Positions 1-64,000 of a stretch of 64,000 nucleotides of DNA are shown here, piece by piece; the stretch's first letter is position 1, and every line of letters begins with the position of its first letter. The DNA is taken from NCBI GenBank assembly GCA_015056625.1, contig SVFY01000005.1:1-64000 (forward strand), read 5' to 3'. Made by a program: the position numbers and the translations under genes. Origin of the DNA: Butyrivibrio sp. (GTDB lineage: Bacteria > Bacillota > Clostridia > Lachnospirales > Lachnospiraceae). The notes beneath the pieces are model-generated. The model saw only the letters and a program-made list of their open reading frames with translations. It had not been told where the DNA came from and made no database searches.

Positions 1-85
1 TCCACAGCATCTTCAACAGCATACCCTATACCTATAGAAAAGGTAAAGAATGGGTATGACTATATAATACGAGGGGTTAAGAAGA

Positions 86-3049
86 ATGAAAAGAAAAGAA
101 ATCAAAAACCAAAAATTAGTCTCTGCTTTGACGATAGGTATTTCTGCGATGATGTTTTTGCAGACACCTATTTCGGCTTATGCAAATGATCTTAATGCTG
201 ATGAGCCTGATAACGGCAATAATGCTTCGGATACTACAGATCAGGGGACTGCGGTTTCTGATTCTGAGATAGTTTCTTCAGCTCAGGAATCTGCTTCAAG
301 TAGTGATACGCAGACTTTTGAAAATACTGTTAATGGAGTGATAGAGCAGGCTGTTGCAGCTGAGAATGCTATTGCTCCTGCAAATAACGCACAGGAGCCG
401 GGTAATGATGCTGCAGGTAAATCAGGGGATGCTGCAGACGTTATCATAAAAGGCGATGCAGAAAAAGGTGTAGAGGCAGCTGATCCTCAGCTGGCTCCAA
501 CCGCTGAGTCAAAGAAAGCCATTGAAGGCCTTGTAGAAGCAGCCGAAAACGTAAAAAATGAAACTGATGCAAATGCTGATACTGCAGTTAATAATCTTGG
601 ATTAGCAAAAGATAATGTCAGCAAAGCTTCAGAGAATTTAAAAGAGGCTATAGATGCAGATAAGAAAGCTCAGGAAGCATATGATAAAGCATATACTGAT
701 GCTGATAATCCCTATGGCGATACCGTAAAAGCTTTCAAAGAGGCTGCCGATCAGATGGAAGGTGATTTCGGCATTTTAAAGACTGCCGAAAACATGGAAG
801 GAACCGTAAAGGATGCCAATGATAAGGCCAAAGAACTTATTGAAAAGATTGAAAATGCAGGCAGTGTTGAAGAAGCGCAGAAAAACAGCGAAAGCCTGTC
901 AATTCTCTTAAGGGACAGCAGTGCAACGCTTAAGTCCCAGATAGAACTGTTTAACGCTTTAAGTGAAAAGCTTGAACAGGCAGTATCAGAAATGGAGACT
1001 GCACAGGAGAGACTTGAAAGTGCAGAGATCAACTTAGATAATGCTGAAAAAGCTGTAGATGACAAGCTTGAAGAGGCTGCTGCAAATGCCAAAGAAGCCG
1101 GCGAAGATGTGGCAGCTGCCAAGCAGAAGGTTGATAATCTTGCAGAAGCACTGGATGCTGTAAAGGATTCCCTGCCTGAATCAGGAAGTGAAGAGGCACA
1201 GAAGCTGAATGATACCAGAAAAGATGCGTGGAATAACGTATTTAGGGGCGATTGGACCAACAGTCTTCCTATATTTCAGAACGTGGTAATCAATTATTAC
1301 ATGCCCGAGGTTATTGCAAAAGAGAACGGCATTAACCTTATTAAGGGAGGAACTGTTACTACTGAAGATGGGCAGACCATCGATGCCACTATGAAATTCA
1401 AGAGATTTGGCAACCAAACTTCTCAGGCAAGTAACAGGGACTGCTACGAGTCCAAATACAGCGTTCTTGAGTACTGGTATTATGATGAAGACGGAAAACC
1501 GCAAAAGGGTGAGAAATACTTTAACTGGGACAGTTTGGGCAAAACTTCACTGTATAATGAAAATCACAATCAAAAAGGTGGAGAACTTGGAATTGTTATA
1601 TATGAAAAATCTGCAGATGAAATAAAAGCCAGCAGTGTAGCTGAGAAATTTTACAGAAACAATCAGAGTTTTAAAGTTAATGACGGCTGGGTGACCAGCA
1701 AAGCAAATATCGAAAATTGCACCAATCTTGGTTGGCTCAGGGTATATACTTACGTTGATGATAATGGCGATACACAGTACGTGACTCAGGGTGAAGTTGT
1801 GGGCGGAACCTATACCGGAGAGGAAACACCGCTGCAGAGTGAATTTACTAAAAATGGTAAGACCTATGAGCTTACCTTGCTTAGCGAAGGTTATAATAAC
1901 CAGAACGGCCTGTACAAGAGTCCGGACAAGGCAAACTGCCTGATAATCGGTGATAATGCTGCAATCACTGATGCCCTTAAAGGAACCAATGAGTCCGGAA
2001 GAGTCAATAATAATAATGTATATCAGAATGTTGTAAAAAAATATGGTATCAAAGATAACGTTGTAAGCGATCTTATAGCCGGCAATAAGGCCTTTAATGA
2101 TTTTATAACCAACAATTCAACCGGTAACGTACAAAAGCTTATTTCCCAGTATTCGGATTATACTGACGAAGTCAATAAGGCTCAGACTGCTGTTAATACA
2201 GCACAGAAAGAGGTAGATAAGCTTAACAGTGCCATTGATACACTAAAGAGCACCAAGAGCAAATCTCCTAAGACTCAGATAGCCAGGGAGGTTCTGGGTA
2301 CTGAAGATGTAGCTTCTTACTTTGGAATCGAGCTTTCAGAAGAAGATGCTGACAAGATGAACAAAATGACAATGTCCGATCTTATCAGGGAACTGATCAG
2401 CTTAAAGAAAGATGCCAATGACAAGAAGCTTGCTGCAGAGGCAAACTTTAAAGATGTTGAAGATAAGCAGCAGGAGGCACAGGATGCGTTAAGACGCATA
2501 ATTGAAAAGTACAGAGTGCCCGAAGAAACTCAGGATCAGGATTCTTCAGGAAGATCAGGCGGAGGATCCGCTGCAGATGCTGATTCCTCAGAGGTTTTGA
2601 CTGTTGTATCAGCAGCTCCTTCAGTATCCGTAGCAGCATCAGCAGCCGGTGGTGCCCAGAATGTTAATGTACAGGGAACTTTACAGCAATCAGAGCAGGG
2701 CGCTGTACAGACGGCTTCAGCAACTGATCAGAATGATGTACAGAGCGCAGGACAGACGATAGCTATACCTGATCAGGACGTTGCACTTTCAGACGGATCT
2801 TCGGAACAGGATATCGAAACTGCAGGTGCTGTTACTATAGTTAGCGCTGAGGATACTTCAGATCAAGAACTGTCTACATCAAATGTAAATATTGATGATG
2901 AGGATGTTGCTCTTGCCATGGATGCGGAGACAGGATCAGCTCACAAGATGAACTGGTGGTGGATACTTATAGTTGCAGCTCTTGGAACTACAGGTAAAAA
3001 GATGTATGAAGAGCACATGAAGAAAAAAGAAGAAAAAGATCCTGAATAA
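86..3049 (+). CDS. Large secreted coiled-coil surface protein with C-terminal membrane anchor
   Basis: I do not recognise a named family. The 987-residue protein starts with a clear signal peptide (basic residues 1-10, hydrophobic core to about 28, A-Y-A-N cleavage region). Residues about 35-130 are acidic and Ser/Asp-rich. Residues about 140-370 and 715-830 are Ala/Glu/Lys-rich heptad-like coiled coils that flank a globular, aromatic-rich core (about 385-690) with several cysteines. A low-complexity Ser/Ala/Gln/Asp stalk (about 840-945) leads to a C-terminal hydrophobic segment with three consecutive tryptophans and a Lys/Glu-rich tail, so it is probably anchored by one transmembrane helix; no LPXTG motif is visible. 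GAGGGG lies just before the ATG. A rod-like adhesin or envelope spacer is an inference. The promoter region is mostly outside the window. Confidence 0.85.
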   Translation: MKRKEIKNQKLVSALTIGISAMMFLQTPISAYANDLNADEPDNGNNASDTTDQGTAVSDSEIVSSAQESASSSDTQTFENTVNGVIEQAVAAENAIAPANNAQEPGNDAAGKSGDAADVIIKGDAEKGVEAADPQLAPTAESKKAIEGLVEAAENVKNETDANADTAVNNLGLAKDNVSKASENLKEAIDADKKAQEAYDKAYTDADNPYGDTVKAFKEAADQMEGDFGILKTAENMEGTVKDANDKAKELIEKIENAGSVEEAQKNSESLSILLRDSSATLKSQIELFNALSEKLEQAVSEMETAQERLESAEINLDNAEKAVDDKLEEAAANAKEAGEDVAAAKQKVDNLAEALDAVKDSLPESGSEEAQKLNDTRKDAWNNVFRGDWTNSLPIFQNVVINYYMPEVIAKENGINLIKGGTVTTEDGQTIDATMKFKRFGNQTSQASNRDCYESKYSVLEYWYYDEDGKPQKGEKYFNWDSLGKTSLYNENHNQKGGELGIVIYEKSADEIKASSVAEKFYRNNQSFKVNDGWVTSKANIENCTNLGWLRVYTYVDDNGDTQYVTQGEVVGGTYTGEETPLQSEFTKNGKTYELTLLSEGYNNQNGLYKSPDKANCLIIGDNAAITDALKGTNESGRVNNNNVYQNVVKKYGIKDNVVSDLIAGNKAFNDFITNNSTGNVQKLISQYSDYTDEVNKAQTAVNTAQKEVDKLNSAIDTLKSTKSKSPKTQIAREVLGTEDVASYFGIELSEEDADKMNKMTMSDLIRELISLKKDANDKKLAAEANFKDVEDKQQEAQDALRRIIEKYRVPEETQDQDSSGRSGGGSAADADSSEVLTVVSAAPSVSVAASAAGGAQNVNVQGTLQQSEQGAVQTASATDQNDVQSAGQTIAIPDQDVALSDGSSEQDIETAGAVTIVSAEDTSDQELSTSNVNIDDEDVALAMDAETGSAHKMNWWWILIVAALGTTGKKMYEEHMKKKEEKDPE

Positions 3050-3079
3050 ATAATTAGTGATTTTTTTGTGAATTCGTAC

Positions 3080-3085
3080 TATAAT
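3080..3085 (+). promoter_or_regulatory. Candidate sigma-A -10 box before the VanY-like gene
   Basis: A perfect TATAAT lies in the 91-base gap between the surface protein gene and the carboxypeptidase gene, about 55 bases before the start codon. No good -35 box sits at 16-18 bases, so the call rests on the -10 match and the intergenic position. Confidence 0.4.
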
Positions 3086-3140
3086 ACACTAGTACAATTG
3101 TTGTTAGCATGAAGTATCAGAAATAGAGGGGATTTTTGAT

Positions 3141-4259
3141 ATGAACGCCAGTAACCTGCAAATGAAGCTTTCCTTTAAAAACAGGGTGGTTTCACAGGTT
3201 GGAAAATTTAATAGAAAGCATAAGTATTTATCATTCTTAGGTATTATATATGCTTTAGTAGCAATAACTACGTATAATTTTTTATTCTACTTTTACAGGA
3301 ATGGCAAGAGACTTACAGCTCTTGCCTGTATCCTGTTATTTTTTGTGTCAAGCAGTAGCTTTTCTTATCCTGCAATGTCTCTAAACATTAGTTTTGCTTC
3401 TAATTCAGCTGTTGATGATGTTGTTCTTGGGACATCAAGAGCTCTTTCTGATAAGATGGTTGCGGAGTCGGATGCTGAACTTGTGACAGAAACAGTTGAT
3501 TCGACTGTTTTAGAGCAGGAAAGCAGTGATATCAATCCGGATGTTGCTGAGATCCAAAGCGATAATATGGCTACTTTAAATGAGATTCTTGAGGGAAATG
3601 TTCAGTCTGAACAGGATGAGCCTGGTGACAGTGAAGATTTGATCGTGGACGATTTGCCTACAGACGCAGAAGATGAAGTGTCTTTTAGCAGTGATGACTG
3701 GAAGATTGTTCTGGTTAACAAACAGCACCCAATCCCGGAGAACTACCACTTTGATCTTGGAACCATCAGTGGGAATATGAGATGTGATGAAAGGATAATC
3801 ACACCGCTTCTGGATATGCTCAAAGGGGCAAGAGCTGATGGAGTCAATCTTATAGTTTGTTCGCCCTACAGGGATATGGACAGACAGACTATGCTGTTCA
3901 CAAATAAGGTTAAAAGGTATATGGACAGTGGCCTTTCCTATATGGACTCATATAATCTTTCTTCTCAGGCTGTAACAGTTCCTGGATCTTCAGAACATCA
4001 GATTGGGCTTGCTGTTGATATTATTACAGACGGATATGCCTCACTTGATGAGGGATTTGGAGATACAGCGGCAGGAAAATGGTTGGCTGCAAACAGTAGT
4101 AAGTACGGATTTATTCTTCGCTATCCCAAAGGAAAAGAAAATATTACCAGTATCGAATATGAGCCATGGCATTTCAGATATGTAGGTGTTGATGCAGCTA
4201 CGGTCATAACAGATAATGATCTGTGCCTTGAAGAATTCTGGAATATTTACGTAGATTAA
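3141..4259 (+). CDS. VanY-type D-alanyl-D-alanine carboxypeptidase (peptidase M15B), membrane-anchored
   Basis: This predicted zinc peptidase would trim the terminal D-Ala from peptidoglycan stem peptides outside the membrane. The C-terminal domain (about residues 195-370) carries the M15 zinc signature SxHxxGxAxD as S284-E-H286-Q-I-G289-L-A-V-D293, and the second metal/catalytic motif E341-P-W-H344. The N-terminus has two hydrophobic stretches (about 33-50 and 57-80) followed by an acidic Ser/Asp/Glu-rich linker (about 95-190), which suggests a membrane-tethered ectodomain. Start: ATG with upstream AGAGGGGAT. It has its own promoter candidate and lies 22 bases before tgt. The family assignment is firm; the exact substrate (tetra- or pentapeptide) is inferred. 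Confidence 0.9.
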   Translation: MNASNLQMKLSFKNRVVSQVGKFNRKHKYLSFLGIIYALVAITTYNFLFYFYRNGKRLTALACILLFFVSSSSFSYPAMSLNISFASNSAVDDVVLGTSRALSDKMVAESDAELVTETVDSTVLEQESSDINPDVAEIQSDNMATLNEILEGNVQSEQDEPGDSEDLIVDDLPTDAEDEVSFSSDDWKIVLVNKQHPIPENYHFDLGTISGNMRCDERIITPLLDMLKGARADGVNLIVCSPYRDMDRQTMLFTNKVKRYMDSGLSYMDSYNLSSQAVTVPGSSEHQIGLAVDIITDGYASLDEGFGDTAAGKWLAANSSKYGFILRYPKGKENITSIEYEPWHFRYVGVDAATVITDNDLCLEEFWNIYVD

Positions 4260-4281
4260 ACAGAAACGGATTTATATTTTT

Positions 4282-5463
4282 ATGTACAAGATTTTAAAAA
4301 AGGACGGCAGCGCCAAGAGAGCAGAGTTTACCACTGTTCATGGCAAGATCCAGACTCCTGTTTTTATGAATGTTGCAACAGTTGCAGCTATCAAGGGCGG
4401 GGTATCCACTGAGGATCTGGAAGGCATTGATACACAGGTCGTTCTTTCTAATACTTATCATTTACATTTGAGACCAGGAGACGATCTTATCTATAAGATG
4501 GGTGGACTTCACAAGTTTATGAGCTGCAACAAGCCCATTCTTACAGATTCAGGAGGGTTCCAGGTCTTTTCTCTTGCAAAAACAAGAAAGATAAAAGAAG
4601 AAGGCGTCTATTTCCACTCGCATATAGATGGACACAAGTTATTCATGGGGCCTGAAGAGAGTATGAGGATTCAGTCACATCTGGGTTCAACAATTGCTAT
4701 GGCCTTTGATGAGTGCCCTTCTGCCAAGGCTGACCATGACTATGTTCAGATGTCTGTTGACAGGACCACGAGGTGGCTTAAAAGGTGCAAGGCGGAGATG
4801 GCAAGAATGAACAGTCTTCCGTATACGGTCAATCCCCATCAGATGCTCTTTGGTATCAATCAGGGTGCAATTTTTGATGATATCAGAATAGAGCATGCCA
4901 AGGTTATAAGTGACCTTGATCTTGACGGGTATGCAGTTGGAGGTCTTGCAGTAGGCGAATCTCATGAGGAGATGTATCACGTACTAGAGACTGTTGTTCC
5001 ATATCTTCCACAGGAAAAGCCAACTTATCTTATGGGTGTTGGAACTCCTGCAAATATTCTGGAAGCAGTTGAGAGGGGAGTTGACTTTTTTGACTGCGTA
5101 TATCCAAGCAGAAATGGAAGACATGGCCATCTTTATACAAACAGAGGCCACATCAATATCATGAATGCAAAGTATGAGCTTGATGATACGCCTATTGAAG
5201 AGGGCTGCCAGTGCCCGGCCTGCAGGAGATATTCAAAGGCTTATATAAGACATCTTTTAAAAGCTGGAGAAATGCTTGGAATGAGACTCTGCGTTCTTCA
5301 CAACCTGTATTTCTATAATCACATGATGACAGAAATAAGAGATGCCATAGAAAAAGGAGAGTATTCTTCCTACAAGAAGAACAAGCTCTATGGGATGTCG
5401 GAATATGACGGCGTCAATACAGGTGACTATCAGGGGATTGATAAAAATTGGAGAAAAGGTTAA
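4282..5463 (+). CDS. tgt: tRNA-guanine transglycosylase
   Basis: Tgt exchanges guanine 34 of GUN-anticodon tRNAs (Asp, Asn, His, Tyr) for preQ1, on the way to queuosine. The 393-residue length fits the family. Visible landmarks are the base-recognition motif D89-S-G-G-F-Q, the nucleophile region with D271-C-V-Y-P-S-R-N-G-R, and a zinc site formed by C309, C311, C314 and H340. The ATG has only a weak ribosome site. It is 22 bases downstream of the carboxypeptidase gene and followed by yajC, the tgt-yajC order common in many bacteria. None of the preQ1-making genes (queC/D/E/F) are recognisable here; the two QueD-like proteins further along lack the catalytic cysteine and are not convincing QueD enzymes. 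Confidence 0.96.
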   Translation: MYKILKKDGSAKRAEFTTVHGKIQTPVFMNVATVAAIKGGVSTEDLEGIDTQVVLSNTYHLHLRPGDDLIYKMGGLHKFMSCNKPILTDSGGFQVFSLAKTRKIKEEGVYFHSHIDGHKLFMGPEESMRIQSHLGSTIAMAFDECPSAKADHDYVQMSVDRTTRWLKRCKAEMARMNSLPYTVNPHQMLFGINQGAIFDDIRIEHAKVISDLDLDGYAVGGLAVGESHEEMYHVLETVVPYLPQEKPTYLMGVGTPANILEAVERGVDFFDCVYPSRNGRHGHLYTNRGHINIMNAKYELDDTPIEEGCQCPACRRYSKAYIRHLLKAGEMLGMRLCVLHNLYFYNHMMTEIRDAIEKGEYSSYKKNKLYGMSEYDGVNTGDYQGIDKNWRKG

Positions 5464-5495
5464 ATTTGTCATCATCAGCCATTAAGATTGCACAC

Positions 5496-5524
5496 TTGAA
5501 TTTAGGTCCTGCATCTAGTATTAT
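5496..5524 (+). promoter_or_regulatory. Sigma-A-type promoter for yajC
   Basis: TTGAAT (5496-5501) and TATTAT (5519-5524) are separated by 17 bases and lie 40 bases before the yajC start, in the gap after tgt. Each box matches consensus at four or five of six positions. Confidence 0.5.
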
Positions 5525-5563
5525 GAATTGGTGTATATAATTATTTAAGGTATGGAGGAAGTT

Positions 5564-5917
5564 ATGGGTTTACTTTTAACATCTGAGGCAACTGCCAGTA
5601 CACAGAGTATTATTTCTATGGTGGTTGTTTATGCTGCAGTAATCGCAGTTTTCTATTTTCTTTTTATGAGACCACAGCGTAAGGAACAGAAGCAGAAGGC
5701 TCAGGTTCTTGCAGCACTGGCAGTTGGTGACAGCGTACGTACAACAGGTGGATTCATCGGAACAGTTATCGATATCAATGACGACATGGTTATCGTTGAG
5801 TTTGGTAACAACAAGAATTGCCGTATCCCTATGGTAAAAGAGGCAATTGTAGAGGTTGAGAAGCCTGAAGATGCGGTAGCAACTGCTAATGATACTTCTG
5901 ATTCTAAAAAGAAGTAA
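5564..5917 (+). CDS. yajC: Preprotein translocase subunit YajC
   Basis: YajC is a small single-pass membrane protein associated with SecDF and the Sec translocon. The protein has a short N-terminal segment, one hydrophobic helix (about residues 15-35) ending in the family motif FLFMRPQRKEQK, then the small cytosolic domain with the typical V-G-D-S-V-R-T-T-G-G-F-I-G stretch. I place the start at 5564 rather than the in-frame ATG at 5552, because GGAGG (5554-5558) overlaps the upstream ATG and is ideally spaced for the downstream one. That gives 117 residues. The gene ends before a clear terminator, so it is probably transcribed mainly alone or with tgt. Confidence 0.93.
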   Translation: MGLLLTSEATASTQSIISMVVVYAAVIAVFYFLFMRPQRKEQKQKAQVLAALAVGDSVRTTGGFIGTVIDINDDMVIVEFGNNKNCRIPMVKEAIVEVEKPEDAVATANDTSDSKKK

Positions 5918-5935
5918 TATTTTTCGTGTCTATTA

Positions 5936-5970
5936 AAGCCTGATTGGCAGTAGCCAATCGGGCTTATTTT
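5936..5970 (+). terminator. Rho-independent terminator between yajC and leuB
   Basis: A 13-base stem (5936-5948 with 5953-5965, one G-U pair) closes a four-base loop and is followed by ATTTT. It lies immediately before the leuB ribosome site, leaving no room for a separate leuB promoter downstream of it. It may therefore act as a partial terminator or attenuator. Confidence 0.75.
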
Positions 5971-5990
5971 CAAATATGGAGGAGAGAGGT

Positions 5991-7094
5991 ATGAAGCTAA
6001 ATATTACTTGTATTCCTGGTGATGGAATCGGCCCTGAGATTGTTGCTGAGGCTAAAAAGGTTCTTGGCAGAGTGTGCGAAGTTTATGGCCATGAACTTAT
6101 TACCAGAGATGTTCTTATGGGCGGCTGCTCAATTGATGCCTATGGCGTTCCTCTTACAGAGGAAACTATAGAGGCAGCAAAGAGCGCAGACGCTGTTCTT
6201 ATGGGATCTATTGGTGGAAACACTTCCACATCTCCCTGGTACAAATTAGAACCATCAAAAAGACCTGAAGCTGGACTTTTAGGTATAAGAAAGGCACTTA
6301 ATCTTTTTGCTAATCTTCGCCCTGCTTATCTTTATCCGGAGCTTATGAAGGCCTGCCCATTAAAGGAAGAATCAGCGAAAAAAGGCTTTGATATGCTCAT
6401 TATGAGGGAGCTTACTGGTGGTCTGTACTTTGGAGATCGCTTTACCAAGGAGGTTGATGGAGAGCTTACTGCTACAGATACACTTGTCTATAAAGAAAGT
6501 GAAATAAGACGAATAGCAATTAAGGCCTTTGAAGTTGCAAGAAAGCGTAGAAAGAGCGTTATAAGCGTTGATAAGGCCAACGTACTTGATTCTTCAAGGC
6601 TGTGGCGCAAAGTGGTAGAAGAAGTTGCTAAGGATTATCCTGACGTTTCACTAGAGCACATGCTGGTTGATAACTGCGCAATGCAGCTTGTAAGAGATCC
6701 TTCACAGTTTGATGTGGTACTTACTGAGAACATGTTTGGTGATATTCTTTCTGATGAAGCCAGCATGATAACAGGTTCCATTGGAATGCTTCCCAGTGCT
6801 TCACTTAATGACACAAGCTTTGGACTCTATGAGCCAAGCCATGGAAGCGCACCTGATATTGCTGGCAAGGACATTGCTAATCCAATTGCAACTGTACTTT
6901 CAGCAGCGATGATGCTTAGATATTCCTTCAACCTTGATAAAGAAGCTGATGCAATTGAAAGAGCAGTTTCAAAGGTTTTAGAGGATGGATACAGAACCGT
7001 AGACCTTCTTGGAAGCTCAGCCGGAGATTCATATAAGCAGGTAGGTTGTAAGGAAATGGGAGATCTTCTCGTTGAACGAATCACTAACCTATAA
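5991..7094 (+). CDS. leuB: 3-isopropylmalate dehydrogenase
   Basis: LeuB oxidatively decarboxylates 3-isopropylmalate with NAD+ in leucine synthesis. The N-terminus reads [17 protein letters not shown], the classic start of the isocitrate/isopropylmalate dehydrogenase family. [13 protein letters not shown] and the divalent-metal region with the VDNCAMQLV and FGDILSDEA motifs follow. The C-terminal [13 protein letters not shown] completes the signature. I choose ATG 5991 over the in-frame ATG at 5976, because GGAGGAGAGAGG (5978-5989) lies between them; this gives 367 residues, normal for LeuB. The 3' end overlaps the next gene. With ilvD and ilvB downstream it forms a branched-chain amino acid cluster, although leuA and leuCD are not in view. 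Confidence 0.96.
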
Positions 7095-8760
7095 AACTGA
7101 AAAGAAAATATATGATATCCTGCCGCATGAGCCGGAGACCATGGCAGCGACGCTTTTTGTCATAGGTATGGCGGCCTACTACTTCTGGCGGATGTTTGCT
7201 ATAACTCCAAGCTATGATGAACTGTATACATACTATACGTTTATCAGTAAAGGCCCGATCTATTCAGCAATTCACTGGCCGCTTCCCAATAACCATATTG
7301 GCTATTCGGTTTTGTCAGCGGTATTTAATTATACAGGGAATTCTTATATCGGCCTTAGGGGAGTGTCCTTTGTATGTGCAGTATCTAACCTTATTCTTGT
7401 TTACAGGATCTGCAAAAAATACTATGCCCACGGACTTGCATTTTCTGCGATGCTTTTGTATTCAGCAATGCAGATAGTCAATGAGTATTCCATCCAGGGC
7501 AGAGGATATACCCTTGGAACCACCTGCTTTTTGATCAGTATTTACTGCGCCTCATATATCTGCAGTGCTGATGAAACTAAGAGACTGTACTTCTGGGCAC
7601 TTGGGATCTCTTTTGTACTGGCCCTCTATACAGTTCCCAGTAATATATATTTTGTTATTCCAGTCAGCTTTGCTATTGGAGCATATCTTCTTATAAATGC
7701 ATACAGGACAAGAGATATGCATGGCAATATCACTGAGACTTCATATTTTAAGAAGTTTAAGAAGTTCTTTTTTACTGGACTTATAGCTGCACTTATTACT
7801 TTTTCGCTGTATGCACTTGTGTGGCTTGCAATTGGCTCAAACCTTTTAGTCAAGACCCAGGGCAGTAACTACTTTGGACTTAGTCATGCGACGGTGCTTC
7901 TTAGAAGCCCTGTGACATCTCTTTTGACCGGTGCAAGATATATGCTGAATCAGCCGTATATACAGAGCCTTCCACCTGGAGAGTTTACAAAAAGAGTTCT
8001 GGGGTGGAGCAACAGTCTGTATGAATACATGCTTCCGGGGCTTGCACTTACGATCCACATTGTGGTGATTGTTTCTTTGGGAGTTGCCATCTATGAGTGT
8101 ATAAGGCACTTTGCTTATTCAAGGACTATCATAAATCTGATGGTTCTTAGCAATATGGTGATCACCGGCATTATGCTGGCTGCAACGCAGAAGCTCCCAT
8201 ACCTTCGTGTATTTTCCTACTCAGCAGTAGTAGTTACACTTTGCTTTTGTGCATGCATTGAGAGGCTTATAAATGTAACTATAAGGATCTACAACAGGGA
8301 AATAAGAGGAGCAGATGAGAAGGTAGCCCACAAGGAAAATGAGACCACCATAAAGGGAGATAAGTGGTATTCGGGAATTGGCGTTTATATACCTGTTCTT
8401 GCAGCAATAATGATCTTTATCTTAAGGTTCAGCACTCCATCCTTTACCTGCCAGTTAGACGAGAGGGAAAATGACCTTCTTGAAACTTTTTATGTGGCAG
8501 GGGTAGACAAGAGGCAGAACATAGCTGTCCTTGACTGTGATCAGCAGTACCTTCTTAAGTTTGGATGGGACATTGACTGCAATAAAACTGATGTTAATGA
8601 TGCGGATTGTGTTATCATAGACAGAAATATGATGACTCCGCAGTACAGTGGAGAGGATTTCTGGAAGTTTTACCAGACATATGAGACCATTGACTGGGAT
8701 TATGTGAAAACTCTTCGGGCTATCTATGAAAATGAGAGATTCATTCTATATGTAAAATAA
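7072..8760 (+). CDS. Polytopic membrane protein, GT-C (PMT/ArnT-like) glycosyltransferase candidate
   Basis: The 562-residue protein has about ten hydrophobic helices. After the first helix, an extracytoplasmic loop contains P-S-Y-D-E-L-Y-T-Y followed by an H-W-P-L-P-N-N-H segment. Acidic residues in the first outer loop are the hallmark of GT-C lipid-phosphosugar glycosyltransferases of the GT39 type. The last 100 residues form a small soluble domain. It overlaps leuB by 23 bases, begins at TTG 7072 with GGGAG upstream, and lies 12 bases before ilvD, so it is co-transcribed with branched-chain amino acid genes. No substrate can be named. The fold call is moderate and enzymatic activity is inferred. 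Confidence 0.75.
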
Positions 8761-8772
8761 GGAGGAGATGAA

Positions 8773-10449
8773 ATGGCTATGAATAGCGACAGAGTAATGA
8801 AGGGGCTCCAGCAGGCTCCACACAGAAGTTTGTTTAATGCACTTGGTTTTACTGAAGAAGAGAGAAACAAACCACTTATTGGTATTGTAAGCTCCTATAA
8901 TGAGATCGTTCCTGGTCATATGAACCTCGACAAGATCACAGAGGCAGTTAAGCTTGCTGTTGCTGAGGCTGGCGGAATGCCTGTAGTTGTACCTGCAATT
9001 GCTGTATGCGACGGTATTGCAATGGGACATATTGGAATGAAGTATTCACTTGTTACAAGAGACCTTATTGCTGATTCTACAGAATGCCTTGCAATTGCCC
9101 ATGCCTTTGATGGAATGGTATGCATTCCTAACTGCGATAAGAATGTACCTGGTCTTTTGATGGCTGCTGCAAGAGTTAATATTCCTACAGTATTTGTTTC
9201 AGGTGGCCCTATGCTTGCCGGAAGGATTGACGGCCACAAGACATCTCTTTCTTCACTGTTTGAGGCTGTTGGATCAGTTTCAGCTGGAAAGATGACAAAC
9301 GAGAAGCTATGCGAATATGAAGAGAAGGGCTGTCCTACCTGCGGATCATGTTCTGGTATGTACACAGCCAATTCCATGAACTGCCTTACTGAGACAATTG
9401 GTATGGGACTTCCTGGAAACGGAACAATTCCGGCTGTTTATTCTGCAAGGATCCGTCTTGCCAAGAAAGCGGGCTATGCAGTAATGAACCTTGTAGAAAA
9501 GAACATAAGACCAAGAGATATCATGACAAAGGACGCATTCATGAACGCTCTTACTCTTGATATGGCACTTGGATGCTCAACAAATACAATGCTTCATCTT
9601 CCTGCTATTGCACATGAAGCTGGAGTAGAGCTCAACATGGAGATCGCTAACGAAGTATCTTCAAGGACACCTAATCTTTGCCACCTTGCACCTGCAGGTC
9701 CTACATACATGGAGGATCTTAACGAGGCTGGTGGTGTTCCTGCAGTTATGTCTGAGCTTGTTAAAAAAGATCTCTTAAACCTTGATTGTCTTACAGTTAC
9801 AGGAAAGACAGTTAGAGAGAATATTGAAGGCGCTGTTAACAAGAATCCTGAGGTTATAAGACCTATTGATAACCCATACATGCAGTCTGGCGGAATTGCT
9901 GTTCTTAAGGGTAATCTTGCACCTGATACAGGTATTGTTAAGAAGTCAGCCGTTGTTCCTGAGATGATGGTTCACGAGGGACCGGCAAGAGTATTTGACT
10001 GCGAGGAGGATGCTATTGCGGCAATTCTTGGCGGCAAGATCGTTTCAGGAGATGTTGTTGTTATCAGATATGAAGGACCTAAGGGCGGCCCTGGAATGAG
10101 AGAGATGCTCAATCCTACCTCAGCAATTGCTGGTATGGGACTTGGATCAACTGTTGCCCTTATCACAGATGGAAGATTTTCTGGAGCAAGCAGAGGAGCA
10201 TCTATTGGACATGTTTCTCCTGAGGCTGCTGTAGGCGGACCTATTGCTCTTGTTGAAGAGGGAGATATCATCAGTATAGATATTCCAAATAACTCTCTTA
10301 ATCTCAAGGTATCTGACGAGGAGCTTTCTGCAAGAAAAGCTAAGTGGCAGCCAAGAGAGCCTAAGGTTACAACTGGATATCTTTCAAGATATCGTGAGCT
10401 TGTAACTTCTGGTAACAGAGGAGCTATCTTGGAAATCCCAAGAGCATAA
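8773..10449 (+). CDS. ilvD: Dihydroxy-acid dehydratase
   Basis: IlvD dehydrates 2,3-dihydroxy-3-methylvalerate and 2,3-dihydroxyisovalerate to the 2-keto acids that precede isoleucine and valine. The 558 residues match the family length. Iron-sulfur and metal motifs are visible: [10 protein letters not shown] near residue 117 and [18 protein letters not shown] near 185. The C-terminal [19 protein letters not shown] is the family signature. The ribosome site AAGGAGGAGAT is strong. The gene is followed after 34 bases by ilvB, forming an ilv pair with leuB upstream. Confidence 0.97.
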
Positions 10450-10483
10450 ATGGAGATAATATATTTGTGAGGAGTATGGGAAA

Positions 10484-12166
10484 ATGGTATTAACAGGATC
10501 TCAGATTGTTCTTGAATGCCTTAAGGAGCAGGGGGTAGATACAGTATTTGGCTATCCTGGAGGAACAATCCTTAATGTCTACGATGAACTATATAAACAG
10601 CAGGATAACTTTCTTCATATACTGACATCCCATGAACAGGGAGCGGCTCACGCTGCTGACGGTTATGCAAGATCAACAGGTAAGGTGGGTGTATGCCTTG
10701 CAACCAGCGGACCTGGTTCAACCAACCTTGTAACAGGAATAGCTACAGCTTATATGGACTCAGTTCCAATGGTGGCTATTACTGCCAATGTTAACCTGCC
10801 TCTTCTTGGAAAAGATACTTTCCAGGAGGTAGATATTGCAGGAATAACAATGCCTATCACCAAGCATGGTTATATTGTTAAAGACATAAAGGTTCTTGCT
10901 GATACCATTAGAAAAGCCTTTAAGATTGCAAGAACTGGTCGCCCTGGCCCGGTTATTGTGGATATTACCAAGGATGTTACAGCTGCAAGCTGCGAGTACA
11001 GACCTGTGATCATTACAGATGAAGAGCCTGAAAAGGACTTTAATGAGGACGATATAAAGGCAGCTCTTAAGCTTATTAAGGCTTCAAAGAGGCCATATAT
11101 CTATGTTGGCGGCGGAGCTGTAATATCCGGAGCATCAAAAGAACTCAAGGAATTTGCAGAGCTTATTGACGCTCCTGTGTGCGATACACTTATGGGTAAA
11201 GGCGCCTTTGATGCTGAAAACAAACTCTACACAGGCATGATCGGAATGCATGGCACAAAGACCTCAAACTTTGGAGTAAGTGAGTGTGACCTTTTGATCA
11301 CACTTGGCGCAAGATTTTCCGACAGAGTAATTGGAAATGCCAAGACCTTTGCTGGAAAAGCCAAGATACTTCAGGTGGATGTGGATGCAGCGGAGATAAA
11401 CAAGAACATTAGGACCAATGTTTCAGTTATTGGAGACCTTAAGGAAGTTCTTAAAGTGTTTAATTCAAAGCTTGAGCAGATGGATCACTCTGACTGGATA
11501 AAAAAGATCCAGGATTATAAAAAGAAATATCCGCTCAGCTATGAGACAAATAAGCTCACATGTCCTTATATAATTGAAGAACTATACAATCTCACCAAGG
11601 GAGATGCCATTATTTCCACAGATGTTGGACAGCATCAGATGTGGACTGCTCAGTATTACAAGTTTAACAGGCCAAGAACTCTTTTGACTTCAGGCGGACT
11701 TGGAACCATGGGATATGGCCTTGGCGCATGCATCGGAGCACAGGTGGGTAATCCTGACAAGCTATGCGTCAATATCGCTGGTGATGGCTGCTTTAGAATG
11801 AACATGAATGAGCTGGCAACTGCTTCAAGATACAATCTGCCTATCATTGAGATCGTTATCAACAACCATGTTCTTGGAATGGTAAGGCAGTGGCAGACTC
11901 TTTTCTACAACAAACACTACTCACAGACAGTGTTTGAGGATAATGTAGACTATTGCAAGGTTGCAGAAGGACTTGGATGTGAGGCCATAAGGATAACCAA
12001 AAAGTCTGAAGTTGTACCAGCCTTAAAGAAAGCTATTAAATCCAAGAAACCTGTTCTTATTGATTGTATAATAGAAGAGGATGACAAGGTATTTCCTATG
12101 GTGCCTGCTGGGGCGTCCATAAGTGAAGCTTTTGATGCATCTGATCTTGAGGCTAAAAAGAAATGA
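10484..12166 (+). CDS. ilvB: Acetolactate synthase, large catalytic subunit
   Basis: This thiamine-diphosphate enzyme joins two pyruvates, or pyruvate and 2-ketobutyrate, at the first common step of Val/Leu/Ile synthesis. The N-terminal SHEQGAAHAADGYAR contains the catalytic Glu that activates ThDP, the central domain carries the FAD-type fold, and the C-terminal domain shows the ThDP-Mg motif GDGCFRMNMNELATASRYN. The 560 residues are typical. No small regulatory subunit (ilvN/ilvH) follows; the next gene is an L,D-transpeptidase. The subunit must be encoded elsewhere or be absent. A catabolic AlsS is less likely given the FAD-binding look and the ilvD/leuB context. Confidence 0.94.
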   Translation: MVLTGSQIVLECLKEQGVDTVFGYPGGTILNVYDELYKQQDNFLHILTSHEQGAAHAADGYARSTGKVGVCLATSGPGSTNLVTGIATAYMDSVPMVAITANVNLPLLGKDTFQEVDIAGITMPITKHGYIVKDIKVLADTIRKAFKIARTGRPGPVIVDITKDVTAASCEYRPVIITDEEPEKDFNEDDIKAALKLIKASKRPYIYVGGGAVISGASKELKEFAELIDAPVCDTLMGKGAFDAENKLYTGMIGMHGTKTSNFGVSECDLLITLGARFSDRVIGNAKTFAGKAKILQVDVDAAEINKNIRTNVSVIGDLKEVLKVFNSKLEQMDHSDWIKKIQDYKKKYPLSYETNKLTCPYIIEELYNLTKGDAIISTDVGQHQMWTAQYYKFNRPRTLLTSGGLGTMGYGLGACIGAQVGNPDKLCVNIAGDGCFRMNMNELATASRYNLPIIEIVINNHVLGMVRQWQTLFYNKHYSQTVFEDNVDYCKVAEGLGCEAIRITKKSEVVPALKKAIKSKKPVLIDCIIEEDDKVFPMVPAGASISEAFDASDLEAKKK

Positions 12167-12202
12167 TCTGAAGATAGACTTGTGAGGGGTTTATAGGAGA
12201 TT

Positions 12203-13720
12203 ATGAAAAAAGCACTGCGGGGCTCAGTGATAGGACTGGTGGCAATACTTCTTGTACTTGCCATTGTCTATGTCCTTCTGGGATTTTATTACATGGAAGG
12301 TTTTCCATGTTTTACCTGGATCAATGGTGTCTATTGCACCGGAAAAACAGTAAATGAAGTCAATGAGGAACTTATCCAGAATAGCGCCTATGATGGGGTT
12401 GCTATTCTGGATAAAAGTGGTGCAAGGCTTTTTGTCAGCGCAGAGGATGTTGAGATGAGCCTTGACTATACTGCCTCTCTAAGTGAAGTGTTCTCAAGTA
12501 GAAATCCCTTTGCGTGGGGATTCTACGTCTTTAAGAATTTAAATACGTCTTATAATCCAACTGTTTTTATCAACAAGCAAAAGGTGCTGGACAAGGTTTA
12601 CGGCTGGGAGATATTTGTTGAGCCAAAAGACCTTGAATGCAGCATTGAGAAAACTGCAAATGGCTATGAGATCATAAATGCAAATATTGAGATTCCGGTC
12701 AAGGATGTGGTGGCAGAAAAGACCTATGAAGCTATGGTGAGCAGAGAAAGCGTTCTTGATCTTTCCAATATGGACGACTGCTATCAGATCATGGACCTTA
12801 CTAAGGATCAGAAGGAAAAGGTGGATTTCTTTTCAAAGCTTGAAAAAGTTCAGAATATGGACGTTTCGTATAATGTGGGCGGAGAAAATGTGGTACTTAA
12901 CAGGGCAAAAGCTAGTGATTTTATCCTTACAAAGAAGGACATTGATGCTGCGCTTTCTGAGCAGGTAAATGCCAAAAAGCCTGGTAGCGGGCTGTTTCTT
13001 GTTGGAGGAGTAGAAAAAAAGCTCTCTGAAGACGACGATATTAGCTTTTTTGAGGGGGTAGCAGTTGATAATGACTTAAATCCAATAGTCAGCGAGAGCA
13101 AGATGTATGCTTATCTTAAGGATGTGGCTGACAGTCATGGTACTTCCTGGATGATGGACAGATACAGGCAGGGAGAGGGGAAAGAGGTCATAATCAACGA
13201 CAACAGCAAGGGCGATGGCACTATTTACGACATTTCTTCCGAGTTTGCATATCTAAGGGACGGTATCAGTAGTGGTTCTGAGATTGCTGGCGAAAGAGAG
13301 CTTACTCTTTCTAAAAATGCCAACACTTATGACGCAAAAGAACTTCTGGGAAACACCTACATTGAGGTCAATATGAAAGATCAGGTTCTTCACTACTATG
13401 TCGATGGTGAGCTTAACATGGAGATGCCGGTTGTTACAGGAAATGTTAACCGCGGAAGAGGAACTCCTACTGGAATATACCCTGTTTACAATAAGAGATA
13501 CCATACATACCTTCGGGGCGTTGACTATGTATCCTATGTCAATTACTGGCTTGGGGTGCATAAAGGAGTTGGGATCCATGACGCAAACTGGCGCAGTAAA
13601 TTTGGCGAAGAAATATACAAAACAGACGGCTCCCATGGATGCATAAATTGCCCTGAGGAATCTGTTTCTATTTTGTGGGAAGTGGTAGAAGTTGGCACTC
13701 CGGTGATACTGTATTACTAA
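12203..13720 (+). CDS. L,D-transpeptidase (YkuD domain), membrane-anchored
   Basis: This is a predicted 3-3 peptidoglycan cross-linking enzyme, or an enzyme that attaches proteins to the wall. Residues about 7-30 form a single N-terminal membrane anchor. The central part (about 50-340) resembles the paired peptidoglycan-binding-like domains found in Gram-positive L,D-transpeptidases. The C-terminal YkuD domain (about 385-505) begins with Y-I-E-V-N-M and carries the catalytic S477-H478-G479-C480 motif. A matching upstream His lies in the GVGIHDANWRSKFG stretch. It follows ilvB by 36 bases with GAGGGG upstream of the ATG. It probably ends the leuB transcript. Confidence 0.9.
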   Translation: MKKALRGSVIGLVAILLVLAIVYVLLGFYYMEGFPCFTWINGVYCTGKTVNEVNEELIQNSAYDGVAILDKSGARLFVSAEDVEMSLDYTASLSEVFSSRNPFAWGFYVFKNLNTSYNPTVFINKQKVLDKVYGWEIFVEPKDLECSIEKTANGYEIINANIEIPVKDVVAEKTYEAMVSRESVLDLSNMDDCYQIMDLTKDQKEKVDFFSKLEKVQNMDVSYNVGGENVVLNRAKASDFILTKKDIDAALSEQVNAKKPGSGLFLVGGVEKKLSEDDDISFFEGVAVDNDLNPIVSESKMYAYLKDVADSHGTSWMMDRYRQGEGKEVIINDNSKGDGTIYDISSEFAYLRDGISSGSEIAGERELTLSKNANTYDAKELLGNTYIEVNMKDQVLHYYVDGELNMEMPVVTGNVNRGRGTPTGIYPVYNKRYHTYLRGVDYVSYVNYWLGVHKGVGIHDANWRSKFGEEIYKTDGSHGCINCPEESVSILWEVVEVGTPVILYY

Positions 13721-13743
13721 AAATACTTTATAAAAAATTTACT

Positions 13744-13770
13744 ATATATTCTACCGTAAATAAACGATAA
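13744..13770 (+). promoter_or_regulatory. Possible sigma-28-like promoter before the FIST gene
   Basis: TATA at 13745-13748 and AACGATAA at 13763-13770 are 14 bases apart and match the motility-sigma consensus (TAAA, about 15 bases, GCCGATAA) at 3 of 4 and 6 of 8 positions. The genes downstream encode a sensory pair, which would fit motility control, but the match is imperfect in AT-rich DNA. Confidence 0.3.
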
Positions 13771-13833
13771 TATATTTATGATCTCTTTGCTTATGATTGT
13801 GCAATGAATATTAATAAAAAGGAGAAGTGGCAC

Positions 13834-14889
13834 ATGAAGGTTGTATATGGGAAAAGCGGAACGGGAAATATAGAAGAAGCAGTCAGGGGAATTTCCGGAC
13901 CTAAACTGCTTATCATGACGAGTGGGGGAGATGATTTTGAGAAGAATGTTGAAAAGCTTGAGAAGCTATTTCCTGGCGTTCCCAGTATAGGATGTATTGC
14001 TATGGGATATGACAAAGCAGTTCTTGAGAAGGGGGTTGCTATCACGGCCTTTATAGACGGAGTGACTGTAGCTGCAGGAGTTCTTGAGAATGTCTCTGTA
14101 AGCCCTGCAAGACATATTGACAGGCTTATCAAGGATGTGGAATCAGTACACCCCGGCAGAGATAATACCGCAATAATTGATCTGTGCGCAGGTAATGACG
14201 CAGTAGTTATGTCTACACTTGGTGGGATAATGAAAAAAAATAACCTGCAGATCATGGGAGCTACAGGAGACGCCGGAAAGGTGGCGGCTAACGGTGTGGT
14301 TTATCCTGACGGCATGGCTTATGCTGTTATCAAAAACAACACCGGCAAAGTAAAAGCTTATAAAGAAAATATCTATGAGCCCAAGAGCGATATGCAGCTT
14401 GTAGCTTCCGAAACCGATAAGAGCAAGTATTATGTAGGCAAACTAAACGGCAGGAGCGCTAAACAGGTATATATGGAACTGACGGGAGCTTCTGAATCTG
14501 AGGCGGCATCCCAGACCTTTAAAAATCCTCTGGGCAAGATGATTGGCGATGATGTGTGCATTACATCCATCAAAGACATCTCCGGAACCGGACTTGTAAT
14601 GTACAGGCAGATAAACGATTCGGATATCCTCACTCTTTTGGAAATGAGGGATCCCATGGAGGTTGCAAGAGAAACAGTTGAGAAGATAAAGAGAGACTTT
14701 GGCAAGGTTTCAGCTGTTTTTTCAGTAAACTGTGTTTTCAGATACCTGGTTCTTAAGGATAGAGGGGAGCTTAATTCCTATCTTGGAGAGATAGCATCTT
14801 TGGGTACATCCTGCGGACTTATTGGCTATGGCGAACATTATAACGCTCAATTTGTAAATCAGACTATGACATGTGTTGTTTTTGAATAA
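13834..14889 (+). CDS. FIST domain sensory protein
   Basis: FIST proteins are predicted cytosolic small-ligand sensors that work with chemoreceptors, histidine kinases or cyclic-di-GMP enzymes. This protein has the FIST N-terminal region (about residues 20-200), with alternating Gly-rich strands such as [26 protein letters not shown] and [14 protein letters not shown] region (about 210-350) ends with the [12 protein letters not shown] segment typical of the family. I choose ATG 13834, preceded by AAAAAGGAGAAG, over an in-frame ATG at 13804; this gives 351 residues. It sits directly upstream of a soluble methyl-accepting chemotaxis protein, supporting a role as its input partner. The ligand is unknown. 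Confidence 0.85.
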
Positions 14890-14908
14890 AGACAAAAGGA
14901 GACAGAAA

Positions 14909-15874
14909 ATGTTTGAAAAATTATTTTCCAGAAATAAGCAGGATGAAGAGATAAATAACGCACAGATCGTAGAAGATCAGAAAAAAAGAGAAGACGAGAA
15001 GACAGATTCTTTAATATATCTTGCAGAATCAATTAAATCATGTCAAAAGGAACTGGTAGATAATGAAGTTAAGTCACTGGCGGAAATTCATGACATGGGT
15101 ATCTCTGTAAACAGTGTTATTGAAAGCAATGCTCAGCTAAGGGAGCAGATGGAGGCTTTCAATAGCAAATTTGCCGATGTAAATAGCAGCGCCAGCAAAT
15201 TTGAAGATGTTAAGCAGGATATTCTTAAAAGCGTAGAAGGCGCCCAGGCCAAGGTCGAAGTCTTGAAAAGCGGGTCTCAGGGTGTGAGACAGAGCTTTGA
15301 TGAGATGGCTGATGCTTTTGAGGGATTCAAGCAATCTGTTGATCAGATATCTGAATATATGAAAACCATTATAAGTATTGCATCCCAGACAAATCTCCTG
15401 GCTCTTAATGCTTCGATCGAGGCTGCCAGGGCAGGAGAGGCCGGAAAAGGCTTTGCTGTGGTTGCTACCGAGGTCAGAGAGCTTGCCGATGAAATCAAGA
15501 ATATGACAAGCCAGGTTAATGAATCCATCGAGGCTGCGGGACAGATGAGCGAAAAGCTTACACTTAGTATGCAGAATTCTGTGGAAGCTATGGATAAGAG
15601 CCTGCAGGAGGTTGAGGAGACCAGAGGTTCTTTTGAAGAGATAATAGGCAGCGCCAACGGAGCCAATGAAGTTGAGAGAGAGATAGAGAATACTGCCAGG
15701 GAAGCTTCTGATGAGCTGCAGAAGATTGAGAACAACATCAACGATATAAATGCAAAGAATGAAAATCTTGTGGTCAGACTTGATAAGATCAATGCTCTGG
15801 GAACAACAAAGAGCAGTACCTTTGAGAATATTGACAACCTTGTTTCTCAGATAGGTCCAATAGTTAAAGATTAA
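14909..15874 (+). CDS. Cytosolic methyl-accepting chemotaxis protein
   Basis: This chemoreceptor has no transmembrane segment or periplasmic sensor, so it must sense inside the cell or through a partner. The 321-residue protein is almost entirely helical coiled coil. The conserved signalling hairpin tip (about residues 160-200) reads [20 protein letters not shown] and then [16 protein letters not shown], the CheA/CheW contact region. I choose ATG 14909 because AAAAGGAGA precedes it; an earlier in-frame ATG at 14873 lies inside the FIST coding region without a ribosome site. It is 19 bases downstream of FIST and ends before a strong terminator, so the two form a bicistron. Confidence 0.93.
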
Positions 15875-15910
15875 ATAGTTGATATTGTAATTGAAGTTTA
15901 TTGATAGTTT

Positions 15911-15950
15911 AAGACATGCAGATTGTTTAAGGATCTGCATGTCTTTTTTT
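15911..15950 (+). terminator. Rho-independent terminator after the chemoreceptor gene
   Basis: A perfect 13-base stem (15911-15923 with 15933-15945) with a nine-base loop runs into a T tract ending at 15950. It closes the FIST-chemoreceptor unit. Confidence 0.9.
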
Positions 15951-15991
15951 ATACAAAAAAATAAAATAACAATGATTATGGAATGACGATA

Positions 15992-16019
15992 TTGACAATT
16001 TTAAAACTTGATTTACAAT
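15992..16019 (+). promoter_or_regulatory. Strong sigma-A promoter for serC
   Basis: A perfect TTGACA (15992-15997) and a TACAAT (16014-16019) are separated by 16 bases. They lie 76 bases before the serC start, in an AT-rich intergenic stretch after a terminator. Confidence 0.75.
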
Positions 16020-16094
16020 ATTTTTTATAGTTCTAAAATGTGATTTTAAAAATTCATATCAACACTTTTTGTGGATTAAAGGAGGAGATTTAAA

Positions 16095-17177
16095 TTGTCA
16101 CGAGTTTATAACTTTTCAGCTGGTCCGGCAGTTCTTCCGGAAGAGGTTTTGAAGCAGGCTGCAGCAGAGATGCTTGATTACAACGGCTGTGGAATGTCCA
16201 TTAACGAGATGAGCCACAGATCCAAAACTTTTGATAATGTCATTCAGACTGCTGAGCAGGATATCAGAGATCTTATGAACATTCCTGACAATTATAAGGT
16301 TCTCTTTTTACAGGGCGGAGCAAGCCAGCAGTTCGCTGCAGTTCCTCTCAACCTTATGAAGAATAAGAAGGCAGGATATATCATCACTGGACAGTGGGCT
16401 AAGAAGGCTTACCAGGAGGCTCAGAAGTACGGCGAGGCAGTTGAACTTGCTTCAAGTGCAGACAAGACCTTCTCATATATTCCTGACTGCTCAGATCTTG
16501 ATATAGCTGATGATCTTGACTATGTATATATCTGCGAGAACAACACAATTTACGGAACCAAGTTCAAGACTCTGCCAAACACAAAGGGCAAGATCCTTGT
16601 ATCAGATGTATCTTCATGTTTCTTATCTGAGCCTGTAGATGTTAGCAAATACGGTGTTATCTACGGCGGTGTACAGAAGAATGTCGGACCTGCAGGTCTT
16701 GTTATCAGCATTATCAGAGAGGATCTCATCACAGATGATGTTCCTTCATATACACCTACAATGCTCAAGTGGAAGACTCAGGCTGATAACGGCTCTTTAT
16801 ACAACACTCCTAACTGCTGGAGCATCTACATGTGCGGACTTGTATTCAAGTGGCTTAAGGCACAGGGCGGCCTTACAGAGATGAAGAAGAGAAATGAAGA
16901 GAAGGCCAAAGTCCTTTACGATTATCTTGATCAGAGCAAGATGTTCAAGGGCACAGTAAGACCGCAGGATCGTTCTCTTATGAATGTACCATTTGTAACA
17001 GATTCAGAGGAACTCAATGCCAAGTTCATCAAAGAGGCTACTGAGGCAGGCTTTGTAAGTCTTAAGGGACACAGAACAGTTGGCGGTATGAGAGCTAGTA
17101 TCTACAACGCAATGCCAATTGAAGGCGTTAAGAAGCTTGTAGAGTTCATGGATAAGTTTGAAAAAGAAAACGCATGA
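16095..17177 (+). CDS. serC: Phosphoserine aminotransferase
   Basis: SerC transaminates 3-phosphohydroxypyruvate with glutamate to phosphoserine, using PLP. The N-terminus RVYNFSAGPAVLPEEVL is the family hallmark. MSINEMSHRS and GGASQQFAAVPLNL follow, and the PLP lysine lies in GGVQKNVGPAGL (about residue 194). The 360-residue length is standard. Translation appears to begin at TTG 16095, seven bases after GGAGGAG (16081-16087), because no ATG is available before the conserved N-terminus. It is followed after 14 bases by serA, and a near-consensus promoter precedes it. Confidence 0.97.
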   Translation: MSRVYNFSAGPAVLPEEVLKQAAAEMLDYNGCGMSINEMSHRSKTFDNVIQTAEQDIRDLMNIPDNYKVLFLQGGASQQFAAVPLNLMKNKKAGYIITGQWAKKAYQEAQKYGEAVELASSADKTFSYIPDCSDLDIADDLDYVYICENNTIYGTKFKTLPNTKGKILVSDVSSCFLSEPVDVSKYGVIYGGVQKNVGPAGLVISIIREDLITDDVPSYTPTMLKWKTQADNGSLYNTPNCWSIYMCGLVFKWLKAQGGLTEMKKRNEEKAKVLYDYLDQSKMFKGTVRPQDRSLMNVPFVTDSEELNAKFIKEATEAGFVSLKGHRTVGGMRASIYNAMPIEGVKKLVEFMDKFEKENA

Positions 17178-17191
17178 CAGGGGGAGAATAA

Positions 17192-18361
17192 ATGTACAAG
17201 TATAAATGCTTAAACCCAATTGCCAAGATCGGTCTTAATAACTTTAATGATCAGTACCAGGCAGTTGATAATGTAGATGAAGCAGAAGGCATTCTTGTAA
17301 GAAGTGCCAACATGCTTGAGATGGAGTTTTCAGATGAGCTTCTTGCAATCGCAAGAGCTGGCGCTGGTGTAAATAACATTCCTCTGGACAGATGTGCAGA
17401 AAAAGGAATTGTTGTATTCAATACTCCAGGTGCCAATGCCAACGGCGTAAAAGAGATGGTTCTTGCAGCAATGCTTATTGCTTCAAGAGATATCATCGGT
17501 GGAACAGAGTGGGTTAAGGCAAATGCTGGAGATCCAGACATCGCCAAGATCACAGAGAAGGCTAAAAAGAAATTTGCCGGAACAGAGATCTTTGGCAAGA
17601 AGCTTGGTATCATCGGACTTGGCGCAATTGGTGTCCGCGTTGCCAACTCTGCAAGACAGCTTGGCATGGAAGTTTATGGATATGATCCATATCTTTCAAT
17701 TGATGCTGCATGGAGACTTTCTTCTGATGTTAAGCACGTAACCAACGTTGATGATATTTACTCAAAGTGCGATATCATCACTATCCATGTTCCTGCCCTT
17801 GATTCAACAAAGGGAATGATCAACAAGGATTCTATCGTCAAGATGAAGAAGGGCGTTATCCTTATCAACCTTGCAAGAGATATCCTTTGCAACGAAGTTG
17901 ATGTACTTGCTGGTATCAACTCTGGCAAGATCAGAAAATATGTAACTGACTTCCCAAATCCTGTAATTGCTGGCCACGACGGATGTATCGTAATCCCTCA
18001 CCTTGGCGCATCTACAGAAGAGTCAGAGGACAACTGTGCAGTTAAGGCTGTTCTTGAGATGAAGGATTATCTTGAAAACGGTAATATCAACAACTCAGTT
18101 AATCTTCCAAACTGCGATATGGGCGTATGCCATGGACCAAGAGTTGGTATTTTCCACAAAAATGTAGCCAACATGATCGGTCAGTTCACAACAGTATTCG
18201 GCAACATGGGAATGAACATCTCAGACATGACCAACAAGTCAAGAGGTGATTATGCGTACACTCTTATTGATCTTGAGGAAAGCGTAACCGGAGAGATCGT
18301 TAAGAAGCTCCAGAAAATTGACGGAGTTATCAGGGTAAGAGTTGTAAGAAAAGACGTTTGA
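17192..18361 (+). CDS. serA: D-3-phosphoglycerate dehydrogenase
   Basis: SerA oxidises 3-phosphoglycerate to 3-phosphohydroxypyruvate, the first step of serine synthesis. At 389 residues it is a short-form enzyme. The substrate domain comes first, with the GAGVNNIPLDRCAEKGI motif. The NAD-binding domain carries GIIGLGAIGVRVANSA (about 146-161). The catalytic Arg is in INLARD and the catalytic His in IPHLGASTEESEDN. A C-terminal ACT-like domain (about 315-389) probably gives serine feedback. The ribosome site is AGGGGGAG. It forms an operon with serC, so the product of one feeds the other. Confidence 0.95.
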   Translation: MYKYKCLNPIAKIGLNNFNDQYQAVDNVDEAEGILVRSANMLEMEFSDELLAIARAGAGVNNIPLDRCAEKGIVVFNTPGANANGVKEMVLAAMLIASRDIIGGTEWVKANAGDPDIAKITEKAKKKFAGTEIFGKKLGIIGLGAIGVRVANSARQLGMEVYGYDPYLSIDAAWRLSSDVKHVTNVDDIYSKCDIITIHVPALDSTKGMINKDSIVKMKKGVILINLARDILCNEVDVLAGINSGKIRKYVTDFPNPVIAGHDGCIVIPHLGASTEESEDNCAVKAVLEMKDYLENGNINNSVNLPNCDMGVCHGPRVGIFHKNVANMIGQFTTVFGNMGMNISDMTNKSRGDYAYTLIDLEESVTGEIVKKLQKIDGVIRVRVVRKDV

Positions 18362-18387
18362 TCTAAAGAAAATATAGTAAAATAGTG

Positions 18388-18417
18388 GGAGAGATTTTGT
18401 ATTTGCAAGGTCTCTCC
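18388..18417 (+). terminator. Weak terminator-like hairpin between serA and the DUF1015 gene
   Basis: A seven-base stem GGAGAGA/TCTCTCC (18388-18394 with 18411-18417) with a 16-base loop is followed by TTAAATTTTG. The T-run is poor, so partial termination or mRNA structure is as likely as full termination. Confidence 0.4.
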
Positions 18418-18442
18418 TTAAATTTTGTAATGGAGGATCACA

Positions 18443-19693
18443 ATGGCTGATATAAGACCGTTTAAAGCGTACAGACCAGCACCTGAGAAGGTAGAGAAGA
18501 TAGCAGCTCTGCCATATGATGTGTATAACAGACAGGAAGCAAGGGAGGTTGTTGAAAAGAATCCCGATTCTTTTCTTGCAATTGACAGACCTGAGACATT
18601 CTTTGAACCAGATCACGACATGTATGCAAAAGAAGTATACGAAAAAGCTGCAAGTGAACTTAGAAGAAGGATGGAAAATGGCGATTTTATCCAGGATGAG
18701 GGTGACTGCTATTACATCTATGAACTGACATTTGAGGGAAGGGCTCAGACGGGCATTGTTGCTCTTTCTTCTATAGATGATTACTTGAATGGTGTCATAA
18801 AAAAGCATGAGAACACCAGGGAAGAGAAGGAAAAAGACAGGATTGACCATGTCTACACCTGTAAGGCCCAGACTGGACCTATTTTCCTTTGCTACAGAGA
18901 AAATAAGACAATAAGCGAAATTGTTTCAAAAGTTAAAGCTGTGGATGAGCCAATCTATGATTTTGTTTCTGATGGAGATGTAAGGAACAGAGTATGGCTC
19001 ATGGAAGACGAAGATGAGAACAACATGATAAGCCGTGTGTTTACCACAATTAACGATATCTACATTGCTGATGGACATCACAGATGCGCATCTGCAGTAA
19101 AGGTGGGGCTTAAGATGAGAGAGGAAGGACAGGGAAGCCTTAAGGGCAAGCAACAGTCTGACTACTTCCTGTCAGTTCTTTTCCCTGATTCCGAGCTTAT
19201 GATCATGGACTACAACAGGGTTGTAAAAGACCTCAATGGCCTTACTAATGAGCAGTTTCTTTCTAAGATAGAAGAGAAATTTGATGTTAAAGAGGAAGCT
19301 CATCAGGTAAAGCCGGAAAAGAAGGCAGAATTTGGTATGTATCTTGATAAAAAGTGGTACAGATTAACTGCTCATAAAGATCTTTTAAAGGAAGACGCAG
19401 TAGAAGGCCTTGATGTATCAATCCTGCAAAATGAAGTTCTTTCCCCGATACTTGGTATTGGAGATCCCAGAACTGATAAAAGAATTGATTTTGTGGGCGG
19501 TATAAGAGGGCTTACTGAGCTTGAGAAAAGAGCTGACAGCGATATGTGCATTGCTTTTTCAATGTACCCGACGTCCATTGCTGAACTCTTTGAAGTTGCA
19601 GACGCAAAAAGGCTGATGCCTCCTAAGTCCACATGGTTTGAACCCAAACTTTTAAGCGGTTTATTCATACATGATATTTGTGGTAAGATATAA
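18443..19693 (+). CDS. DUF1015 family protein
   Basis: The 416-residue protein matches the DUF1015 family: the N-terminal block reads IRPFKAYRPAPEKVEKIAAL, with PYDVYNRQEAREVV next. A central D-G-H-H-R-C-A-S-A motif (about residues 213-221) is the most conserved part and could bind metal or a phosphorylated substrate. There is no signal peptide or membrane segment. DUF1015 genes often follow serA and serC, as here, so a serine or phosphoserine-linked role has long been suspected from context; no activity can be read from the sequence. GGAGG precedes the ATG. Confidence 0.88.
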   Translation: MADIRPFKAYRPAPEKVEKIAALPYDVYNRQEAREVVEKNPDSFLAIDRPETFFEPDHDMYAKEVYEKAASELRRRMENGDFIQDEGDCYYIYELTFEGRAQTGIVALSSIDDYLNGVIKKHENTREEKEKDRIDHVYTCKAQTGPIFLCYRENKTISEIVSKVKAVDEPIYDFVSDGDVRNRVWLMEDEDENNMISRVFTTINDIYIADGHHRCASAVKVGLKMREEGQGSLKGKQQSDYFLSVLFPDSELMIMDYNRVVKDLNGLTNEQFLSKIEEKFDVKEEAHQVKPEKKAEFGMYLDKKWYRLTAHKDLLKEDAVEGLDVSILQNEVLSPILGIGDPRTDKRIDFVGGIRGLTELEKRADSDMCIAFSMYPTSIAELFEVADAKRLMPPKSTWFEPKLLSGLFIHDICGKI

Positions 19694-19722
19694 GTAATCT
19701 GATAATTAATGGAGGGATTACC

Positions 19723-22194
19723 GTGAATAATAAACTTTACAAGATGATGAACTGGCCTGAAATAGAAGAGATTATCTACTCTGATGGTGACAATCCTCAC
19801 AGAATACTTGGTGCTCACAAAGTTGGAAACAGTTACCTTGTTCAGGCTTTTTATCCAGATGCGGTTTCTATAAAGCTTTACATTGAGAACACTAAAAAGA
19901 GCTATGAAATGGAGCTTGCTGATGAGGCTGGTTTCTATGCTGTGATCGTGCCTTTTGTAGACAAGCTTAAATACCATTTTATTATCACGGATCAGGAAGG
20001 CGAAGAAACTAAGGTTTATGATCCATATGCTTTTGGGCCTCTCATGGACAGAGAGGACTTTATAAAGCTTGGAAGCGGTATCCACTTTAGGATTTATGAA
20101 AAGCTTGGCGCTCATCTCATGACAAGAAATGGGATCAAGGGCTGTGAGTTTGCTGTCTGGGCTCCATCTGCAGCCAGAGTCAGTGTAATAGGTGATTTTA
20201 ACAACTGGGATGGCAGGGTCTGCCAGATGCACAGGCTCGATCCCATAGGCGTGTTTGAGATCTTTATTCCTGAGGCCAAGGAAGGTGATGGCTATCAGTT
20301 TGAAATAAAGACCAGGAATGGAATGATCCTTAAAAGACCTGATCCCTATGCGATTCGTTCAAAGGGAGAAAACGGCGTTATCTCTGTAATTTCAGAGCTT
20401 AAGCAGATAGAATGGACTGATGAGAAGTGGATCGCAGGCAGAAAGAAGCTTGATCTGGATAAGGACCCTGTCTCAATTTGTGAGATAAGCCTTGAGGCCT
20501 TTGCTGGCAGACATGAAGGAAAGAGCACAATGGAAGAGATCACCAGAGATGTGCTTGACTATGTTTGCAACCACGGCTTTAATACTATCGAGCTGATGCC
20601 TGTAATGAAGCATGTTCCAGGACATTTCTATCACATCCTTGACTTCTTTGCGCTGGACGACATATACGGAACCGCCGAGGACTTCATGAGATTTATTGAT
20701 GCCTGCCATGAAGCAGGTATTAGGGTTATCCTTGACTGGGTTCCTACATTCTTCCCCAAGTCATCCTGTGGCCTTAGCGAATTTGACGGCAGAAGCCTTT
20801 ATGAGTATGCAGATCCAAGGATTGGAATACATCCAAGATCAGGAGATCTGATATTTGATTATGGAAGAAAAGAAGTGACAAACTTCCTTCTTTCCAATGC
20901 ACTGTTCTGGATCGATAACTTCCATATTGATGGAATAAGGACCTCTGATATTTCAAGGATCCTTTACCTTGACTACGACAGAAAGCCGGGAGAATGGATG
21001 CCAAATATCTACGGCGGAAATGAAAACCTTGAAGCCCTTGAATTCCTCAAACAGTTTACATCTGTTCTTCACAAGAACTACCCTGGAATAGTTCTTGTAA
21101 CCAAGGAAACAGCCTGCTGGCCTCATGTTACTGATAATATCGACGAGGGCGGACTTGGGTTTGACTTTAAGTGGAACAATGGCTGGAGCAGAGATTTCCT
21201 TTCATACATGGAAAATGACCCTCTCTTCAGAGCAGGACATCACGACGAGGTTACCTTCAGTCTCATCTACAGCTATACAGAAAGGTTCATTCTTGCTTTT
21301 ACCCATGAGGACATCGAAAAAGGTCTTGAGGGACTGTATTATCGAATGCCTGGAGATTCCTCCCAGAAGATGGCAAATCTACGACTTGCTGTAAGCTTTA
21401 TGATGGTTCATCCTGGCAGGAAACATTTGTACATGGAGCCTGATGCTCTGACTGTTGATCAGTCAGTATTCGTTGAAAACATGATAAAAGATCTTAATGA
21501 TCTTTATTACAAGAAACCGGCTCTTCATGCCTTTGATGGCAACGACACCGGCTTTGAATGGATAAATGTACTGGCATCTGATGAGTGCATGCTTGCTTTT
21601 GTTAGAAAAACCGACAATGACAATGAAATGCTTGTTGTAGTAGCCAACATGGCTGGCGTTGACAGGCGGTTTGAGATCGGAGTGCCTGCTGACGGAAGAT
21701 ACTTAGAGCTCTTTAATTCTGACAATACAAGCTACGGCGGAAAAGGTCTTATTAATCAGGGAAGAAAAGAAGCAAGAAGAAAAGAGTGTGATGGAAGAAA
21801 CTATTCCATCAGCATCGAGATGGCTCCGGTTTCACTTGCTATCTTTGGCTATACTCCATACACTGAGCAGGAGAAGAAGATAAGAGCGATCAAGGAAGAG
21901 CAGGAGATCAACAAGGAAAAAGAAAAACAAGAACGCATTGAAGCTCTTAAGAAGAAGCAGTCTTTAGAAGAAGAAAAGCTGCTTAGAGACCTTAAGCTTA
22001 AGTATGAAAAAGAGCTTATGGAGCAGGAAAAGGCCATCGAAGAAAAATATGAAAAGATTGAAGAAGAGAGGATCTTTAGCATAGTTTCAGAGGAAGCCTT
22101 AAAGAGAGTGTCTAAAAAGACAGCAACTAAAAAGACTGCTGCCAAAAAGAGCGCAGCACCAAAAAAGAGCGCACCTAATAAGAAAAAGTTGTAA
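19723..22194 (+). CDS. glgB: Glycogen branching enzyme homologue with replaced catalytic residues and Lys-rich tail
   Basis: The fold is that of GlgB: an N-terminal domain, a CBM48 (about residues 120-225), a GH13 barrel (about 240-600) and an all-beta C-domain. Alignment by eye to the four GH13 motifs shows every key residue changed. The region I His is Phe343 (VPTFFP instead of VPAHFP). The nucleophile Asp is Ser408, with a displaced Asp409 (GIRTSDI instead of GLRVDAV). The general acid Glu is Lys461 (VTKET instead of IAEES). The transition-state Asp is Glu529 (THEDI instead of SHDEV). After about residue 705 there is a long charged coiled coil and a KKTA/KKSA-type lysine-rich tail. GTG start with GGAGGG. 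Probably not a branching enzyme; a glycan-binding or scaffold role is inference. Confidence 0.88.
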   Translation: MNNKLYKMMNWPEIEEIIYSDGDNPHRILGAHKVGNSYLVQAFYPDAVSIKLYIENTKKSYEMELADEAGFYAVIVPFVDKLKYHFIITDQEGEETKVYDPYAFGPLMDREDFIKLGSGIHFRIYEKLGAHLMTRNGIKGCEFAVWAPSAARVSVIGDFNNWDGRVCQMHRLDPIGVFEIFIPEAKEGDGYQFEIKTRNGMILKRPDPYAIRSKGENGVISVISELKQIEWTDEKWIAGRKKLDLDKDPVSICEISLEAFAGRHEGKSTMEEITRDVLDYVCNHGFNTIELMPVMKHVPGHFYHILDFFALDDIYGTAEDFMRFIDACHEAGIRVILDWVPTFFPKSSCGLSEFDGRSLYEYADPRIGIHPRSGDLIFDYGRKEVTNFLLSNALFWIDNFHIDGIRTSDISRILYLDYDRKPGEWMPNIYGGNENLEALEFLKQFTSVLHKNYPGIVLVTKETACWPHVTDNIDEGGLGFDFKWNNGWSRDFLSYMENDPLFRAGHHDEVTFSLIYSYTERFILAFTHEDIEKGLEGLYYRMPGDSSQKMANLRLAVSFMMVHPGRKHLYMEPDALTVDQSVFVENMIKDLNDLYYKKPALHAFDGNDTGFEWINVLASDECMLAFVRKTDNDNEMLVVVANMAGVDRRFEIGVPADGRYLELFNSDNTSYGGKGLINQGRKEARRKECDGRNYSISIEMAPVSLAIFGYTPYTEQEKKIRAIKEEQEINKEKEKQERIEALKKKQSLEEEKLLRDLKLKYEKELMEQEKAIEEKYEKIEEERIFSIVSEEALKRVSKKTATKKTAAKKSAAPKKSAPNKKKL

Positions 22195-22233
22195 TTAGAT
22201 CAAATAAAATCTATAATGATTAAGTTGCATCTG

Positions 22234-22264
22234 TGGTGGATCCCATATCTTGTGGGATCCACCA
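22234..22264. repeat. Perfect 12-bp inverted repeat before the tRNA gene
   Basis: TGGTGGATCCCA (22234-22245) and its exact complement (22253-22264) surround a seven-base loop. There is no T tract, so it is not a standard intrinsic terminator. It could be a processing hairpin in the tRNA precursor, a terminator remnant after the glgB-like gene, or a protein site. Confidence 0.6.
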
Positions 22265-22282
22265 TGGCGCGATTTAAACTAT

Positions 22283-22355
22283 GCTGGAATAGCGCAGTCG
22301 GTAGCGCAACTGATTCGTAATCAGTAGGTCGAGGGTTCAAGTCCCTTTTCCAGCT
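22283..22355 (+). tRNA. tRNA-Thr (anticodon CGT)
   Basis: The 73 bases fold as a full cloverleaf. The acceptor GCTGGAA pairs with TTCCAGC, the D stem is GCGC/GCGC, and the anticodon stem ACTGA/TCAGT surrounds TTCGTAA with anticodon CGT. The T arm is GAGGG/CCCTT with loop TTCAAGT. The discriminator base is T and no CCA is encoded. The predicted tRNA reads ACG threonine codons. The anticodon and T arm resemble Bacillus tRNA-Thr, supporting the assignment. Confidence 0.92.
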
Positions 22356-22372
22356 CTTCAAATTCAAAAAAG

Positions 22373-22404
22373 GAGACAACATGTTGTATTGTTGTCTCTT
22401 TTTT
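22373..22404 (+). terminator. Rho-independent terminator after tRNA-Thr
   Basis: GAGACAAC (22373-22380) pairs perfectly with GTTGTCTC (22391-22398) around a ten-base loop, followed by six T residues; the flanking A-run extends the pairing. Confidence 0.85.
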
Positions 22405-22479
22405 GTGTTATAATAATATGTCGAATTATTTTTTATGCATTGGAACTTAATTACAGTTCAGTGCGGAGAGGGTATAACC

Positions 22480-23004
22480 ATGAAAGAATTAAAAGATTAC
22501 GTACGTACAATACCGGATTTTCCTGAGAAGGGCATTATGTTCAGAGATATCACATCTGTACTTCAGGATGCCGAGGGGTTCAAACTTGCAATTGATAAGA
22601 TGCAGGACCTTGTAAAGGACCTTGATTTTGATGTTGTACTTGGAGCTGAGTCAAGAGGCTTTATCTTCAGTGCACCTATCGCATATAACAGAGGCAAGGC
22701 ACTTGTGCCAGTAAGAAAGAAGGGTAAGCTTCCTTGCGAGACAGTAGAAGTTTCATATGACCTTGAGTATGGTCAGGCTACACTTGAGCTTCATAAGGAT
22801 TCAATAAAGCCTGGACAGAAGGTTCTTTTAGTAGATGACCTTATGGCTACTGGCGGAACAATCGAAGCTATGATTAAGCTTGTTGAGATGCTTGGCGGAG
22901 AAGTAGCAGGAATCCTTGTTCTTATGGAACTTAAGGGACTTAAGGGCAGAGAGAGACTTAGCAAATACAGATTAGACGCAGCACTTAGTTACGAAGGGAA
23001 ATAA
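22480..23004 (+). CDS. apt: Adenine phosphoribosyltransferase
   Basis: Apt salvages adenine to AMP using PRPP. The protein begins MKELKDYVRTIPDFPEKGI, the usual Apt N-terminus, and carries the PRPP-binding loop VLLVDDLMATGGTIEAM (about residues 122-138). I place the start at ATG 22480, preceded by GGAGAGGG; an earlier in-frame ATG at 22435 would add an unconserved leader without a ribosome site. This gives 174 residues, standard for the family. The relA gene follows after five bases, a pairing also seen in Bacillus. Confidence 0.96.
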   Translation: MKELKDYVRTIPDFPEKGIMFRDITSVLQDAEGFKLAIDKMQDLVKDLDFDVVLGAESRGFIFSAPIAYNRGKALVPVRKKGKLPCETVEVSYDLEYGQATLELHKDSIKPGQKVLLVDDLMATGGTIEAMIKLVEMLGGEVAGILVLMELKGLKGRERLSKYRLDAALSYEGK

Positions 23005-23009
23005 TCTTA

Positions 23010-25292
23010 ATGCCGCAACACTTCGATGACGGAAAAATTGAAGCAATCCCTGAGTTTCAAAGCCCTGAGAGACTGTATCAGGATCTTATCGACAGAGTAA
23101 AAAGGTACCATCCATCTGACGATATCTCCCTGATCGAGAAGGCCTACAATCAGGCAGCTGAGGCACATGAGGGACAACTGCGCAAATCTGGTGAACCATA
23201 CATCATTCACCCGCTGTGCGTAGCTATAATCCTTGCTGATCTTGAGATGGACAAAGAGACCATCGCAGCAGGGCTTCTTCATGATGTCGTTGAAGATACC
23301 ATCTGTACAAAAGAGGAAATAGAGAGCTTTTTTGGTAGTGATGTTGCGCTACTTGTTGACGGAGTAACCAAACTGACTGCTCTGCAGCTTACATCTGATA
23401 ACACAGGCAAGACTCCTGAGCAGCTTGATATGCAGGCTCAGAATCTTCGTAAGATGTTCCTGGCCATGGCCAAGGATATAAGGGTCATCCTGATAAAGCT
23501 TGCGGACAGACTTCACAATATGCGTACTCTTGAGCATATGCCTCCTGAGAAACAGTTGAGGATCGCCCAGGAGACGCTGGATATCTATTCACCAATTGCC
23601 GGAAGACTTGGTATCAGCAGGATCAAGGTTGAACTTGATGACCTTTCCTTAAAATACCTAAAGCCTGATGTATACAAGGACCTCTCTGAAAAGGTTGCTC
23701 AGCGAAAGAGCGAGAGAGAAAAGTATGTAGAGGACATCTGCGAAAATGTAAGAAAGAATATTGAGGCAGCTGGCATCAAGGGTGAAGTCAACGGAAGAGT
23801 AAAACACTTCTTCAGCATCTATAAAAAGATGCGCAACCAAAATAAAACTCTTGATCAGATTTATGATCTTTTTGCTATACGTATCATAGTTGATACTGTT
23901 AAGGACTGTTACGCAGCCCTTGGTGTTATCCATGAACTGTATAAGCCTATCCCTGGCAGGTTCAAGGATTACATTGCGATGCCCAAGCCCAACATGTACC
24001 AGTCGCTTCATACAACACTTATTGGACAGACTGGTCAGCCCTTTGAGATCCAGATAAGGACCTATGACATGCACAGGGCTGCTGAATACGGTATCGCAGC
24101 TCACTGGAAGTACAAGGAATCTTCTGATGGCAAAAAGGCTGATAACGGTGAGGAAGAAAAGCTCACCTGGCTTCGTCAGATCCTTGAGTGGCAACAGGAT
24201 CTTTCTGATAACCAGGAGTTCATGAGTCTTCTAAAGAGCGATCTGAATCTCTTTTCAGAAGATGTATATTGCTTTACTCCAACAGGAGAAGTTAAGAACC
24301 TGCCTGCAGGATCAACACCTATCGATTTTGCTTACAGCATACACTCCGCAGTTGGCAATAAGATGATAGGAGCCAAGGTCAATGGCAAGCTTGTGCCTAT
24401 TGATTACAAGATCCAGAACGGCGACAGAATTGAGGTTGTAACCAGCCAGAACTCAAAGGGACCAAGCAGGGACTGGCTTTCAATCGCAAAATCAACCTCC
24501 ACCAAGAATAAGATCAACCAGTGGTTCAGACATGAACTTAAGGAGGAGAATATCCTTAAGGGAAAAGAGCTGCTGATAGAATATTGCAAAAGTAAGGGAT
24601 TGGACTATTTTGCCATTGCCAAGCCTGAATACCAGGCGATTGTAACAAGGAAATACGGCTTCCACGAATGGGAGGCTGTTCTTGCAGCTGTGGGCCATGG
24701 CGGACTTAAAGAAGGCCAGATCATCAACAAGATATTAGAGCTTGGAGATAAGGAACACAAGCGCAATATCACTGATGAAGAGGTACTTGCTGCAGTTGCA
24801 GAATCCAACGTCACACCTCAGGTTTCAGGTTCTGACAACGCTATTATCGTTAAGGGCGTTCATGATGTTGCAGTAAGATTTTCCAAGTGCTGCAATCCGG
24901 TTCCAGGTGATGATATCTGCGGATTTGTAACAAGAGGAAGAGGCGTTTCAATACACAGACGAGACTGCGTCAATGTAGTCAAGATGCAGGAAGAGGACAG
25001 AACAAGGCTTATTGAGGCAAGATGGCAGAGCGATACCGGAGCATCAGGCGGTAAATATGCTGCAACCATCAAGATCTTTGCCAATAACAGAAGCGGTCTT
25101 CTTGCTGATATATCAAGGGCCCTTACAGAAAAAGATATTGATATCCTGTCCATGAATACCAGAACCAGCAAGCAGGGACTTGCTACCATGGAGACATCCT
25201 TCCAGGTTTCTTCAAGGGATCAGCTAAGGGACATTGTGGACAAAATCAGACAGATAGACAGCGTTATCGACATTGAAAGGACAACAGGCTGA
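23010..25292 (+). CDS. relA: Bifunctional (p)ppGpp synthetase/hydrolase (Rel)
   Basis: This long RSH protein makes and degrades (p)ppGpp, the stringent-response alarmone. The 760 residues show the hydrolase HD domain with intact GLLHDVVEDT (about residues 87-96) and the synthetase domain with FAIRIIVDTVKDCYAALG. The TGS domain starts at VYCFTPTGEVKNLPAGSTPIDFAYSIHS (split here only as a positional marker, about 416-443). The conserved-cysteine domain has SKCCNPVPGDDICGFVTRG, and a C-terminal ACT domain follows. The intact HD argues for a bifunctional Rel rather than a synthetase-only RelA. It follows apt by five bases and overlaps the next gene by one base. Confidence 0.96.
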   Translation: MPQHFDDGKIEAIPEFQSPERLYQDLIDRVKRYHPSDDISLIEKAYNQAAEAHEGQLRKSGEPYIIHPLCVAIILADLEMDKETIAAGLLHDVVEDTICTKEEIESFFGSDVALLVDGVTKLTALQLTSDNTGKTPEQLDMQAQNLRKMFLAMAKDIRVILIKLADRLHNMRTLEHMPPEKQLRIAQETLDIYSPIAGRLGISRIKVELDDLSLKYLKPDVYKDLSEKVAQRKSEREKYVEDICENVRKNIEAAGIKGEVNGRVKHFFSIYKKMRNQNKTLDQIYDLFAIRIIVDTVKDCYAALGVIHELYKPIPGRFKDYIAMPKPNMYQSLHTTLIGQTGQPFEIQIRTYDMHRAAEYGIAAHWKYKESSDGKKADNGEEEKLTWLRQILEWQQDLSDNQEFMSLLKSDLNLFSEDVYCFTPTGEVKNLPAGSTPIDFAYSIHSAVGNKMIGAKVNGKLVPIDYKIQNGDRIEVVTSQNSKGPSRDWLSIAKSTSTKNKINQWFRHELKEENILKGKELLIEYCKSKGLDYFAIAKPEYQAIVTRKYGFHEWEAVLAAVGHGGLKEGQIINKILELGDKEHKRNITDEEVLAAVAESNVTPQVSGSDNAIIVKGVHDVAVRFSKCCNPVPGDDICGFVTRGRGVSIHRRDCVNVVKMQEEDRTRLIEARWQSDTGASGGKYAATIKIFANNRSGLLADISRALTEKDIDILSMNTRTSKQGLATMETSFQVSSRDQLRDIVDKIRQIDSVIDIERTTG

Positions 25293-25942
25293 TGGCTGAT
25301 ACTAAGGTTGGAATGTTCACACTGGGCATGATCGGCACCAACTGCTACTTTGTTTTTAAAGAGAATGAAGAAGACGAAGCAGGCAACAGACATTGCATCT
25401 TTTTTGATCCTGCCGACAAAGGGGCCAGGATTTTCGATGCATTACAGGAAAACAAGATCGTGGTTGATCTTATCCTTTTAACCCATGGACATTTTGATCA
25501 TATTGGCGGAGCGAAAGAGCTTAAGGAGTTATCCGGAGCAAAGCTTGGGTGCCTTCGTGAAGAGGAAGCTCTTTGCAAGGATCCTTACCTTAACCTTTCA
25601 AATAACTATGGCATGAATCTTACTGTTTCGCCGGATATTCTCTATAGCGATGGCGAAGAGATAAATGCTGCAGGCTTAAAGTGCAAGGTGCTTAAAACTC
25701 CTGGACATACTTCAGGCGGATGTTGCTATTATTTTGAAGATGGCAATATCCTCATAAGCGGTGATACTCTGTTTGAGGAATCTGTGGGAAGAACAGACTT
25801 TCCGACTAGTTCAACCAGCGAGCTGATATCTTCCGTCAAAGAAAAGATATTTGTGCTACCGGATGAAACCATTGTTTATCCGGGACATGGAGAAGTGACC
25901 ACTGTTGGCCACGAGAAACAGTATAATCCATTTATTATTTAA
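25292..25942 (+). CDS. Metallo-beta-lactamase-fold hydrolase, glyoxalase II-like
   Basis: The 216-residue protein has the full binuclear metal signature: THGHFDHIGG (HxHxDH), then PGHTSGG with a metal His, SGDTLF with the bridging Asp, and a final PGHGE His. This is the group often annotated as hydroxyacylglutathione hydrolase or YcbL-like, though thiol-ester substrates cannot be confirmed and glutathione is usually absent in such anaerobes. The start codon overlaps the relA stop (TGATG), so translation is coupled. A similar hydrolase follows relA in several Firmicutes. Confidence 0.92.
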   Translation: MADTKVGMFTLGMIGTNCYFVFKENEEDEAGNRHCIFFDPADKGARIFDALQENKIVVDLILLTHGHFDHIGGAKELKELSGAKLGCLREEEALCKDPYLNLSNNYGMNLTVSPDILYSDGEEINAAGLKCKVLKTPGHTSGGCCYYFEDGNILISGDTLFEESVGRTDFPTSSTSELISSVKEKIFVLPDETIVYPGHGEVTTVGHEKQYNPFII

Positions 25943-25946
25943 GAAA

Positions 25947-27365
25947 ATGCAGATAATTTACATTAAAGAAGACAAGTTCCAATATGATATCCACTCCCTT
26001 TACAAGGCGTTTTACCCAACAGAGCAGATAAGGGTGATCGTAGGAGAAAGGGGGTCAAACCCTGAAAAAGAAAAGGATATTTCACCAAATGATGAGATAT
26101 CCTTTATTGATGTAAACAAGAGTAAAAATGACCTGAAAAAAGAAATCTATTTACGTCTTTCTCAAAAGACAAACAAGTCTCTTCCCTGGGGAGACCTTAC
26201 AGGGATCCGTCCTACAAGAATAGCCATGAATCTTCTTGAGGAGGGCAGGTCTGATACTGAAATACAGGAATATATGAAGGATACTTATCTTGTTTCTGAT
26301 GACAAGATAAATATCGCCATAGATATAGCAAAAAGAGAAAAAGATATTCTTAAGGACATTGATTATTTAAATGGTTACAGTCTTTACATAGGTATTCCAT
26401 TTTGTCCGACAACATGTCTTTACTGCTCGTTTACTTCCTATCCAATAGGAGCCTACAGCGGTATAGTCGATGATTATATTTCATGTCTTGAAAAAGAGAT
26501 CGATTATGTGGCTGAAAACTTTTTGGATAAAACTCTTGATACAGTCTATATTGGCGGCGGTACTCCAACAACCTTAGAGCCTGACCAGATAAGAAGACTT
26601 ATTGGATATCTGAGAAAAAAGATTGATCTGTCCAAGGTAAAAGAGTTTACGGTAGAATCTGGAAGACCTGATTCTATTACAAGAGAAAAGCTTCGCGCCA
26701 TGAAGGAAATGGGGGTAACCAGAATTTCAGTAAACCCTCAGACCATGAGCGATGAAACTCTTCGCCTCATTGGAAGGCGCCATAGCGTATCGCAGCTTGT
26801 GGATGCTTTTAAAATGGCAAGGGAAGAGGGATTTGATAATATAAATATGGACATTATCCTGGGACTTCCAGGTGAAGACAGCAGTGACGTTGAACACACC
26901 ATAAGCGAGATAAAAAAGCTTGACCCGGATGATCTTACAGTCCATTGCCTTGCAATAAAGAGAGGTTCAAAGCTCTTTGAGGTTATAAGAGAAAAAGAAA
27001 TATCAGGTAACCTTAAAATCCCCATGCTGGATACCATGTCTGACATAGAGAATATGGCAAGGATCGCTGCTAAAGGCGCTGCAGATATGGGGCTTAAACC
27101 CTATTATCTGTACAGGCAGAAGAATATTAGCGGAAACTTTGAAAACACAGGTTACGCAAGAGATGACAAAGCTGGCATCTACAATATCCTCATTAACGAG
27201 GAGGTTCAGTCAATAGTAGCTTTGGGAGCTGGAACTGTTACCAAAAGGGTCTTTCATCAGGGCGGTAGAATTGAAAGATGCGACAATGTAAAGGATGTTA
27301 AGCTGTATATGGATAACATCCAGGAAATGATAGATAGAAAGAAGAAACTCTTTGAAGAAGAATAG
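25947..27365 (+). CDS. hemZ: Coproporphyrinogen dehydrogenase-like radical SAM protein HemZ
   Basis: This radical SAM enzyme has a 4Fe-4S motif C-P-T-T-C-L-Y-C (CxxxCxxC) at about residue 153, followed by the HemN/HemZ-type GGGTPT motif and an IMDLI-like NMDIILGLPGE stretch. The N-terminal 140 residues match HemZ rather than HemW. I prefer ATG 25947 (472 residues), just after the preceding stop, over a TTG at 25905 inside the hydrolase gene. Ribosome site is weak, so coupling to the upstream gene is likely. In families with HemZ the true reaction is uncertain; no other haem genes lie nearby, so a role other than haem synthesis is possible. Confidence 0.88.
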   Translation: MQIIYIKEDKFQYDIHSLYKAFYPTEQIRVIVGERGSNPEKEKDISPNDEISFIDVNKSKNDLKKEIYLRLSQKTNKSLPWGDLTGIRPTRIAMNLLEEGRSDTEIQEYMKDTYLVSDDKINIAIDIAKREKDILKDIDYLNGYSLYIGIPFCPTTCLYCSFTSYPIGAYSGIVDDYISCLEKEIDYVAENFLDKTLDTVYIGGGTPTTLEPDQIRRLIGYLRKKIDLSKVKEFTVESGRPDSITREKLRAMKEMGVTRISVNPQTMSDETLRLIGRRHSVSQLVDAFKMAREEGFDNINMDIILGLPGEDSSDVEHTISEIKKLDPDDLTVHCLAIKRGSKLFEVIREKEISGNLKIPMLDTMSDIENMARIAAKGAADMGLKPYYLYRQKNISGNFENTGYARDDKAGIYNILINEEVQSIVALGAGTVTKRVFHQGGRIERCDNVKDVKLYMDNIQEMIDRKKKLFEEE

Positions 27366-28344
27366 AGCAATAAAAAACATACTGTGTATCATATTAATGT
27401 CTGCTTTTCTGGTGGCCTGTCAGGTAGAAAACGATCAGTTTGCTGGTGACACCTTATCAATACCAGAGGATACTTCCTTTAATGAACAGGTTGCAAAAAC
27501 AGATGAACCAAGCGAAGTTTTAACGGATAACAGCAGTACAGAGGATGATATGAATGATGCTTTAAAACCTGATCATCCATTCGGAGCCGGCGTGTTTTCC
27601 TGGGATCATCTGGCGGATGAAGAGGATGTTGAGTGTCTTGTAAAGAATAATATTACTGAGATCTATCAGTATATCAAGCCTGAGTATTCTGATGAAGAGA
27701 TAGTTTCTTTTCTTGAGAGAATGTCAGATAAGGGTATAGATGTATATATTCTTGACGGCGAACCAACCTGGTCTTATAAAGAAAATCTTCGCTATGCAGA
27801 AGCGGTGATAGACAGGATTGCTTACATCAACAATTATGTCAGCAGGAGAGATCGGATAATTGGTGTTGTCTACGATATAGAACCTTATGTCCTTGATAAG
27901 TGGCACAGCTCGCCACAGCTTATCATGGATGAGTATGCTGAAAACATGAAGGCATTAAAGGACAAGATCGAAAGACGAAGCTATAACATAGAGATGTGCG
28001 TCTGTGTGCCATATTCATTTGATCTTATGGGCTATGAAGAGCACTTATACAGTCTTATCGACAGCGCAGATCAGGTGCTGGTACTTAATTACAACAAGGC
28101 CAATGAGATAGAAGATATAAGAACAGAAATGCAGATGGCTGGTGATCTTGGTAAGAGGATTATAACAGTGTATGAACTGCAGCCAGGGCTTCTTTCTCAG
28201 ACCAATAACAGTGTTACCTATTACAAAGATGGCCTTGGTGCCATAAAGATAAGCTATGAAAATATGTTAAATGCATATGAAGAAAGAAAGCTTGGGATCG
28301 CGTACCACACCCTTGAATATCTCAAGGTTTTAAGTTCAAAGTAA
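27352..28344 (+). CDS. Putative lipoprotein, TIM-barrel-like, unknown function
   Basis: I do not recognise a characterised family. The first 24 residues form a lipoprotein signal with lipobox L-V-A-C. A Ser/Thr/Asp-rich linker of about 40 residues leads to a roughly 255-residue domain that starts GAGVFSWDH. Its alternating helices and strands, with motifs such as YILDGEPTWS, GVVYDIEPYVLDKW and VLVLNYNKA, look like a glycoside-hydrolase-type barrel. Acidic residues in the DIEP and DGEP strand ends could be catalytic. The TTG start overlaps hemZ by 14 bases and there is no strong ribosome site, so it is probably translationally coupled. A terminator follows. Confidence 0.75.
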   Translation: MKKNRAIKNILCIILMSAFLVACQVENDQFAGDTLSIPEDTSFNEQVAKTDEPSEVLTDNSSTEDDMNDALKPDHPFGAGVFSWDHLADEEDVECLVKNNITEIYQYIKPEYSDEEIVSFLERMSDKGIDVYILDGEPTWSYKENLRYAEAVIDRIAYINNYVSRRDRIIGVVYDIEPYVLDKWHSSPQLIMDEYAENMKALKDKIERRSYNIEMCVCVPYSFDLMGYEEHLYSLIDSADQVLVLNYNKANEIEDIRTEMQMAGDLGKRIITVYELQPGLLSQTNNSVTYYKDGLGAIKISYENMLNAYEERKLGIAYHTLEYLKVLSSK

Positions 28345-28357
28345 ACTAAAAACATTG

Positions 28358-28393
28358 CCCTCTTTAGAATTTTATTTCTTAAGAGGGTTTTTT
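28358..28393 (+). terminator. Rho-independent terminator ending the apt-relA-hemZ unit
   Basis: CCCTCTTTAGAA (28358-28369) pairs with TTCTTAAGAGGG (28376-28387) with one mismatch around a six-base loop, followed by six T residues. Confidence 0.85.
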
Positions 28394-28470
28394 ATATGAT
28401 AATTTTAATTCAAAATAGTGTTTTTTTTATTTAATCTTTATAGCTTATCCTGCCTGCAGTTATTATGATT

Positions 28471-28510
28471 AAGTTATAAGATATGCTTATTATGAGGGAC
28501 ATTATAACTT
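28471..28510. promoter_or_regulatory. Inverted repeat enclosing the ribosome site of the first exosortase-locus gene
   Basis: AAGTTATAA (28471-28479) and TTATAACTT (28502-28510) are exact complements flanking GAGGGAC, the only ribosome-site-like sequence before ATG 28514. If transcribed, the stem would close over the ribosome site; as DNA it could be an operator. AT-rich composition makes chance possible. Confidence 0.35.
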
Positions 28511-28513
28511 ATC

Positions 28514-28882
28514 ATGCTGGCAACTGTAGAAAAATCCTACAAATTAAAGACCTTCGTGGCCATACAGCACAGTTTTGACGGCAATAAAGACAATAGTCAT
28601 GTTCATACAGTCGAGATAAACTGCAATATAAAGACCACGGAAGAAATAATCGACTATCGGCTGACAGAGAGCCTTATCGGAAGCTGTGTCTCAAAATATG
28701 AAAATAAATACCTTAATGACTTTGATGATTTTAAGGACGACGCAACGATAGAGCACTTTGGAGAGGTTTTGTGCAGCGAGATAGATCATGAGCTTGTCCA
28801 GAACGGATACAGCATGAACAGGTTTGAAATTGGTGAAACTCCACTAAGAGTTTATGTGATAACTGACGAACTTAGAGATTAA
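28514..28882 (+). CDS. 6-pyruvoyl-tetrahydropterin synthase-like protein (first copy)
   Basis: This 122-residue protein aligns by eye with the QueD/PTPS fold. It keeps the zinc histidines (AIQHSF and SHVH) and the substrate-binding Glu in IGETPLRVY. At the position of the catalytic Cys (four residues before the HxH) it has Lys, and the D-H-H-Y-L-N-D catalytic segment reads E-N-K-Y-L-N-D, so the catalytic Asp and His are also gone. It is therefore unlikely to make carboxy-tetrahydropterin for queuosine. It lies 13 bases before the secreted candidate exosortase substrate gene, and a second such protein occurs at 34310. Family: the PTPS-related proteins known to accompany exosortase G. Role unknown. 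Confidence 0.75.
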   Translation: MLATVEKSYKLKTFVAIQHSFDGNKDNSHVHTVEINCNIKTTEEIIDYRLTESLIGSCVSKYENKYLNDFDDFKDDATIEHFGEVLCSEIDHELVQNGYSMNRFEIGETPLRVYVITDELRD

Positions 28883-28895
28883 AAAGGGAAAAGAA

Positions 28896-30911
28896 ATGAA
28901 AAAGAATTTTTGTAAGATCGTAGCAATAATACTTGCATCAAGCATGATGAGCATGACTGTATTTGCAGCAGAGGATAATAGTTTATCAAATGCAAATACA
29001 AGTGAGAGTGTTGAAACTCCGCAGCCAGACAGTGCTAGTTCCGGAAGCGACAGTGCTTCTGAGAATCATGGCTCATCAGAAAACACTGGATCTGATACTT
29101 CAGGTGGGCAGAGTCAGCAACCTGCAGCTCCTGCTGAAACACAGCCTGCTGCCACAAGTGAAACGCAGCCTGCTGCCCCAGAAAACGAAAATCCAGATAC
29201 ATCAAAAAGTGATGTAACTCCTACGGGTGATGAAGATAATAAGGGCGAGGCTCCAACTGGAGGTTCCTCTGAAAATACAGATGGAACAACTCCTCAAAAG
29301 ACAGAGGGCGAGGGAACAGGAAACGCAGATGCTGCTTCTTCAAGTTCAACCCAGCAGAGCAGCACAGAAGCTGATAAGTCTTCCGGATCAGGAAGTGACA
29401 ACAGCTCATCTGAGGAAGAAGGGGAAAGAAGATCAGCACAGATCCAGTCTGACAGCTGGTCTAATGGCGAACTTGAAGATGTAATGGGCGTCAAAGCAGT
29501 GTCAGATGGACAGACAGTAACTATTTCCTATAAGACTAAGAGCACTAATGAGTGGGAACATACCTGGCAGAATTATCCTCTTACAATAACCTATCCAGAT
29601 GGTACAACGCAGCAGATCATTATTGATTACAACAAGGGTGTTCACGGTGATAACTGGTCAGATATTCCGGAATTTTCTGTTTCTGAAACTTCTGATCAGG
29701 CAGATACACTTACACTTAACATTTCTATTCCTGCTTCATATTTTGCAAGTCAGGACTTTACCGTAAGCAGCCAGAAATATACAACAAGTGTAAGTGGTGA
29801 AGCTATAGAAGATGTTTCTACTACTGATCCCAATGCTGTTTATGAAGGAATTGGACTTGACGGCAGTTTCAACGACTGGAATGCTGTAACTAAATATGAG
29901 CTTAAAGAGCCTGAAGGTGACCACAATGTTGAGTCAGTTGCCTGGGTAATAGATTCAGACAGAGGCTATGTATATATCTACATCAAGGATGACGGAAATA
30001 ACTCAGCTACATGGGCAGGCCCTAACCACAACGGTAAGTTTGAGATCTTAACTGATCTTGGCAACAGAATGCTAATTCAGCTGACACAGGATGGCGCTGT
30101 TGTAGCAGCAAACGGCTACGACGCAGTACATCAGGGAAGCCAGTGGGAGATAGCAATTCCTATTAGTGAGCTTCCAGCCAATACAGGTGGACTTTCATTT
30201 GGTCTTTACATGGAAGAGTCTTCGCTATCAGGTTATGGAGATACTGGAGAAATTGGTTCACCTGTTGGTATAACCTATGATGGAAATTCGGATGACTGGA
30301 CATATTATCCATCAACTCTTATCGAATATACTACACCTGGAACCCAGGAGGTGGTTGTTGATGGAGAAGCTAAGCAGTACAATGACCAGAGCGAAAATAT
30401 TTACGGCTACTGTACAACACAGATGAAGGATCACTTAAATGAGAGAGGCGGAGAATATACACAGGCTGTTTCTGTGCTTGTAAATAATGACTGGAGCCAC
30501 GCATTGGGGATGAGACTTGTAACAGTTGATGCCAGTGGCAATATAGATTGGAATCCTCAGAGGCAAGGACTTGAAAATGGCAGCTATGAATATTATATTT
30601 TCCCTTTAGAAGCATGGGGTGCAAGTAAAAATATAAATGAACTTGTAGGAGCTGATGTCTGCTATGGAAAAGCGACTATAAATATTACTGACACACAGCA
30701 GGAAATGGAATGGTATGTAAATACTGTTAAGCTGGCAGAAAGATATGGTATAGATGCAACAGATGTCAAAACTGTATCGACACAATATGGAAGGATTGGA
30801 CAACAACTTGTAACCTGTGCAGGTACAAGTACAGGCCCATGGGGCGGTGCTGCAATGTGCATGTTCTTCGCAGCTGCTCCATTTATTATCAAAAAGAAAT
30901 TCATATTTTGA
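28896..30911 (+). CDS. Secreted protein with C-terminal sorting-like tail (Firmicu-CTERM type), candidate exosortase-G substrate
   Basis: The 671-residue protein has a signal peptide (cleavage near V-F-A-A-E) and a Ser/Thr/Pro/Glu-rich low-complexity stretch (about 28-180), likely an extended stalk. A beta-rich domain (about 185-270) is followed by a domain (about 310-455) with GIGLDGSFNDW and repeated aromatic strands resembling CBM9/DOMON-type carbohydrate-binding modules. A further beta-rich region (about 480-600) follows. The C-terminus has a short S-T-G-P-W-G-G motif, one hydrophobic helix, then I-I-K-K-K-F-I-F: the tripartite layout of exosortase signals. As I recall, a Firmicu-CTERM family has been defined for proteins in XrtG-encoding Firmicutes. 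The xrtG gene is the next gene. Processing by it is inference. Confidence 0.8.
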   Translation: MKKNFCKIVAIILASSMMSMTVFAAEDNSLSNANTSESVETPQPDSASSGSDSASENHGSSENTGSDTSGGQSQQPAAPAETQPAATSETQPAAPENENPDTSKSDVTPTGDEDNKGEAPTGGSSENTDGTTPQKTEGEGTGNADAASSSSTQQSSTEADKSSGSGSDNSSSEEEGERRSAQIQSDSWSNGELEDVMGVKAVSDGQTVTISYKTKSTNEWEHTWQNYPLTITYPDGTTQQIIIDYNKGVHGDNWSDIPEFSVSETSDQADTLTLNISIPASYFASQDFTVSSQKYTTSVSGEAIEDVSTTDPNAVYEGIGLDGSFNDWNAVTKYELKEPEGDHNVESVAWVIDSDRGYVYIYIKDDGNNSATWAGPNHNGKFEILTDLGNRMLIQLTQDGAVVAANGYDAVHQGSQWEIAIPISELPANTGGLSFGLYMEESSLSGYGDTGEIGSPVGITYDGNSDDWTYYPSTLIEYTTPGTQEVVVDGEAKQYNDQSENIYGYCTTQMKDHLNERGGEYTQAVSVLVNNDWSHALGMRLVTVDASGNIDWNPQRQGLENGSYEYYIFPLEAWGASKNINELVGADVCYGKATINITDTQQEMEWYVNTVKLAERYGIDATDVKTVSTQYGRIGQQLVTCAGTSTGPWGGAAMCMFFAAAPFIIKKKFIF

Positions 30912-30928
30912 TCAGACTAGATTATAAG

Positions 30929-30991
30929 ACACTGGGAATAGCTCTCTTTGATCCCACAAAGGTCAGATGAGAACTATCCCCAGTGTTTTTT
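30929..30991 (+). terminator. Terminator between the candidate substrate gene and xrtG
   Basis: An 18-base stem with two mismatches (30929-30946 with 30969-30986) and a 22-base loop is followed by a T tract to 30991. It separates the abundant-protein gene from the enzyme genes, which would allow unequal expression. Confidence 0.75.
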
Positions 30992-31043
30992 GTCTTTATA
31001 AACATTTCACAGAATCTTGGCAATATTATTACGGCTAATAGTA

Positions 31044-31049
31044 TATAAT
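31044..31049 (+). promoter_or_regulatory. Candidate -10 box for the xrtG transcript
   Basis: A perfect TATAAT lies 33 bases before the xrtG start, after the terminator. The nearest -35-like sequence (TTGGCA at 31017-31022) is 21 bases away, too far for a standard promoter, so activation or a poor -35 must be assumed. Confidence 0.4.
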
Positions 31050-31081
31050 AGAAGTTGAGAATAAGGGTGCGGAGGTAAACC

Positions 31082-31774
31082 ATGCCTATTACATCACGTA
31101 TGTCTGCTTTTCTTTCAACGATAAATCCGTCTAATACTACGAAAGTCATAATCTTCATAGTTCTTTTAACAATCTGGCTTCTTAATCTTAGGATCTTCTA
31201 CAAAGTAAAGAACCAGGCTGCGTTTATTACCATCGGAATGGGCGGATTGTTTGTTCTTATGATGATCTTCTTAAGACCAATTGCTACAATGCCGCTTGCA
31301 AGGATAGTTGCTGCGCTTGCAGGACTCTTTGGCCGTGTAACTGGCTTCTTTTCAGCATTTTTTAAGTATGGTATCATTTTTGTTGAGACTGCAGGCGGGT
31401 CCATGACGTTGCAGATAGACTTTGAGTGCTCTGGAATAATAGAGATCATGGTATATATTGCGATCCTTGCTTTTTACAAGGTCTATACCGTATCTGAAAG
31501 GGCGATCCTTTCCGCTGTTGGAGTAATATATATCATTCTTGCAAACGCACTGAGGATCATAATCATCGCCACAATGATACATTTTGGAGGCGAGCAGATG
31601 TACTATGTTGCCCACACCTATGTTGGAAGAATATTCTTCTACGCAGCTACGGTAATCCTGTACTTCTATGTATTTACGAAATCACAGGTAGTGAGAATGA
31701 AGGTTGGAAGCTTCTCCTACGACAAAGAAAAAACTGACGCTCCTAAGAATGATGAGAAAAAGGAAGATAAATAA
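31082..31774 (+). CDS. xrtG: Exosortase family protein XrtG
   Basis: Exosortases are polytopic membrane cysteine transpeptidases thought to recognise C-terminal sorting tails. This 230-residue protein has about six or seven hydrophobic helices. The conserved exosortase triad is visible: Cys116 in DFECSGI, Arg158 in NALRIII, and His178 in VAHTYVGR. The spacing and the Gram-positive context fit the XrtG subgroup. A charged Lys/Asp-rich tail ends the protein. GGAGG lies upstream of the ATG. Three bases after the stop begins the glycosyltransferase gene, and the preceding gene encodes a protein with a matching C-terminal tail. Family call is strong; transpeptidase activity is predicted from the family, not shown. 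Confidence 0.9.
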   Translation: MPITSRMSAFLSTINPSNTTKVIIFIVLLTIWLLNLRIFYKVKNQAAFITIGMGGLFVLMMIFLRPIATMPLARIVAALAGLFGRVTGFFSAFFKYGIIFVETAGGSMTLQIDFECSGIIEIMVYIAILAFYKVYTVSERAILSAVGVIYIILANALRIIIIATMIHFGGEQMYYVAHTYVGRIFFYAATVILYFYVFTKSQVVRMKVGSFSYDKEKTDAPKNDEKKEDK

Positions 31775-31776
31775 AT

Positions 31777-33138
31777 ATGGGAATAACTACATTTTTTAAT
31801 TCCTTTATATTCTGGGGCGCCTGGGTGATCATCCCATTTATCATGGAGATCATACCCTCCATAGGAAGTGCCATAACCCTGATAAAAAAGAGGATCATAA
31901 ATTATCATCCCAAGCCCCCTCTTGCATATCCTGAAATATCTCTTATTGTGCCTGTATATAACTCCTATGATTCGCTTCGTGAGTGCATCAAATCCATTCA
32001 TGATTCAAGCTATGACGATTCAAAGATAAGAGTATACCTGGTAAATAACAGGACCAAGGACGATTCTTTTCATGTGTACACAGAGGCACAAAAGGAATTT
32101 CCCACAATAAGGATGCAGTGGCTAAATGCCAGACAGGGAAAGAGCAGGGCCTTAAACCTCGCCCTTTATAACAGTACTGGTAAGTACATTATTAACATCG
32201 ATTCCGATGGCGCTCTTGAAAAAGATGCCCTGAAGAATATGATAGATGTGTTTGAGTCTGATTCATCTATCGGCTGTATGACTGGTGCTATCCTTACTAT
32301 TCCTGAACAGATAGAAGAGTACAAGCATTTCTTTTCAAGGCTTCTTAGGCAGATTGAGTTTGTTGAGTACGCCCAGGCTTTTCTTGCAGGAAGGAGCTAT
32401 GCATCAGAAAAGAATGAGATCTATACTTTGTCAGGTGCTTTTTCAGCATTTCGAAAGTCAACTGTTCTAAAATCAAGGATGTATAACACCAATACCATTG
32501 CAGAGGATACACAGATAACCTTCCAGATGAGGTATTTGATGGGACAGAAGGTTAAGCTGTGCGACAACGCAATATATTTCGTTGGACCCATTGAGGGAAT
32601 GAACAAGCTCTATACCCAGAGACAGAGGTGGCAGAGAGGATCTTTGGAAGTTGCCAATATGTTTGATTCCAAGGACTTTCGCCCAGGCAGAATGCTCAAA
32701 GATGTGAATGTGCGTACTCTTTTGTACGACCATACCTTTGCCTTCCCCAGGATCGTGTGGATACTTGCCCTTGTGTGCCTTTACTTTATGGACTTTTCCA
32801 CTAAGATGATCCTGCTTTCTAGCGGACTTATAATGCTCATCTATGTGGTGATAGCATATTTGTATTTTTGGTCCATCAGTATATTCCTTAAGGAATTTCC
32901 GGATATACGAAAATATTACAAGTCGCTTTGGTGGGCGATACCAATATTGCCGCTTTTTAACATGCTTACTTTCTTTATCAGACTTACAGGTATCTTTAAC
33001 AGCATGAACACCACCAGCGCATGGAAGACCAAGACCTTTACGGAGGAAGTGGAAGAGTATAAGAGTGTTGTAAAAAGCGATATGAAAAAGATATCTCTTT
33101 TGAACTCAAAGCTCTATCATTTTATGAATGAATCATGA
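31777..33138 (+). CDS. Family 2 glycosyltransferase of the exosortase-G locus
   Basis: This is a membrane-bound processive-type GT2. An N-terminal hydrophobic helix is followed by a GT-A domain that starts ISLIVPVYNSYDSLRECI, with ARQGKSRALNLAL, the metal-binding D-S-D in INIDSDG, an acceptor-site region with AEDTQITFQM, and the processive-synthase motif Q-R-Q-R-W (QxxRW). Three or four C-terminal helices (about 320-420) follow. The domain order resembles cellulose, hyaluronan and poly-GlcNAc synthases. It lies three bases after xrtG and overlaps the next gene by four bases. A GT2 next to xrtG is a known pairing. I infer that it builds the polymer or lipid-linked glycan used by the system. 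Confidence 0.92.
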   Translation: MGITTFFNSFIFWGAWVIIPFIMEIIPSIGSAITLIKKRIINYHPKPPLAYPEISLIVPVYNSYDSLRECIKSIHDSSYDDSKIRVYLVNNRTKDDSFHVYTEAQKEFPTIRMQWLNARQGKSRALNLALYNSTGKYIINIDSDGALEKDALKNMIDVFESDSSIGCMTGAILTIPEQIEEYKHFFSRLLRQIEFVEYAQAFLAGRSYASEKNEIYTLSGAFSAFRKSTVLKSRMYNTNTIAEDTQITFQMRYLMGQKVKLCDNAIYFVGPIEGMNKLYTQRQRWQRGSLEVANMFDSKDFRPGRMLKDVNVRTLLYDHTFAFPRIVWILALVCLYFMDFSTKMILLSSGLIMLIYVVIAYLYFWSISIFLKEFPDIRKYYKSLWWAIPILPLFNMLTFFIRLTGIFNSMNTTSAWKTKTFTEEVEEYKSVVKSDMKKISLLNSKLYHFMNES

Positions 33139-34298
33139 AAAATACTAAGAGAAAAAGCGGGATAATAAGTATCCCACTTATCTTAATAGTAATGCTGTTA
33201 GTGGTCACGGCACTTGTTGCTCTGACCTATTTTGAGATGCAAAGATATGAGGACGGAATCCTTGATGTCTGCGCAACACAGCAGGACAGCTATGTTCAGC
33301 TGGTTATCGATCAGATAAACCTTAAAGAAAACAGGACAGATCAGGAGATCATTGAGAGTATCCTCAGCACTTTGGACTCATCTTCAAACAGATACTGGAC
33401 TTTTTCAAAAGACCAGACAATGCTCTATGTAAAGGATGCGCTTGAGACCAACAGGTATCAGGCACTTACTGCAAATTCCTACTACACAACAGATTCATCC
33501 ATGGGCTTTATCAGCAATCTTGAGCTTAATAAGGTTAAGCATGAGAGGATCTTTTTGGACAACAAGGAGTATATCGCAAGTGGCGCGCTGTTTGACTATG
33601 AAGATGAACAGTACAGGATATGTCTTTTGACCAATACCACAGTACTACTTGATAACAACAAGTTCCTGGGATCCAAGATGGAGCTGATCATCATATTTGT
33701 GGTGGTTTATTCAGCAGTATTTGTGCTTCCGATAATCCTTGCGATCGTCAATAACAAAAACAAGAAGAAGGTCTTTTCAACAGAGGCTGATCTTAAAAAT
33801 GCCAATGACGTTATAGAGGTTTTAAATGAGAAACTGGTAAAGGATGAAATCTATGACAATCGCCTGAACCTTTTTAACTTCACGGCCATAGAAAAATTCC
33901 TTGAAGAATATAAAAAGCAGGTCAAAGCTTTTCCGATATCTTTTATAGCCTTCAGGTATGGTCAAAAGGAGACGGTATCAAACTTCTTTGGGGCAAACTG
34001 CATTCTTTTTGGAAAAAGAGATATCAAGTTTTACGATGGAAAGAATCACCTGGCTCTTATCATGTCAGTAAAATGTGACAATGAAAAAGCTAAAGAGATA
34101 GCAAGAAAGGTCAAGGCTGATGCAGAGCTTTTATCTGTGGAAACAGCAAGGTCAAGGCTTGATCTTAAGATGATCTATGACAGGACCATGAGAGCTATGG
34201 GAAATCCTGAGATTGTTTCACCTATTTCAAATGATAAGCCAATGAGGCCTGATTCAAGGACAGAATCAAGATTCAGATCAAAAGAAGATAAGTCTTAA
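33135..34298 (+). CDS. Two-helix membrane protein with degenerate GGDEF-like cytosolic domain
   Basis: The 387-residue protein has a transmembrane helix at about 12-32, an outer domain of about 155 residues, a second helix at about 188-208, a short coiled coil, and a cytosolic domain (about 235-350). The cytosolic part follows a GGDEF outline: R-L-N-L-F-N near its start, an FRYGQ strand, then Y-D-G-K-N-H where the GG(D/E)EF loop should be, followed by LALIM and a KAKEIARKVKADAE helix. The signature is destroyed, so diguanylate cyclase activity is not expected; it may bind nucleotide or be structural. The start overlaps the GT2 stop (ATGA), indicating coupled translation. The GGDEF relation is a tentative reading. 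Confidence 0.7.
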   Translation: MKNTKRKSGIISIPLILIVMLLVVTALVALTYFEMQRYEDGILDVCATQQDSYVQLVIDQINLKENRTDQEIIESILSTLDSSSNRYWTFSKDQTMLYVKDALETNRYQALTANSYYTTDSSMGFISNLELNKVKHERIFLDNKEYIASGALFDYEDEQYRICLLTNTTVLLDNNKFLGSKMELIIIFVVVYSAVFVLPIILAIVNNKNKKKVFSTEADLKNANDVIEVLNEKLVKDEIYDNRLNLFNFTAIEKFLEEYKKQVKAFPISFIAFRYGQKETVSNFFGANCILFGKRDIKFYDGKNHLALIMSVKCDNEKAKEIARKVKADAELLSVETARSRLDLKMIYDRTMRAMGNPEIVSPISNDKPMRPDSRTESRFRSKEDKS

Positions 34299-34309
34299 GG
34301 GGAATACAA

Positions 34310-34777
34310 TTGCGTAACGATGCACTTCGAGAATACAAGTTCAAATTGTACTTAAATGCCAATCACTATGTGATCTTTAATGGAAAAAAGGGTGAGAGCC
34401 ACCCTCACACCTGGGAGTTCGCAATAGAGCTTTTGGTAGACAAGGACAAATTCATTATGTTCCTGGATTTTGAAAAAGCTATAGATGACTTTCTTGAGCC
34501 TTTTCAGGATAAGCTTCTTAATGATATAAAGCCCTTTGATACTATAATCCCGACTCTTGAAAATATGCTGGATTACTTTGCACCTATTTTCTATGAGGAG
34601 ATCAAAAAGATAGGCGGTCTTCTGATCAAGATCGAAGCCAGTGAAACACCTTCAAGAACATATGTATATTCCTTCAGAGGAAGGGATGAATATTTAAATG
34701 ATCTTAAGGAGCATATGAATACTGCTCTTGATAATATAGTACATTCCATCGTGGAAGAGAGTCTAGATGAAGAGTAA
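34310..34777 (+). CDS. 6-pyruvoyl-tetrahydropterin synthase-like protein (second copy)
   Basis: This is a 155-residue QueD/PTPS-fold protein. Zinc histidines are kept (NANHYV and SHPHTW), as is the pterin-contacting Glu in ASETPSRTY. The catalytic Cys position is Lys, and the segment aligned with D-H-H-Y-L-N-D is Q-D-K-L-L-N-D, so the catalytic Asp/His pair is lost. The N-terminal part and a long C-terminal helical tail distinguish it from the copy at 28514, although both share Ser-His-x-His-Thr and the E-T-P motif. Translation begins at TTG 34310 after AAGGGGAA. It overlaps the following membrane protein gene by 11 bases. I suggest a pterin- or metal-binding adaptor rather than a synthase. 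Confidence 0.78.
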   Translation: MRNDALREYKFKLYLNANHYVIFNGKKGESHPHTWEFAIELLVDKDKFIMFLDFEKAIDDFLEPFQDKLLNDIKPFDTIIPTLENMLDYFAPIFYEEIKKIGGLLIKIEASETPSRTYVYSFRGRDEYLNDLKEHMNTALDNIVHSIVEESLDEE

Positions 34778-37424
34778 AATACCAGGCTTTTTGGCAATCT
34801 TAATAACCATTGCATCTTTGTTTGGGATTTCTTTTCTCCTTTCAGAACTTATAGTCAATAACGGCTTATATCCCAGCGGACAGGATGCATATTATCACCT
34901 TTTCAGGGGAGATATGCTCTATAAGTCTATTGTGAGAGATAACTATTATCCTCTGTACAATAGCATGTGGTATAACGGTATCCAGCCCCTTAGGTATATT
35001 GCGCCCCTTTCAGCAGTTTTACTGGCTTTGTGTGAGATGTATTCAGGGGGGCAGATTTTTATTGCCTACGTCTATTACTGCGTCCTGATCTTTTCTTTAG
35101 GGCAGCTTATATGGACCATTATTGGCTTTAAAAAGAAAAGACCCCTTACAGGAACCGTGTTTGGGATCATCTACTTTTTCCTTCCTGTAAATATATATGT
35201 TCTGTTTAGCCAGGGCAATCTTGCCATGGCTCTTTGTGTTTTATTTGTGCCACTTTTTCTTTTTGCTGTATCTGAGTATCTTGAAAGCGGAAGAGTAAGG
35301 GATCTTGTGGCGATAATTATTGTAAGCTGCCTAATGATCCTGTCCCATACTGGAACGGCGCTTCTTCATTTTCTTCTTGTATGTATCTACATGCTTTTGC
35401 AGCGTTTCTTTTTCAGAAATCGAAGAAGAATGCTAAAAGCCTTTTTAAGCATGATCATATCCTTCATTATCTGCGGCATTTATACAGTGCCAATGCTGAT
35501 AGGCGGCTATGACTTTGAAAAGCTTGATAAGGCAGGAAACTATTTCCAGAGTATTCTGATCACATTAAATCCGGTTTACAGGCTTACAGCGCCGGAAACA
35601 GCGTACTTTGGCTTGTCTCTTTTGATAATTGCAATCCTCGGGATAATGGTAAGCAATCACAAGTCAGCGCCAATGTTTATCGGTGCTGTGGTGACAGTTC
35701 TTTTAACAGGAACTACATCTTACCTTATGATCCGCATCATTCCGGGAGCGGAAATGCTTTGGATGCTGATGCTTCTTCCAGGTGGAGTATGCCTTGTGCT
35801 TCTGGGAGTGATGTACTGGGATAAGCTTAGGAAGTGGATATTAGCTCTTTTTGTTGTGATCATACTGATCGACGCGGTTCCTTCCCTTTACTGGATCTAT
35901 GGAAATGGAGGCGCCAAGCAGCCTGGGCAGAGGATAGTCGAGCTTTCAGAAAATACCCTTATTAAAGAGGCAAAGGAGCAGACAGCCCAGAGAGCAGCGT
36001 TTATTGACCTTGGTGAGCTTTCAGGGGAAGGTGTTTTTGCCCTTTGTAATGGACCTGATGGGGCAGCGGAAGTCTTCGGACAAAAATATGAGTCAGCTGT
36101 GACAAGAGATAACACAAGAAGGCTCAATATGGCCCTTAGTGATGAGTACTATAACTACCTGTTCGACAGATGCATAACCCTTGGAGCTGACACCGTCATT
36201 ATTGACAAGGAGCAGGTTTCTTATGGGGAAAAGAGCCTTGTAAAGCTTGATAAAGCTGCAGAGAGATGTAACTACGATTTTCTTTATGAAAACAGCAGGT
36301 ATATGCTTTACCATCTTGCTGGCATTGACTCTTATTTTGGCACCAAAACCAGCTATGACGCAATTGGGATTGGATATAGCGCATATTCTCTGTCCCTTGC
36401 TTTCCCCAATATAAAAGAGACCAGTGATGAGTATCTGGATCACTACAGCTACGAGGAACTTTCCAAATATAAGACCATCTATCTTTCAGGATTTTATTAT
36501 GATAACAGGATCGCTGCAGAAAACCTTGTAAAAAAGCTTTCTGAAAACGGAGTAAGGATAGTTATTTTGGCGGATGGAATGCCTGAAGACAGAGATACCA
36601 GGACCAAGACCTTCCTTGGAGTTACCTGTAACGTGGTACAGTTCGAAAACGGATATCCAATTCTTTATACTGAAGACTTTGGAGAGATGGACTGCGACCT
36701 TTTCCCGAGAGGGTATTCCAAGTGGATCACATATTACTTAAATGGACTTAAGGAAGTTAAGGGAACAGTTTACGACAACAATATTGAACTGGCATTCTTT
36801 GGATCAGGTATCAATGAGAATGTCTGCTACATAGGCCTTAATATTCCTTTCTATTACTACATTACAAGGGATTCACGCGCTGAAAAGATCATGCAGTGGG
36901 TTATGGGCATGGAACCAAATGTTCTTCCTGAAAAAGAGATCTATCCCATTGAGATTTCAAGCTTTTTAAACGGACTTATGATAAACAGCCCGGTTGACGA
37001 GCTAAACACCGGGTTAGCTTTTCAGGATATCTTTAGATCAGACAGTCAGATAAGTGAAGATAATAATCTTTTAGTTGTAAACTCAGGAAACACCATAATC
37101 AGGCTGGTCTATCCATATCTTATGGAAGGTATAATCGTTACCGCTATCGGAGTCATATTATGCATGATCTTCCTGATATACTGCATGACATCTGAGATAA
37201 GAGACAGGGAAAAGAAAGAAGAAACCGATTCTGAGGATGAGACAGAGGAACAGCCTGAGCCAGATAATGAGGGAGATGAAGCTGTTTCAGAGAAGGAAAA
37301 TGCTGGGAAAGAGACAGCTTCAGATGAATTGCAGAAACACAAATACGACCTTAAGTCTTTTGATATTGACTTAACAAGTGGTGACGATTTTGATATTCCT
37401 TTTGGACATAAAGGTAAAAAATAA
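34767..37424 (+). CDS. Large GT-C-like membrane protein (PTPS-related membrane family) of the exosortase-G locus
   Basis: The 885-residue protein has about twelve hydrophobic helices in its first 390 residues, an outer soluble domain (about 400-780), one final helix (about 790-815) and an acidic cytosolic tail. The first outer loop contains P-S-G-Q-D-A-Y-Y-H-L-F-R-G-D, typical of GT-C-like proteins that have an acidic motif after helix 1; the family is named in Pfam as PTPS-related because of its neighbours. It starts inside the end of the second PTPS-like gene, so translation is coupled. A role as flippase-linked transferase or polymer co-synthase is inferred from fold and locus only. It closes the exosortase-G operon. 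Confidence 0.82.
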   Translation: MKSKIPGFLAILITIASLFGISFLLSELIVNNGLYPSGQDAYYHLFRGDMLYKSIVRDNYYPLYNSMWYNGIQPLRYIAPLSAVLLALCEMYSGGQIFIAYVYYCVLIFSLGQLIWTIIGFKKKRPLTGTVFGIIYFFLPVNIYVLFSQGNLAMALCVLFVPLFLFAVSEYLESGRVRDLVAIIIVSCLMILSHTGTALLHFLLVCIYMLLQRFFFRNRRRMLKAFLSMIISFIICGIYTVPMLIGGYDFEKLDKAGNYFQSILITLNPVYRLTAPETAYFGLSLLIIAILGIMVSNHKSAPMFIGAVVTVLLTGTTSYLMIRIIPGAEMLWMLMLLPGGVCLVLLGVMYWDKLRKWILALFVVIILIDAVPSLYWIYGNGGAKQPGQRIVELSENTLIKEAKEQTAQRAAFIDLGELSGEGVFALCNGPDGAAEVFGQKYESAVTRDNTRRLNMALSDEYYNYLFDRCITLGADTVIIDKEQVSYGEKSLVKLDKAAERCNYDFLYENSRYMLYHLAGIDSYFGTKTSYDAIGIGYSAYSLSLAFPNIKETSDEYLDHYSYEELSKYKTIYLSGFYYDNRIAAENLVKKLSENGVRIVILADGMPEDRDTRTKTFLGVTCNVVQFENGYPILYTEDFGEMDCDLFPRGYSKWITYYLNGLKEVKGTVYDNNIELAFFGSGINENVCYIGLNIPFYYYITRDSRAEKIMQWVMGMEPNVLPEKEIYPIEISSFLNGLMINSPVDELNTGLAFQDIFRSDSQISEDNNLLVVNSGNTIIRLVYPYLMEGIIVTAIGVILCMIFLIYCMTSEIRDREKKEETDSEDETEEQPEPDNEGDEAVSEKENAGKETASDELQKHKYDLKSFDIDLTSGDDFDIPFGHKGKK

Positions 37425-37497
37425 GTTCCAAGCCCAGTGGGAAACTGGTTTCTGAAATATCAGTGCCCCAGTTTCAACAAAACAAGTCCACTTATAG

Positions 37498-37526
37498 TTG
37501 AATGTAGTTGTGCAATATGCTATAAT
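37498..37526 (+). promoter_or_regulatory. Sigma-A promoter for the DUF5692-hypBA cluster
   Basis: TTGAAT (37498-37503) and a perfect TATAAT (37521-37526) are separated by exactly 17 bases and lie about 62 bases before the first start codon. Confidence 0.75.
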
Positions 37527-37549
37527 AGTTAAAAGTGTGACATATTGCA
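37511..37549. promoter_or_regulatory. Operator-like inverted repeat over the promoter
   Basis: TGCAATATG (37511-37519) and its exact complement CATATTGCA (37541-37549) flank the -10 box and the likely transcription start. A third related half, TGCAATGTCA, lies at 37564-37573 just before the ribosome site and can pair with TGACATATTGCA to form a leader hairpin. The arrangement suits a repressor site, perhaps metal-responsive given the nickel chaperone genes, but no known consensus is matched. Confidence 0.45.
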
Positions 37550-37587
37550 TCTAACTATAAATTTTGCAATGTCAAAGGAGGTTTTTT

Positions 37588-38706
37588 ATGTTATTTCAAC
37601 TTTACAGCGACCATGCATCTATGCAGCTGATTGGTTGGGTATTAGTGTTTGTGGGACTTATTCTCATGAACGAGATTGGTCGTAGGACCAAGCTTGGTGG
37701 AATGATTGTATTTGTAGCTATTCCTACAATCCTTACAATTTATTTCATCCTTGCACATGTAGGCATGTTTGGTGGCAAGTCAAACCCTACAGTAGCATTT
37801 ATGGACGGATGGTTCCATTATTTCAAACTTTATGCAGCTGATATCGGTTGCGTAGGCTTCATGATGATCAAGTATAAATGGGGCATCGGTAAGGAAAATT
37901 GGTTTAAGTGGTTCCCATGGTTCATCGTAGCAGCAAACATTATGATCGCTAACGTTTCTGATATGGAGTCAGCTCTTGCAGCTTTCTCAATCACAGGCAA
38001 TCTTTCAGGTGCTTGGTGGGCATCAAACGAAGGTGTATTCATCTACGGTGGATGGTGGAACGTTGTCAACGCTCTTGCAGGACTTATCAATATCTTCTGC
38101 ATGACTGGCTGCGTACATCTTTACACATCAAAGGACAAGAACCAGGCAGATATGCTCTGGCCTGATATGACAATCTGGTTCATCCTTGCATATGACGTTT
38201 GGAACTTTGAGTACACATACCTCAACCTTCCTACACATTCATGGTACTGTGGTGTAGCACTTCTTCTTGCTCCTACATTTGCAAACGCATTCTGGAACAA
38301 GGGCGCATGGATCCAGAACCGTGCTAACACACTTGCAATCTGGTGCATGTGGGCACAGGTTGTTCCTGCATTCCAGCTCAGCTCACGCTTTGCTGCAGCT
38401 CTTCCTTCAGTATATGGCGGAGCTACTGAGGCAGGCATCACAACTATGGACCTGTATGCTAAGGCTATTGAACTTTACAATTCTGGGGCTGGTAAGACAG
38501 CACAGGCTGGTGATATAATCTCATCCATGGGTATCACCGCTAATCCTACAGCTCAGGGCGTTGTTGCTATTTTAGCAATTGCGATCAATGTAGTTTGTAT
38601 GACAGAAATCATTAAGAGATCGATCAAGCTTGGTAAGAATCCTTATGCAAACGAAGTATTTGGTGATACCAAGGACTTCCAGCTTGCTATGGAGCGTGCA
38701 GAATAA
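37588..38706 (+). CDS. DUF5692-like polytopic membrane protein
   Basis: The 372-residue protein has about nine hydrophobic helices and an unusual content of Trp, His, Met and Cys, including VAFMDGWFHYFKLY, WFKWFPWF and THSWYCG. It resembles the family named DUF5692, whose function I do not know. The start at ATG 37588 is set by AAAGGAGG (37575-37582); an in-frame ATG at 37564 lies in the leader. Its stop overlaps the hypB start (TAATG), so the two are translationally coupled. Possible roles include metal handling or a quinone/redox-linked membrane partner of the downstream oxidoreductase; the sequence alone does not decide. Confidence 0.75.
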   Translation: MLFQLYSDHASMQLIGWVLVFVGLILMNEIGRRTKLGGMIVFVAIPTILTIYFILAHVGMFGGKSNPTVAFMDGWFHYFKLYAADIGCVGFMMIKYKWGIGKENWFKWFPWFIVAANIMIANVSDMESALAAFSITGNLSGAWWASNEGVFIYGGWWNVVNALAGLINIFCMTGCVHLYTSKDKNQADMLWPDMTIWFILAYDVWNFEYTYLNLPTHSWYCGVALLLAPTFANAFWNKGAWIQNRANTLAIWCMWAQVVPAFQLSSRFAAALPSVYGGATEAGITTMDLYAKAIELYNSGAGKTAQAGDIISSMGITANPTAQGVVAILAIAINVVCMTEIIKRSIKLGKNPYANEVFGDTKDFQLAMERAE

Positions 38707-39374
38707 TGGATAATGTTCGAGTAATTGAAGTCAAGAGAAGCATCTTTGAGAGCAATGATAAGGATGCAGAAAAACTCAGGGGAGAACTTAAGGAGTCCAA
38801 GACTTTTCTTTTAAACCTTATGTCAAGCCCTGGATCTGGTAAGACTACTACACTTAAGAGGACTATTGAGACCCTTAAGGACAAATACAGGATCGGTGTT
38901 ATGGAGGCGGATATCGACTCAGATGTTGATGCCAAGGCTATCGCTGAACTTGGAGTTAAGTCTATCCAGCTTCACACAGGTGGAATGTGCCACCTTGATG
39001 CAGACATGACAAGACAGGGTATAAGAGAACTTGATGTTTCGGATGTGGATTTTGCCATCCTTGAAAATGTAGGTAATCTTGTTTGCCCCGCTGAGTTTGA
39101 TACAGGAAGCACTAAAAATGCCATGATCCTTTCAGTTCCTGAGGGACATGACAAGCCTCTTAAGTACCCGCTTATGTTCTCCATTTGCGACGTGGTACTT
39201 ATCAACAAGATGGACGTTGCTCCCTACTTTGACTTTGATCTTGAAAAGTGCAAAGAGTACATTCATATGCGCAATCCCAAGGCCATCATCATTCCTATCT
39301 GTGCTAAGACAGGTGAAGGTATTGATGAATGGGCTGCGTGGCTTTCTGATCAGATAGAGGAAGCTATAAAGTAA
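38706..39374 (+). CDS. hypB: Nickel incorporation GTPase HypB
   Basis: HypB is a SIMIBI-class GTPase that delivers nickel, usually to NiFe-hydrogenase, together with HypA. The 222-residue protein lacks the His-rich nickel-storage N-terminus seen in some species. The Walker A motif is S41-P-G-S-G-K46-T-T, the metal site is in HTGGMCHLDADM and NLVCPAEFD, and the base-specificity motif is NKMD. The start overlaps the preceding gene by one base. hypA follows after 134 bases. No hydrogenase structural genes or hypCDEF occur in this window. Confidence 0.93.
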   Translation: MDNVRVIEVKRSIFESNDKDAEKLRGELKESKTFLLNLMSSPGSGKTTTLKRTIETLKDKYRIGVMEADIDSDVDAKAIAELGVKSIQLHTGGMCHLDADMTRQGIRELDVSDVDFAILENVGNLVCPAEFDTGSTKNAMILSVPEGHDKPLKYPLMFSICDVVLINKMDVAPYFDFDLEKCKEYIHMRNPKAIIIPICAKTGEGIDEWAAWLSDQIEEAIK

Positions 39375-39400
39375 ACATAGATCTGGCATTGAGATGAGAG

Positions 39401-39456
39401 AAAGCCATGCGATAAACAAGGGAAGTTTATCTTAACCTTAGTTTCGCATGGCTTTT
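39401..39456 (+). terminator. Long hairpin between hypB and hypA
   Basis: AAAGCCATGCGA (39401-39412) pairs exactly with TCGCATGGCTTT (39444-39455), with an inner TAAAC/GTTTA stem, followed by a short T run (39453-39456). It could be an intrinsic terminator with a weak tail or a regulatory leader for hypA. Confidence 0.55.
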
Positions 39457-39508
39457 ACTTGTATAAGGATCAAATGAAATTTATTTAAGGCAGACAAGGT
39501 AAAGACAA

Positions 39509-39853
39509 ATGCATGAACTTGGTGTTGTTTTTCGAATAATTGATGACCTTACAGAGGTGGGAAAAGAGAATAATCTTGAAAAGATACATTCAGTAACCCT
39601 GCAGCTTGGAGAAGTTTCAGGTGTGGTACCTTCTCTTTTGAACGACGCATGGAAGTGGGCTGCTGCCAGGACAGAGCTTATGGACGGGGCAAAGCTTATT
39701 ATAGAGACTCTTCCTGCTGTAACCTTCTGCGAGGACTGTAAAAGTGAATATGAAACCGTAGCCCATGGCAAGATCTGTCCCAACTGTGGCAGTGAACATA
39801 CATATCTCTTAAAGGGCAACGAGTTTATGATAAAAGAAATTGCGGCAACGTAA
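39509..39853 (+). CDS. hypA: Nickel metallochaperone HypA
   Basis: HypA binds nickel through its N-terminal M1-H2-E3 and zinc through two CxxC pairs, and hands nickel to the target enzyme with HypB. Here M-H-E-L-G is followed by the family's alternating strands, and the zinc site is C74-E-D-C77 and C90-P-N-C93. The 114-residue length is typical. Its ribosome site is only a weak AAGGTAAAG. The 36 bases to the next start codon suggest co-transcription with the FAD/Fe-S oxidoreductase gene. Confidence 0.93.
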   Translation: MHELGVVFRIIDDLTEVGKENNLEKIHSVTLQLGEVSGVVPSLLNDAWKWAAARTELMDGAKLIIETLPAVTFCEDCKSEYETVAHGKICPNCGSEHTYLLKGNEFMIKEIAAT

Positions 39854-39889
39854 ACTAAAGTTTTGAGTGTAAGAAAGGTAGGAGAAAGA

Positions 39890-42751
39890 ATGGTTGATAT
39901 GAATACAATGGATATGAAGGATCTAAACACTCCATATTCGCTGGATCCAAACCGTAACAGAATTGACCCAAGAGCTGGCATCATTCCAGAGTGGGTAGAT
40001 ATGAATGCTCCTTTCAGAGAGCCCCTGGCGAGGCTGGCCAAGGCTATTACTGACAGGAAAGAAATAAAGCTCGGTCTTGAAAAGATAACAAAAGAAAGCC
40101 CTGAGTATTGGGGAATTTACAATCTTGTAACTGATGAACAGTGCGAGATTGCTCTTAAGATGGAAAAGAGAAAGCCAAAGACATTTGAAGAAATTGCAGC
40201 TCTTTGTCCTGAATACTCAAAAGAGGAGCTGCAAAAGCACCTTGATGAGATGTCATATCACGGAATCATTGAGTGGAACTACGAAAATGAAAAACATGTT
40301 AAGCAGTATGTTCTTCCTATGTACGTTCCAGGCTCTGCTGAGTTCGGTAACATGAACGGCAGAGTTATTGAAGAGCATCCAGAAGTAGGACCTTTCTTTG
40401 AGAGAATGAGCCGTATTCCGCTTGAGGGACTTACACATATGGTTCCTATGGGCGGTGCTGGCGTTGGTATGCACGTTATCCCTGTAGAGAAGGCCATCGA
40501 GATGGAGAACACTGCTATCGGCCTCGAGAAGATTTCATACTGGCTCGACTACTATGAGGGAAAATATGCTGCATCTCCATGCTCATGCAGAAGAAGCAGA
40601 AAGACCTATGAGCAGGGCTGCGCTGATGATCCTGAAGGCTGGTGCATCGCTATCGGCGATATGGCTGACTATGTAGTTGAAACTCAGAAGGATGGAAGAT
40701 ATATCACCAAGGAAGAAGCTCTTGAGATCTTTAAGCAAGCTGAGGACAACGGCTTTGTTCATCAGATCACTAATATTGATGGCGAGCACAAGATCTTTGC
40801 TATCTGTAACTGTAATGTAAATGTCTGCTATGCCCTTAGAACATCGCAGCTTTTCAATACACCAAACATGTCACGTTCAGCATATGTTGCACACGTTGAC
40901 AAGGAGAACTGCGTAGCATGTGGACGCTGCGTTGAGGTTTGTCCTGCTGGTGCAGCAACCCTTGGACAGAAGCTTTGCAGGAAAGATGGCAGCGAAGTTT
41001 TATATCCTAAGATGCCTCTTCCTACTGAGAAGAAGTGGTCAACTGAGATGTGGACTGAGGACTACAGAGACATTAACCGTATCAACACCCACAAGACTGG
41101 TACAGCTCCTTGTAAGACTGCATGTCCTGCACATATTCCTGTTCAGGGATACCTTAAGATGGCAGCCCAGGGTAGATATGAAGAAGCTCTTGCTCTTATC
41201 AAAAAGTACAATCCACTTCCTGCAGTATGTGGCCATGTATGTAACAGACGTTGTGAGGATGCTTGTACAAGAGGAACTATTGATCAGGCTATAGCAATTG
41301 ACGAGGTTAAGAAGTTTGTTGCTATGCGCGATCTTGAATCAGATACACGCTACATTCCAAAGAAGGTAATTCCTAAGATCGGTGGAGGCTTCGATGAGAA
41401 GGTAGCAATAATCGGTGCTGGCCCTGCTGGTATTTCATGTGCATATTACCTGGCTCTTAAGGGATACAAGCCAACACTGTTTGACAAGAACAAGAAGCCA
41501 GGCGGAATGGTAACTTATGGTATTCCTTCATTCGTAATGGAAAAGAATGTTGTGGAAGCCGAGGTTGATGTTCTTAGAGAACTTGGCGTAGACATCCGCC
41601 TTGGAGTAGAAGTTGGAAAAGATATTACTCTTAAGCAGCTTAGAGAAGAAGGCTACAAAGCATTCTATATTGCTATTGGCTGCCAGGGAGGAAGAGGAGT
41701 TAATGTTCCAGGCGAGGATGCACAGGGCGTTCTCAAGGGCGTTGACCTTCTCCATGAAGTAATTGATGACGAGAGCTACAAGCTCGTTGGAGATACAGTT
41801 GTTATCGGCGGTGGTAACGTTGCTATCGATGTCAGCCGCACAGCAATTAGATGTGGTTCTTCCAAGGTTACACAGGTTTCTCTTGAGACAAGGGACATCA
41901 TGCCAGCTCTTCCAGAGGAGATCGAGATCGCAGAATCTGAAGGCATTGAGCTTAAGGGCGGCTGGGGACCAAAAGAGATCCTTACTGAGAATGGAAAGGT
42001 TAAGGGAATCGTATTTAAGAAGTGCACTCAGGTCAAGAACGCTGAGGGACGCTTTGATCCTAAGTATGACGAGAACGAGACCATCACCATCGACTGTGAG
42101 AATGTTATCCTTTCTGTTGGCCAGGCAACTGTATGGGGAGATCTGTTAAAGGACGAGAACGTAGAGTTCAGAGGACCTGCACCTGCAGCTGACAAGGTTA
42201 CATTCCAGACAACAGTTCCTGATATCTTTGTTGGTGGTGATATGTTCTACGGACCAAGGTTTGCCATTGATGCTATTGCATGCGGAAGAGAAGGCGCTGA
42301 GTCTATCCACAGATTTGTACAGCCTCATTCTTCACTGACAATCGGCCGTGATCCTAACTTCTTTATCGAGCTTGATAAGGATGACATTTCAGTCAAGGAT
42401 TATGACCATGTTGGAAGACAGACAGCAGGCGTTAAACAGACTTCAGATGGCAAGCTTTCCTTCCGTGATAACAAGCTTGTATTTACAGAAGAGCAGGTTA
42501 AGAAAGAGACTTCAAGATGTCTGTCCTGCGGTGCATCAATTGTTGATCCAAACAAGTGCGTAGGCTGTGGACTTTGTACTACAAGATGTGAATTTGATGC
42601 TATCAAGCTTACAAGGGATAATCCAGACTGCTCAACCATGAGAAAGGCGGAGGACAAGCTTAAGTACATCCTTCCAAATGGTGCAAAGCAGGCACTTGCA
42701 AGACCTTTCGTTAAAAAGACTCCAAAAGAGACTGCATGGCTTAAAAAGTAA
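39890..42751 (+). CDS. Multi-domain FAD/NAD(P) and iron-sulfur oxidoreductase, GltD-like
   Basis: The 953-residue enzyme combines several modules. Residues about 1-130 contain a winged-helix-like segment. About 220-320 hold an unusual cysteine cluster, SPCSCRR with EQGC, GWC and ICNCNVNVC. A ferredoxin motif CVACGRCVEVCPAG follows near 345. A GltD-type N-terminal Fe-S region has CKTACPAHIPVQGYLKMA and CGHVCNRRCEDAC. The FAD site is G509-A-G-P-A-G514 and the NAD(P) site is G640-G-G-N643. Near the C-terminus lie CLSCGA and CVGCGLCTTRCEFDA. I set ATG 39890 after GTAGGAGAAAG rather than TTG 39863. It likely moves electrons between NAD(P)H and ferredoxin-type carriers. The partner is unknown; nickel chaperone genes adjoin it. 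Confidence 0.88.
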   Translation: MVDMNTMDMKDLNTPYSLDPNRNRIDPRAGIIPEWVDMNAPFREPLARLAKAITDRKEIKLGLEKITKESPEYWGIYNLVTDEQCEIALKMEKRKPKTFEEIAALCPEYSKEELQKHLDEMSYHGIIEWNYENEKHVKQYVLPMYVPGSAEFGNMNGRVIEEHPEVGPFFERMSRIPLEGLTHMVPMGGAGVGMHVIPVEKAIEMENTAIGLEKISYWLDYYEGKYAASPCSCRRSRKTYEQGCADDPEGWCIAIGDMADYVVETQKDGRYITKEEALEIFKQAEDNGFVHQITNIDGEHKIFAICNCNVNVCYALRTSQLFNTPNMSRSAYVAHVDKENCVACGRCVEVCPAGAATLGQKLCRKDGSEVLYPKMPLPTEKKWSTEMWTEDYRDINRINTHKTGTAPCKTACPAHIPVQGYLKMAAQGRYEEALALIKKYNPLPAVCGHVCNRRCEDACTRGTIDQAIAIDEVKKFVAMRDLESDTRYIPKKVIPKIGGGFDEKVAIIGAGPAGISCAYYLALKGYKPTLFDKNKKPGGMVTYGIPSFVMEKNVVEAEVDVLRELGVDIRLGVEVGKDITLKQLREEGYKAFYIAIGCQGGRGVNVPGEDAQGVLKGVDLLHEVIDDESYKLVGDTVVIGGGNVAIDVSRTAIRCGSSKVTQVSLETRDIMPALPEEIEIAESEGIELKGGWGPKEILTENGKVKGIVFKKCTQVKNAEGRFDPKYDENETITIDCENVILSVGQATVWGDLLKDENVEFRGPAPAADKVTFQTTVPDIFVGGDMFYGPRFAIDAIACGREGAESIHRFVQPHSSLTIGRDPNFFIELDKDDISVKDYDHVGRQTAGVKQTSDGKLSFRDNKLVFTEEQVKKETSRCLSCGASIVDPNKCVGCGLCTTRCEFDAIKLTRDNPDCSTMRKAEDKLKYILPNGAKQALARPFVKKTPKETAWLKK

Positions 42752-42765
42752 AGATTATATATAAA

Positions 42766-42855
42766 GGTTCTTTTGTGACAGAGGGGACGGTTCTTTTGTC
42801 ACATTGCATTTCATGCAACGTGACAAAAGAACCGTCCCCCTGTCACAAAAGAACC
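42766..42855. repeat. Nested palindromic repeat, mobile-element-like
   Basis: Two near-perfect complementary arms (42766-42802 and 42820-42855, one base unmatched) surround a core that itself folds as TTGCAT-TTC-ATGCAA, giving an extended hairpin of about 90 bases. Within each arm the unit GGTTCTTTTGT with GTGACA/TGTCAC occurs twice, so it is a palindrome made of repeated shorter units; one more GACGG/CCGTCCC unit continues to 42860. Similar GACGGTTCTTTTGTCAC-type sequences are, as I recall, dispersed in many Firmicutes genomes and resemble REP/MITE elements moved by Y1-type transposases. No transposase is present here. Confidence 0.8.
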
Positions 42856-42876
42856 GTCCCTTGTTTTCCTATATAC

Positions 42877-42905
42877 TTGACGAAATGAAATAAAATGTAT
42901 ATTAA
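42877..42905 (+). promoter_or_regulatory. Candidate promoter for topA
   Basis: TTGACG (42877-42882) and TATTAA (42900-42905) are separated by 17 bases, just downstream of the palindromic repeat and 58 bases before the topA start. Confidence 0.5.
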
Positions 42906-42963
42906 TATGAAAGTGAACGTTACAAACGTGTCAATCAAATTGTGGAGGGGACATTTATTCTAA

Positions 42964-45066
42964 ATGGCAACAAAGAAAGGAACTAAGACTAAGAAGAATT
43001 CACTTCTGATAGTGGAGTCACCTACCAAGGTTAAGGCTATCAAGAAGTTTTTAGGTTCAGGATATGAAGTGGCTGCAAGTAATGGCCACGTAAGAGATCT
43101 TCCCAGAAGTTCAATGGGAATCGACATCGAACATGATTTTGAGCCTAAGTATATAACCATCAGAGGAAAGGGAGATGTCCTTGCTGAGCTTAGAAGACAG
43201 GTCAAGAAGGCTGATAAGGTCTATCTTGCAACTGACCCGGACCGTGAGGGAGAGGCTATCAGCTGGCACCTTTGCTCAGCGCTTAAGTTATCTGAGGCTG
43301 ATGCCAAGGTTCAGAGGGTAACATTTAATGAGATCACCAAAAACGCTGTCAAAGAGGCTATGAAGCATCCAAGGGACATCGATATGAACCTTGTTGATGC
43401 ACAGCAGGCTCGTCGAGTACTTGATAGAATGGTGGGTTATGAAATATCACCTATTCTGTGGTCCAAGATAAAGAGAGGCCTCTCAGCAGGAAGAGTTCAG
43501 TCTGTAGCTCTTCGTATTATCGCAGACAGAGAGGACGAGATAGACTCTTTTATCCCAACAGAGTACTGGACCCTTGATGTGAACCTTATGGCTGAAGGTG
43601 AGAAGAAGCCTCTTGTAGCTCACTACTATGGCAAGGGCAATGAAAAAAAGGAGATAAACTCCAAAAAAGAGCTTGAGCAGATCGTAAAAGAGCTTGAGGG
43701 CAAAAAGTACGTTGTCAGTGATGTTAAGAAGGGCGAGAGAAGCAAAAAGGCGCCTCTTCCATTTACAACATCAACTCTTCAGCAGGAAGCAAGTAAGGCT
43801 CTTAACTTCTCGACTCAGAAGACCATGAGAGTTGCCCAGCAGCTCTATGAAGGGATCGAGCTTGGAAAAGAGGGTACAGTCGGCCTTATTACTTACTTAA
43901 GAACAGACTCTACAAGAGTTTCTGCTGAGGCAGTAGAAGCTGCTAATGAATATATTGTAAAGAACTTTGGCGATAAGTACCTTGCAGAGGGCGCCAGCGC
44001 TAAAAAGAGCGAAGCCAAGATCCAGGATGCCCACGAGGCTATAAGACCTACATATATAGACAGAACTCCTGTAATGGTCAAGGATTATCTTTCAAGGGAT
44101 CAGTTCAGACTCTACCAGCTCATCTGGCGCAGATTCATGGCAAGCCGTATGGCAGCTGCCAGGTATGAGACAACATCAGTTAAGATTGACTGTGGAGAAC
44201 ACAGATTTACTGTAGCAGCATCTAAGACTGTATTTGATGGATTCCTTAATGTCTACACTGATGAGGATGATCAGATCGAAAAGAACGTGATCATGAAAAA
44301 GCTTGATACTAGCACCAAGCTTAAGTTTGACAGCTTTGATTCACAGCAGCACTTTACACAGCCAGCACCTCACTACACTGAGGCTTCACTTGTACATGAT
44401 CTTGAGGCTCTTGGTATTGGCAGGCCTTCAACCTACGCACCAACCATCTCAACAATCATGGCAAGACACTATATCACCAAGGAGAATAAATCTCTTTATA
44501 TAACAGAGCTTGGTCAGGCTGTTAACAAGATGATGATGGAAGCTTTCCCTCAGATCGTGGATGTAAACTTCACATCCAACATGGAGGCCCTTCTTGATGG
44601 TATTGCTGAGGGCGATGTAAAGTGGAAGACTGTTATTGAGAACTTCTATCCAGACCTTAACGAAGCTGTTACTGCAGCTGAAAAAGAACTTGAAAAGGTT
44701 CAGGTACAGGATGAGGTTACTGATGAGGTCTGCGAGCTCTGCGGCAGAAACCTTGTTATCAAGTATGGCCCTCATGGTAAATTCCTTGCATGTCCAGGCT
44801 TCCCTGAGTGCAAGAATACCAAGCCTTATTTCGAAAAGATCGGTGTTTCATGTCCTAAGTGCGGCAAGGATATTGTTCTTAAGAGAACTAAGAAGGGACG
44901 TATTTTCTACGGTTGCATTGACAATCCAAACTGTGACTTTATGTCATGGCAGAGACCTGCTTCCAAGAAGTGCCCTAAGTGCGGTGGCTTAATGTATGCC
45001 AAGAATAACAAGCTTGCCTGTGGCAATCCTGAATGCGGACACGTAGAAGATAAAGTAAAAGAATAA
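42964..45066 (+). CDS. topA: DNA topoisomerase I
   Basis: TopA relaxes negatively supercoiled DNA through a 5'-phosphotyrosine intermediate. The 700-residue protein has the TOPRIM domain starting SLLIVESPTKVKAIKKFLG, with the acidic ATDPDREGEAISWHL motif. The catalytic Tyr311 lies in LITYLRTDSTRVS. Three C-terminal four-cysteine zinc ribbons follow (C-E-L-C, C-P-K-C and C-P-K-C pairs, residues about 575-695). The start is ATG 42964; GGAGGGGAC lies about 14 bases upstream, which is rather far. In Bacillus topA is followed by trmFO, codV, clpQ, clpY, codY and flgB; here codY and flgB follow directly. Confidence 0.97.
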   Translation: MATKKGTKTKKNSLLIVESPTKVKAIKKFLGSGYEVAASNGHVRDLPRSSMGIDIEHDFEPKYITIRGKGDVLAELRRQVKKADKVYLATDPDREGEAISWHLCSALKLSEADAKVQRVTFNEITKNAVKEAMKHPRDIDMNLVDAQQARRVLDRMVGYEISPILWSKIKRGLSAGRVQSVALRIIADREDEIDSFIPTEYWTLDVNLMAEGEKKPLVAHYYGKGNEKKEINSKKELEQIVKELEGKKYVVSDVKKGERSKKAPLPFTTSTLQQEASKALNFSTQKTMRVAQQLYEGIELGKEGTVGLITYLRTDSTRVSAEAVEAANEYIVKNFGDKYLAEGASAKKSEAKIQDAHEAIRPTYIDRTPVMVKDYLSRDQFRLYQLIWRRFMASRMAAARYETTSVKIDCGEHRFTVAASKTVFDGFLNVYTDEDDQIEKNVIMKKLDTSTKLKFDSFDSQQHFTQPAPHYTEASLVHDLEALGIGRPSTYAPTISTIMARHYITKENKSLYITELGQAVNKMMMEAFPQIVDVNFTSNMEALLDGIAEGDVKWKTVIENFYPDLNEAVTAAEKELEKVQVQDEVTDEVCELCGRNLVIKYGPHGKFLACPGFPECKNTKPYFEKIGVSCPKCGKDIVLKRTKKGRIFYGCIDNPNCDFMSWQRPASKKCPKCGGLMYAKNNKLACGNPECGHVEDKVKE

Positions 45067-45085
45067 ACGTAAAACAAATAATATA

Positions 45086-45100
45086 AATTTTCAGAAATCT
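45086..45100. promoter_or_regulatory. Possible CodY box upstream of codY
   Basis: The 15 bases match the CodY consensus AATTTTCWGAAAATT at 13 positions (differences at positions 13 and 14). The site lies 155 bases before the codY start and just before the topA terminator. Autoregulation of codY or control of the local transcript is possible. One near match in AT-rich DNA is suggestive only. Confidence 0.4.
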
Positions 45101-45120
45101 TTAGCTTTTTTTCATAATTG

Positions 45121-45154
45121 TAGGCGCTTTATTGTTTGAAGCGCCTATTTTTTT
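45121..45154 (+). terminator. Rho-independent terminator after topA
   Basis: TAGGCGCTT (45121-45129) pairs exactly with AAGCGCCTA (45139-45147) around a nine-base loop, followed by seven T residues. Confidence 0.92.
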
Positions 45155-45254
45155 ATGATATGATACAAATAGTGTAGCGGAATTATTGACGTAATTACGT
45201 ATACCGAAATGATTAAAGCTGCATTGGGGAAAAACGTTAAAAAGGAGAATTCTG

Positions 45255-46034
45255 ATGAGTAGTGTACAGCTACTGGATAAGACTAGAAAAATAGGAAAGC
45301 TTCTTCATACAAGTAATTCTGGAAAAGTTGTTTTTAACGATATATGCAGAGTCTTGTGTGACATTTTATCCTCAAACATGTTTGTGATAAGCAAAAAGGG
45401 CAAGGTCTTAGGAATTGGTGAAAGCAAGGACGTTGAGTCCATCAGTAACCTCTTATCCTGCAGCGTTGGTTCTTTTATTGATCCTATGTTAAATGAAAGG
45501 CTCCTTACGATCCTTTCCACAAAGGAAAATGTAAATCTGGAGACTTTGGGATTCGAAGGCATTGACTCATCTAAATTCCAGGCTATCATCACACCTATTG
45601 AGATAGCTGGCGAGAGACTTGGAACCTTGTTTATGTACAAGACAGATAAGCCCTACGATATTGATGACATTATCCTTTGCGAGTATGGAACAACAGTTGT
45701 TGGCCTTGAAATGCTAAGGGCGGTCAATGAAGAAAACGCAGAGGAGAGCAGAAAGCTGGCGGTTGTTAAATCTGCCATAGGAACCCTTTCCTTCTCCGAG
45801 ATGCAGGCCATAATCCATATCTTCGATGAACTTGATGGAATGGAGGGAGTGCTGGTTGCAAGTAAGATTGCTGACAGGGTTGGAATAACAAGGAGTGTTA
45901 TTGTAAATGCCCTTCGCAAATTTGAAAGTGCCGGGGTAATAGAATCGAGATCTTCAGGAATGAAGGGCACTTACATCAAAGTAACCAACGATGTGGTATT
46001 TGGTGAGATCAAAAAACTAAAGCAGGAAATATAA
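45255..46034 (+). CDS. codY: GTP- and branched-chain amino acid-sensing regulator CodY
   Basis: CodY represses nutrient-scavenging and amino acid synthesis genes when GTP and Ile/Leu/Val are abundant. The 259-residue protein has an N-terminal GAF-type ligand domain (about 1-155), a linker helix, and a C-terminal winged helix with the family motif ASKIADRVGITRSVIVNALR (about residues 200-219). Length and end-to-end layout fit CodY. The ribosome site is AAAAAGGAG. Its presence is relevant to the ilv/leu genes and relA elsewhere in this window, since (p)ppGpp lowers GTP. It sits immediately upstream of the flagellar operon, as in Bacillus. Confidence 0.96.
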   Translation: MSSVQLLDKTRKIGKLLHTSNSGKVVFNDICRVLCDILSSNMFVISKKGKVLGIGESKDVESISNLLSCSVGSFIDPMLNERLLTILSTKENVNLETLGFEGIDSSKFQAIITPIEIAGERLGTLFMYKTDKPYDIDDIILCEYGTTVVGLEMLRAVNEENAEESRKLAVVKSAIGTLSFSEMQAIIHIFDELDGMEGVLVASKIADRVGITRSVIVNALRKFESAGVIESRSSGMKGTYIKVTNDVVFGEIKKLKQEI

Positions 46035-46089
46035 TTTGCCGATGTATATTGTATAAACAATAACAGCGACATGGATGTGAAATATGATG

Positions 46090-46129
46090 AAAGGATTTAT
46101 CAGATATGGTAAATCCTTTCTTTGTTTTT
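46090..46129 (+). terminator. Rho-independent terminator after codY
   Basis: AAAGGATTTA (46090-46099) pairs exactly with TAAATCCTTT (46110-46119) around a ten-base loop, followed by a T-rich tail. It separates codY from the flagellar genes. Confidence 0.85.
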
Positions 46130-46241
46130 ACATAGATTTTGTGTAGGCTCGATGTAAAAAACACAACATAAAGTATATTATGCTTGTAATTTACATAAAA
46201 AAATTTTATTATTAAATAGAATAATAAGGAGGAGTGGGTCT

Positions 46242-46637
46242 GTGATTAATAGCAATGTATTTGATTACATTAATGTTATGGACAAGGCTTCAGATGCAGC
46301 CTGGACCAGAAACGAGATAATTGCCAATAACATTGCCAATGTTGACACACCAGGCTACAAGAGGCAGGATCTCAATTTTGAAGACGAGCTTGAAAGGGCT
46401 CTTGGTCATAACAGATACAAGACCATGGACGAGAAGGTTGCAAATCTTAAAAACAAGCACCTTGAGGCCAGAGTTGTCAATGATTATTCAGGCTTTTCTT
46501 ATAGGACCGACAAGAATAACGTCGATATCGACACTGAAAACGTTATGCTTGCAGCAAACCAGCTCAAGTATCAGGGACTTATGTCAGGACTTAAGCATGA
46601 ATTCAGCACCCTGACTATGGTTACCAAGTCTACATGA
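46242..46637 (+). CDS. flgB: Flagellar basal-body rod protein FlgB
   Basis: FlgB is part of the proximal rod. The 131-residue protein carries the N-terminal rod motif NIANVDTPGYKRQDLNFE and the C-terminal hydrophobic-heptad helix LAANQLKYQGLMSGL. Translation begins at GTG 46242 after AAGGAGGAG (46226-46234). It is the first gene of the flagellar operon; the 120 bases upstream, after the codY terminator, are AT-rich with a TATTAT (46176-46181) but no convincing partner -35 box. Confidence 0.95.
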   Translation: MINSNVFDYINVMDKASDAAWTRNEIIANNIANVDTPGYKRQDLNFEDELERALGHNRYKTMDEKVANLKNKHLEARVVNDYSGFSYRTDKNNVDIDTENVMLAANQLKYQGLMSGLKHEFSTLTMVTKST

Positions 46638-46650
46638 TAGGAGGCACTAG

Positions 46651-47097
46651 ATGAGCATATTTGATTCTTTTAATATCAATTCATCAGGTATGACTGCTCA
46701 GAGATTCCGTATGGATATCATCTCTGAGAATATAGCCAATTCCAATACCACAAGGACTGCTGACGGAACTCCTTATGTGAGAAAGGTTGTGACATTTTCT
46801 GAAAAAGGCACCCAGACTCCATTTTCAAGGATTCTCAATGAGAGACTTGATCACTACTCAGGAAGAGGTGTCAAGGTTTCATCTGTTCAGGATGATACCT
46901 GGACCCAGATGAACATAGTTTATGATCCATCCCATCCAGATGCGGATGAATATGGCTATGTTACATACCCTAATGTCAATACAGTCACAGAAATGACTAA
47001 CCTCATAGATGCAAGCCGTTCCTATGAGGCCAATGTTACAGCATTTAATGCCAGCAAGAACCTGGCTACCAGGGGTCTTGATCTTGGAAATACTTGA
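46651..47097 (+). CDS. flgC: Flagellar basal-body rod protein FlgC
   Basis: FlgC is the second proximal rod subunit. The 148-residue protein has N-terminal SSGMTAQRFRMDIISENIAN and the C-terminal sequence EMTNLIDASRSYEANVTAFNASK, both family signatures. The stop of flgB is 14 bases upstream and AGGAGG precedes the ATG. fliE follows after 22 bases. Confidence 0.96.
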   Translation: MSIFDSFNINSSGMTAQRFRMDIISENIANSNTTRTADGTPYVRKVVTFSEKGTQTPFSRILNERLDHYSGRGVKVSSVQDDTWTQMNIVYDPSHPDADEYGYVTYPNVNTVTEMTNLIDASRSYEANVTAFNASKNLATRGLDLGNT

Positions 47098-47119
47098 TAA
47101 ACAGCTTTAGGAGGGGATT

Positions 47120-47464
47120 ATGGCATCTCTTGATATTTCTCAGCTTAGAAATGTTACCAGTGATGTGATAAGGCATGCAGAAAAGACAAATAGCAGAGTT
47201 TATAATGTTCTTGGCGATTCCGGGGAAGGGAATGATGAGTCTTTTAAGAGCATTTTTGCAGCAGTAGTAGACAATATATCAACTACTAATGCATATTTGT
47301 CTGATGCAGAAAATGAGGAGATCAAATGGGCACTGGGGCAGACTGATAATACCCATGATCTTTCAATAGCACTTCAGAAGGCAAGCACAACATTGCAGTA
47401 CACAGTTGCAATAAGAGATAGGGCGCTTTCAGCATATAGAGAATTAACTCAGATGCAGATCTGA
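47120..47464 (+). CDS. fliE: Flagellar hook-basal body protein FliE
   Basis: FliE joins the MS ring to the rod. The 114-residue protein is helical, with the family's C-terminal block ALQKASTTLQYTVAIRDRAL and YRELTQMQI. AGGAGGGG precedes the ATG. Position between flgC and fliF is the conserved order. Confidence 0.93.
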   Translation: MASLDISQLRNVTSDVIRHAEKTNSRVYNVLGDSGEGNDESFKSIFAAVVDNISTTNAYLSDAENEEIKWALGQTDNTHDLSIALQKASTTLQYTVAIRDRALSAYRELTQMQI

Positions 47465-47511
47465 TCTGTTTTGTTTTAGTGTGTTTTAGTTAATAGAGGG
47501 GAGGGAGAAAT

Positions 47512-49131
47512 ATGCCAGAAAGATTTAGGGCTATTTGGCAGAAGGTTCTCGATTGGTGGAATGGTTTTACAGCCAGGCAAAAGACCTTGATAATAGGTGC
47601 CAGCACGGTTGTACTATTGACCATCATTATTTTGGTGTCTGTATTAAATCAGCCACAATATGTTACTTTGGTAAATGCCAATTCTACCAAGGAGGCATCC
47701 GAGATCAAGGAGCTCCTTGATTCCAACGCGGTCAATTATAAAATGTCAGATGATGGATTGGAGTTCCGTGTCCTTAAAAAGGATCAGGGAAATGCCAGTC
47801 TTCTTTTGGGTGCCAATGACATCCAGTCCTATGCATACAGCATTGATAATGTAACAAATGGAAGCTTTTCCACAACAGAATCTGACAAGCAGAAAAAGTA
47901 CGTACTTTATCTCGAGAGCAGACTTGAGCAGGACTTCATCTCCAAGTTTGAAGCTATAAAGTCTGCCAATGTTCAGCTAAACATCCCCGACAATGATGGA
48001 ACACTTATAGGCAATCAGGAAGAGGCTTCTGCGTGGATACTTTTGCAGCTTAGTGAAGACGGAAAGTTCGATGAGGAAAATGCAGCCTTTTTGGCTAAGG
48101 CTGTTGCAGTAGCAGTAGGAAATGAGAACACTGACAATATTGTGATCCTTGATACGGAAGGCAACATGCTCTTTTCCGGAGGGGAAGATACAACTACTTC
48201 AGGGCTTGCATCAACTCAGCTGTCTGTAAAGGCCAAGGCTGAGCAGCTTGTTAAGTCTGAGGTCAAAAAGGTTCTGCTTGGCACCAAGTTATACGACAAC
48301 ATCGAAGTTGCAAGTAACCTGGTAATGGATTTTTCAAAAAAAGAAGTTACAGACCATCAGTACACTCCTGCAGAGGACCAGACTCAGGGTGTTTTAAGCC
48401 ATGAGGATACATACAATGCAGAGAATGTAAATGGTATAAGCGGTATTCCTGGAACAGATTCAAACGCAGATGATGAGACAACTTATGTGACACTGGATGA
48501 CACCAACTCCACATCCTCCATCACAGAGGAGTCAAGAGACTATCTTCCAAATGAGAAGATTACTACAGAGTCAAGTGTCCCTGGAGCTATCAAATATAAC
48601 GAGTCTTCAATTTCTGTTACTGCTATCAATTATCTTGTTATGAAGCAGGAAGATTACAAGGCAGATGAACATGACGGAGCTACCTGGGAGGACTTTAAGG
48701 CTGGTAATACTGAGCCTGTAGCAATAGAAGTTCCGGAAGAAATGATAAATGTTGTTTCAAAGGCAACTGGTATCAAGGCTGAGAATGTTGCAATGGCTGC
48801 ATATACAGAGTATGTGTTCTTTGACAGAACAGGTGCAAATATCACTGTCACAGATATCCTTCAGATCGTGCTGATCCTGGTAATACTTGGACTCCTTGCA
48901 TTTATCATCATAAGGAGCATGTGGACTTCCAAGAAGACGGAAGAAGAGCCGGAACAGCCAGAGCAGCTTTCTGTCGAACAGCTCCTTGAGTCAACTCCAG
49001 ATGAGGTTCTTACAGATATCGAGATGGATACAGGATCTGAAACCAAGAGACTTATTGAAAAGTTTGTGGATGAGAATCCGGAAGCAGCTGCAACGCTTCT
49101 TCGAAACTGGCTCAATGAGGATTATGGCTGA
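47512..49131 (+). CDS. fliF: Flagellar MS-ring protein FliF
   Basis: FliF forms the inner-membrane MS ring. The 539-residue protein has an N-terminal transmembrane helix (about 24-45), the ring-building motifs (VNANSTKEASEIKELLDSN and ESRLEQDFISKFEAIKSANV), a variable Ser/Thr/Asp-rich middle, and a second helix at about 447-468. The C-terminal cytosolic tail contains the FliG-binding segment ending AATLLRNWLNEDYG. The start follows AGGGGAGGGAG. Confidence 0.96.
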   Translation: MPERFRAIWQKVLDWWNGFTARQKTLIIGASTVVLLTIIILVSVLNQPQYVTLVNANSTKEASEIKELLDSNAVNYKMSDDGLEFRVLKKDQGNASLLLGANDIQSYAYSIDNVTNGSFSTTESDKQKKYVLYLESRLEQDFISKFEAIKSANVQLNIPDNDGTLIGNQEEASAWILLQLSEDGKFDEENAAFLAKAVAVAVGNENTDNIVILDTEGNMLFSGGEDTTTSGLASTQLSVKAKAEQLVKSEVKKVLLGTKLYDNIEVASNLVMDFSKKEVTDHQYTPAEDQTQGVLSHEDTYNAENVNGISGIPGTDSNADDETTYVTLDDTNSTSSITEESRDYLPNEKITTESSVPGAIKYNESSISVTAINYLVMKQEDYKADEHDGATWEDFKAGNTEPVAIEVPEEMINVVSKATGIKAENVAMAAYTEYVFFDRTGANITVTDILQIVLILVILGLLAFIIIRSMWTSKKTEEEPEQPEQLSVEQLLESTPDEVLTDIEMDTGSETKRLIEKFVDENPEAAATLLRNWLNEDYG

Positions 49132-49173
49132 TCAGTTTCTTTTTAATAAAAAAGTTTTTGTGAGGGAGTTGTA

Positions 49174-50208
49174 ATGATGGACATGGAAACTGGCGGAAAT
49201 CCCTTAATCGCCGATTTTACGGGAACTCAAAAAGCAGCGATTCTTCTGATCGCCCTCGGGCCAGAAAAGTCATCTGCCATATTCAAGCATCTCAAGGAAG
49301 AGGAGATTGAGGAGCTGACACTGGAAATTGCCAATACAAGAAGTGTCACATCCCAGATCAAGGAAGCCGTCCTTGAAGAGTTTTACGGGGTTTGCCTTGC
49401 TCAGCAGTATATCGCTGAAGGTGGTATCACCTACGCTAAAGAGCTTCTTGAGAAAGCTCTCGGTGAAGATAAGGCTCTTGATGTTATCAGTAAGCTTACT
49501 GCATCACTTCAGGTTAAGCCTTTCGAGTTTATCCGTAAAACTGAGCCATCACAGCTCCTCACTTTCATACAGGATGAGCACCCTCAGACAATTGCTCTTA
49601 TTCTTTCCTATATGTCTGCGTCACAGAGTGCTATGATCCTTTCAGCCCTTGCTCCTGACAGACAGGCTGATGTAACCAAGCGTATTGCATCCATGGACAG
49701 AACAAGTCCGGATACTATCAAAGAGGTTGAAAAGGTATTGGAATCAAAGCTGTCTTCTCTGGTAAACCAGGATTATACAATCATTGGTGGTGTAGATGCA
49801 GTAGTAGAAATCCTCAATACTGTAGATCGTGCCACAGAGAAACATATTATGGAAACTCTGGAAATCGAAGAGCCAGAGCTTGCAGACGAGATCAGAAAGA
49901 AGATGTTCGTATTCGAAGATATCCTTCTTCTGGACGACCGTTCTATTCAGAGAGTGCTGCGTGAGGTTGAGAACTCTGACCTTGCTCTTGCATGTAAGAG
50001 TGCTACTGAGCAGGTACAGACTGCAATCTTCAATAACCTCTCTAAGCGTCTGGCAGCTATGATCAAAGAAGATATGGACTTCATGGGACCTGTTCGTATG
50101 AAGGACGTTGAAGAAGCTCAGCAGAAGATCGTCAATGTTATCAGAAAGCTTGAGGATTCTGGTGAGATCGTAATCTCCAGAGGTGGAGGTGATGAGCTAG
50201 TTGTCTAA
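49174..50208 (+). CDS. fliG: Flagellar motor switch protein FliG
   Basis: FliG couples torque generation by MotAB to rotor rotation. The 344-residue protein has the N-terminal FliF-binding domain (GTQKAAILLIALGPEKSS), the middle domain with the E-H-P-Q-T motif (about 127-131), and the C-terminal domain with the charged helix FEDILLLDDRSIQRVLREV that contacts the stator. Two adjacent ATG codons at the start make the exact first residue uncertain by one. Confidence 0.97.
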   Translation: MMDMETGGNPLIADFTGTQKAAILLIALGPEKSSAIFKHLKEEEIEELTLEIANTRSVTSQIKEAVLEEFYGVCLAQQYIAEGGITYAKELLEKALGEDKALDVISKLTASLQVKPFEFIRKTEPSQLLTFIQDEHPQTIALILSYMSASQSAMILSALAPDRQADVTKRIASMDRTSPDTIKEVEKVLESKLSSLVNQDYTIIGGVDAVVEILNTVDRATEKHIMETLEIEEPELADEIRKKMFVFEDILLLDDRSIQRVLREVENSDLALACKSATEQVQTAIFNNLSKRLAAMIKEDMDFMGPVRMKDVEEAQQKIVNVIRKLEDSGEIVISRGGGDELVV

Positions 50209-51076
50209 TCTTTTTAAAGCTGGTTACGTAACCTATGACAGCACGGAAACACGAATAATAGATAGTAATGATCTTGCAAATAAAAAGATCGAAGCCTTTC
50301 AGGAACAGGAACTAAAACGCCAGAGAGCCCAGATGCCACAGGATGACACTTTTTCTGACATGGACAAGGGAGATGACTTTGTACCTGGTATTGAAATGGA
50401 ACAGCTTTCTCAACTAACAGAGGATCAGAGTATGCTTGAGTCAGTCGCTGATCCTCAGTTTGATATGGAAGCAATGCAGGCTGAGATGGACCTTAAGATC
50501 CAGCAGGCCCAGGAGCAGGCAGATATGATCATCCAAAACGCCCAGCAGCAGGCTGATGCCATTATGCAGGATGCCATGCAGAGGGGACATGATGAGGGCT
50601 ATCAGGCTGGATATCAGGAAGGCGCCATGGCAGCCCAGGCCCTTAAGGATGAGATCGATCAGCAAAGAGGTGACCTTGAAAAGGAGTACCAGCAGATAGT
50701 TGATGAGCTTGAACCAGAGATGGTGGATGTTCTTACCCAGATCTATGAGCATGTTTTCAATATAGAGCTCAGGGATGACAAGGGGATAATCCTTCATCTC
50801 TTAAAGACGACTCTTTCAAGGATAGAGCCAGGAAAGGACCTGATTGTTCATGTTTCATCTGATGACTATGATGACATCATGGATGAAAAAGAGACCTTGA
50901 ATGCCTGTGTTACTTCTCCTAATACCACAATGGAGATCATTGAAGATCCGCTTCTTAAAGAAAATGAATGCATGATCGAGTCTGACAGCGGCGTATTTGA
51001 CTGTAGCCTCGGTGTTGAACTGTCAGAGATATCCAGAAAACTTAAGCTTTTGTCCTTTGACAGAAAAAGAAGATAA
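50201..51076 (+). CDS. fliH: Flagellar assembly protein FliH
   Basis: FliH is the stator-like regulator of the FliI export ATPase. The 291-residue protein has an acidic N-terminal region, a Gln-rich coiled coil (about 80-130) with a GxxxG-like HDEGYQAGYQEGAM stretch, and a C-terminal domain resembling V-ATPase subunit E. Translation begins at TTG 50201, overlapping the fliG stop by eight bases, with a perfect GGAGGTGAT ribosome site inside fliG (50185-50193). Confidence 0.9.
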   Translation: MSNLFKAGYVTYDSTETRIIDSNDLANKKIEAFQEQELKRQRAQMPQDDTFSDMDKGDDFVPGIEMEQLSQLTEDQSMLESVADPQFDMEAMQAEMDLKIQQAQEQADMIIQNAQQQADAIMQDAMQRGHDEGYQAGYQEGAMAAQALKDEIDQQRGDLEKEYQQIVDELEPEMVDVLTQIYEHVFNIELRDDKGIILHLLKTTLSRIEPGKDLIVHVSSDDYDDIMDEKETLNACVTSPNTTMEIIEDPLLKENECMIESDSGVFDCSLGVELSEISRKLKLLSFDRKRR

Positions 51077-51088
51077 CGGTGAACATTT

Positions 51089-52447
51089 ATGCTTGTTTCG
51101 TCAGTTGATGTATCTAAATACAAAAAGATGCAAAATGCTCCATTTTACCGGACCAGAGGTAAGGTGGTCAATGTAATAGGACTTACTATTGAGTCGGCAG
51201 GACCAGATGCCAAGCTTGGGGATATCTGTCTTATCTACCCCAAGAAAAAAGACAATGAGTCCCTTACTGAGTTTGTGGCAAAACCAGCCATGGCTGAAGT
51301 TGTAGGTTTTAAGGATGGCCATGTTCAGCTGATGCCCTATGAGAACACCAGTGGCATTGGCAGTGGAAGTATTGTAGAAAACACGGATTCTCCCCTTCGC
51401 GTAAGCGTAGGTGAAGGACTTCTTGGAAAGACTCTGGACGGACTTGGAAGAATTGATGGTACCAGCTACGGCCAGGGAACCTCCCTTGAGGGAGGTGTTG
51501 CTTATTCTGTTGAGAATCAGCCACCGGATCCCATGACCAGAGATCCTATTTCAGAAGTTCTTTCTCTTGGAGTTAAGGCTGTGGACGGCCTTTTAACTGT
51601 TGGTAAAGGCCAGCGTATTGGAATATTTGCTGGTTCCGGCGTTGGTAAGTCCACACTTCTTGGAATGTTTGCGAGAAACACTCAGGCGGACATAAACGTC
51701 ATTGCACTTATTGGAGAGCGTGGCAGGGAGGTCCGTGAGTTCATAGAAAGAGACCTTGGTGAAGAGGGTATGCGAAGATCCATAGTGGTCTGTGCAACCT
51801 CTGACAAGCCAGCCCTTGAGAGACTTAAGGCTGCCAAGACAGCTACTTCAATAGCTGAGTACTTCAGAGATAAAGGCAAGGACGTCCTACTTATGATGGA
51901 TTCCCTTACCCGTTTTTCCATGGCTCAGCGAGAAATTGGACTGGCTTCAGGAGAACCACCTGTATCCAGAGGATATCCGCCGTCAGTTTACGCGGAGATG
52001 CCAAAGCTCCTTGAAAGAGCTGGAAGATCCAGAAGCGGATCCATCACAGGTCTTTATACAGTCCTCGTTGATGGTGATGATATGAATGAGCCCATTACCG
52101 ATACTGCAAGAGGTATCTTAGATGGCCATATAGTTTTGAATCGTAAGCTGGCGCAAAAGAATCACTATCCGGCTATAGACGTGCTGGCAAGTATTTCCAG
52201 ATGTATGTCTGCCATTGCAGATCCAGAGCACAAAAAAGCTGCAGGTAAACTCAAAAACGTACTTGCTACCTATAATGATGCTGAGGATCTTATCAATATC
52301 GGTGCTTATAGAAATGGCGCCAATAAAAATATTGACTATGCTCTGTCCAAGATAGAGATGGTTAATAATTTCCTGATGCAGGAGACAGATGAGAAATTCT
52401 CTTTTGAAGAGATAAGAGCGCAGCTCATCAATATGTTTGCGGATTAA
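51089..52447 (+). CDS. fliI: Flagellum-specific export ATPase FliI
   Basis: FliI energises substrate unloading for the flagellar type III export gate. The 452-residue protein has the Walker A motif GIFAGSGVGKSTLLGMFA, a Walker B strand VLLMMDSLTRF, and the F1-beta-like SGEPPVSRGYPPSVYAEMP segment. It starts 12 bases after fliH and is followed by fliJ after 13 bases. Confidence 0.97.
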   Translation: MLVSSVDVSKYKKMQNAPFYRTRGKVVNVIGLTIESAGPDAKLGDICLIYPKKKDNESLTEFVAKPAMAEVVGFKDGHVQLMPYENTSGIGSGSIVENTDSPLRVSVGEGLLGKTLDGLGRIDGTSYGQGTSLEGGVAYSVENQPPDPMTRDPISEVLSLGVKAVDGLLTVGKGQRIGIFAGSGVGKSTLLGMFARNTQADINVIALIGERGREVREFIERDLGEEGMRRSIVVCATSDKPALERLKAAKTATSIAEYFRDKGKDVLLMMDSLTRFSMAQREIGLASGEPPVSRGYPPSVYAEMPKLLERAGRSRSGSITGLYTVLVDGDDMNEPITDTARGILDGHIVLNRKLAQKNHYPAIDVLASISRCMSAIADPEHKKAAGKLKNVLATYNDAEDLINIGAYRNGANKNIDYALSKIEMVNNFLMQETDEKFSFEEIRAQLINMFAD

Positions 52448-52460
52448 GAGATGATCGCTT

Positions 52461-52916
52461 ATGGCAAGATTTGTTTACAGAATGCAGAGCGTTCTTAATA
52501 TCAAGCAACAGACTGAGAACCAGACCAAGATGGAGTTTGCCCTTGCACAAAATGAACTCAATCAGCAGCTTGATATTCTGGATGAATACATTCAAAGAAA
52601 AGAAAAATATCTGAAAGAAGCTGAAGAACTTCGAAATGAAGACTCTTTAAAGCTTCAGGATATTTTAGACAACCAGTATGCCACAGCACAGATGGATGTC
52701 ATGATAAAACAGCAGTCCATGGTGGTAAAGCAGTATGAAGAACGGGTTGAAAAAGTAAGAGTAAAGCTTACAAGAAACATCCAGGAAAGGAAGATGCAGG
52801 AATCTTTAAGGGAAAGGGCTTTTGCAGAATTTCTTGAGGAACAGAAACAGGAAGAAGCTAAAGAGAACGACCAAAGAAGCAGCTTTACCTATGCACAAAG
52901 ACAAAAGGAAGAATAA
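52461..52916 (+). CDS. fliJ: Flagellar export chaperone FliJ
   Basis: FliJ is the central stalk of the FliI ring and an escort chaperone. The 151-residue protein is one long charged coiled coil beginning F-V-Y-R-M-Q-S-V-L-N-I-K, with the family's Arg/Gln/Glu pattern throughout. It lies between fliI and the MotE-like gene, three bases from the latter. Confidence 0.9.
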   Translation: MARFVYRMQSVLNIKQQTENQTKMEFALAQNELNQQLDILDEYIQRKEKYLKEAEELRNEDSLKLQDILDNQYATAQMDVMIKQQSMVVKQYEERVEKVRVKLTRNIQERKMQESLRERAFAEFLEEQKQEEAKENDQRSSFTYAQRQKEE

Positions 52917-52919
52917 TAA

Positions 52920-53882
52920 ATGGCTGATACCAGTTTATTAAATGGCCCACAGGACCCCAAAGCGGCCAAGGCCAAACTAAAAGCAGATAAAAAAGAATAT
53001 GCAAAGAAATTAAAAGAGCAAAGAAAAGCCCAGAAGGAACAGGAGAGGGAATTTGCTGACAGAACCGCTGAGATCAATGGCGACAACGCCGGTGGTTTTG
53101 CCACCATTGTCATCACTTTTCTTATCATACTTATATGGCTTGCTATCATGGCTCTTTTGGTAAAGCTTGATGTTGGCGGATTTGGATCAGATATTCTTGC
53201 GCCGCTCATAAAAGACGTTCCTTATCTTAACCTGATCCTTCCAGATGGCGCGGTTCAAAAAGAAACTGAAACAACCCAGATCGTTGTTGATGGAACCACT
53301 ATAACAGATGGGACAACAGGCACTGATGGTACAACGAGCCTTGCTACACTTGATGATGCCCTGGCATATATAAAGAGACTTGAAAAGGCTCTTCAATCTG
53401 AGATGGAGCAAAACAGTGCTCTTACTGCAGAAAACGAGAAATTAAAAGCTGAAGTTGCAAGACTTGAGCCATTTGAACAGCAGCAAAAGGCATTTTATGA
53501 GGAAAAGGCCAAGTTCTATGAGGAGGTTGTTTATGGGGAAAACGCTCCTGACGCAGAACAATACCAGGCCTACTATGAGATGATAGATCCAGACAACGCT
53601 GCAGAAATCTATAAAAAGATCATTCAGGGACAGGCTGATGATGCAGCTATAAAGGCATTTGCTACCACTTATTCAGGTATGAAGGCCAAGTCCGCTGCCA
53701 AGATATTTGATGAAATGGTAAAAGAAAACCAGATCACGCTGGTGGCCAAGATACTGGCTCAGATGAGTGTTGAGACAAGGGGAGATATTCTGGCAGCCAT
53801 GGAAGAAGCAAACGCGGCCAAGCTGACACAGCTCCTTGAGCCTACTTCACTTGAGAATAAAACCACAAAAGTTACTGGTTAA
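52920..53882 (+). CDS. MotE/YlxF-like flagellar operon membrane protein with MgtE N-terminal-like domain
   Basis: This 320-residue protein matches the gene found between fliJ and fliK in many Firmicutes (ylxF in Bacillus). A basic N-terminal stretch (about 10-45) precedes one transmembrane helix (about 58-82). An outer Thr/Gly-rich linker and coiled coil (about 140-190) follow. The C-terminal 90 residues resemble the helical superhelix of the MgtE N-terminal domain, with DPDNAAEIYKKI and MKAKSAAKIFDEM repeats. Such proteins are suspected stator or assembly chaperones. The next gene is unexpectedly a GH9 cellulase. Confidence 0.85.
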   Translation: MADTSLLNGPQDPKAAKAKLKADKKEYAKKLKEQRKAQKEQEREFADRTAEINGDNAGGFATIVITFLIILIWLAIMALLVKLDVGGFGSDILAPLIKDVPYLNLILPDGAVQKETETTQIVVDGTTITDGTTGTDGTTSLATLDDALAYIKRLEKALQSEMEQNSALTAENEKLKAEVARLEPFEQQQKAFYEEKAKFYEEVVYGENAPDAEQYQAYYEMIDPDNAAEIYKKIIQGQADDAAIKAFATTYSGMKAKSAAKIFDEMVKENQITLVAKILAQMSVETRGDILAAMEEANAAKLTQLLEPTSLENKTTKVTG

Positions 53883-53902
53883 AATGTTTTGAGGAGAGTG
53901 TT

Positions 53903-56209
53903 ATGAAAAAGAAACTGTTGGCATTATTACTTGCCGGGGTTATTGCATCTTCTATGACAGGGTGTGGGACAGAGACTGCAAATCCTGCTCAGGAAGCTGA
54001 GACTTTGATGGATACAGAGGAGAGTACAGAGGCTACAACTGAAAGCTGTACAGAGGAGTCTCCTAAGGAAGAAACAGTTCAGGAAGAGACTTTAAAAGAA
54101 GATAACTCAGATCTCATCACTGGGGAGAATATGCTGACAAATGGGGATTTCTCAGAAGGAACAGACCCCTGGTATACCTTTTGCCAGAATGGAAATTGTG
54201 AGATCAGCGTAAATGCCGATGGAAACCTAGATATAGACATTAAAAGTGTAGGCACCGTTGCACACGGAGTTCAGCTCTACCATGACGGATTTTCTCTGGA
54301 AGAGGGCTGCGTGTACAAGATCTCTTTTGATGCATCATCAGATGTTGACGAAAAGATCCTTGAGATGAGATTTCAGCTAAACGGTGGTGATTATCACGCC
54401 TACTATCTTGAAAATGTTGTTGTTGGCCCGGATATGCAGCACTATGAATATACATTTACCATGAATGAGACAGGAGATCCTGCTCCCAGATTTTGCTTTA
54501 ATATGGGTGCTATAGGAGATATGGACAGCAAAACTCCTGAGCATCATGTTTACCTTGGAAATGTAGTCCTTACCCTTGAGGATGCAACAAACAGAGTTGC
54601 TGGTAACTGGGCAGTAGATGTTCCTGATATCGCTGTAAATCAGATTGGATATCTTCCAAACGCATATAAGAGCGCAACCTTAAGAGGCTCAGCGCTTTCA
54701 GGAAGTGCTCAGCTTATAAATGAAGATACAGGAAAGGCTGTTTTTGAAAAGACAATTGGAAGCAGCATTGATGATCCTGATACCGGAGAGAAAGAAGCAA
54801 TCTTTAACTTCACAGATATCACAGATCCTGGTACATATCATGTAGAAGCTGGAAAGGCTGTATCGCCTTCCTTTAAGATTTCGGATGATGTCTACGATGA
54901 GGCGTTTAAGGCTTCGATCAAGATGCTTTATTATCAGAGATGCGGCACTGAGCTTACCAAGGACCTTGCTGGTGACTTTGCTCATCCGATCTGTCATACA
55001 CAGAAGTCTGTTCTTTATGAAGATAATTCAAAGACACTGGATGTAACTGGCGGCTGGCACGACGCAGGAGATTACGGAAGATACTCAGTTGCAGGAGCCA
55101 AGGCAGTTGCAGACCTGCTTCTTGCTTATGAAAACTATCCTGACGTATTCGACGACAATGTGGGTATCCCTGAAAGTGGAAATGGTATACCAGATATTCT
55201 TGATGAAGCAAGGTATGAGCTTGACTGGCTTTTAAAGATGCAAAGAGAAGACGGCGGCGTTTATCACAAGGTTACATGTCGAAACTTCCCTGGCGAGATC
55301 ATGCCAGAAGATGAGACAGAAGAGCTTGTTATAATGCCTGTGACAACTACAGCTACAGCTGATCTTGCAGGTGTTATGGCAATGGCAAGCCGCGTATATT
55401 CAAATATTGACAAAGAGTTTGCGGACAGATGCCTTGAAGCTGCCAAAAAAGCAGCAGAATTTATAGATAAAACAGAAATAGATACTGTAGGCTACAAGAA
55501 TCCTTCAGATATCTCAACCGGTGAGTATGAAGATGTATGCGATATCGATGAGAGATTCTGGGCATATGCTGAGCTATACAAGACAACAGGTGATAAGTCC
55601 TACGAGGAGTCTCTTAAAACAGTGCTTCCTGATAACGGATATTCCCTTGGATGGCAGGGCGTGGCTGGTTATGGCGGATATGCATATCTTTCTGCCAAGG
55701 ACCTTGATGCTGATACAAAGGCCCTTGTTATGGACGAAGCAGTCAGGTACGCTAAAGAGGTTATATCAAACTCTGCCAAGTATTCCTATGGCTCATCCAT
55801 TGTTGGTGAATACCCATGGGGAAGCAACCTTACAATTGCCAATAACGGAGAGTACCTGTTCCTGATGAATGGCCTTATTGACAAAGTAAATAAGAATGTT
55901 GCAGATATGCAGCTTAATTACCTTTTTGGCAATAATTCAACAGGCTATTCTTTCCTGACTGGTTTTGGTACTTTATATGCTGATCATCCACATCACAGAC
56001 CTTCACAGGCCATGGGAGTGACTGTTCCTGGAATGCTTGTTGGCGGACCCAACAGCGGACTTAATGATGCATATGTTCAAAATGTGCTTAAGGGTTCACC
56101 AAGCGCTAAGTGCTATGCAGATAATTCCCAGAGCTATTCAACTAACGAGATAACAATTTATTGGAATTCACCACTTATTTATCTTCTCGCTGCTGAAATG
56201 GCACATTGA
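53903..56209 (+). CDS. GH9 cellulase/cellodextrinase lipoprotein with CBM4/9-like domain
   Basis: The 768-residue protein is a predicted cell-surface glycoside hydrolase. A lipoprotein signal ends in M-T-G-C (about residue 21), then comes an acidic linker. A CBM4/9-like module starts NMLTNGDFSEGTDPWYTF (about 75-225), then the CelD-type Ig-like domain at VNQIGYLPNAYKS (about 245-335). The GH9 catalytic domain has the nucleophile-activating motif with D387-A-G-D390 in GGWHDAGDYGRYS, the HPHHRPS block, and the general acid E749 in STNEITIYWNSPL. All key residues are intact. It sits 20 bases after the MotE-like gene and 113 before fliK, with ribosome site GAGGAGAG: an enzyme gene inside the flagellar operon. 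Confidence 0.93.
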   Translation: MKKKLLALLLAGVIASSMTGCGTETANPAQEAETLMDTEESTEATTESCTEESPKEETVQEETLKEDNSDLITGENMLTNGDFSEGTDPWYTFCQNGNCEISVNADGNLDIDIKSVGTVAHGVQLYHDGFSLEEGCVYKISFDASSDVDEKILEMRFQLNGGDYHAYYLENVVVGPDMQHYEYTFTMNETGDPAPRFCFNMGAIGDMDSKTPEHHVYLGNVVLTLEDATNRVAGNWAVDVPDIAVNQIGYLPNAYKSATLRGSALSGSAQLINEDTGKAVFEKTIGSSIDDPDTGEKEAIFNFTDITDPGTYHVEAGKAVSPSFKISDDVYDEAFKASIKMLYYQRCGTELTKDLAGDFAHPICHTQKSVLYEDNSKTLDVTGGWHDAGDYGRYSVAGAKAVADLLLAYENYPDVFDDNVGIPESGNGIPDILDEARYELDWLLKMQREDGGVYHKVTCRNFPGEIMPEDETEELVIMPVTTTATADLAGVMAMASRVYSNIDKEFADRCLEAAKKAAEFIDKTEIDTVGYKNPSDISTGEYEDVCDIDERFWAYAELYKTTGDKSYEESLKTVLPDNGYSLGWQGVAGYGGYAYLSAKDLDADTKALVMDEAVRYAKEVISNSAKYSYGSSIVGEYPWGSNLTIANNGEYLFLMNGLIDKVNKNVADMQLNYLFGNNSTGYSFLTGFGTLYADHPHHRPSQAMGVTVPGMLVGGPNSGLNDAYVQNVLKGSPSAKCYADNSQSYSTNEITIYWNSPLIYLLAAEMAH

Positions 56210-56228
56210 AAAAATTCATTTTAAGGGT

Positions 56229-56254
56229 TAAGTATATATTTTAATATCCGATAT
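56229..56254 (+). promoter_or_regulatory. Sigma-28 (SigD)-like promoter before fliK
   Basis: TAAG (56229-56232) and TCCGATAT (56247-56254) are 14 bases apart and match the Bacillus SigD consensus (TAAA, 14-15 bases, GCCGATAT) at 3 of 4 and 7 of 8 positions. It lies between the cellulase gene and fliK. Confidence 0.5.
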
Positions 56255-56322
56255 ACATAGCGTAAGACTATAGGTAAATTATGCCTTATGCTTAAAAACT
56301 AAATACTGAAAGGAGGATTTAG

Positions 56323-57786
56323 ATGGGCGGTGCAAACAGTGCAGTAAGTGCGATTGCAGCTTGCATGACACAGGGCGCTGCAGCTAATGTTTCAAATGTC
56401 TCTACACAGAAGAATTCTTCTAAGGCAGCTGCTACAAGCTTTGACAACATTCTGAATAAGGTTTCTGATACATTTATACAGACCAAGACAGTGGATGTTT
56501 CAAAGGATGTAAACAAACAGCTTGCAAGTTCAAAAGAGACTACTGATGCTGATACCAAGACTGTCAACTTAAAGGACATGACAAATAACGCAAAGAGCGT
56601 AAATGAAAATCCGGCGGATACAGCAGCAATTGTCGATCAGACAGCAGTAAATGAAACAAACAATCAGGTAGTTGATGAAAAGTTGCAGGAAGCCATTAAC
56701 GAAGCGGGGGAAGAGATCATCTCCCAGATTGCAGAAACATTTGATATCTCCGAAGAGGAAATAGTAGATGCAATGCAAGTACTTGGCCTTATGGCTGTGG
56801 ATCTTTTAAATCCAGCTAATCTTACACAGCTTGTAACTGAGATTCAGGGACAGGGCGAGGCCATCGATATTATCACAGATTCTGATATATATACATCACT
56901 GCAGGACCTCATGGAGGGTGCGGAGAGTATGAAGAGCGGACTTATGAATGAGTTCGATCTATCAGAAGAAGATTTACAGGCAGCCATTGAAGACGCCAAG
57001 CAGGGATTTGGCGCAGCGCTTGAAGACGCAGCTGATGAAACAGCTAAGTTTTTAAACGGTGAGGAACTGTCTGAAGAATTTGGAAAAGAAATTGATTTAA
57101 GCAAAGCAAACGCATCCGTGTCTGAGGCGATCACATCGAGTGAGACAGAAGAAAAGCCTGTTGTAGTTGAAACTGATAATAAAAACAGCGGAGAAAACAA
57201 AGGCAACCTTCAAGGCGAAGCTCAGTCAACAAATATTTTCAATCAGGTCATGAACAATATAGCTGATGCAGCAACTGAAGTTGATACTTCATCATTTAAC
57301 AGCTACACTGACAGGACCCAGATGGAAGATATAATCAGACAGATTACGGAAAGAATCACAATCACACAATCTCAATCAGTTACAAGCATAGAGATGCAGC
57401 TTCATCCAGCAAGCCTTGGCCATGTGAATATTCTTTTGACCAGCGGCAAAGACGGAATAGTTGCAAAGTTTACTGCTCAGAACGAGATCGTCAAGGAAGC
57501 GGTGGAGGCACAGATGGCACAGCTTCAACAGAAGTTCAACGAGCAGGGTATCAAGGTAACTTCAGTAGAAGTCACAATTGCAAGCCATGAATTTGAACAA
57601 AACCTTGATCAGCAGGGCGACAGACAGCCAAAAGAAGCATCTCAGGGTAAGAAGGTAAAAGGCCTTAGAAGGATCAACTTATCTGAGATTCCCGATGATG
57701 AAGTGGCTGAGCCTGTAAGCGAAGCTGAAAGGATTGCAGTTTCAATGATGGAAGCAAACGGAAGCACGGTTGACTTCAGCGCATAA
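56323..57786 (+). CDS. fliK: Flagellar hook-length control protein FliK
   Basis: FliK measures hook length and switches export specificity. The 487-residue protein has a long low-complexity, Ala/Asp/Glu-rich N-terminal and middle part, and the conserved C-terminal Flg_hook domain (about 355-430) with IEMQLHPASLGHVNILLTS and a LQQKFNEQGIKVTSVEV stretch. AAAGGAGG precedes the ATG. The long ruler region fits the unusually large hook protein, though hook subunit size and hook length are separate properties. Confidence 0.88.
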   Translation: MGGANSAVSAIAACMTQGAAANVSNVSTQKNSSKAAATSFDNILNKVSDTFIQTKTVDVSKDVNKQLASSKETTDADTKTVNLKDMTNNAKSVNENPADTAAIVDQTAVNETNNQVVDEKLQEAINEAGEEIISQIAETFDISEEEIVDAMQVLGLMAVDLLNPANLTQLVTEIQGQGEAIDIITDSDIYTSLQDLMEGAESMKSGLMNEFDLSEEDLQAAIEDAKQGFGAALEDAADETAKFLNGEELSEEFGKEIDLSKANASVSEAITSSETEEKPVVVETDNKNSGENKGNLQGEAQSTNIFNQVMNNIADAATEVDTSSFNSYTDRTQMEDIIRQITERITITQSQSVTSIEMQLHPASLGHVNILLTSGKDGIVAKFTAQNEIVKEAVEAQMAQLQQKFNEQGIKVTSVEVTIASHEFEQNLDQQGDRQPKEASQGKKVKGLRRINLSEIPDDEVAEPVSEAERIAVSMMEANGSTVDFSA

Positions 57787-57807
57787 ATCTTTTAGGGGAG
57801 ATTAGTT

Positions 57808-58503
57808 ATGGCAGATACAAGTTCAGTAAGTGCAATCATAAAAAATGGTGAAGTAGTTAATTCAGGTATAAAGACAGAAGATCAAAAAGCAGCGTCAAAG
57901 ACTACTCCAAATGGATATGATAAGGATGCTTTCATGCAGATCCTGGTTGCTCAGATGAAGTATCAGGATCCAATGGAGCCAACATCAAATACCGAGTATA
58001 TTTCACAGTACGCTACATTTACTCAGGTTGAGCAGCTTTCAAATATGGCTAATGCTATGAGCCTTTCAAGGGCTTCTGAGATGGTTGGTAAGACTGTTAC
58101 CATTACCCAAACTAATGCTGAAAATGGAACAACTTCTGAAATTCAGGGCGTAGTTGACTATGTTACTTACAGTGGTAATAAAGCATACCTAAACATCAAT
58201 GGAACAGCTTATGACATTGATAATGTATCTCAGGTTCTTGCAACAGATTATGTTGATGCACTTGAAGCTGTTGAAGATTTCCAGAAGGCCATTGATAAGC
58301 TTCCAAATCTTGACATGATAACTGAAGAAGAGCATGGCGAGACAATCGACAATATGTACTCTTATTACAACGACATAATGGATAAGAAAGCAAAGAATCT
58401 CATGAACAAGAACTATGTCACATCACTTCTTCAGTACGTAAACAGAATTGACGACATAAGAGAAGATACGCACAGAACCTTTAAGAAGGCTGATGAAGTC
58501 TAA
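57808..58503 (+). CDS. flgD: Flagellar hook cap protein FlgD
   Basis: FlgD caps the growing hook and allows FlgE assembly. The 231-residue protein has the signature DAFMQILVAQMKYQDPMEP and EYISQYATFTQVEQLSNM near the N-terminus, followed by a short beta domain (about 90-135). Its C-terminal part differs from FlgD of model species: rather than the usual Fn3/FLgD tudor domains it is mostly helical, with NKNYVTSLLQYVNRIDDI. Good ribosome site and conserved position before the hook gene. Confidence 0.92.
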   Translation: MADTSSVSAIIKNGEVVNSGIKTEDQKAASKTTPNGYDKDAFMQILVAQMKYQDPMEPTSNTEYISQYATFTQVEQLSNMANAMSLSRASEMVGKTVTITQTNAENGTTSEIQGVVDYVTYSGNKAYLNINGTAYDIDNVSQVLATDYVDALEAVEDFQKAIDKLPNLDMITEEEHGETIDNMYSYYNDIMDKKAKNLMNKNYVTSLLQYVNRIDDIREDTHRTFKKADEV

Positions 58504-58532
58504 ACATCAGTCAGCAAATGGAGGACAAATAA

Positions 58533-58958
58533 ATGATAATGGATGATCAAAGGTTCATGTCCATTGGCCAGGTCCAGGATCAATATTTAAATCCTAATAC
58601 TCCTAAAGCAGGCAAAGATAAAAATTCTTTGCCTGCAGGAGAAAATTCTTTTGCCCAGGTACTAAATAAAGTTAAGGTTGCATCCGATATTAATAACAGT
58701 GAAGATACTGTTAAGTTTTCTAAGCATGCCCTTAACAGACTCAGCATGAGAAATATCGAGCTTACAGGCGAGCAGATGGAAAGACTAAATCATGGTAAGA
58801 TCGAGGCAGGAGAAAAGGGTATCAAGGATTCACTGATACTGGTTGATCAGCTGGCATTTATTGTTAATGTGCCAAGCAGCACAGTAGTAACAGCAATGGA
58901 TCAGACAGAAAACAAGAACAATGTATTTACTAACATAGACGGAGCGGTTATTGCATGA
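58533..58958 (+). CDS. Conserved flagellar operon protein (TIGR02530-type)
   Basis: This 141-residue protein fits a small family of flagellar operon proteins found beside flgD/flgE in Firmicutes. The conserved block VKFSKHALNRLSMRNIEL is followed by LTGEQMERLNHG and an SLILVDQLAFIVNVPSSTVV strand pair near the end. Its biochemical role is not known. Two in-frame ATG codons (58533 and 58539) could both serve as the start after GGAGGAC. Its stop overlaps a tiny reading frame (ATGA). Confidence 0.85.
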   Translation: MIMDDQRFMSIGQVQDQYLNPNTPKAGKDKNSLPAGENSFAQVLNKVKVASDINNSEDTVKFSKHALNRLSMRNIELTGEQMERLNHGKIEAGEKGIKDSLILVDQLAFIVNVPSSTVVTAMDQTENKNNVFTNIDGAVIA

Positions 58959-59068
58959 TTGGACCGAAGCGGGATACAAGGCCAGAAGGGCCTCCCGTCA
59001 GGAAATCTTTTGATCCGGACAGACTGCCGGATCAGTCGCAAATAGCTTCGTCCGAAATCCGGAAATAA
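58955..59068 (+). CDS. Possible 37-residue coupled small protein
   Basis: A reading frame starts at ATG 58955, overlapping the preceding TGA stop, and ends at TAA 59066-59068. The peptide is basic and proline-rich (MIGPKRDTRPEGPPVRK and on). The stretch uses codons that are rare in the neighbours (CGG, CCG, TCG, CCC) and is clearly more GC-rich. It also contains a perfect 8-bp hairpin TGATCCGG/CCGGATCA (59011-59034). It may be a coupled small protein, or just an RNA structure before flgE. Without homologues it cannot be confirmed. Confidence 0.3.
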   Translation: MIGPKRDTRPEGPPVRKSFDPDRLPDQSQIASSEIRK

Positions 59069-59133
59069 TCCATAGATATCTGGTGAATATTTATGTTTTA
59101 TTTTCATATTTAAAAGATGGAGGACTTTGCCTT

Positions 59134-62100
59134 ATGATGAGATCACTTTATTCTGGTGTTGCAGGACTTCGTACACATCAGACCAAGATGGACGTTCTTG
59201 GTAACAACATTGCCAACGTTAACACAACATCTTACAAATCCCAGTCAATCACATTTTCAGACCTCATGTATCAGACAACCCAGACAGCTTCTGGAGCCAC
59301 AGCCACAAAGGGTGGTGTTAATGCACGTCAGATTGGTCTTGGCGCAAAGTCTGGTGCTATTTCTACAGCAATTGAGTCCCAGGGTGCTACTCAGACAACG
59401 AACAACCCATTCGATATCATGATTACAGGTGACTCTTTCTTTATCGTAAACAATGGTAAGGAAAATCTTTACACAAGAGACGGCTCTTTCTACGTTGATG
59501 GTGCTGGTAACCTTGCTATGCAGTCAAATGGATATTTTGTACAGGGGTGGGTAGCACAGGAAGATAAAGAAACTGGTGAGATCAAGATCAATAAAAATGG
59601 TGGTCTTTCACCTTTGCAGATCATGAGCGCTGATAATTCAACATATTCACCTGCATCAACAACAGCAGCTCTTTATTCTGGCAATATCGATGATCACGAC
59701 ACAAACGTAACATCAGATGATGGTAAGACAATTACTCTTGAGTTCTATGATAATAAGGGCTATCTTTACACAGGAAAATTCACACTTAAGGATACAGGAA
59801 CTGAGCATCTTTTCTCTCTGCAGCTTACTGATATCCTTGATTCTGATGGAAATTCAATAAATAAGAATCTTAATGTTGAAGGTACTGATAAGGTTCTGGA
59901 TCATATATCATTTGGTGACAGATATACATATCCGGCAACAATGGATACTGAGCACTATAAGATCAGTCCTGACACAGTTAATAGTACAGCAACCTTTAGT
60001 GCTGTAGCAGGAACAGTTGAGTATCCTGATATTCCTGCAACAGGAACACTTAGTGATCTTAAAGGAACAAAACTGCTTAATGACGTTTATGGATTAACAG
60101 ATGAAATGATCACAAACAGCACAACTTATAAGTGGGCATCAACATATAAAATTGATTCTGATGGACAACTTGTTGTTTCCTTTACTGAAAAAGTTCAAGA
60201 TAATGTTGAAACAAAAGACGGCTATGAATATGCAAGCTCAGGATCTGCATATAGTTATTATGTTGATACAAATGGAAAAGGCTATGTTGTACCTAATGGG
60301 GGATCAGTTCCTCAGGCTATGAGCTCATTAAACAATAATAACTTTTCCGCCACACTTAAAAATATGTTTTCAATGACAGATGCAGAAATAGCTAATTATG
60401 TCGAGGCGGAAAACGGATATACTTATACCATGTCTACTGATAAAAAGACAATTACAGTAGAAAGAACAAATGGCCTCGGAAGGACTGCAGATACAGCTGT
60501 ATCAAATGCTCTGGAATTGTCAAAAACAGAACTGGATAAGTATAAAGCTGACTATTTCAAAAAGTCATCAGGAACAGATCTGGAAGAAATAGTTGCTGAT
60601 TATGATACAACATACAATGGCAAGATATTCTATACATATAATGGTACTAATCTTGTTATTTATGGATCCAAAGAAGGGGATGCTCAAAAAGAAAAAGTTG
60701 TTAATTGGCCAAATAATGACTTTGGTAATGCAATCAAAACTTTAAAAGACAATGGTGATACTGCTTTTACACAACAGTATGTTTCACTTTCAACTTTAAA
60801 ATCAAAAGTAGCAGATATTAAAGATGGAAGTGGTAATAAAATATTTGCTGATGCTGATGCTTTAGAGACTGCTTTTAAAGACGCGATGGAAATAACAGAG
60901 CCAATTGATTCTGATAATTATTATATTTTCCCAGAATCAATTACAGGAACCAATGGTGTTGATATATATGTTTCTACATCAGATTATGTGATAGATCCTG
61001 ACAATAAGATATTTACTGGAACTAATTTTACTCAGGAATACACAGCTAAAACTGGTTATGATGTAAAAAATGAAACGAAGAGCAGATTCGATAATACTGA
61101 TGGTTCGGTATATGTAACATTTTCAAATCAGGATACTTTGGATAAGTTTAAGCCAGCATTTTTAAGTGATGTTTATGGAGTTGATATAGCAAGTTATATT
61201 CCTCAGAATGAATACTCAGTATCAATTGTTGGTGGTAAGCTTACTATTTCACACGAAACAGATACTTCTAAATCTGGGGAGCCAATAAAGATCGTTGGTG
61301 ATTATAATGTCGACCCATCAAAGAAGAAATCAGACGGAACAACTTCACATTACAACTATGTTACAACAAAGGCAAAAGATAAATACATCAATGTTCCGAT
61401 GAAGGGAAATATCAAAGACCTTATGCAGATTGCATCAGGAACCAATGTTTTCCCAGGGCTTTTAAAGAATGTATACGGGCTTTCAGATGAAGATGCTGAT
61501 GCATATGGTGCAGATGGATCATACGAAATACTTCAGGATGGCAGCATTAATCTGACAACAGGACAGCATTCTGTTCAGCTCCTGTTTGACGCTGCAAATG
61601 GTTCACTTATCTCCGCTGGAGGTGATACATCATCTGCTGATAACAAAAATGAAGGATTGGTTAATATGATATTTGATCAGAAAATACCTGGACTTGAGGC
61701 TTTTGGTTATCAGCAGGGCGCTAATGATGATGGCATACCTGGACATATTACGTTTGATTTTTCAACAGTAACAAACTATAACACATCAGGTTCTTCAACA
61801 ATTAAGGCTGTTAAGGGTGACAAAAAGAGTCTTAACACAGGAAGAGCAGTTGGAGAAATGAATGGTGTCAACATCTCAACAGATGGTCAGATATATGCTA
61901 CCTATTCAAATGGCCAGACCAAGCTTCTTGGACAGATCGCATCAGCTCAGTTTGCTAATGCATCTGGTCTTTCAAAAGAAGGTGACAACCTCTACTCATC
62001 AACTCTTAACTCTGGCGAAGCTACTGTTCAGGATATCACAACAGACGGCGGCTACATGAACACTGGAGTACTTGAGATGTCAAACGTAGACCTTTCAAGA

Positions 62101-62205
62101 GAGTTTACAGAGATGATCACAACACAGCGTGGTTTCCAGGCTAACAGCCGTATCATCACAGTATCAGATACACTTCTTGAGGAACTCACCAACCTTAAGA
62201 GATAA
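59134..62205 (+). CDS. flgE: Oversized flagellar hook protein FlgE
   Basis: FlgE builds the hook. The N-terminal 140 residues (SLYSGVAGLRTHQTKMDVLG, NNIANVNTTSYKSQ) and the C-terminal DLSREFTEMITTQRGFQANS are standard. The start is ATG 59134 (or 59137), ten bases after GGAGG (59119-59123); the in-frame ATG at 59092 is earlier and unconserved. At 1,023 residues it is over twice the usual length. The extra sequence (about 260-850) contains a recurring module with a short helix and V-Y-G core: LLNDVYGLTDE (314-324), LKNMFSMTDAE (408-418), FLSDVYGVD (676-684) and LLKNVYGLSDED (776-787), with weaker copies near 473 and 583. The insert's middle is more AT-rich than the ends. A hypervariable surface-exposed region is likely. 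Confidence 0.93.
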   Translation: MMRSLYSGVAGLRTHQTKMDVLGNNIANVNTTSYKSQSITFSDLMYQTTQTASGATATKGGVNARQIGLGAKSGAISTAIESQGATQTTNNPFDIMITGDSFFIVNNGKENLYTRDGSFYVDGAGNLAMQSNGYFVQGWVAQEDKETGEIKINKNGGLSPLQIMSADNSTYSPASTTAALYSGNIDDHDTNVTSDDGKTITLEFYDNKGYLYTGKFTLKDTGTEHLFSLQLTDILDSDGNSINKNLNVEGTDKVLDHISFGDRYTYPATMDTEHYKISPDTVNSTATFSAVAGTVEYPDIPATGTLSDLKGTKLLNDVYGLTDEMITNSTTYKWASTYKIDSDGQLVVSFTEKVQDNVETKDGYEYASSGSAYSYYVDTNGKGYVVPNGGSVPQAMSSLNNNNFSATLKNMFSMTDAEIANYVEAENGYTYTMSTDKKTITVERTNGLGRTADTAVSNALELSKTELDKYKADYFKKSSGTDLEEIVADYDTTYNGKIFYTYNGTNLVIYGSKEGDAQKEKVVNWPNNDFGNAIKTLKDNGDTAFTQQYVSLSTLKSKVADIKDGSGNKIFADADALETAFKDAMEITEPIDSDNYYIFPESITGTNGVDIYVSTSDYVIDPDNKIFTGTNFTQEYTAKTGYDVKNETKSRFDNTDGSVYVTFSNQDTLDKFKPAFLSDVYGVDIASYIPQNEYSVSIVGGKLTISHETDTSKSGEPIKIVGDYNVDPSKKKSDGTTSHYNYVTTKAKDKYINVPMKGNIKDLMQIASGTNVFPGLLKNVYGLSDEDADAYGADGSYEILQDGSINLTTGQHSVQLLFDAANGSLISAGGDTSSADNKNEGLVNMIFDQKIPGLEAFGYQQGANDDGIPGHITFDFSTVTNYNTSGSSTIKAVKGDKKSLNTGRAVGEMNGVNISTDGQIYATYSNGQTKLLGQIASAQFANASGLSKEGDNLYSSTLNSGEATVQDITTDGGYMNTGVLEMSNVDLSREFTEMITTQRGFQANSRIITVSDTLLEELTNLKR

Positions 62206-62242
62206 TATTTAAAAAGATCAGTAAAGGCAAATCCATCAGATC

Positions 62243-62276
62243 AAATTCCCAGGACCTGTGTCCTGGGAATTTTTTT
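62243..62276 (+). terminator. Rho-independent terminator after flgE
   Basis: AAATTCCCAGGAC (62243-62255) pairs exactly with GTCCTGGGAATTT (62260-62272) around a four-base loop and runs into a T tract to 62276. It divides the flagellar cluster into two transcripts, or trims transcription before motA. Confidence 0.93.
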
Positions 62277-62611
62277 GAATTAATACATAAAAAATTTATT
62301 CAATTAATACTGTATTCCACAGCAAAAAGTGTTACAATAAGTTCGATACCACAATATCTAGTACTATGCCTATTTATATGTTGTGGTATGTCAAGGATGA
62401 GTTGGTGGGGGAATACGGATATCTTCAATTAAATTTCAAATTGAAATCCCCAAAATGAAATTATGCTGCAATTATGTCTAAAATGTGAACAGTTTTAGCG
62501 GCTTTTGGAGTGCAAAAGTGTTAAAATTAAGGTGTCTGGAAATTTAATTTCAAAAACACCTGAAAAAATTAGAAATTTTGAAATTTTCAAATAATAAAAG
62601 GGGGAAATGTT
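62277..62611 (+). other. 335-base non-coding leader/intergenic region before motA
   Basis: I see no convincing gene here. The region is AT-rich and holds several inverted repeats: ATACCACAA/TTGTGGTAT (62346-62354 with 62381-62389) and GGTGT/ACACC (62531-62535 with 62556-62560) enclosing a palindromic GAAATTTAATTTC. A TACAAT (62333-62338) could be a -10 box but lacks a good -35 partner. The 62390-62420 stretch with GGTGGGGG is the only G-rich part. A structured 5' leader of motA or a regulatory site cluster is possible; no known riboswitch pattern was recognised. Confidence 0.45.
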
Positions 62612-63415
62612 GTGGATATTGCTTCATTACTTGGAGTAGGACTGTGTTTCGTCTTTATGATCCTCAGTATTGTATTTAGTGCCGGTATTGGAGGCGTTAA
62701 ATACTTCGTGGATGCTCCGTCAATGATGATCACTTTTGGTGGCGCTTTCATGGCGGTTTTAGGATCTCGAAGCATGCAGAGCTTTATAAACGGTCTTAAG
62801 TCATATACGCTGATCTTCAAGATGCCTTCTGATGATACCAAGTCTGTGATCAAGAGCATCATTGATCTGTCCAACACAGCCAGAAAAGAAGGACTTCTTG
62901 CATTGGAAGAAGCTGCAAGCGGACTGGAAGATCCTTTCATGAAAAAAGGCGTTATGCTCATAGTTGATGGTACTGAGCCGGAACTTGTTAAGAGTATTTT
63001 AGAGGCTGAAATTGATGCTATGGCAGAGCGCCATAAAGAAAACTACTCATTCTTTGCTGATGTTGCAGGTATGGGACCTTCCTGGGGTATGATCGGAACC
63101 CTTCTTGGACTGGTTCTTATGCTTCAGAACATGTCTGATCCATCATCTATCGGACCATCCATGTCGGTTGCCCTCATTACAACATTCTACGGTTCAGTTC
63201 TTGCTAACTGGTTTTGTTATCCTGCTGAGAATAAGCTTAAAGCCAGAAGTAATGCTGAGTATATGAGTAAGAGCATAGTTATTGAAGGTCTTCTTTCTAT
63301 TCAGGCAGGTGAGAACCCTCGTGTTACTGAAGAGAAGCTCAAGTCATTCCTGTCACCTGCTGACAGATCAGCATATGAAGCAGAGAATGGCTCTGGAGAC
63401 GGCGGAGGAGAATAA
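62612..63415 (+). CDS. motA: Flagellar motor stator protein MotA
   Basis: MotA forms the proton channel of the stator with MotB. The 267-residue protein has four hydrophobic helices: about 3-22, 30-50, 150-172 and 182-205. The cytosolic loop between helices 2 and 3 has the charged residues that contact FliG. The conserved segment reads GMGPSWGMIGTLLGLVLML in helix 3. Translation begins at GTG 62612 after AAAGGGGG. The stop overlaps the motB start (TAATG), so the two are coupled. flbD/swrD, which often lies between flgE and motA, is not seen. Confidence 0.95.
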   Translation: MDIASLLGVGLCFVFMILSIVFSAGIGGVKYFVDAPSMMITFGGAFMAVLGSRSMQSFINGLKSYTLIFKMPSDDTKSVIKSIIDLSNTARKEGLLALEEAASGLEDPFMKKGVMLIVDGTEPELVKSILEAEIDAMAERHKENYSFFADVAGMGPSWGMIGTLLGLVLMLQNMSDPSSIGPSMSVALITTFYGSVLANWFCYPAENKLKARSNAEYMSKSIVIEGLLSIQAGENPRVTEEKLKSFLSPADRSAYEAENGSGDGGGE

Positions 63416-64000
63416 TGGCTAAGAAACCTGAAGAAGTTAAACCCGGTCTCCCCGCGTGGCAAGGTACCTTCGGTGATCTGATGAACCTGCTTCTTTGCTT
63501 CTTCGTTTTGCTTTTCTCCATGGCGACAATGGATGCAGCGAAGTTTGAAGAGGTTGCAGCTTCATTTAGTTCAGCCTTTAGTGTATTTTCAGGTGGTGAG
63601 ATGGCTATTGGTAAGGGAGCGCTCATTGGTGATGGTGTATCACAGCTTACTGAGCTTTCTTCTTATATCACTTCTATGGGTCTTGCCCAGAGCGGAGAGG
63701 ATTCTGACTCTGAGGAGACTGCTGTTGGAGAAATGGAACAGAAGGAACTTATGGAAGCAGCTGAAGCTGAGCAGCTTGAAGCCTCAGCAGAGCTGGCAGA
63801 GCAGATAGAAGAAGCTCTTGAAGAAGGTGAGATCGACAATATGGTTTCCCTCAATTATACAAGTCAGTTTGTTCAGCTTACGATCCAGGGTTCGATCCTT
63901 TTTGATTCAGGTAAGGTGGATCTTAAAGAGGATGCGCTTCCTGTAGTTGAGAAGGTAGGACAGATACTTGAGTCCTATGCTGGCGGAACAATTGAGATTG
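63415..64000 (+). CDS. motB: Flagellar motor stator protein MotB (cut by window end)
   Basis: The open frame starts at ATG 63415 and is still open at base 64000, giving the first 195 residues. The N-terminal proton-channel helix contains the essential Asp21 in T-F-G-D21-L-M-N-L-L-L-C-F-F. A Glu-rich segment (about 95-140) follows, and the OmpA-like peptidoglycan-binding domain begins near 155 with IQGSILFDSGKVDLKEDALP. The rest of the domain lies outside the window. Its start overlaps the motA stop codon. Confidence 0.95.
   Translation, partial: MAKKPEEVKPGLPAWQGTFGDLMNLLLCFFVLLFSMATMDAAKFEEVAASFSSAFSVFSGGEMAIGKGALIGDGVSQLTELSSYITSMGLAQSGEDSDSEETAVGEMEQKELMEAAEAEQLEASAELAEQIEEALEEGEIDNMVSLNYTSQFVQLTIQGSILFDSGKVDLKEDALPVVEKVGQILESYAGGTIEI

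Follow-up and report, generated by a model that had tools for sequence, protein, structure and literature searches.

Exosortase G (XrtG) is a membrane enzyme with a presumed role in trimming proteins of the cell surface, and the locus described here raises the question of what such an enzyme does in a Gram-positive bacterium. The literature that we searched, which covered few subscription journals, contains no shown function for XrtG systems and no experimental answer to the role of a Gram-positive exosortase, in agreement with the preliminary description of this DNA. The window (the whole 64,000-nt stretch that was analysed, from a Butyrivibrio-like bacterium) carries seven consecutive + strand genes, and the open reading frames and boundaries given in that description are correct for all seven. 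So are the ATGA overlap between the GT2 gene and g5 (33135-33138) and the 11-base overlap between ptB and gtC (34767-34777). The features are as follows.

28514-37424, + strand: the seven-gene XrtG locus.
28514-28882, + strand: ptA, a PTPS-fold protein (TIGR03112, 79.7 bits, cut-off 69.35) with zinc ligands H19/H29/H31.
28896-30911, + strand: Firmicu-CTERM surface protein, the substrate (TIGR04145, 84.9 bits, cut-off 50).
30822-30908, + strand: C-terminal sorting signal, with a GTSTGP motif, a hydrophobic helix and the basic end KKKFIF.
30912-31000, + strand: intrinsic terminator (hairpin, then a T run) separating the substrate gene from the enzyme genes.
31082-31774, + strand: xrtG, exosortase G (TIGR03110, 161.9 bits, cut-off 102.75), with Cys116, Arg158 and His178.
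31777-33138, + strand: GT2 of the XrtG system (TIGR03111, 591.3 bits, cut-off 363.95), with D142/D144 and QRQRW at 281-285.
33135-34298, + strand: g5, a membrane sensor (TM, Cache domain, TM/coiled coil, degenerate GGDEF domain).
34310-34777, + strand: ptB, a PTPS-fold protein (TIGR03112, 129.5 bits, cut-off 69.35) with zinc ligands H19/H31/H33, Glu84 and Glu112.
34767-37424, + strand: gtC, a 12-helix, GT-C-like PTPS_related membrane protein (PF10131, 379 bits, cut-off 26.4).

Five of the seven genes score above the curated cut-offs of XrtG-system families (TIGR03110, TIGR03111, TIGR03112 twice and TIGR04145), and the exosortase, GT2 and CTERM families are those of known XrtG/Firmicu-CTERM systems. 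The scores and residues listed above confirm the XrtG triad, the QxxRW GT2, the secreted protein with a sorting-like C-terminus, the 12-helix GT-C-like protein and the two PTPS-like proteins of the preliminary description, which missed the loss of catalytic residues in the last two; a search with the exosortase-G profile, which it had proposed, recovers XrtG. Its co-occurrence of XrtG with PTPS-related proteins also holds, as the same 20 of 299 family genomes exceed the cut-offs for both XrtG and TIGR03112. This co-occurrence is strict and more than chance. PF10131 exceeds 200 bits in 18 of the 20 XrtG genomes versus 1 of the 279 other genomes in the family set, and XrtG adjoins the GT2 in the loci examined. 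The "complete XrtG system" of L. plantarum is described as having four genes (CTERM, Xrt and two GTs; PMC12854382), to which the window adds two PTPS proteins, the PF10131 membrane protein and the Cache-degenerate GGDEF sensor. The locus is thus a member of a known system type, and its sensor/PTPS layer and its Cys-less relatives set this variant apart. With its observed gene set, strict co-occurrence, residue conservation and loss, fusions and predicted sensor fold, we read it, at roughly even odds (about 0.5), as a signal-gated machine for the synthesis and decoration of a glycan at the cell surface, where a single dedicated protein is displayed together with it.

The substrate in the window consists of a signal peptide, a Ser/Thr/Pro/Glu-rich stalk, two beta-sandwich domains and the C-terminal sorting signal. 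A loose pattern of motif, hydrophobic stretch and basic end is found in 72 of 76 substrates. The hairpin downstream of the substrate gene is strong (minimum free energy -34.2 kcal/mol, z -5.93, none of 200 shuffles as good), which upholds the terminator proposed between this gene and the enzymes, though it is absent from the output of a simple terminator scan. The Cys/Arg/His triad of XrtG is invariant in 100 of 100 rows (loci L048-L147 plus the window, some genomes being counted twice). PEP-CTERM/EpsH systems have in common with the window a Cys/Arg/His exosortase, a tripartite C-terminal signal and nearby polysaccharide genes, and differ in having a PEP motif in place of GTSTGP (PMC1569441). 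The median number of sorting-signal proteins in a PEP-CTERM genome is eight, with counts down to 1 (PMC1569441); the Firmicu-CTERM model finds one such protein in the window's own, 85%-complete genome. The view of the locus as a Gram-positive counterpart of PEP-CTERM/EpsH export stands in part: it is a genuine XrtG system with a CTERM protein and glycan enzymes, but its exosortase scores 27.5 bits against the EpsH-type model TIGR02602, well under the cut-off of 105.55, and the clade described below has lost the Cys.

In one clade of relatives, the substrate is fused to the first helix of XrtG, and the nucleophilic Cys is replaced by Asn in all nine copies. The fused XrtG keeps the Arg, the His and the QWxPxP sorting motif, its domain is under strong purifying selection, and it still lies beside the GT2 and PTPS-gtC. 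With Asn in 9 of 9 copies and selection still acting, the other components are maintained in this clade without Cys chemistry, and cleavage may be dispensable. Because the Cys is lost and the substrate fused, yet the Arg/His pair, the QWxPxP motif, the neighbours and the selection persist, it is possible, if tentative, that XrtG is at heart a membrane partner that keeps a single beta-sandwich protein in place at the glycan synthase and not a protein-trimming enzyme. Cleavage would then belong to assembly and be replaceable by fusion, and the product that matters would be a substrate-XrtG-GT2 complex, gated by the Cache sensor via PTPS-fold ligand receptors. The same clade bears on a second explanation, which follows the preliminary description in linking a glycan to a cleaved surface protein. 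Here XrtG would act as a transpeptidase in the manner of a sortase, cleaving the CTERM signal and joining the new C-terminus to a glycan or glycolipid produced by the GT2, so that polysaccharide becomes anchored to the surface protein. The invariant triad, the tripartite signal, the single substrate in the genome and the GT2 adjoining XrtG all favor such an enzyme, but it is unlikely given the Asn-bearing clade, with Arg, His and selection retained, and no acceptor is known.

The QxxRW motif of the GT2 (Q281/R284/W285) is invariant in 11 of 11 aligned GT2s, as are D142/D144, and hydropathy indicates four membrane segments. Of 80 named loci, 8 encode the GT2 as a fusion with an MdoB-like domain; that of locus L073, the sole one scored against families, falls below the equivalog cut-offs. 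Enzymes of the undecaprenyl-phosphate-sugar type adjoin the loci of some relatives. These fusions and neighbours support an extracytoplasmic glycan as the predicted product, and phosphoglycerol is a likely decoration of it in some relatives with the fusion. OpgH and OpgB (MdoB) act in osmoregulated glucan synthesis, and the likeness to them lies in these fusions of a GT2 to an MdoB-like sulfatase-superfamily domain, whereas OpgH belongs to another GT2 family and the window GT2 is without an MdoB-like domain. The synthase-dependent PgaC/IcaA and BcsA systems and the L. acidophilus gts operon resemble the window in a membrane GT2 with QxxRW and in c-di-GMP-type domains nearby (PMC6123363). The window differs from these systems in its exosortase and CTERM protein, in the score of its GT2 against the PgaC/IcaA model TIGR03937 (119.2 bits, under the cut-off of 422.3) and in its likely regulators, which are PTPS and degenerate GGDEF domains.

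The gtC protein has 12 membrane segments by hydropathy count and a G38-x-D40...H44 motif, in which D40 is kept in 81 of 92 rows and H44 in 76 of 92. From the neighbours in other genomes, we infer that it transfers sugar from a polyprenyl-phosphate donor. A third explanation is protein O-glycosylation, in which PgfS/DPMS-like GT2s feed gtC and gtC glycosylates the CTERM protein; the TIGR03111 GT2 would lengthen the glycan or supply it, and XrtG would release or anchor the glycoprotein. It draws on gtC and substrate sharing one frame in loci L150, L152 and L153, on a PgfS-like GT2 beside PTPS-gtC in C. ljungdahlii and on the long Ser/Thr-rich stalk of the window substrate. We consider it quite unlikely, because substrates as short as 219-232 aa show, by eye, no comparable stalk and the GT2-MdoB-like fusions suggest a glucan-like acceptor for phosphoglycerol instead.

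The preliminary description took g5 for a two-helix membrane protein and missed a sensor: the predicted fold of g5 combines a Cache sensor domain and a degenerate GGDEF domain. The GGDEF/GGEEF motif is found in none of 93 g5 proteins, though the diguanylate cyclase fold matches; a Lactococcus plasmid locus carries a diguanylate cyclase with an intact motif and an EAL gene. In the PTPS-fold pair, the three zinc histidines are kept in 50 of 51 aligned ptA rows and 96 of 96 ptB rows, and ptB retains PTxE and a later Glu. A catalytic Cys within seven residues before HxH is absent from all 147 rows (0/51 ptA, 0/96 ptB). At the catalytic Asp and His places, ptA has Asp in 4 of 51 rows and His in 1 of 51, while ptB has Gln66 at the Asp place in 96 of 96 and His at the His place in 0 of 96. 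Both proteins fall under the QueD cut-off of 89.25 bits (24.8 and 17.9 bits), and in relatives PTPS domains are fused to the sensor, to the GT-C-like protein or to the substrate. That ptA and ptB are active pterin enzymes making a pterin cofactor or pterin-sugar conjugate for the membrane enzymes is highly improbable: the zinc histidines, the PTxE and later Glu of ptB, and the Glu that some PTPS enzymes have in place of the catalytic Cys make such chemistry possible, but the missing Cys, the altered Asp-His places, the QueD scores and the fusions to sensor and gtC all argue against it. The Cache/degenerate GGDEF sensor and the loss of PTPS catalytic residues instead point to a predicted regulatory layer. 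PruR-DcpA pterin signalling offers an analogy only, in that a catalytically altered pterin-fold protein is tied there to surface polysaccharide and c-di-GMP domains; PruR has a SUOX fold and resides in the periplasm (PMC13259868), whereas ptA and ptB are PTPS-fold proteins that have no signal peptide by eye.

In the preferred reading, that of a signal-gated machine, the GT2 would build and extrude a sugar polymer in the manner of PgaC/IcaA, and gtC would transfer sugar outside the cell from undecaprenyl-phosphate-linked donors to the polymer or to the CTERM protein. The CTERM protein, its beta-sandwich domains on a stalk, would be membrane-seated beside XrtG, which in most genomes could process the C-terminal signal via Cys116. 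The Cache sensor would detect an outside signal, to be relayed by its degenerate GGDEF domain together with the two PTPS proteins, which hold zinc but have altered catalytic sites. This relay would bind a small ligand whose ring resembles guanine or a pterin, perhaps a pterin, GTP or c-di-GMP, and would gate gtC and the GT2.

The Cache/degenerate GGDEF sensor, the loss of PTPS catalytic residues, the fusions in relatives and the Cys-less, substrate-fused XrtG clade are new here. The analysis identifies an enzyme-substrate pair, XrtG and the Firmicu-CTERM protein, and yields specific tests of the role of a Gram-positive exosortase. PTPS-fold proteins that lack the catalytic residues of PTPS are proposed to be ligand receptors for the control of surface glycan. 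The natural Cys-less, substrate-fused exosortase separates proteolysis from partnering and offers a direct route to testing the role of XrtG.

The seven open reading frames of the exosortase-G locus stand as the preliminary description had given them, and the family-model search that it called for bears out their identities. XrtG (TIGR03110), GT2 (TIGR03111), the surface protein (TIGR04145, Firmicu-CTERM) and the two PTPS-related proteins ptA and ptB (both TIGR03112) each score above the curated cut-off, five of the seven genes being named by curated models. The last gene, gtC, matches Pfam PTPS_related with 379 bits, and the fifth gene, g5, has no family match of its own sequence in NCBIfam and Pfam. 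A strong hairpin followed by a T run lies directly 3' of the substrate gene (MFE -34.2 kcal/mol, z -5.9), and its fold supports the terminator proposed between the substrate gene and the enzyme genes. The locus and its flanks are as follows.

27352-28344: lipoprotein-like protein by eye, unmatched in both NCBIfam and Pfam at E 0.01
28514-37424, + strand: ptA, substrate, xrtG, GT2, g5, ptB, gtC
30912-31000: hairpin 3' of the substrate gene
37564-38706: DUF5692 protein (422.9 bits), immediately downstream of the cluster
38706-42751: by eye, HypB- and HypA-like hydrogenase maturation proteins and a large iron-sulfur oxidoreductase

The window's own genome, which is 85% complete, holds one XrtG and one CTERM protein, and no PTPS-fold protein besides ptA and ptB was found in it. 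A second, weaker PF10131 protein (34.2 bits) lies distant from the cluster at G000:C26:40832-41518.

The expected co-occurrence of XrtG with PTPS-related proteins holds in a sample of the family comprising 299 genomes, where TIGR03110 and TIGR03112 each exceed their cut-offs in 20 genomes and the two lists are identical. PF10131 exceeds 200 bits in 18/20 XrtG genomes versus 1/279 others, and reaches its low curated cut-off in 31/299. The cluster is patchy within the genus (5/37 genomes, none of the five at least 90% complete), and in a Butyrivibrio isolate (L082) it lies on a contig of 0.8 Mb. A locus scan with the GT2 alignment as bait returned at least 80 named loci, mostly from Lachnospiraceae and other Clostridia by record titles. 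Among the 80 named loci listed, xrtG is present in 79, g5 and PTPS in 76 each, and gtC and the substrate in 75 each; in the 52 that span 18 kb or more, g5 is found in 51/52 and each of xrtG, PTPS, gtC and the substrate in 52/52. Across 398 genomes of the phylum, GT2 exceeds its cut-off in 10, and xrtG adjoins it in all 10. One genome has, besides an intact copy elsewhere, a further XrtG-like stretch interrupted by three stops (G631:C6:17640-17900), which is likely a relic. The Lactococcus lactis plasmid pBV60 (NZ_CP110851.1, L180), typed as conjugative, carries at 4413-10691 an XrtG system that includes a diguanylate cyclase and an EAL gene, with bacteriocin genes a few kb from it.

All three zinc histidines occur in 50/51 ptA rows and 96/96 ptB rows, while none of the 147 rows has a Cys among the seven residues preceding HxH. 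We located the catalytic Asp-His of QueD/PTPS in both proteins via alignments: ptB has Gln at the Asp place in 96/96 rows and His at the His place in 0/96, and ptA has Asp in 4/51 and His in 1/51. The pocket residues P-T/S-x-E and a later Glu are retained in ptB; in ptA the first Glu is found in all rows and the second is Glu or Asp in nearly all. Because the zinc histidines and pocket glutamates are kept and the catalytic Cys and Asp-His are absent, ptA and ptB look like zinc-holding ligand pockets without known PTPS chemistry. We infer that the ligand would be a pterin or a guanine nucleotide; pterin signalling is reviewed in PMC13259868.

Several components are fused in relatives. PTPS is joined to gtC in 5 of the 80 named loci listed and 6 of 20 further loci, and to a signal peptide and substrate in L052. 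L150, L152 and L153 encode PTPS, gtC and substrate in a single frame of 1287-1300 aa with a signal-peptide-like stretch just before the substrate part, so that the chain may be cut there. In eight of the 80 named loci listed (L073, L094, L098, L101, L104, L106, L107 and L110), GT2 carries an MdoB-like domain (958-994 aa), a possible parallel to OpgH/OpgB. The L073 domain scores 74.8 bits for Sulfatase (cut-off 25) and 164.7 and 141.5 bits for phosphoglycerol transferase models, short of the respective cut-offs, 572 and 574; this family scoring covers L073, and the other seven match a profile built from all eight. Some loci have Und-P-sugar-type enzymes in their vicinity (PgfS-like in C. ljungdahlii, GtrA/DPMS-type in L051, ArnF-like in L149), and one profile finds a small GT2 in 13/52 long loci; neither was seen adjoining the window locus.

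XrtG Cys, Arg and His are each conserved in 100/100 rows (window and L048-L147). A search of another family in the phylum gave matches in 13 of 54 genomes scanned. In seven of these, the substrate beta-sandwich and QWxPxP run continuously into the first XrtG helix, giving a protein of about 400 aa; with G137, which belongs to a different family from these seven, the fused set comprises nine copies from eight genomes. Asn replaces the XrtG Cys in 9/9 fusions, while Arg is kept in 9/9, His in the 8/8 that reach that site (the ninth ends at a contig edge) and QWxPFP in 9/9. The six unfused XrtG proteins of the same family retain Cys, Arg and His in 6/6, and a separate substrate frame was found in all six genomes at E 1e-6. 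In the seven genomes with the fusion, no free substrate turned up at that threshold, although a more divergent one could escape the search. The fused copies group as one clade (97/97), and the fusion is therefore one event. Their XrtG part has a dN/dS of 0.08-0.13 in unsaturated pairs. Where the contig extends, PTPS-gtC lies upstream in 7/7 (G075, G194, G777, G767, G776, G272, G773) and GT2 downstream in 6/6 (G075, G194, G777, G767, G776, G137). In this group, both the fused and the free domains are homologues of the Firmicu-CTERM domain by hhalign (probability 97.3, E 2.6e-11; 95.1 against a longer alignment), although their scores of 15.9 and 19.4 lie under the curated TIGR04145 cut-off of 50. 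Upstream of PTPS-gtC, this clade also has a 167-212 aa protein with a common tail (L148, L149, L183, L185, L186) and, where seen, an LFGFKP motif near its start.

In the literature searched, the XrtG system is discussed in a study of L. plantarum self-aggregation, where a four-gene XrtG set is reported to have higher transcript levels in some strains (PMC12854382). No xrtG mutant was found in the passages covered; our search was thin on subscription journals, and work outside it is possible. An XrtG-system GT2 appears in a table of PMC8951740, and PEP-CTERM/EpsH is described in PMC1569441. The GT2 operon linked to c-di-GMP that PMC6123363 describes has no exosortase, whereas the window locus has XrtG.

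These facts are read most simply as a surface-glycan machine that has its own sensor and displays a dedicated protein at the membrane. The linkage of a glycan to a cleaved surface protein, proposed in the preliminary description, may hold for the forms that keep Cys. As the Cys-less fusion shows, at least one clade retains the other components of the system while lacking the predicted exosortase nucleophile. There, either the fusion takes the place of cleavage as an assembly step, or the clade's function has changed.
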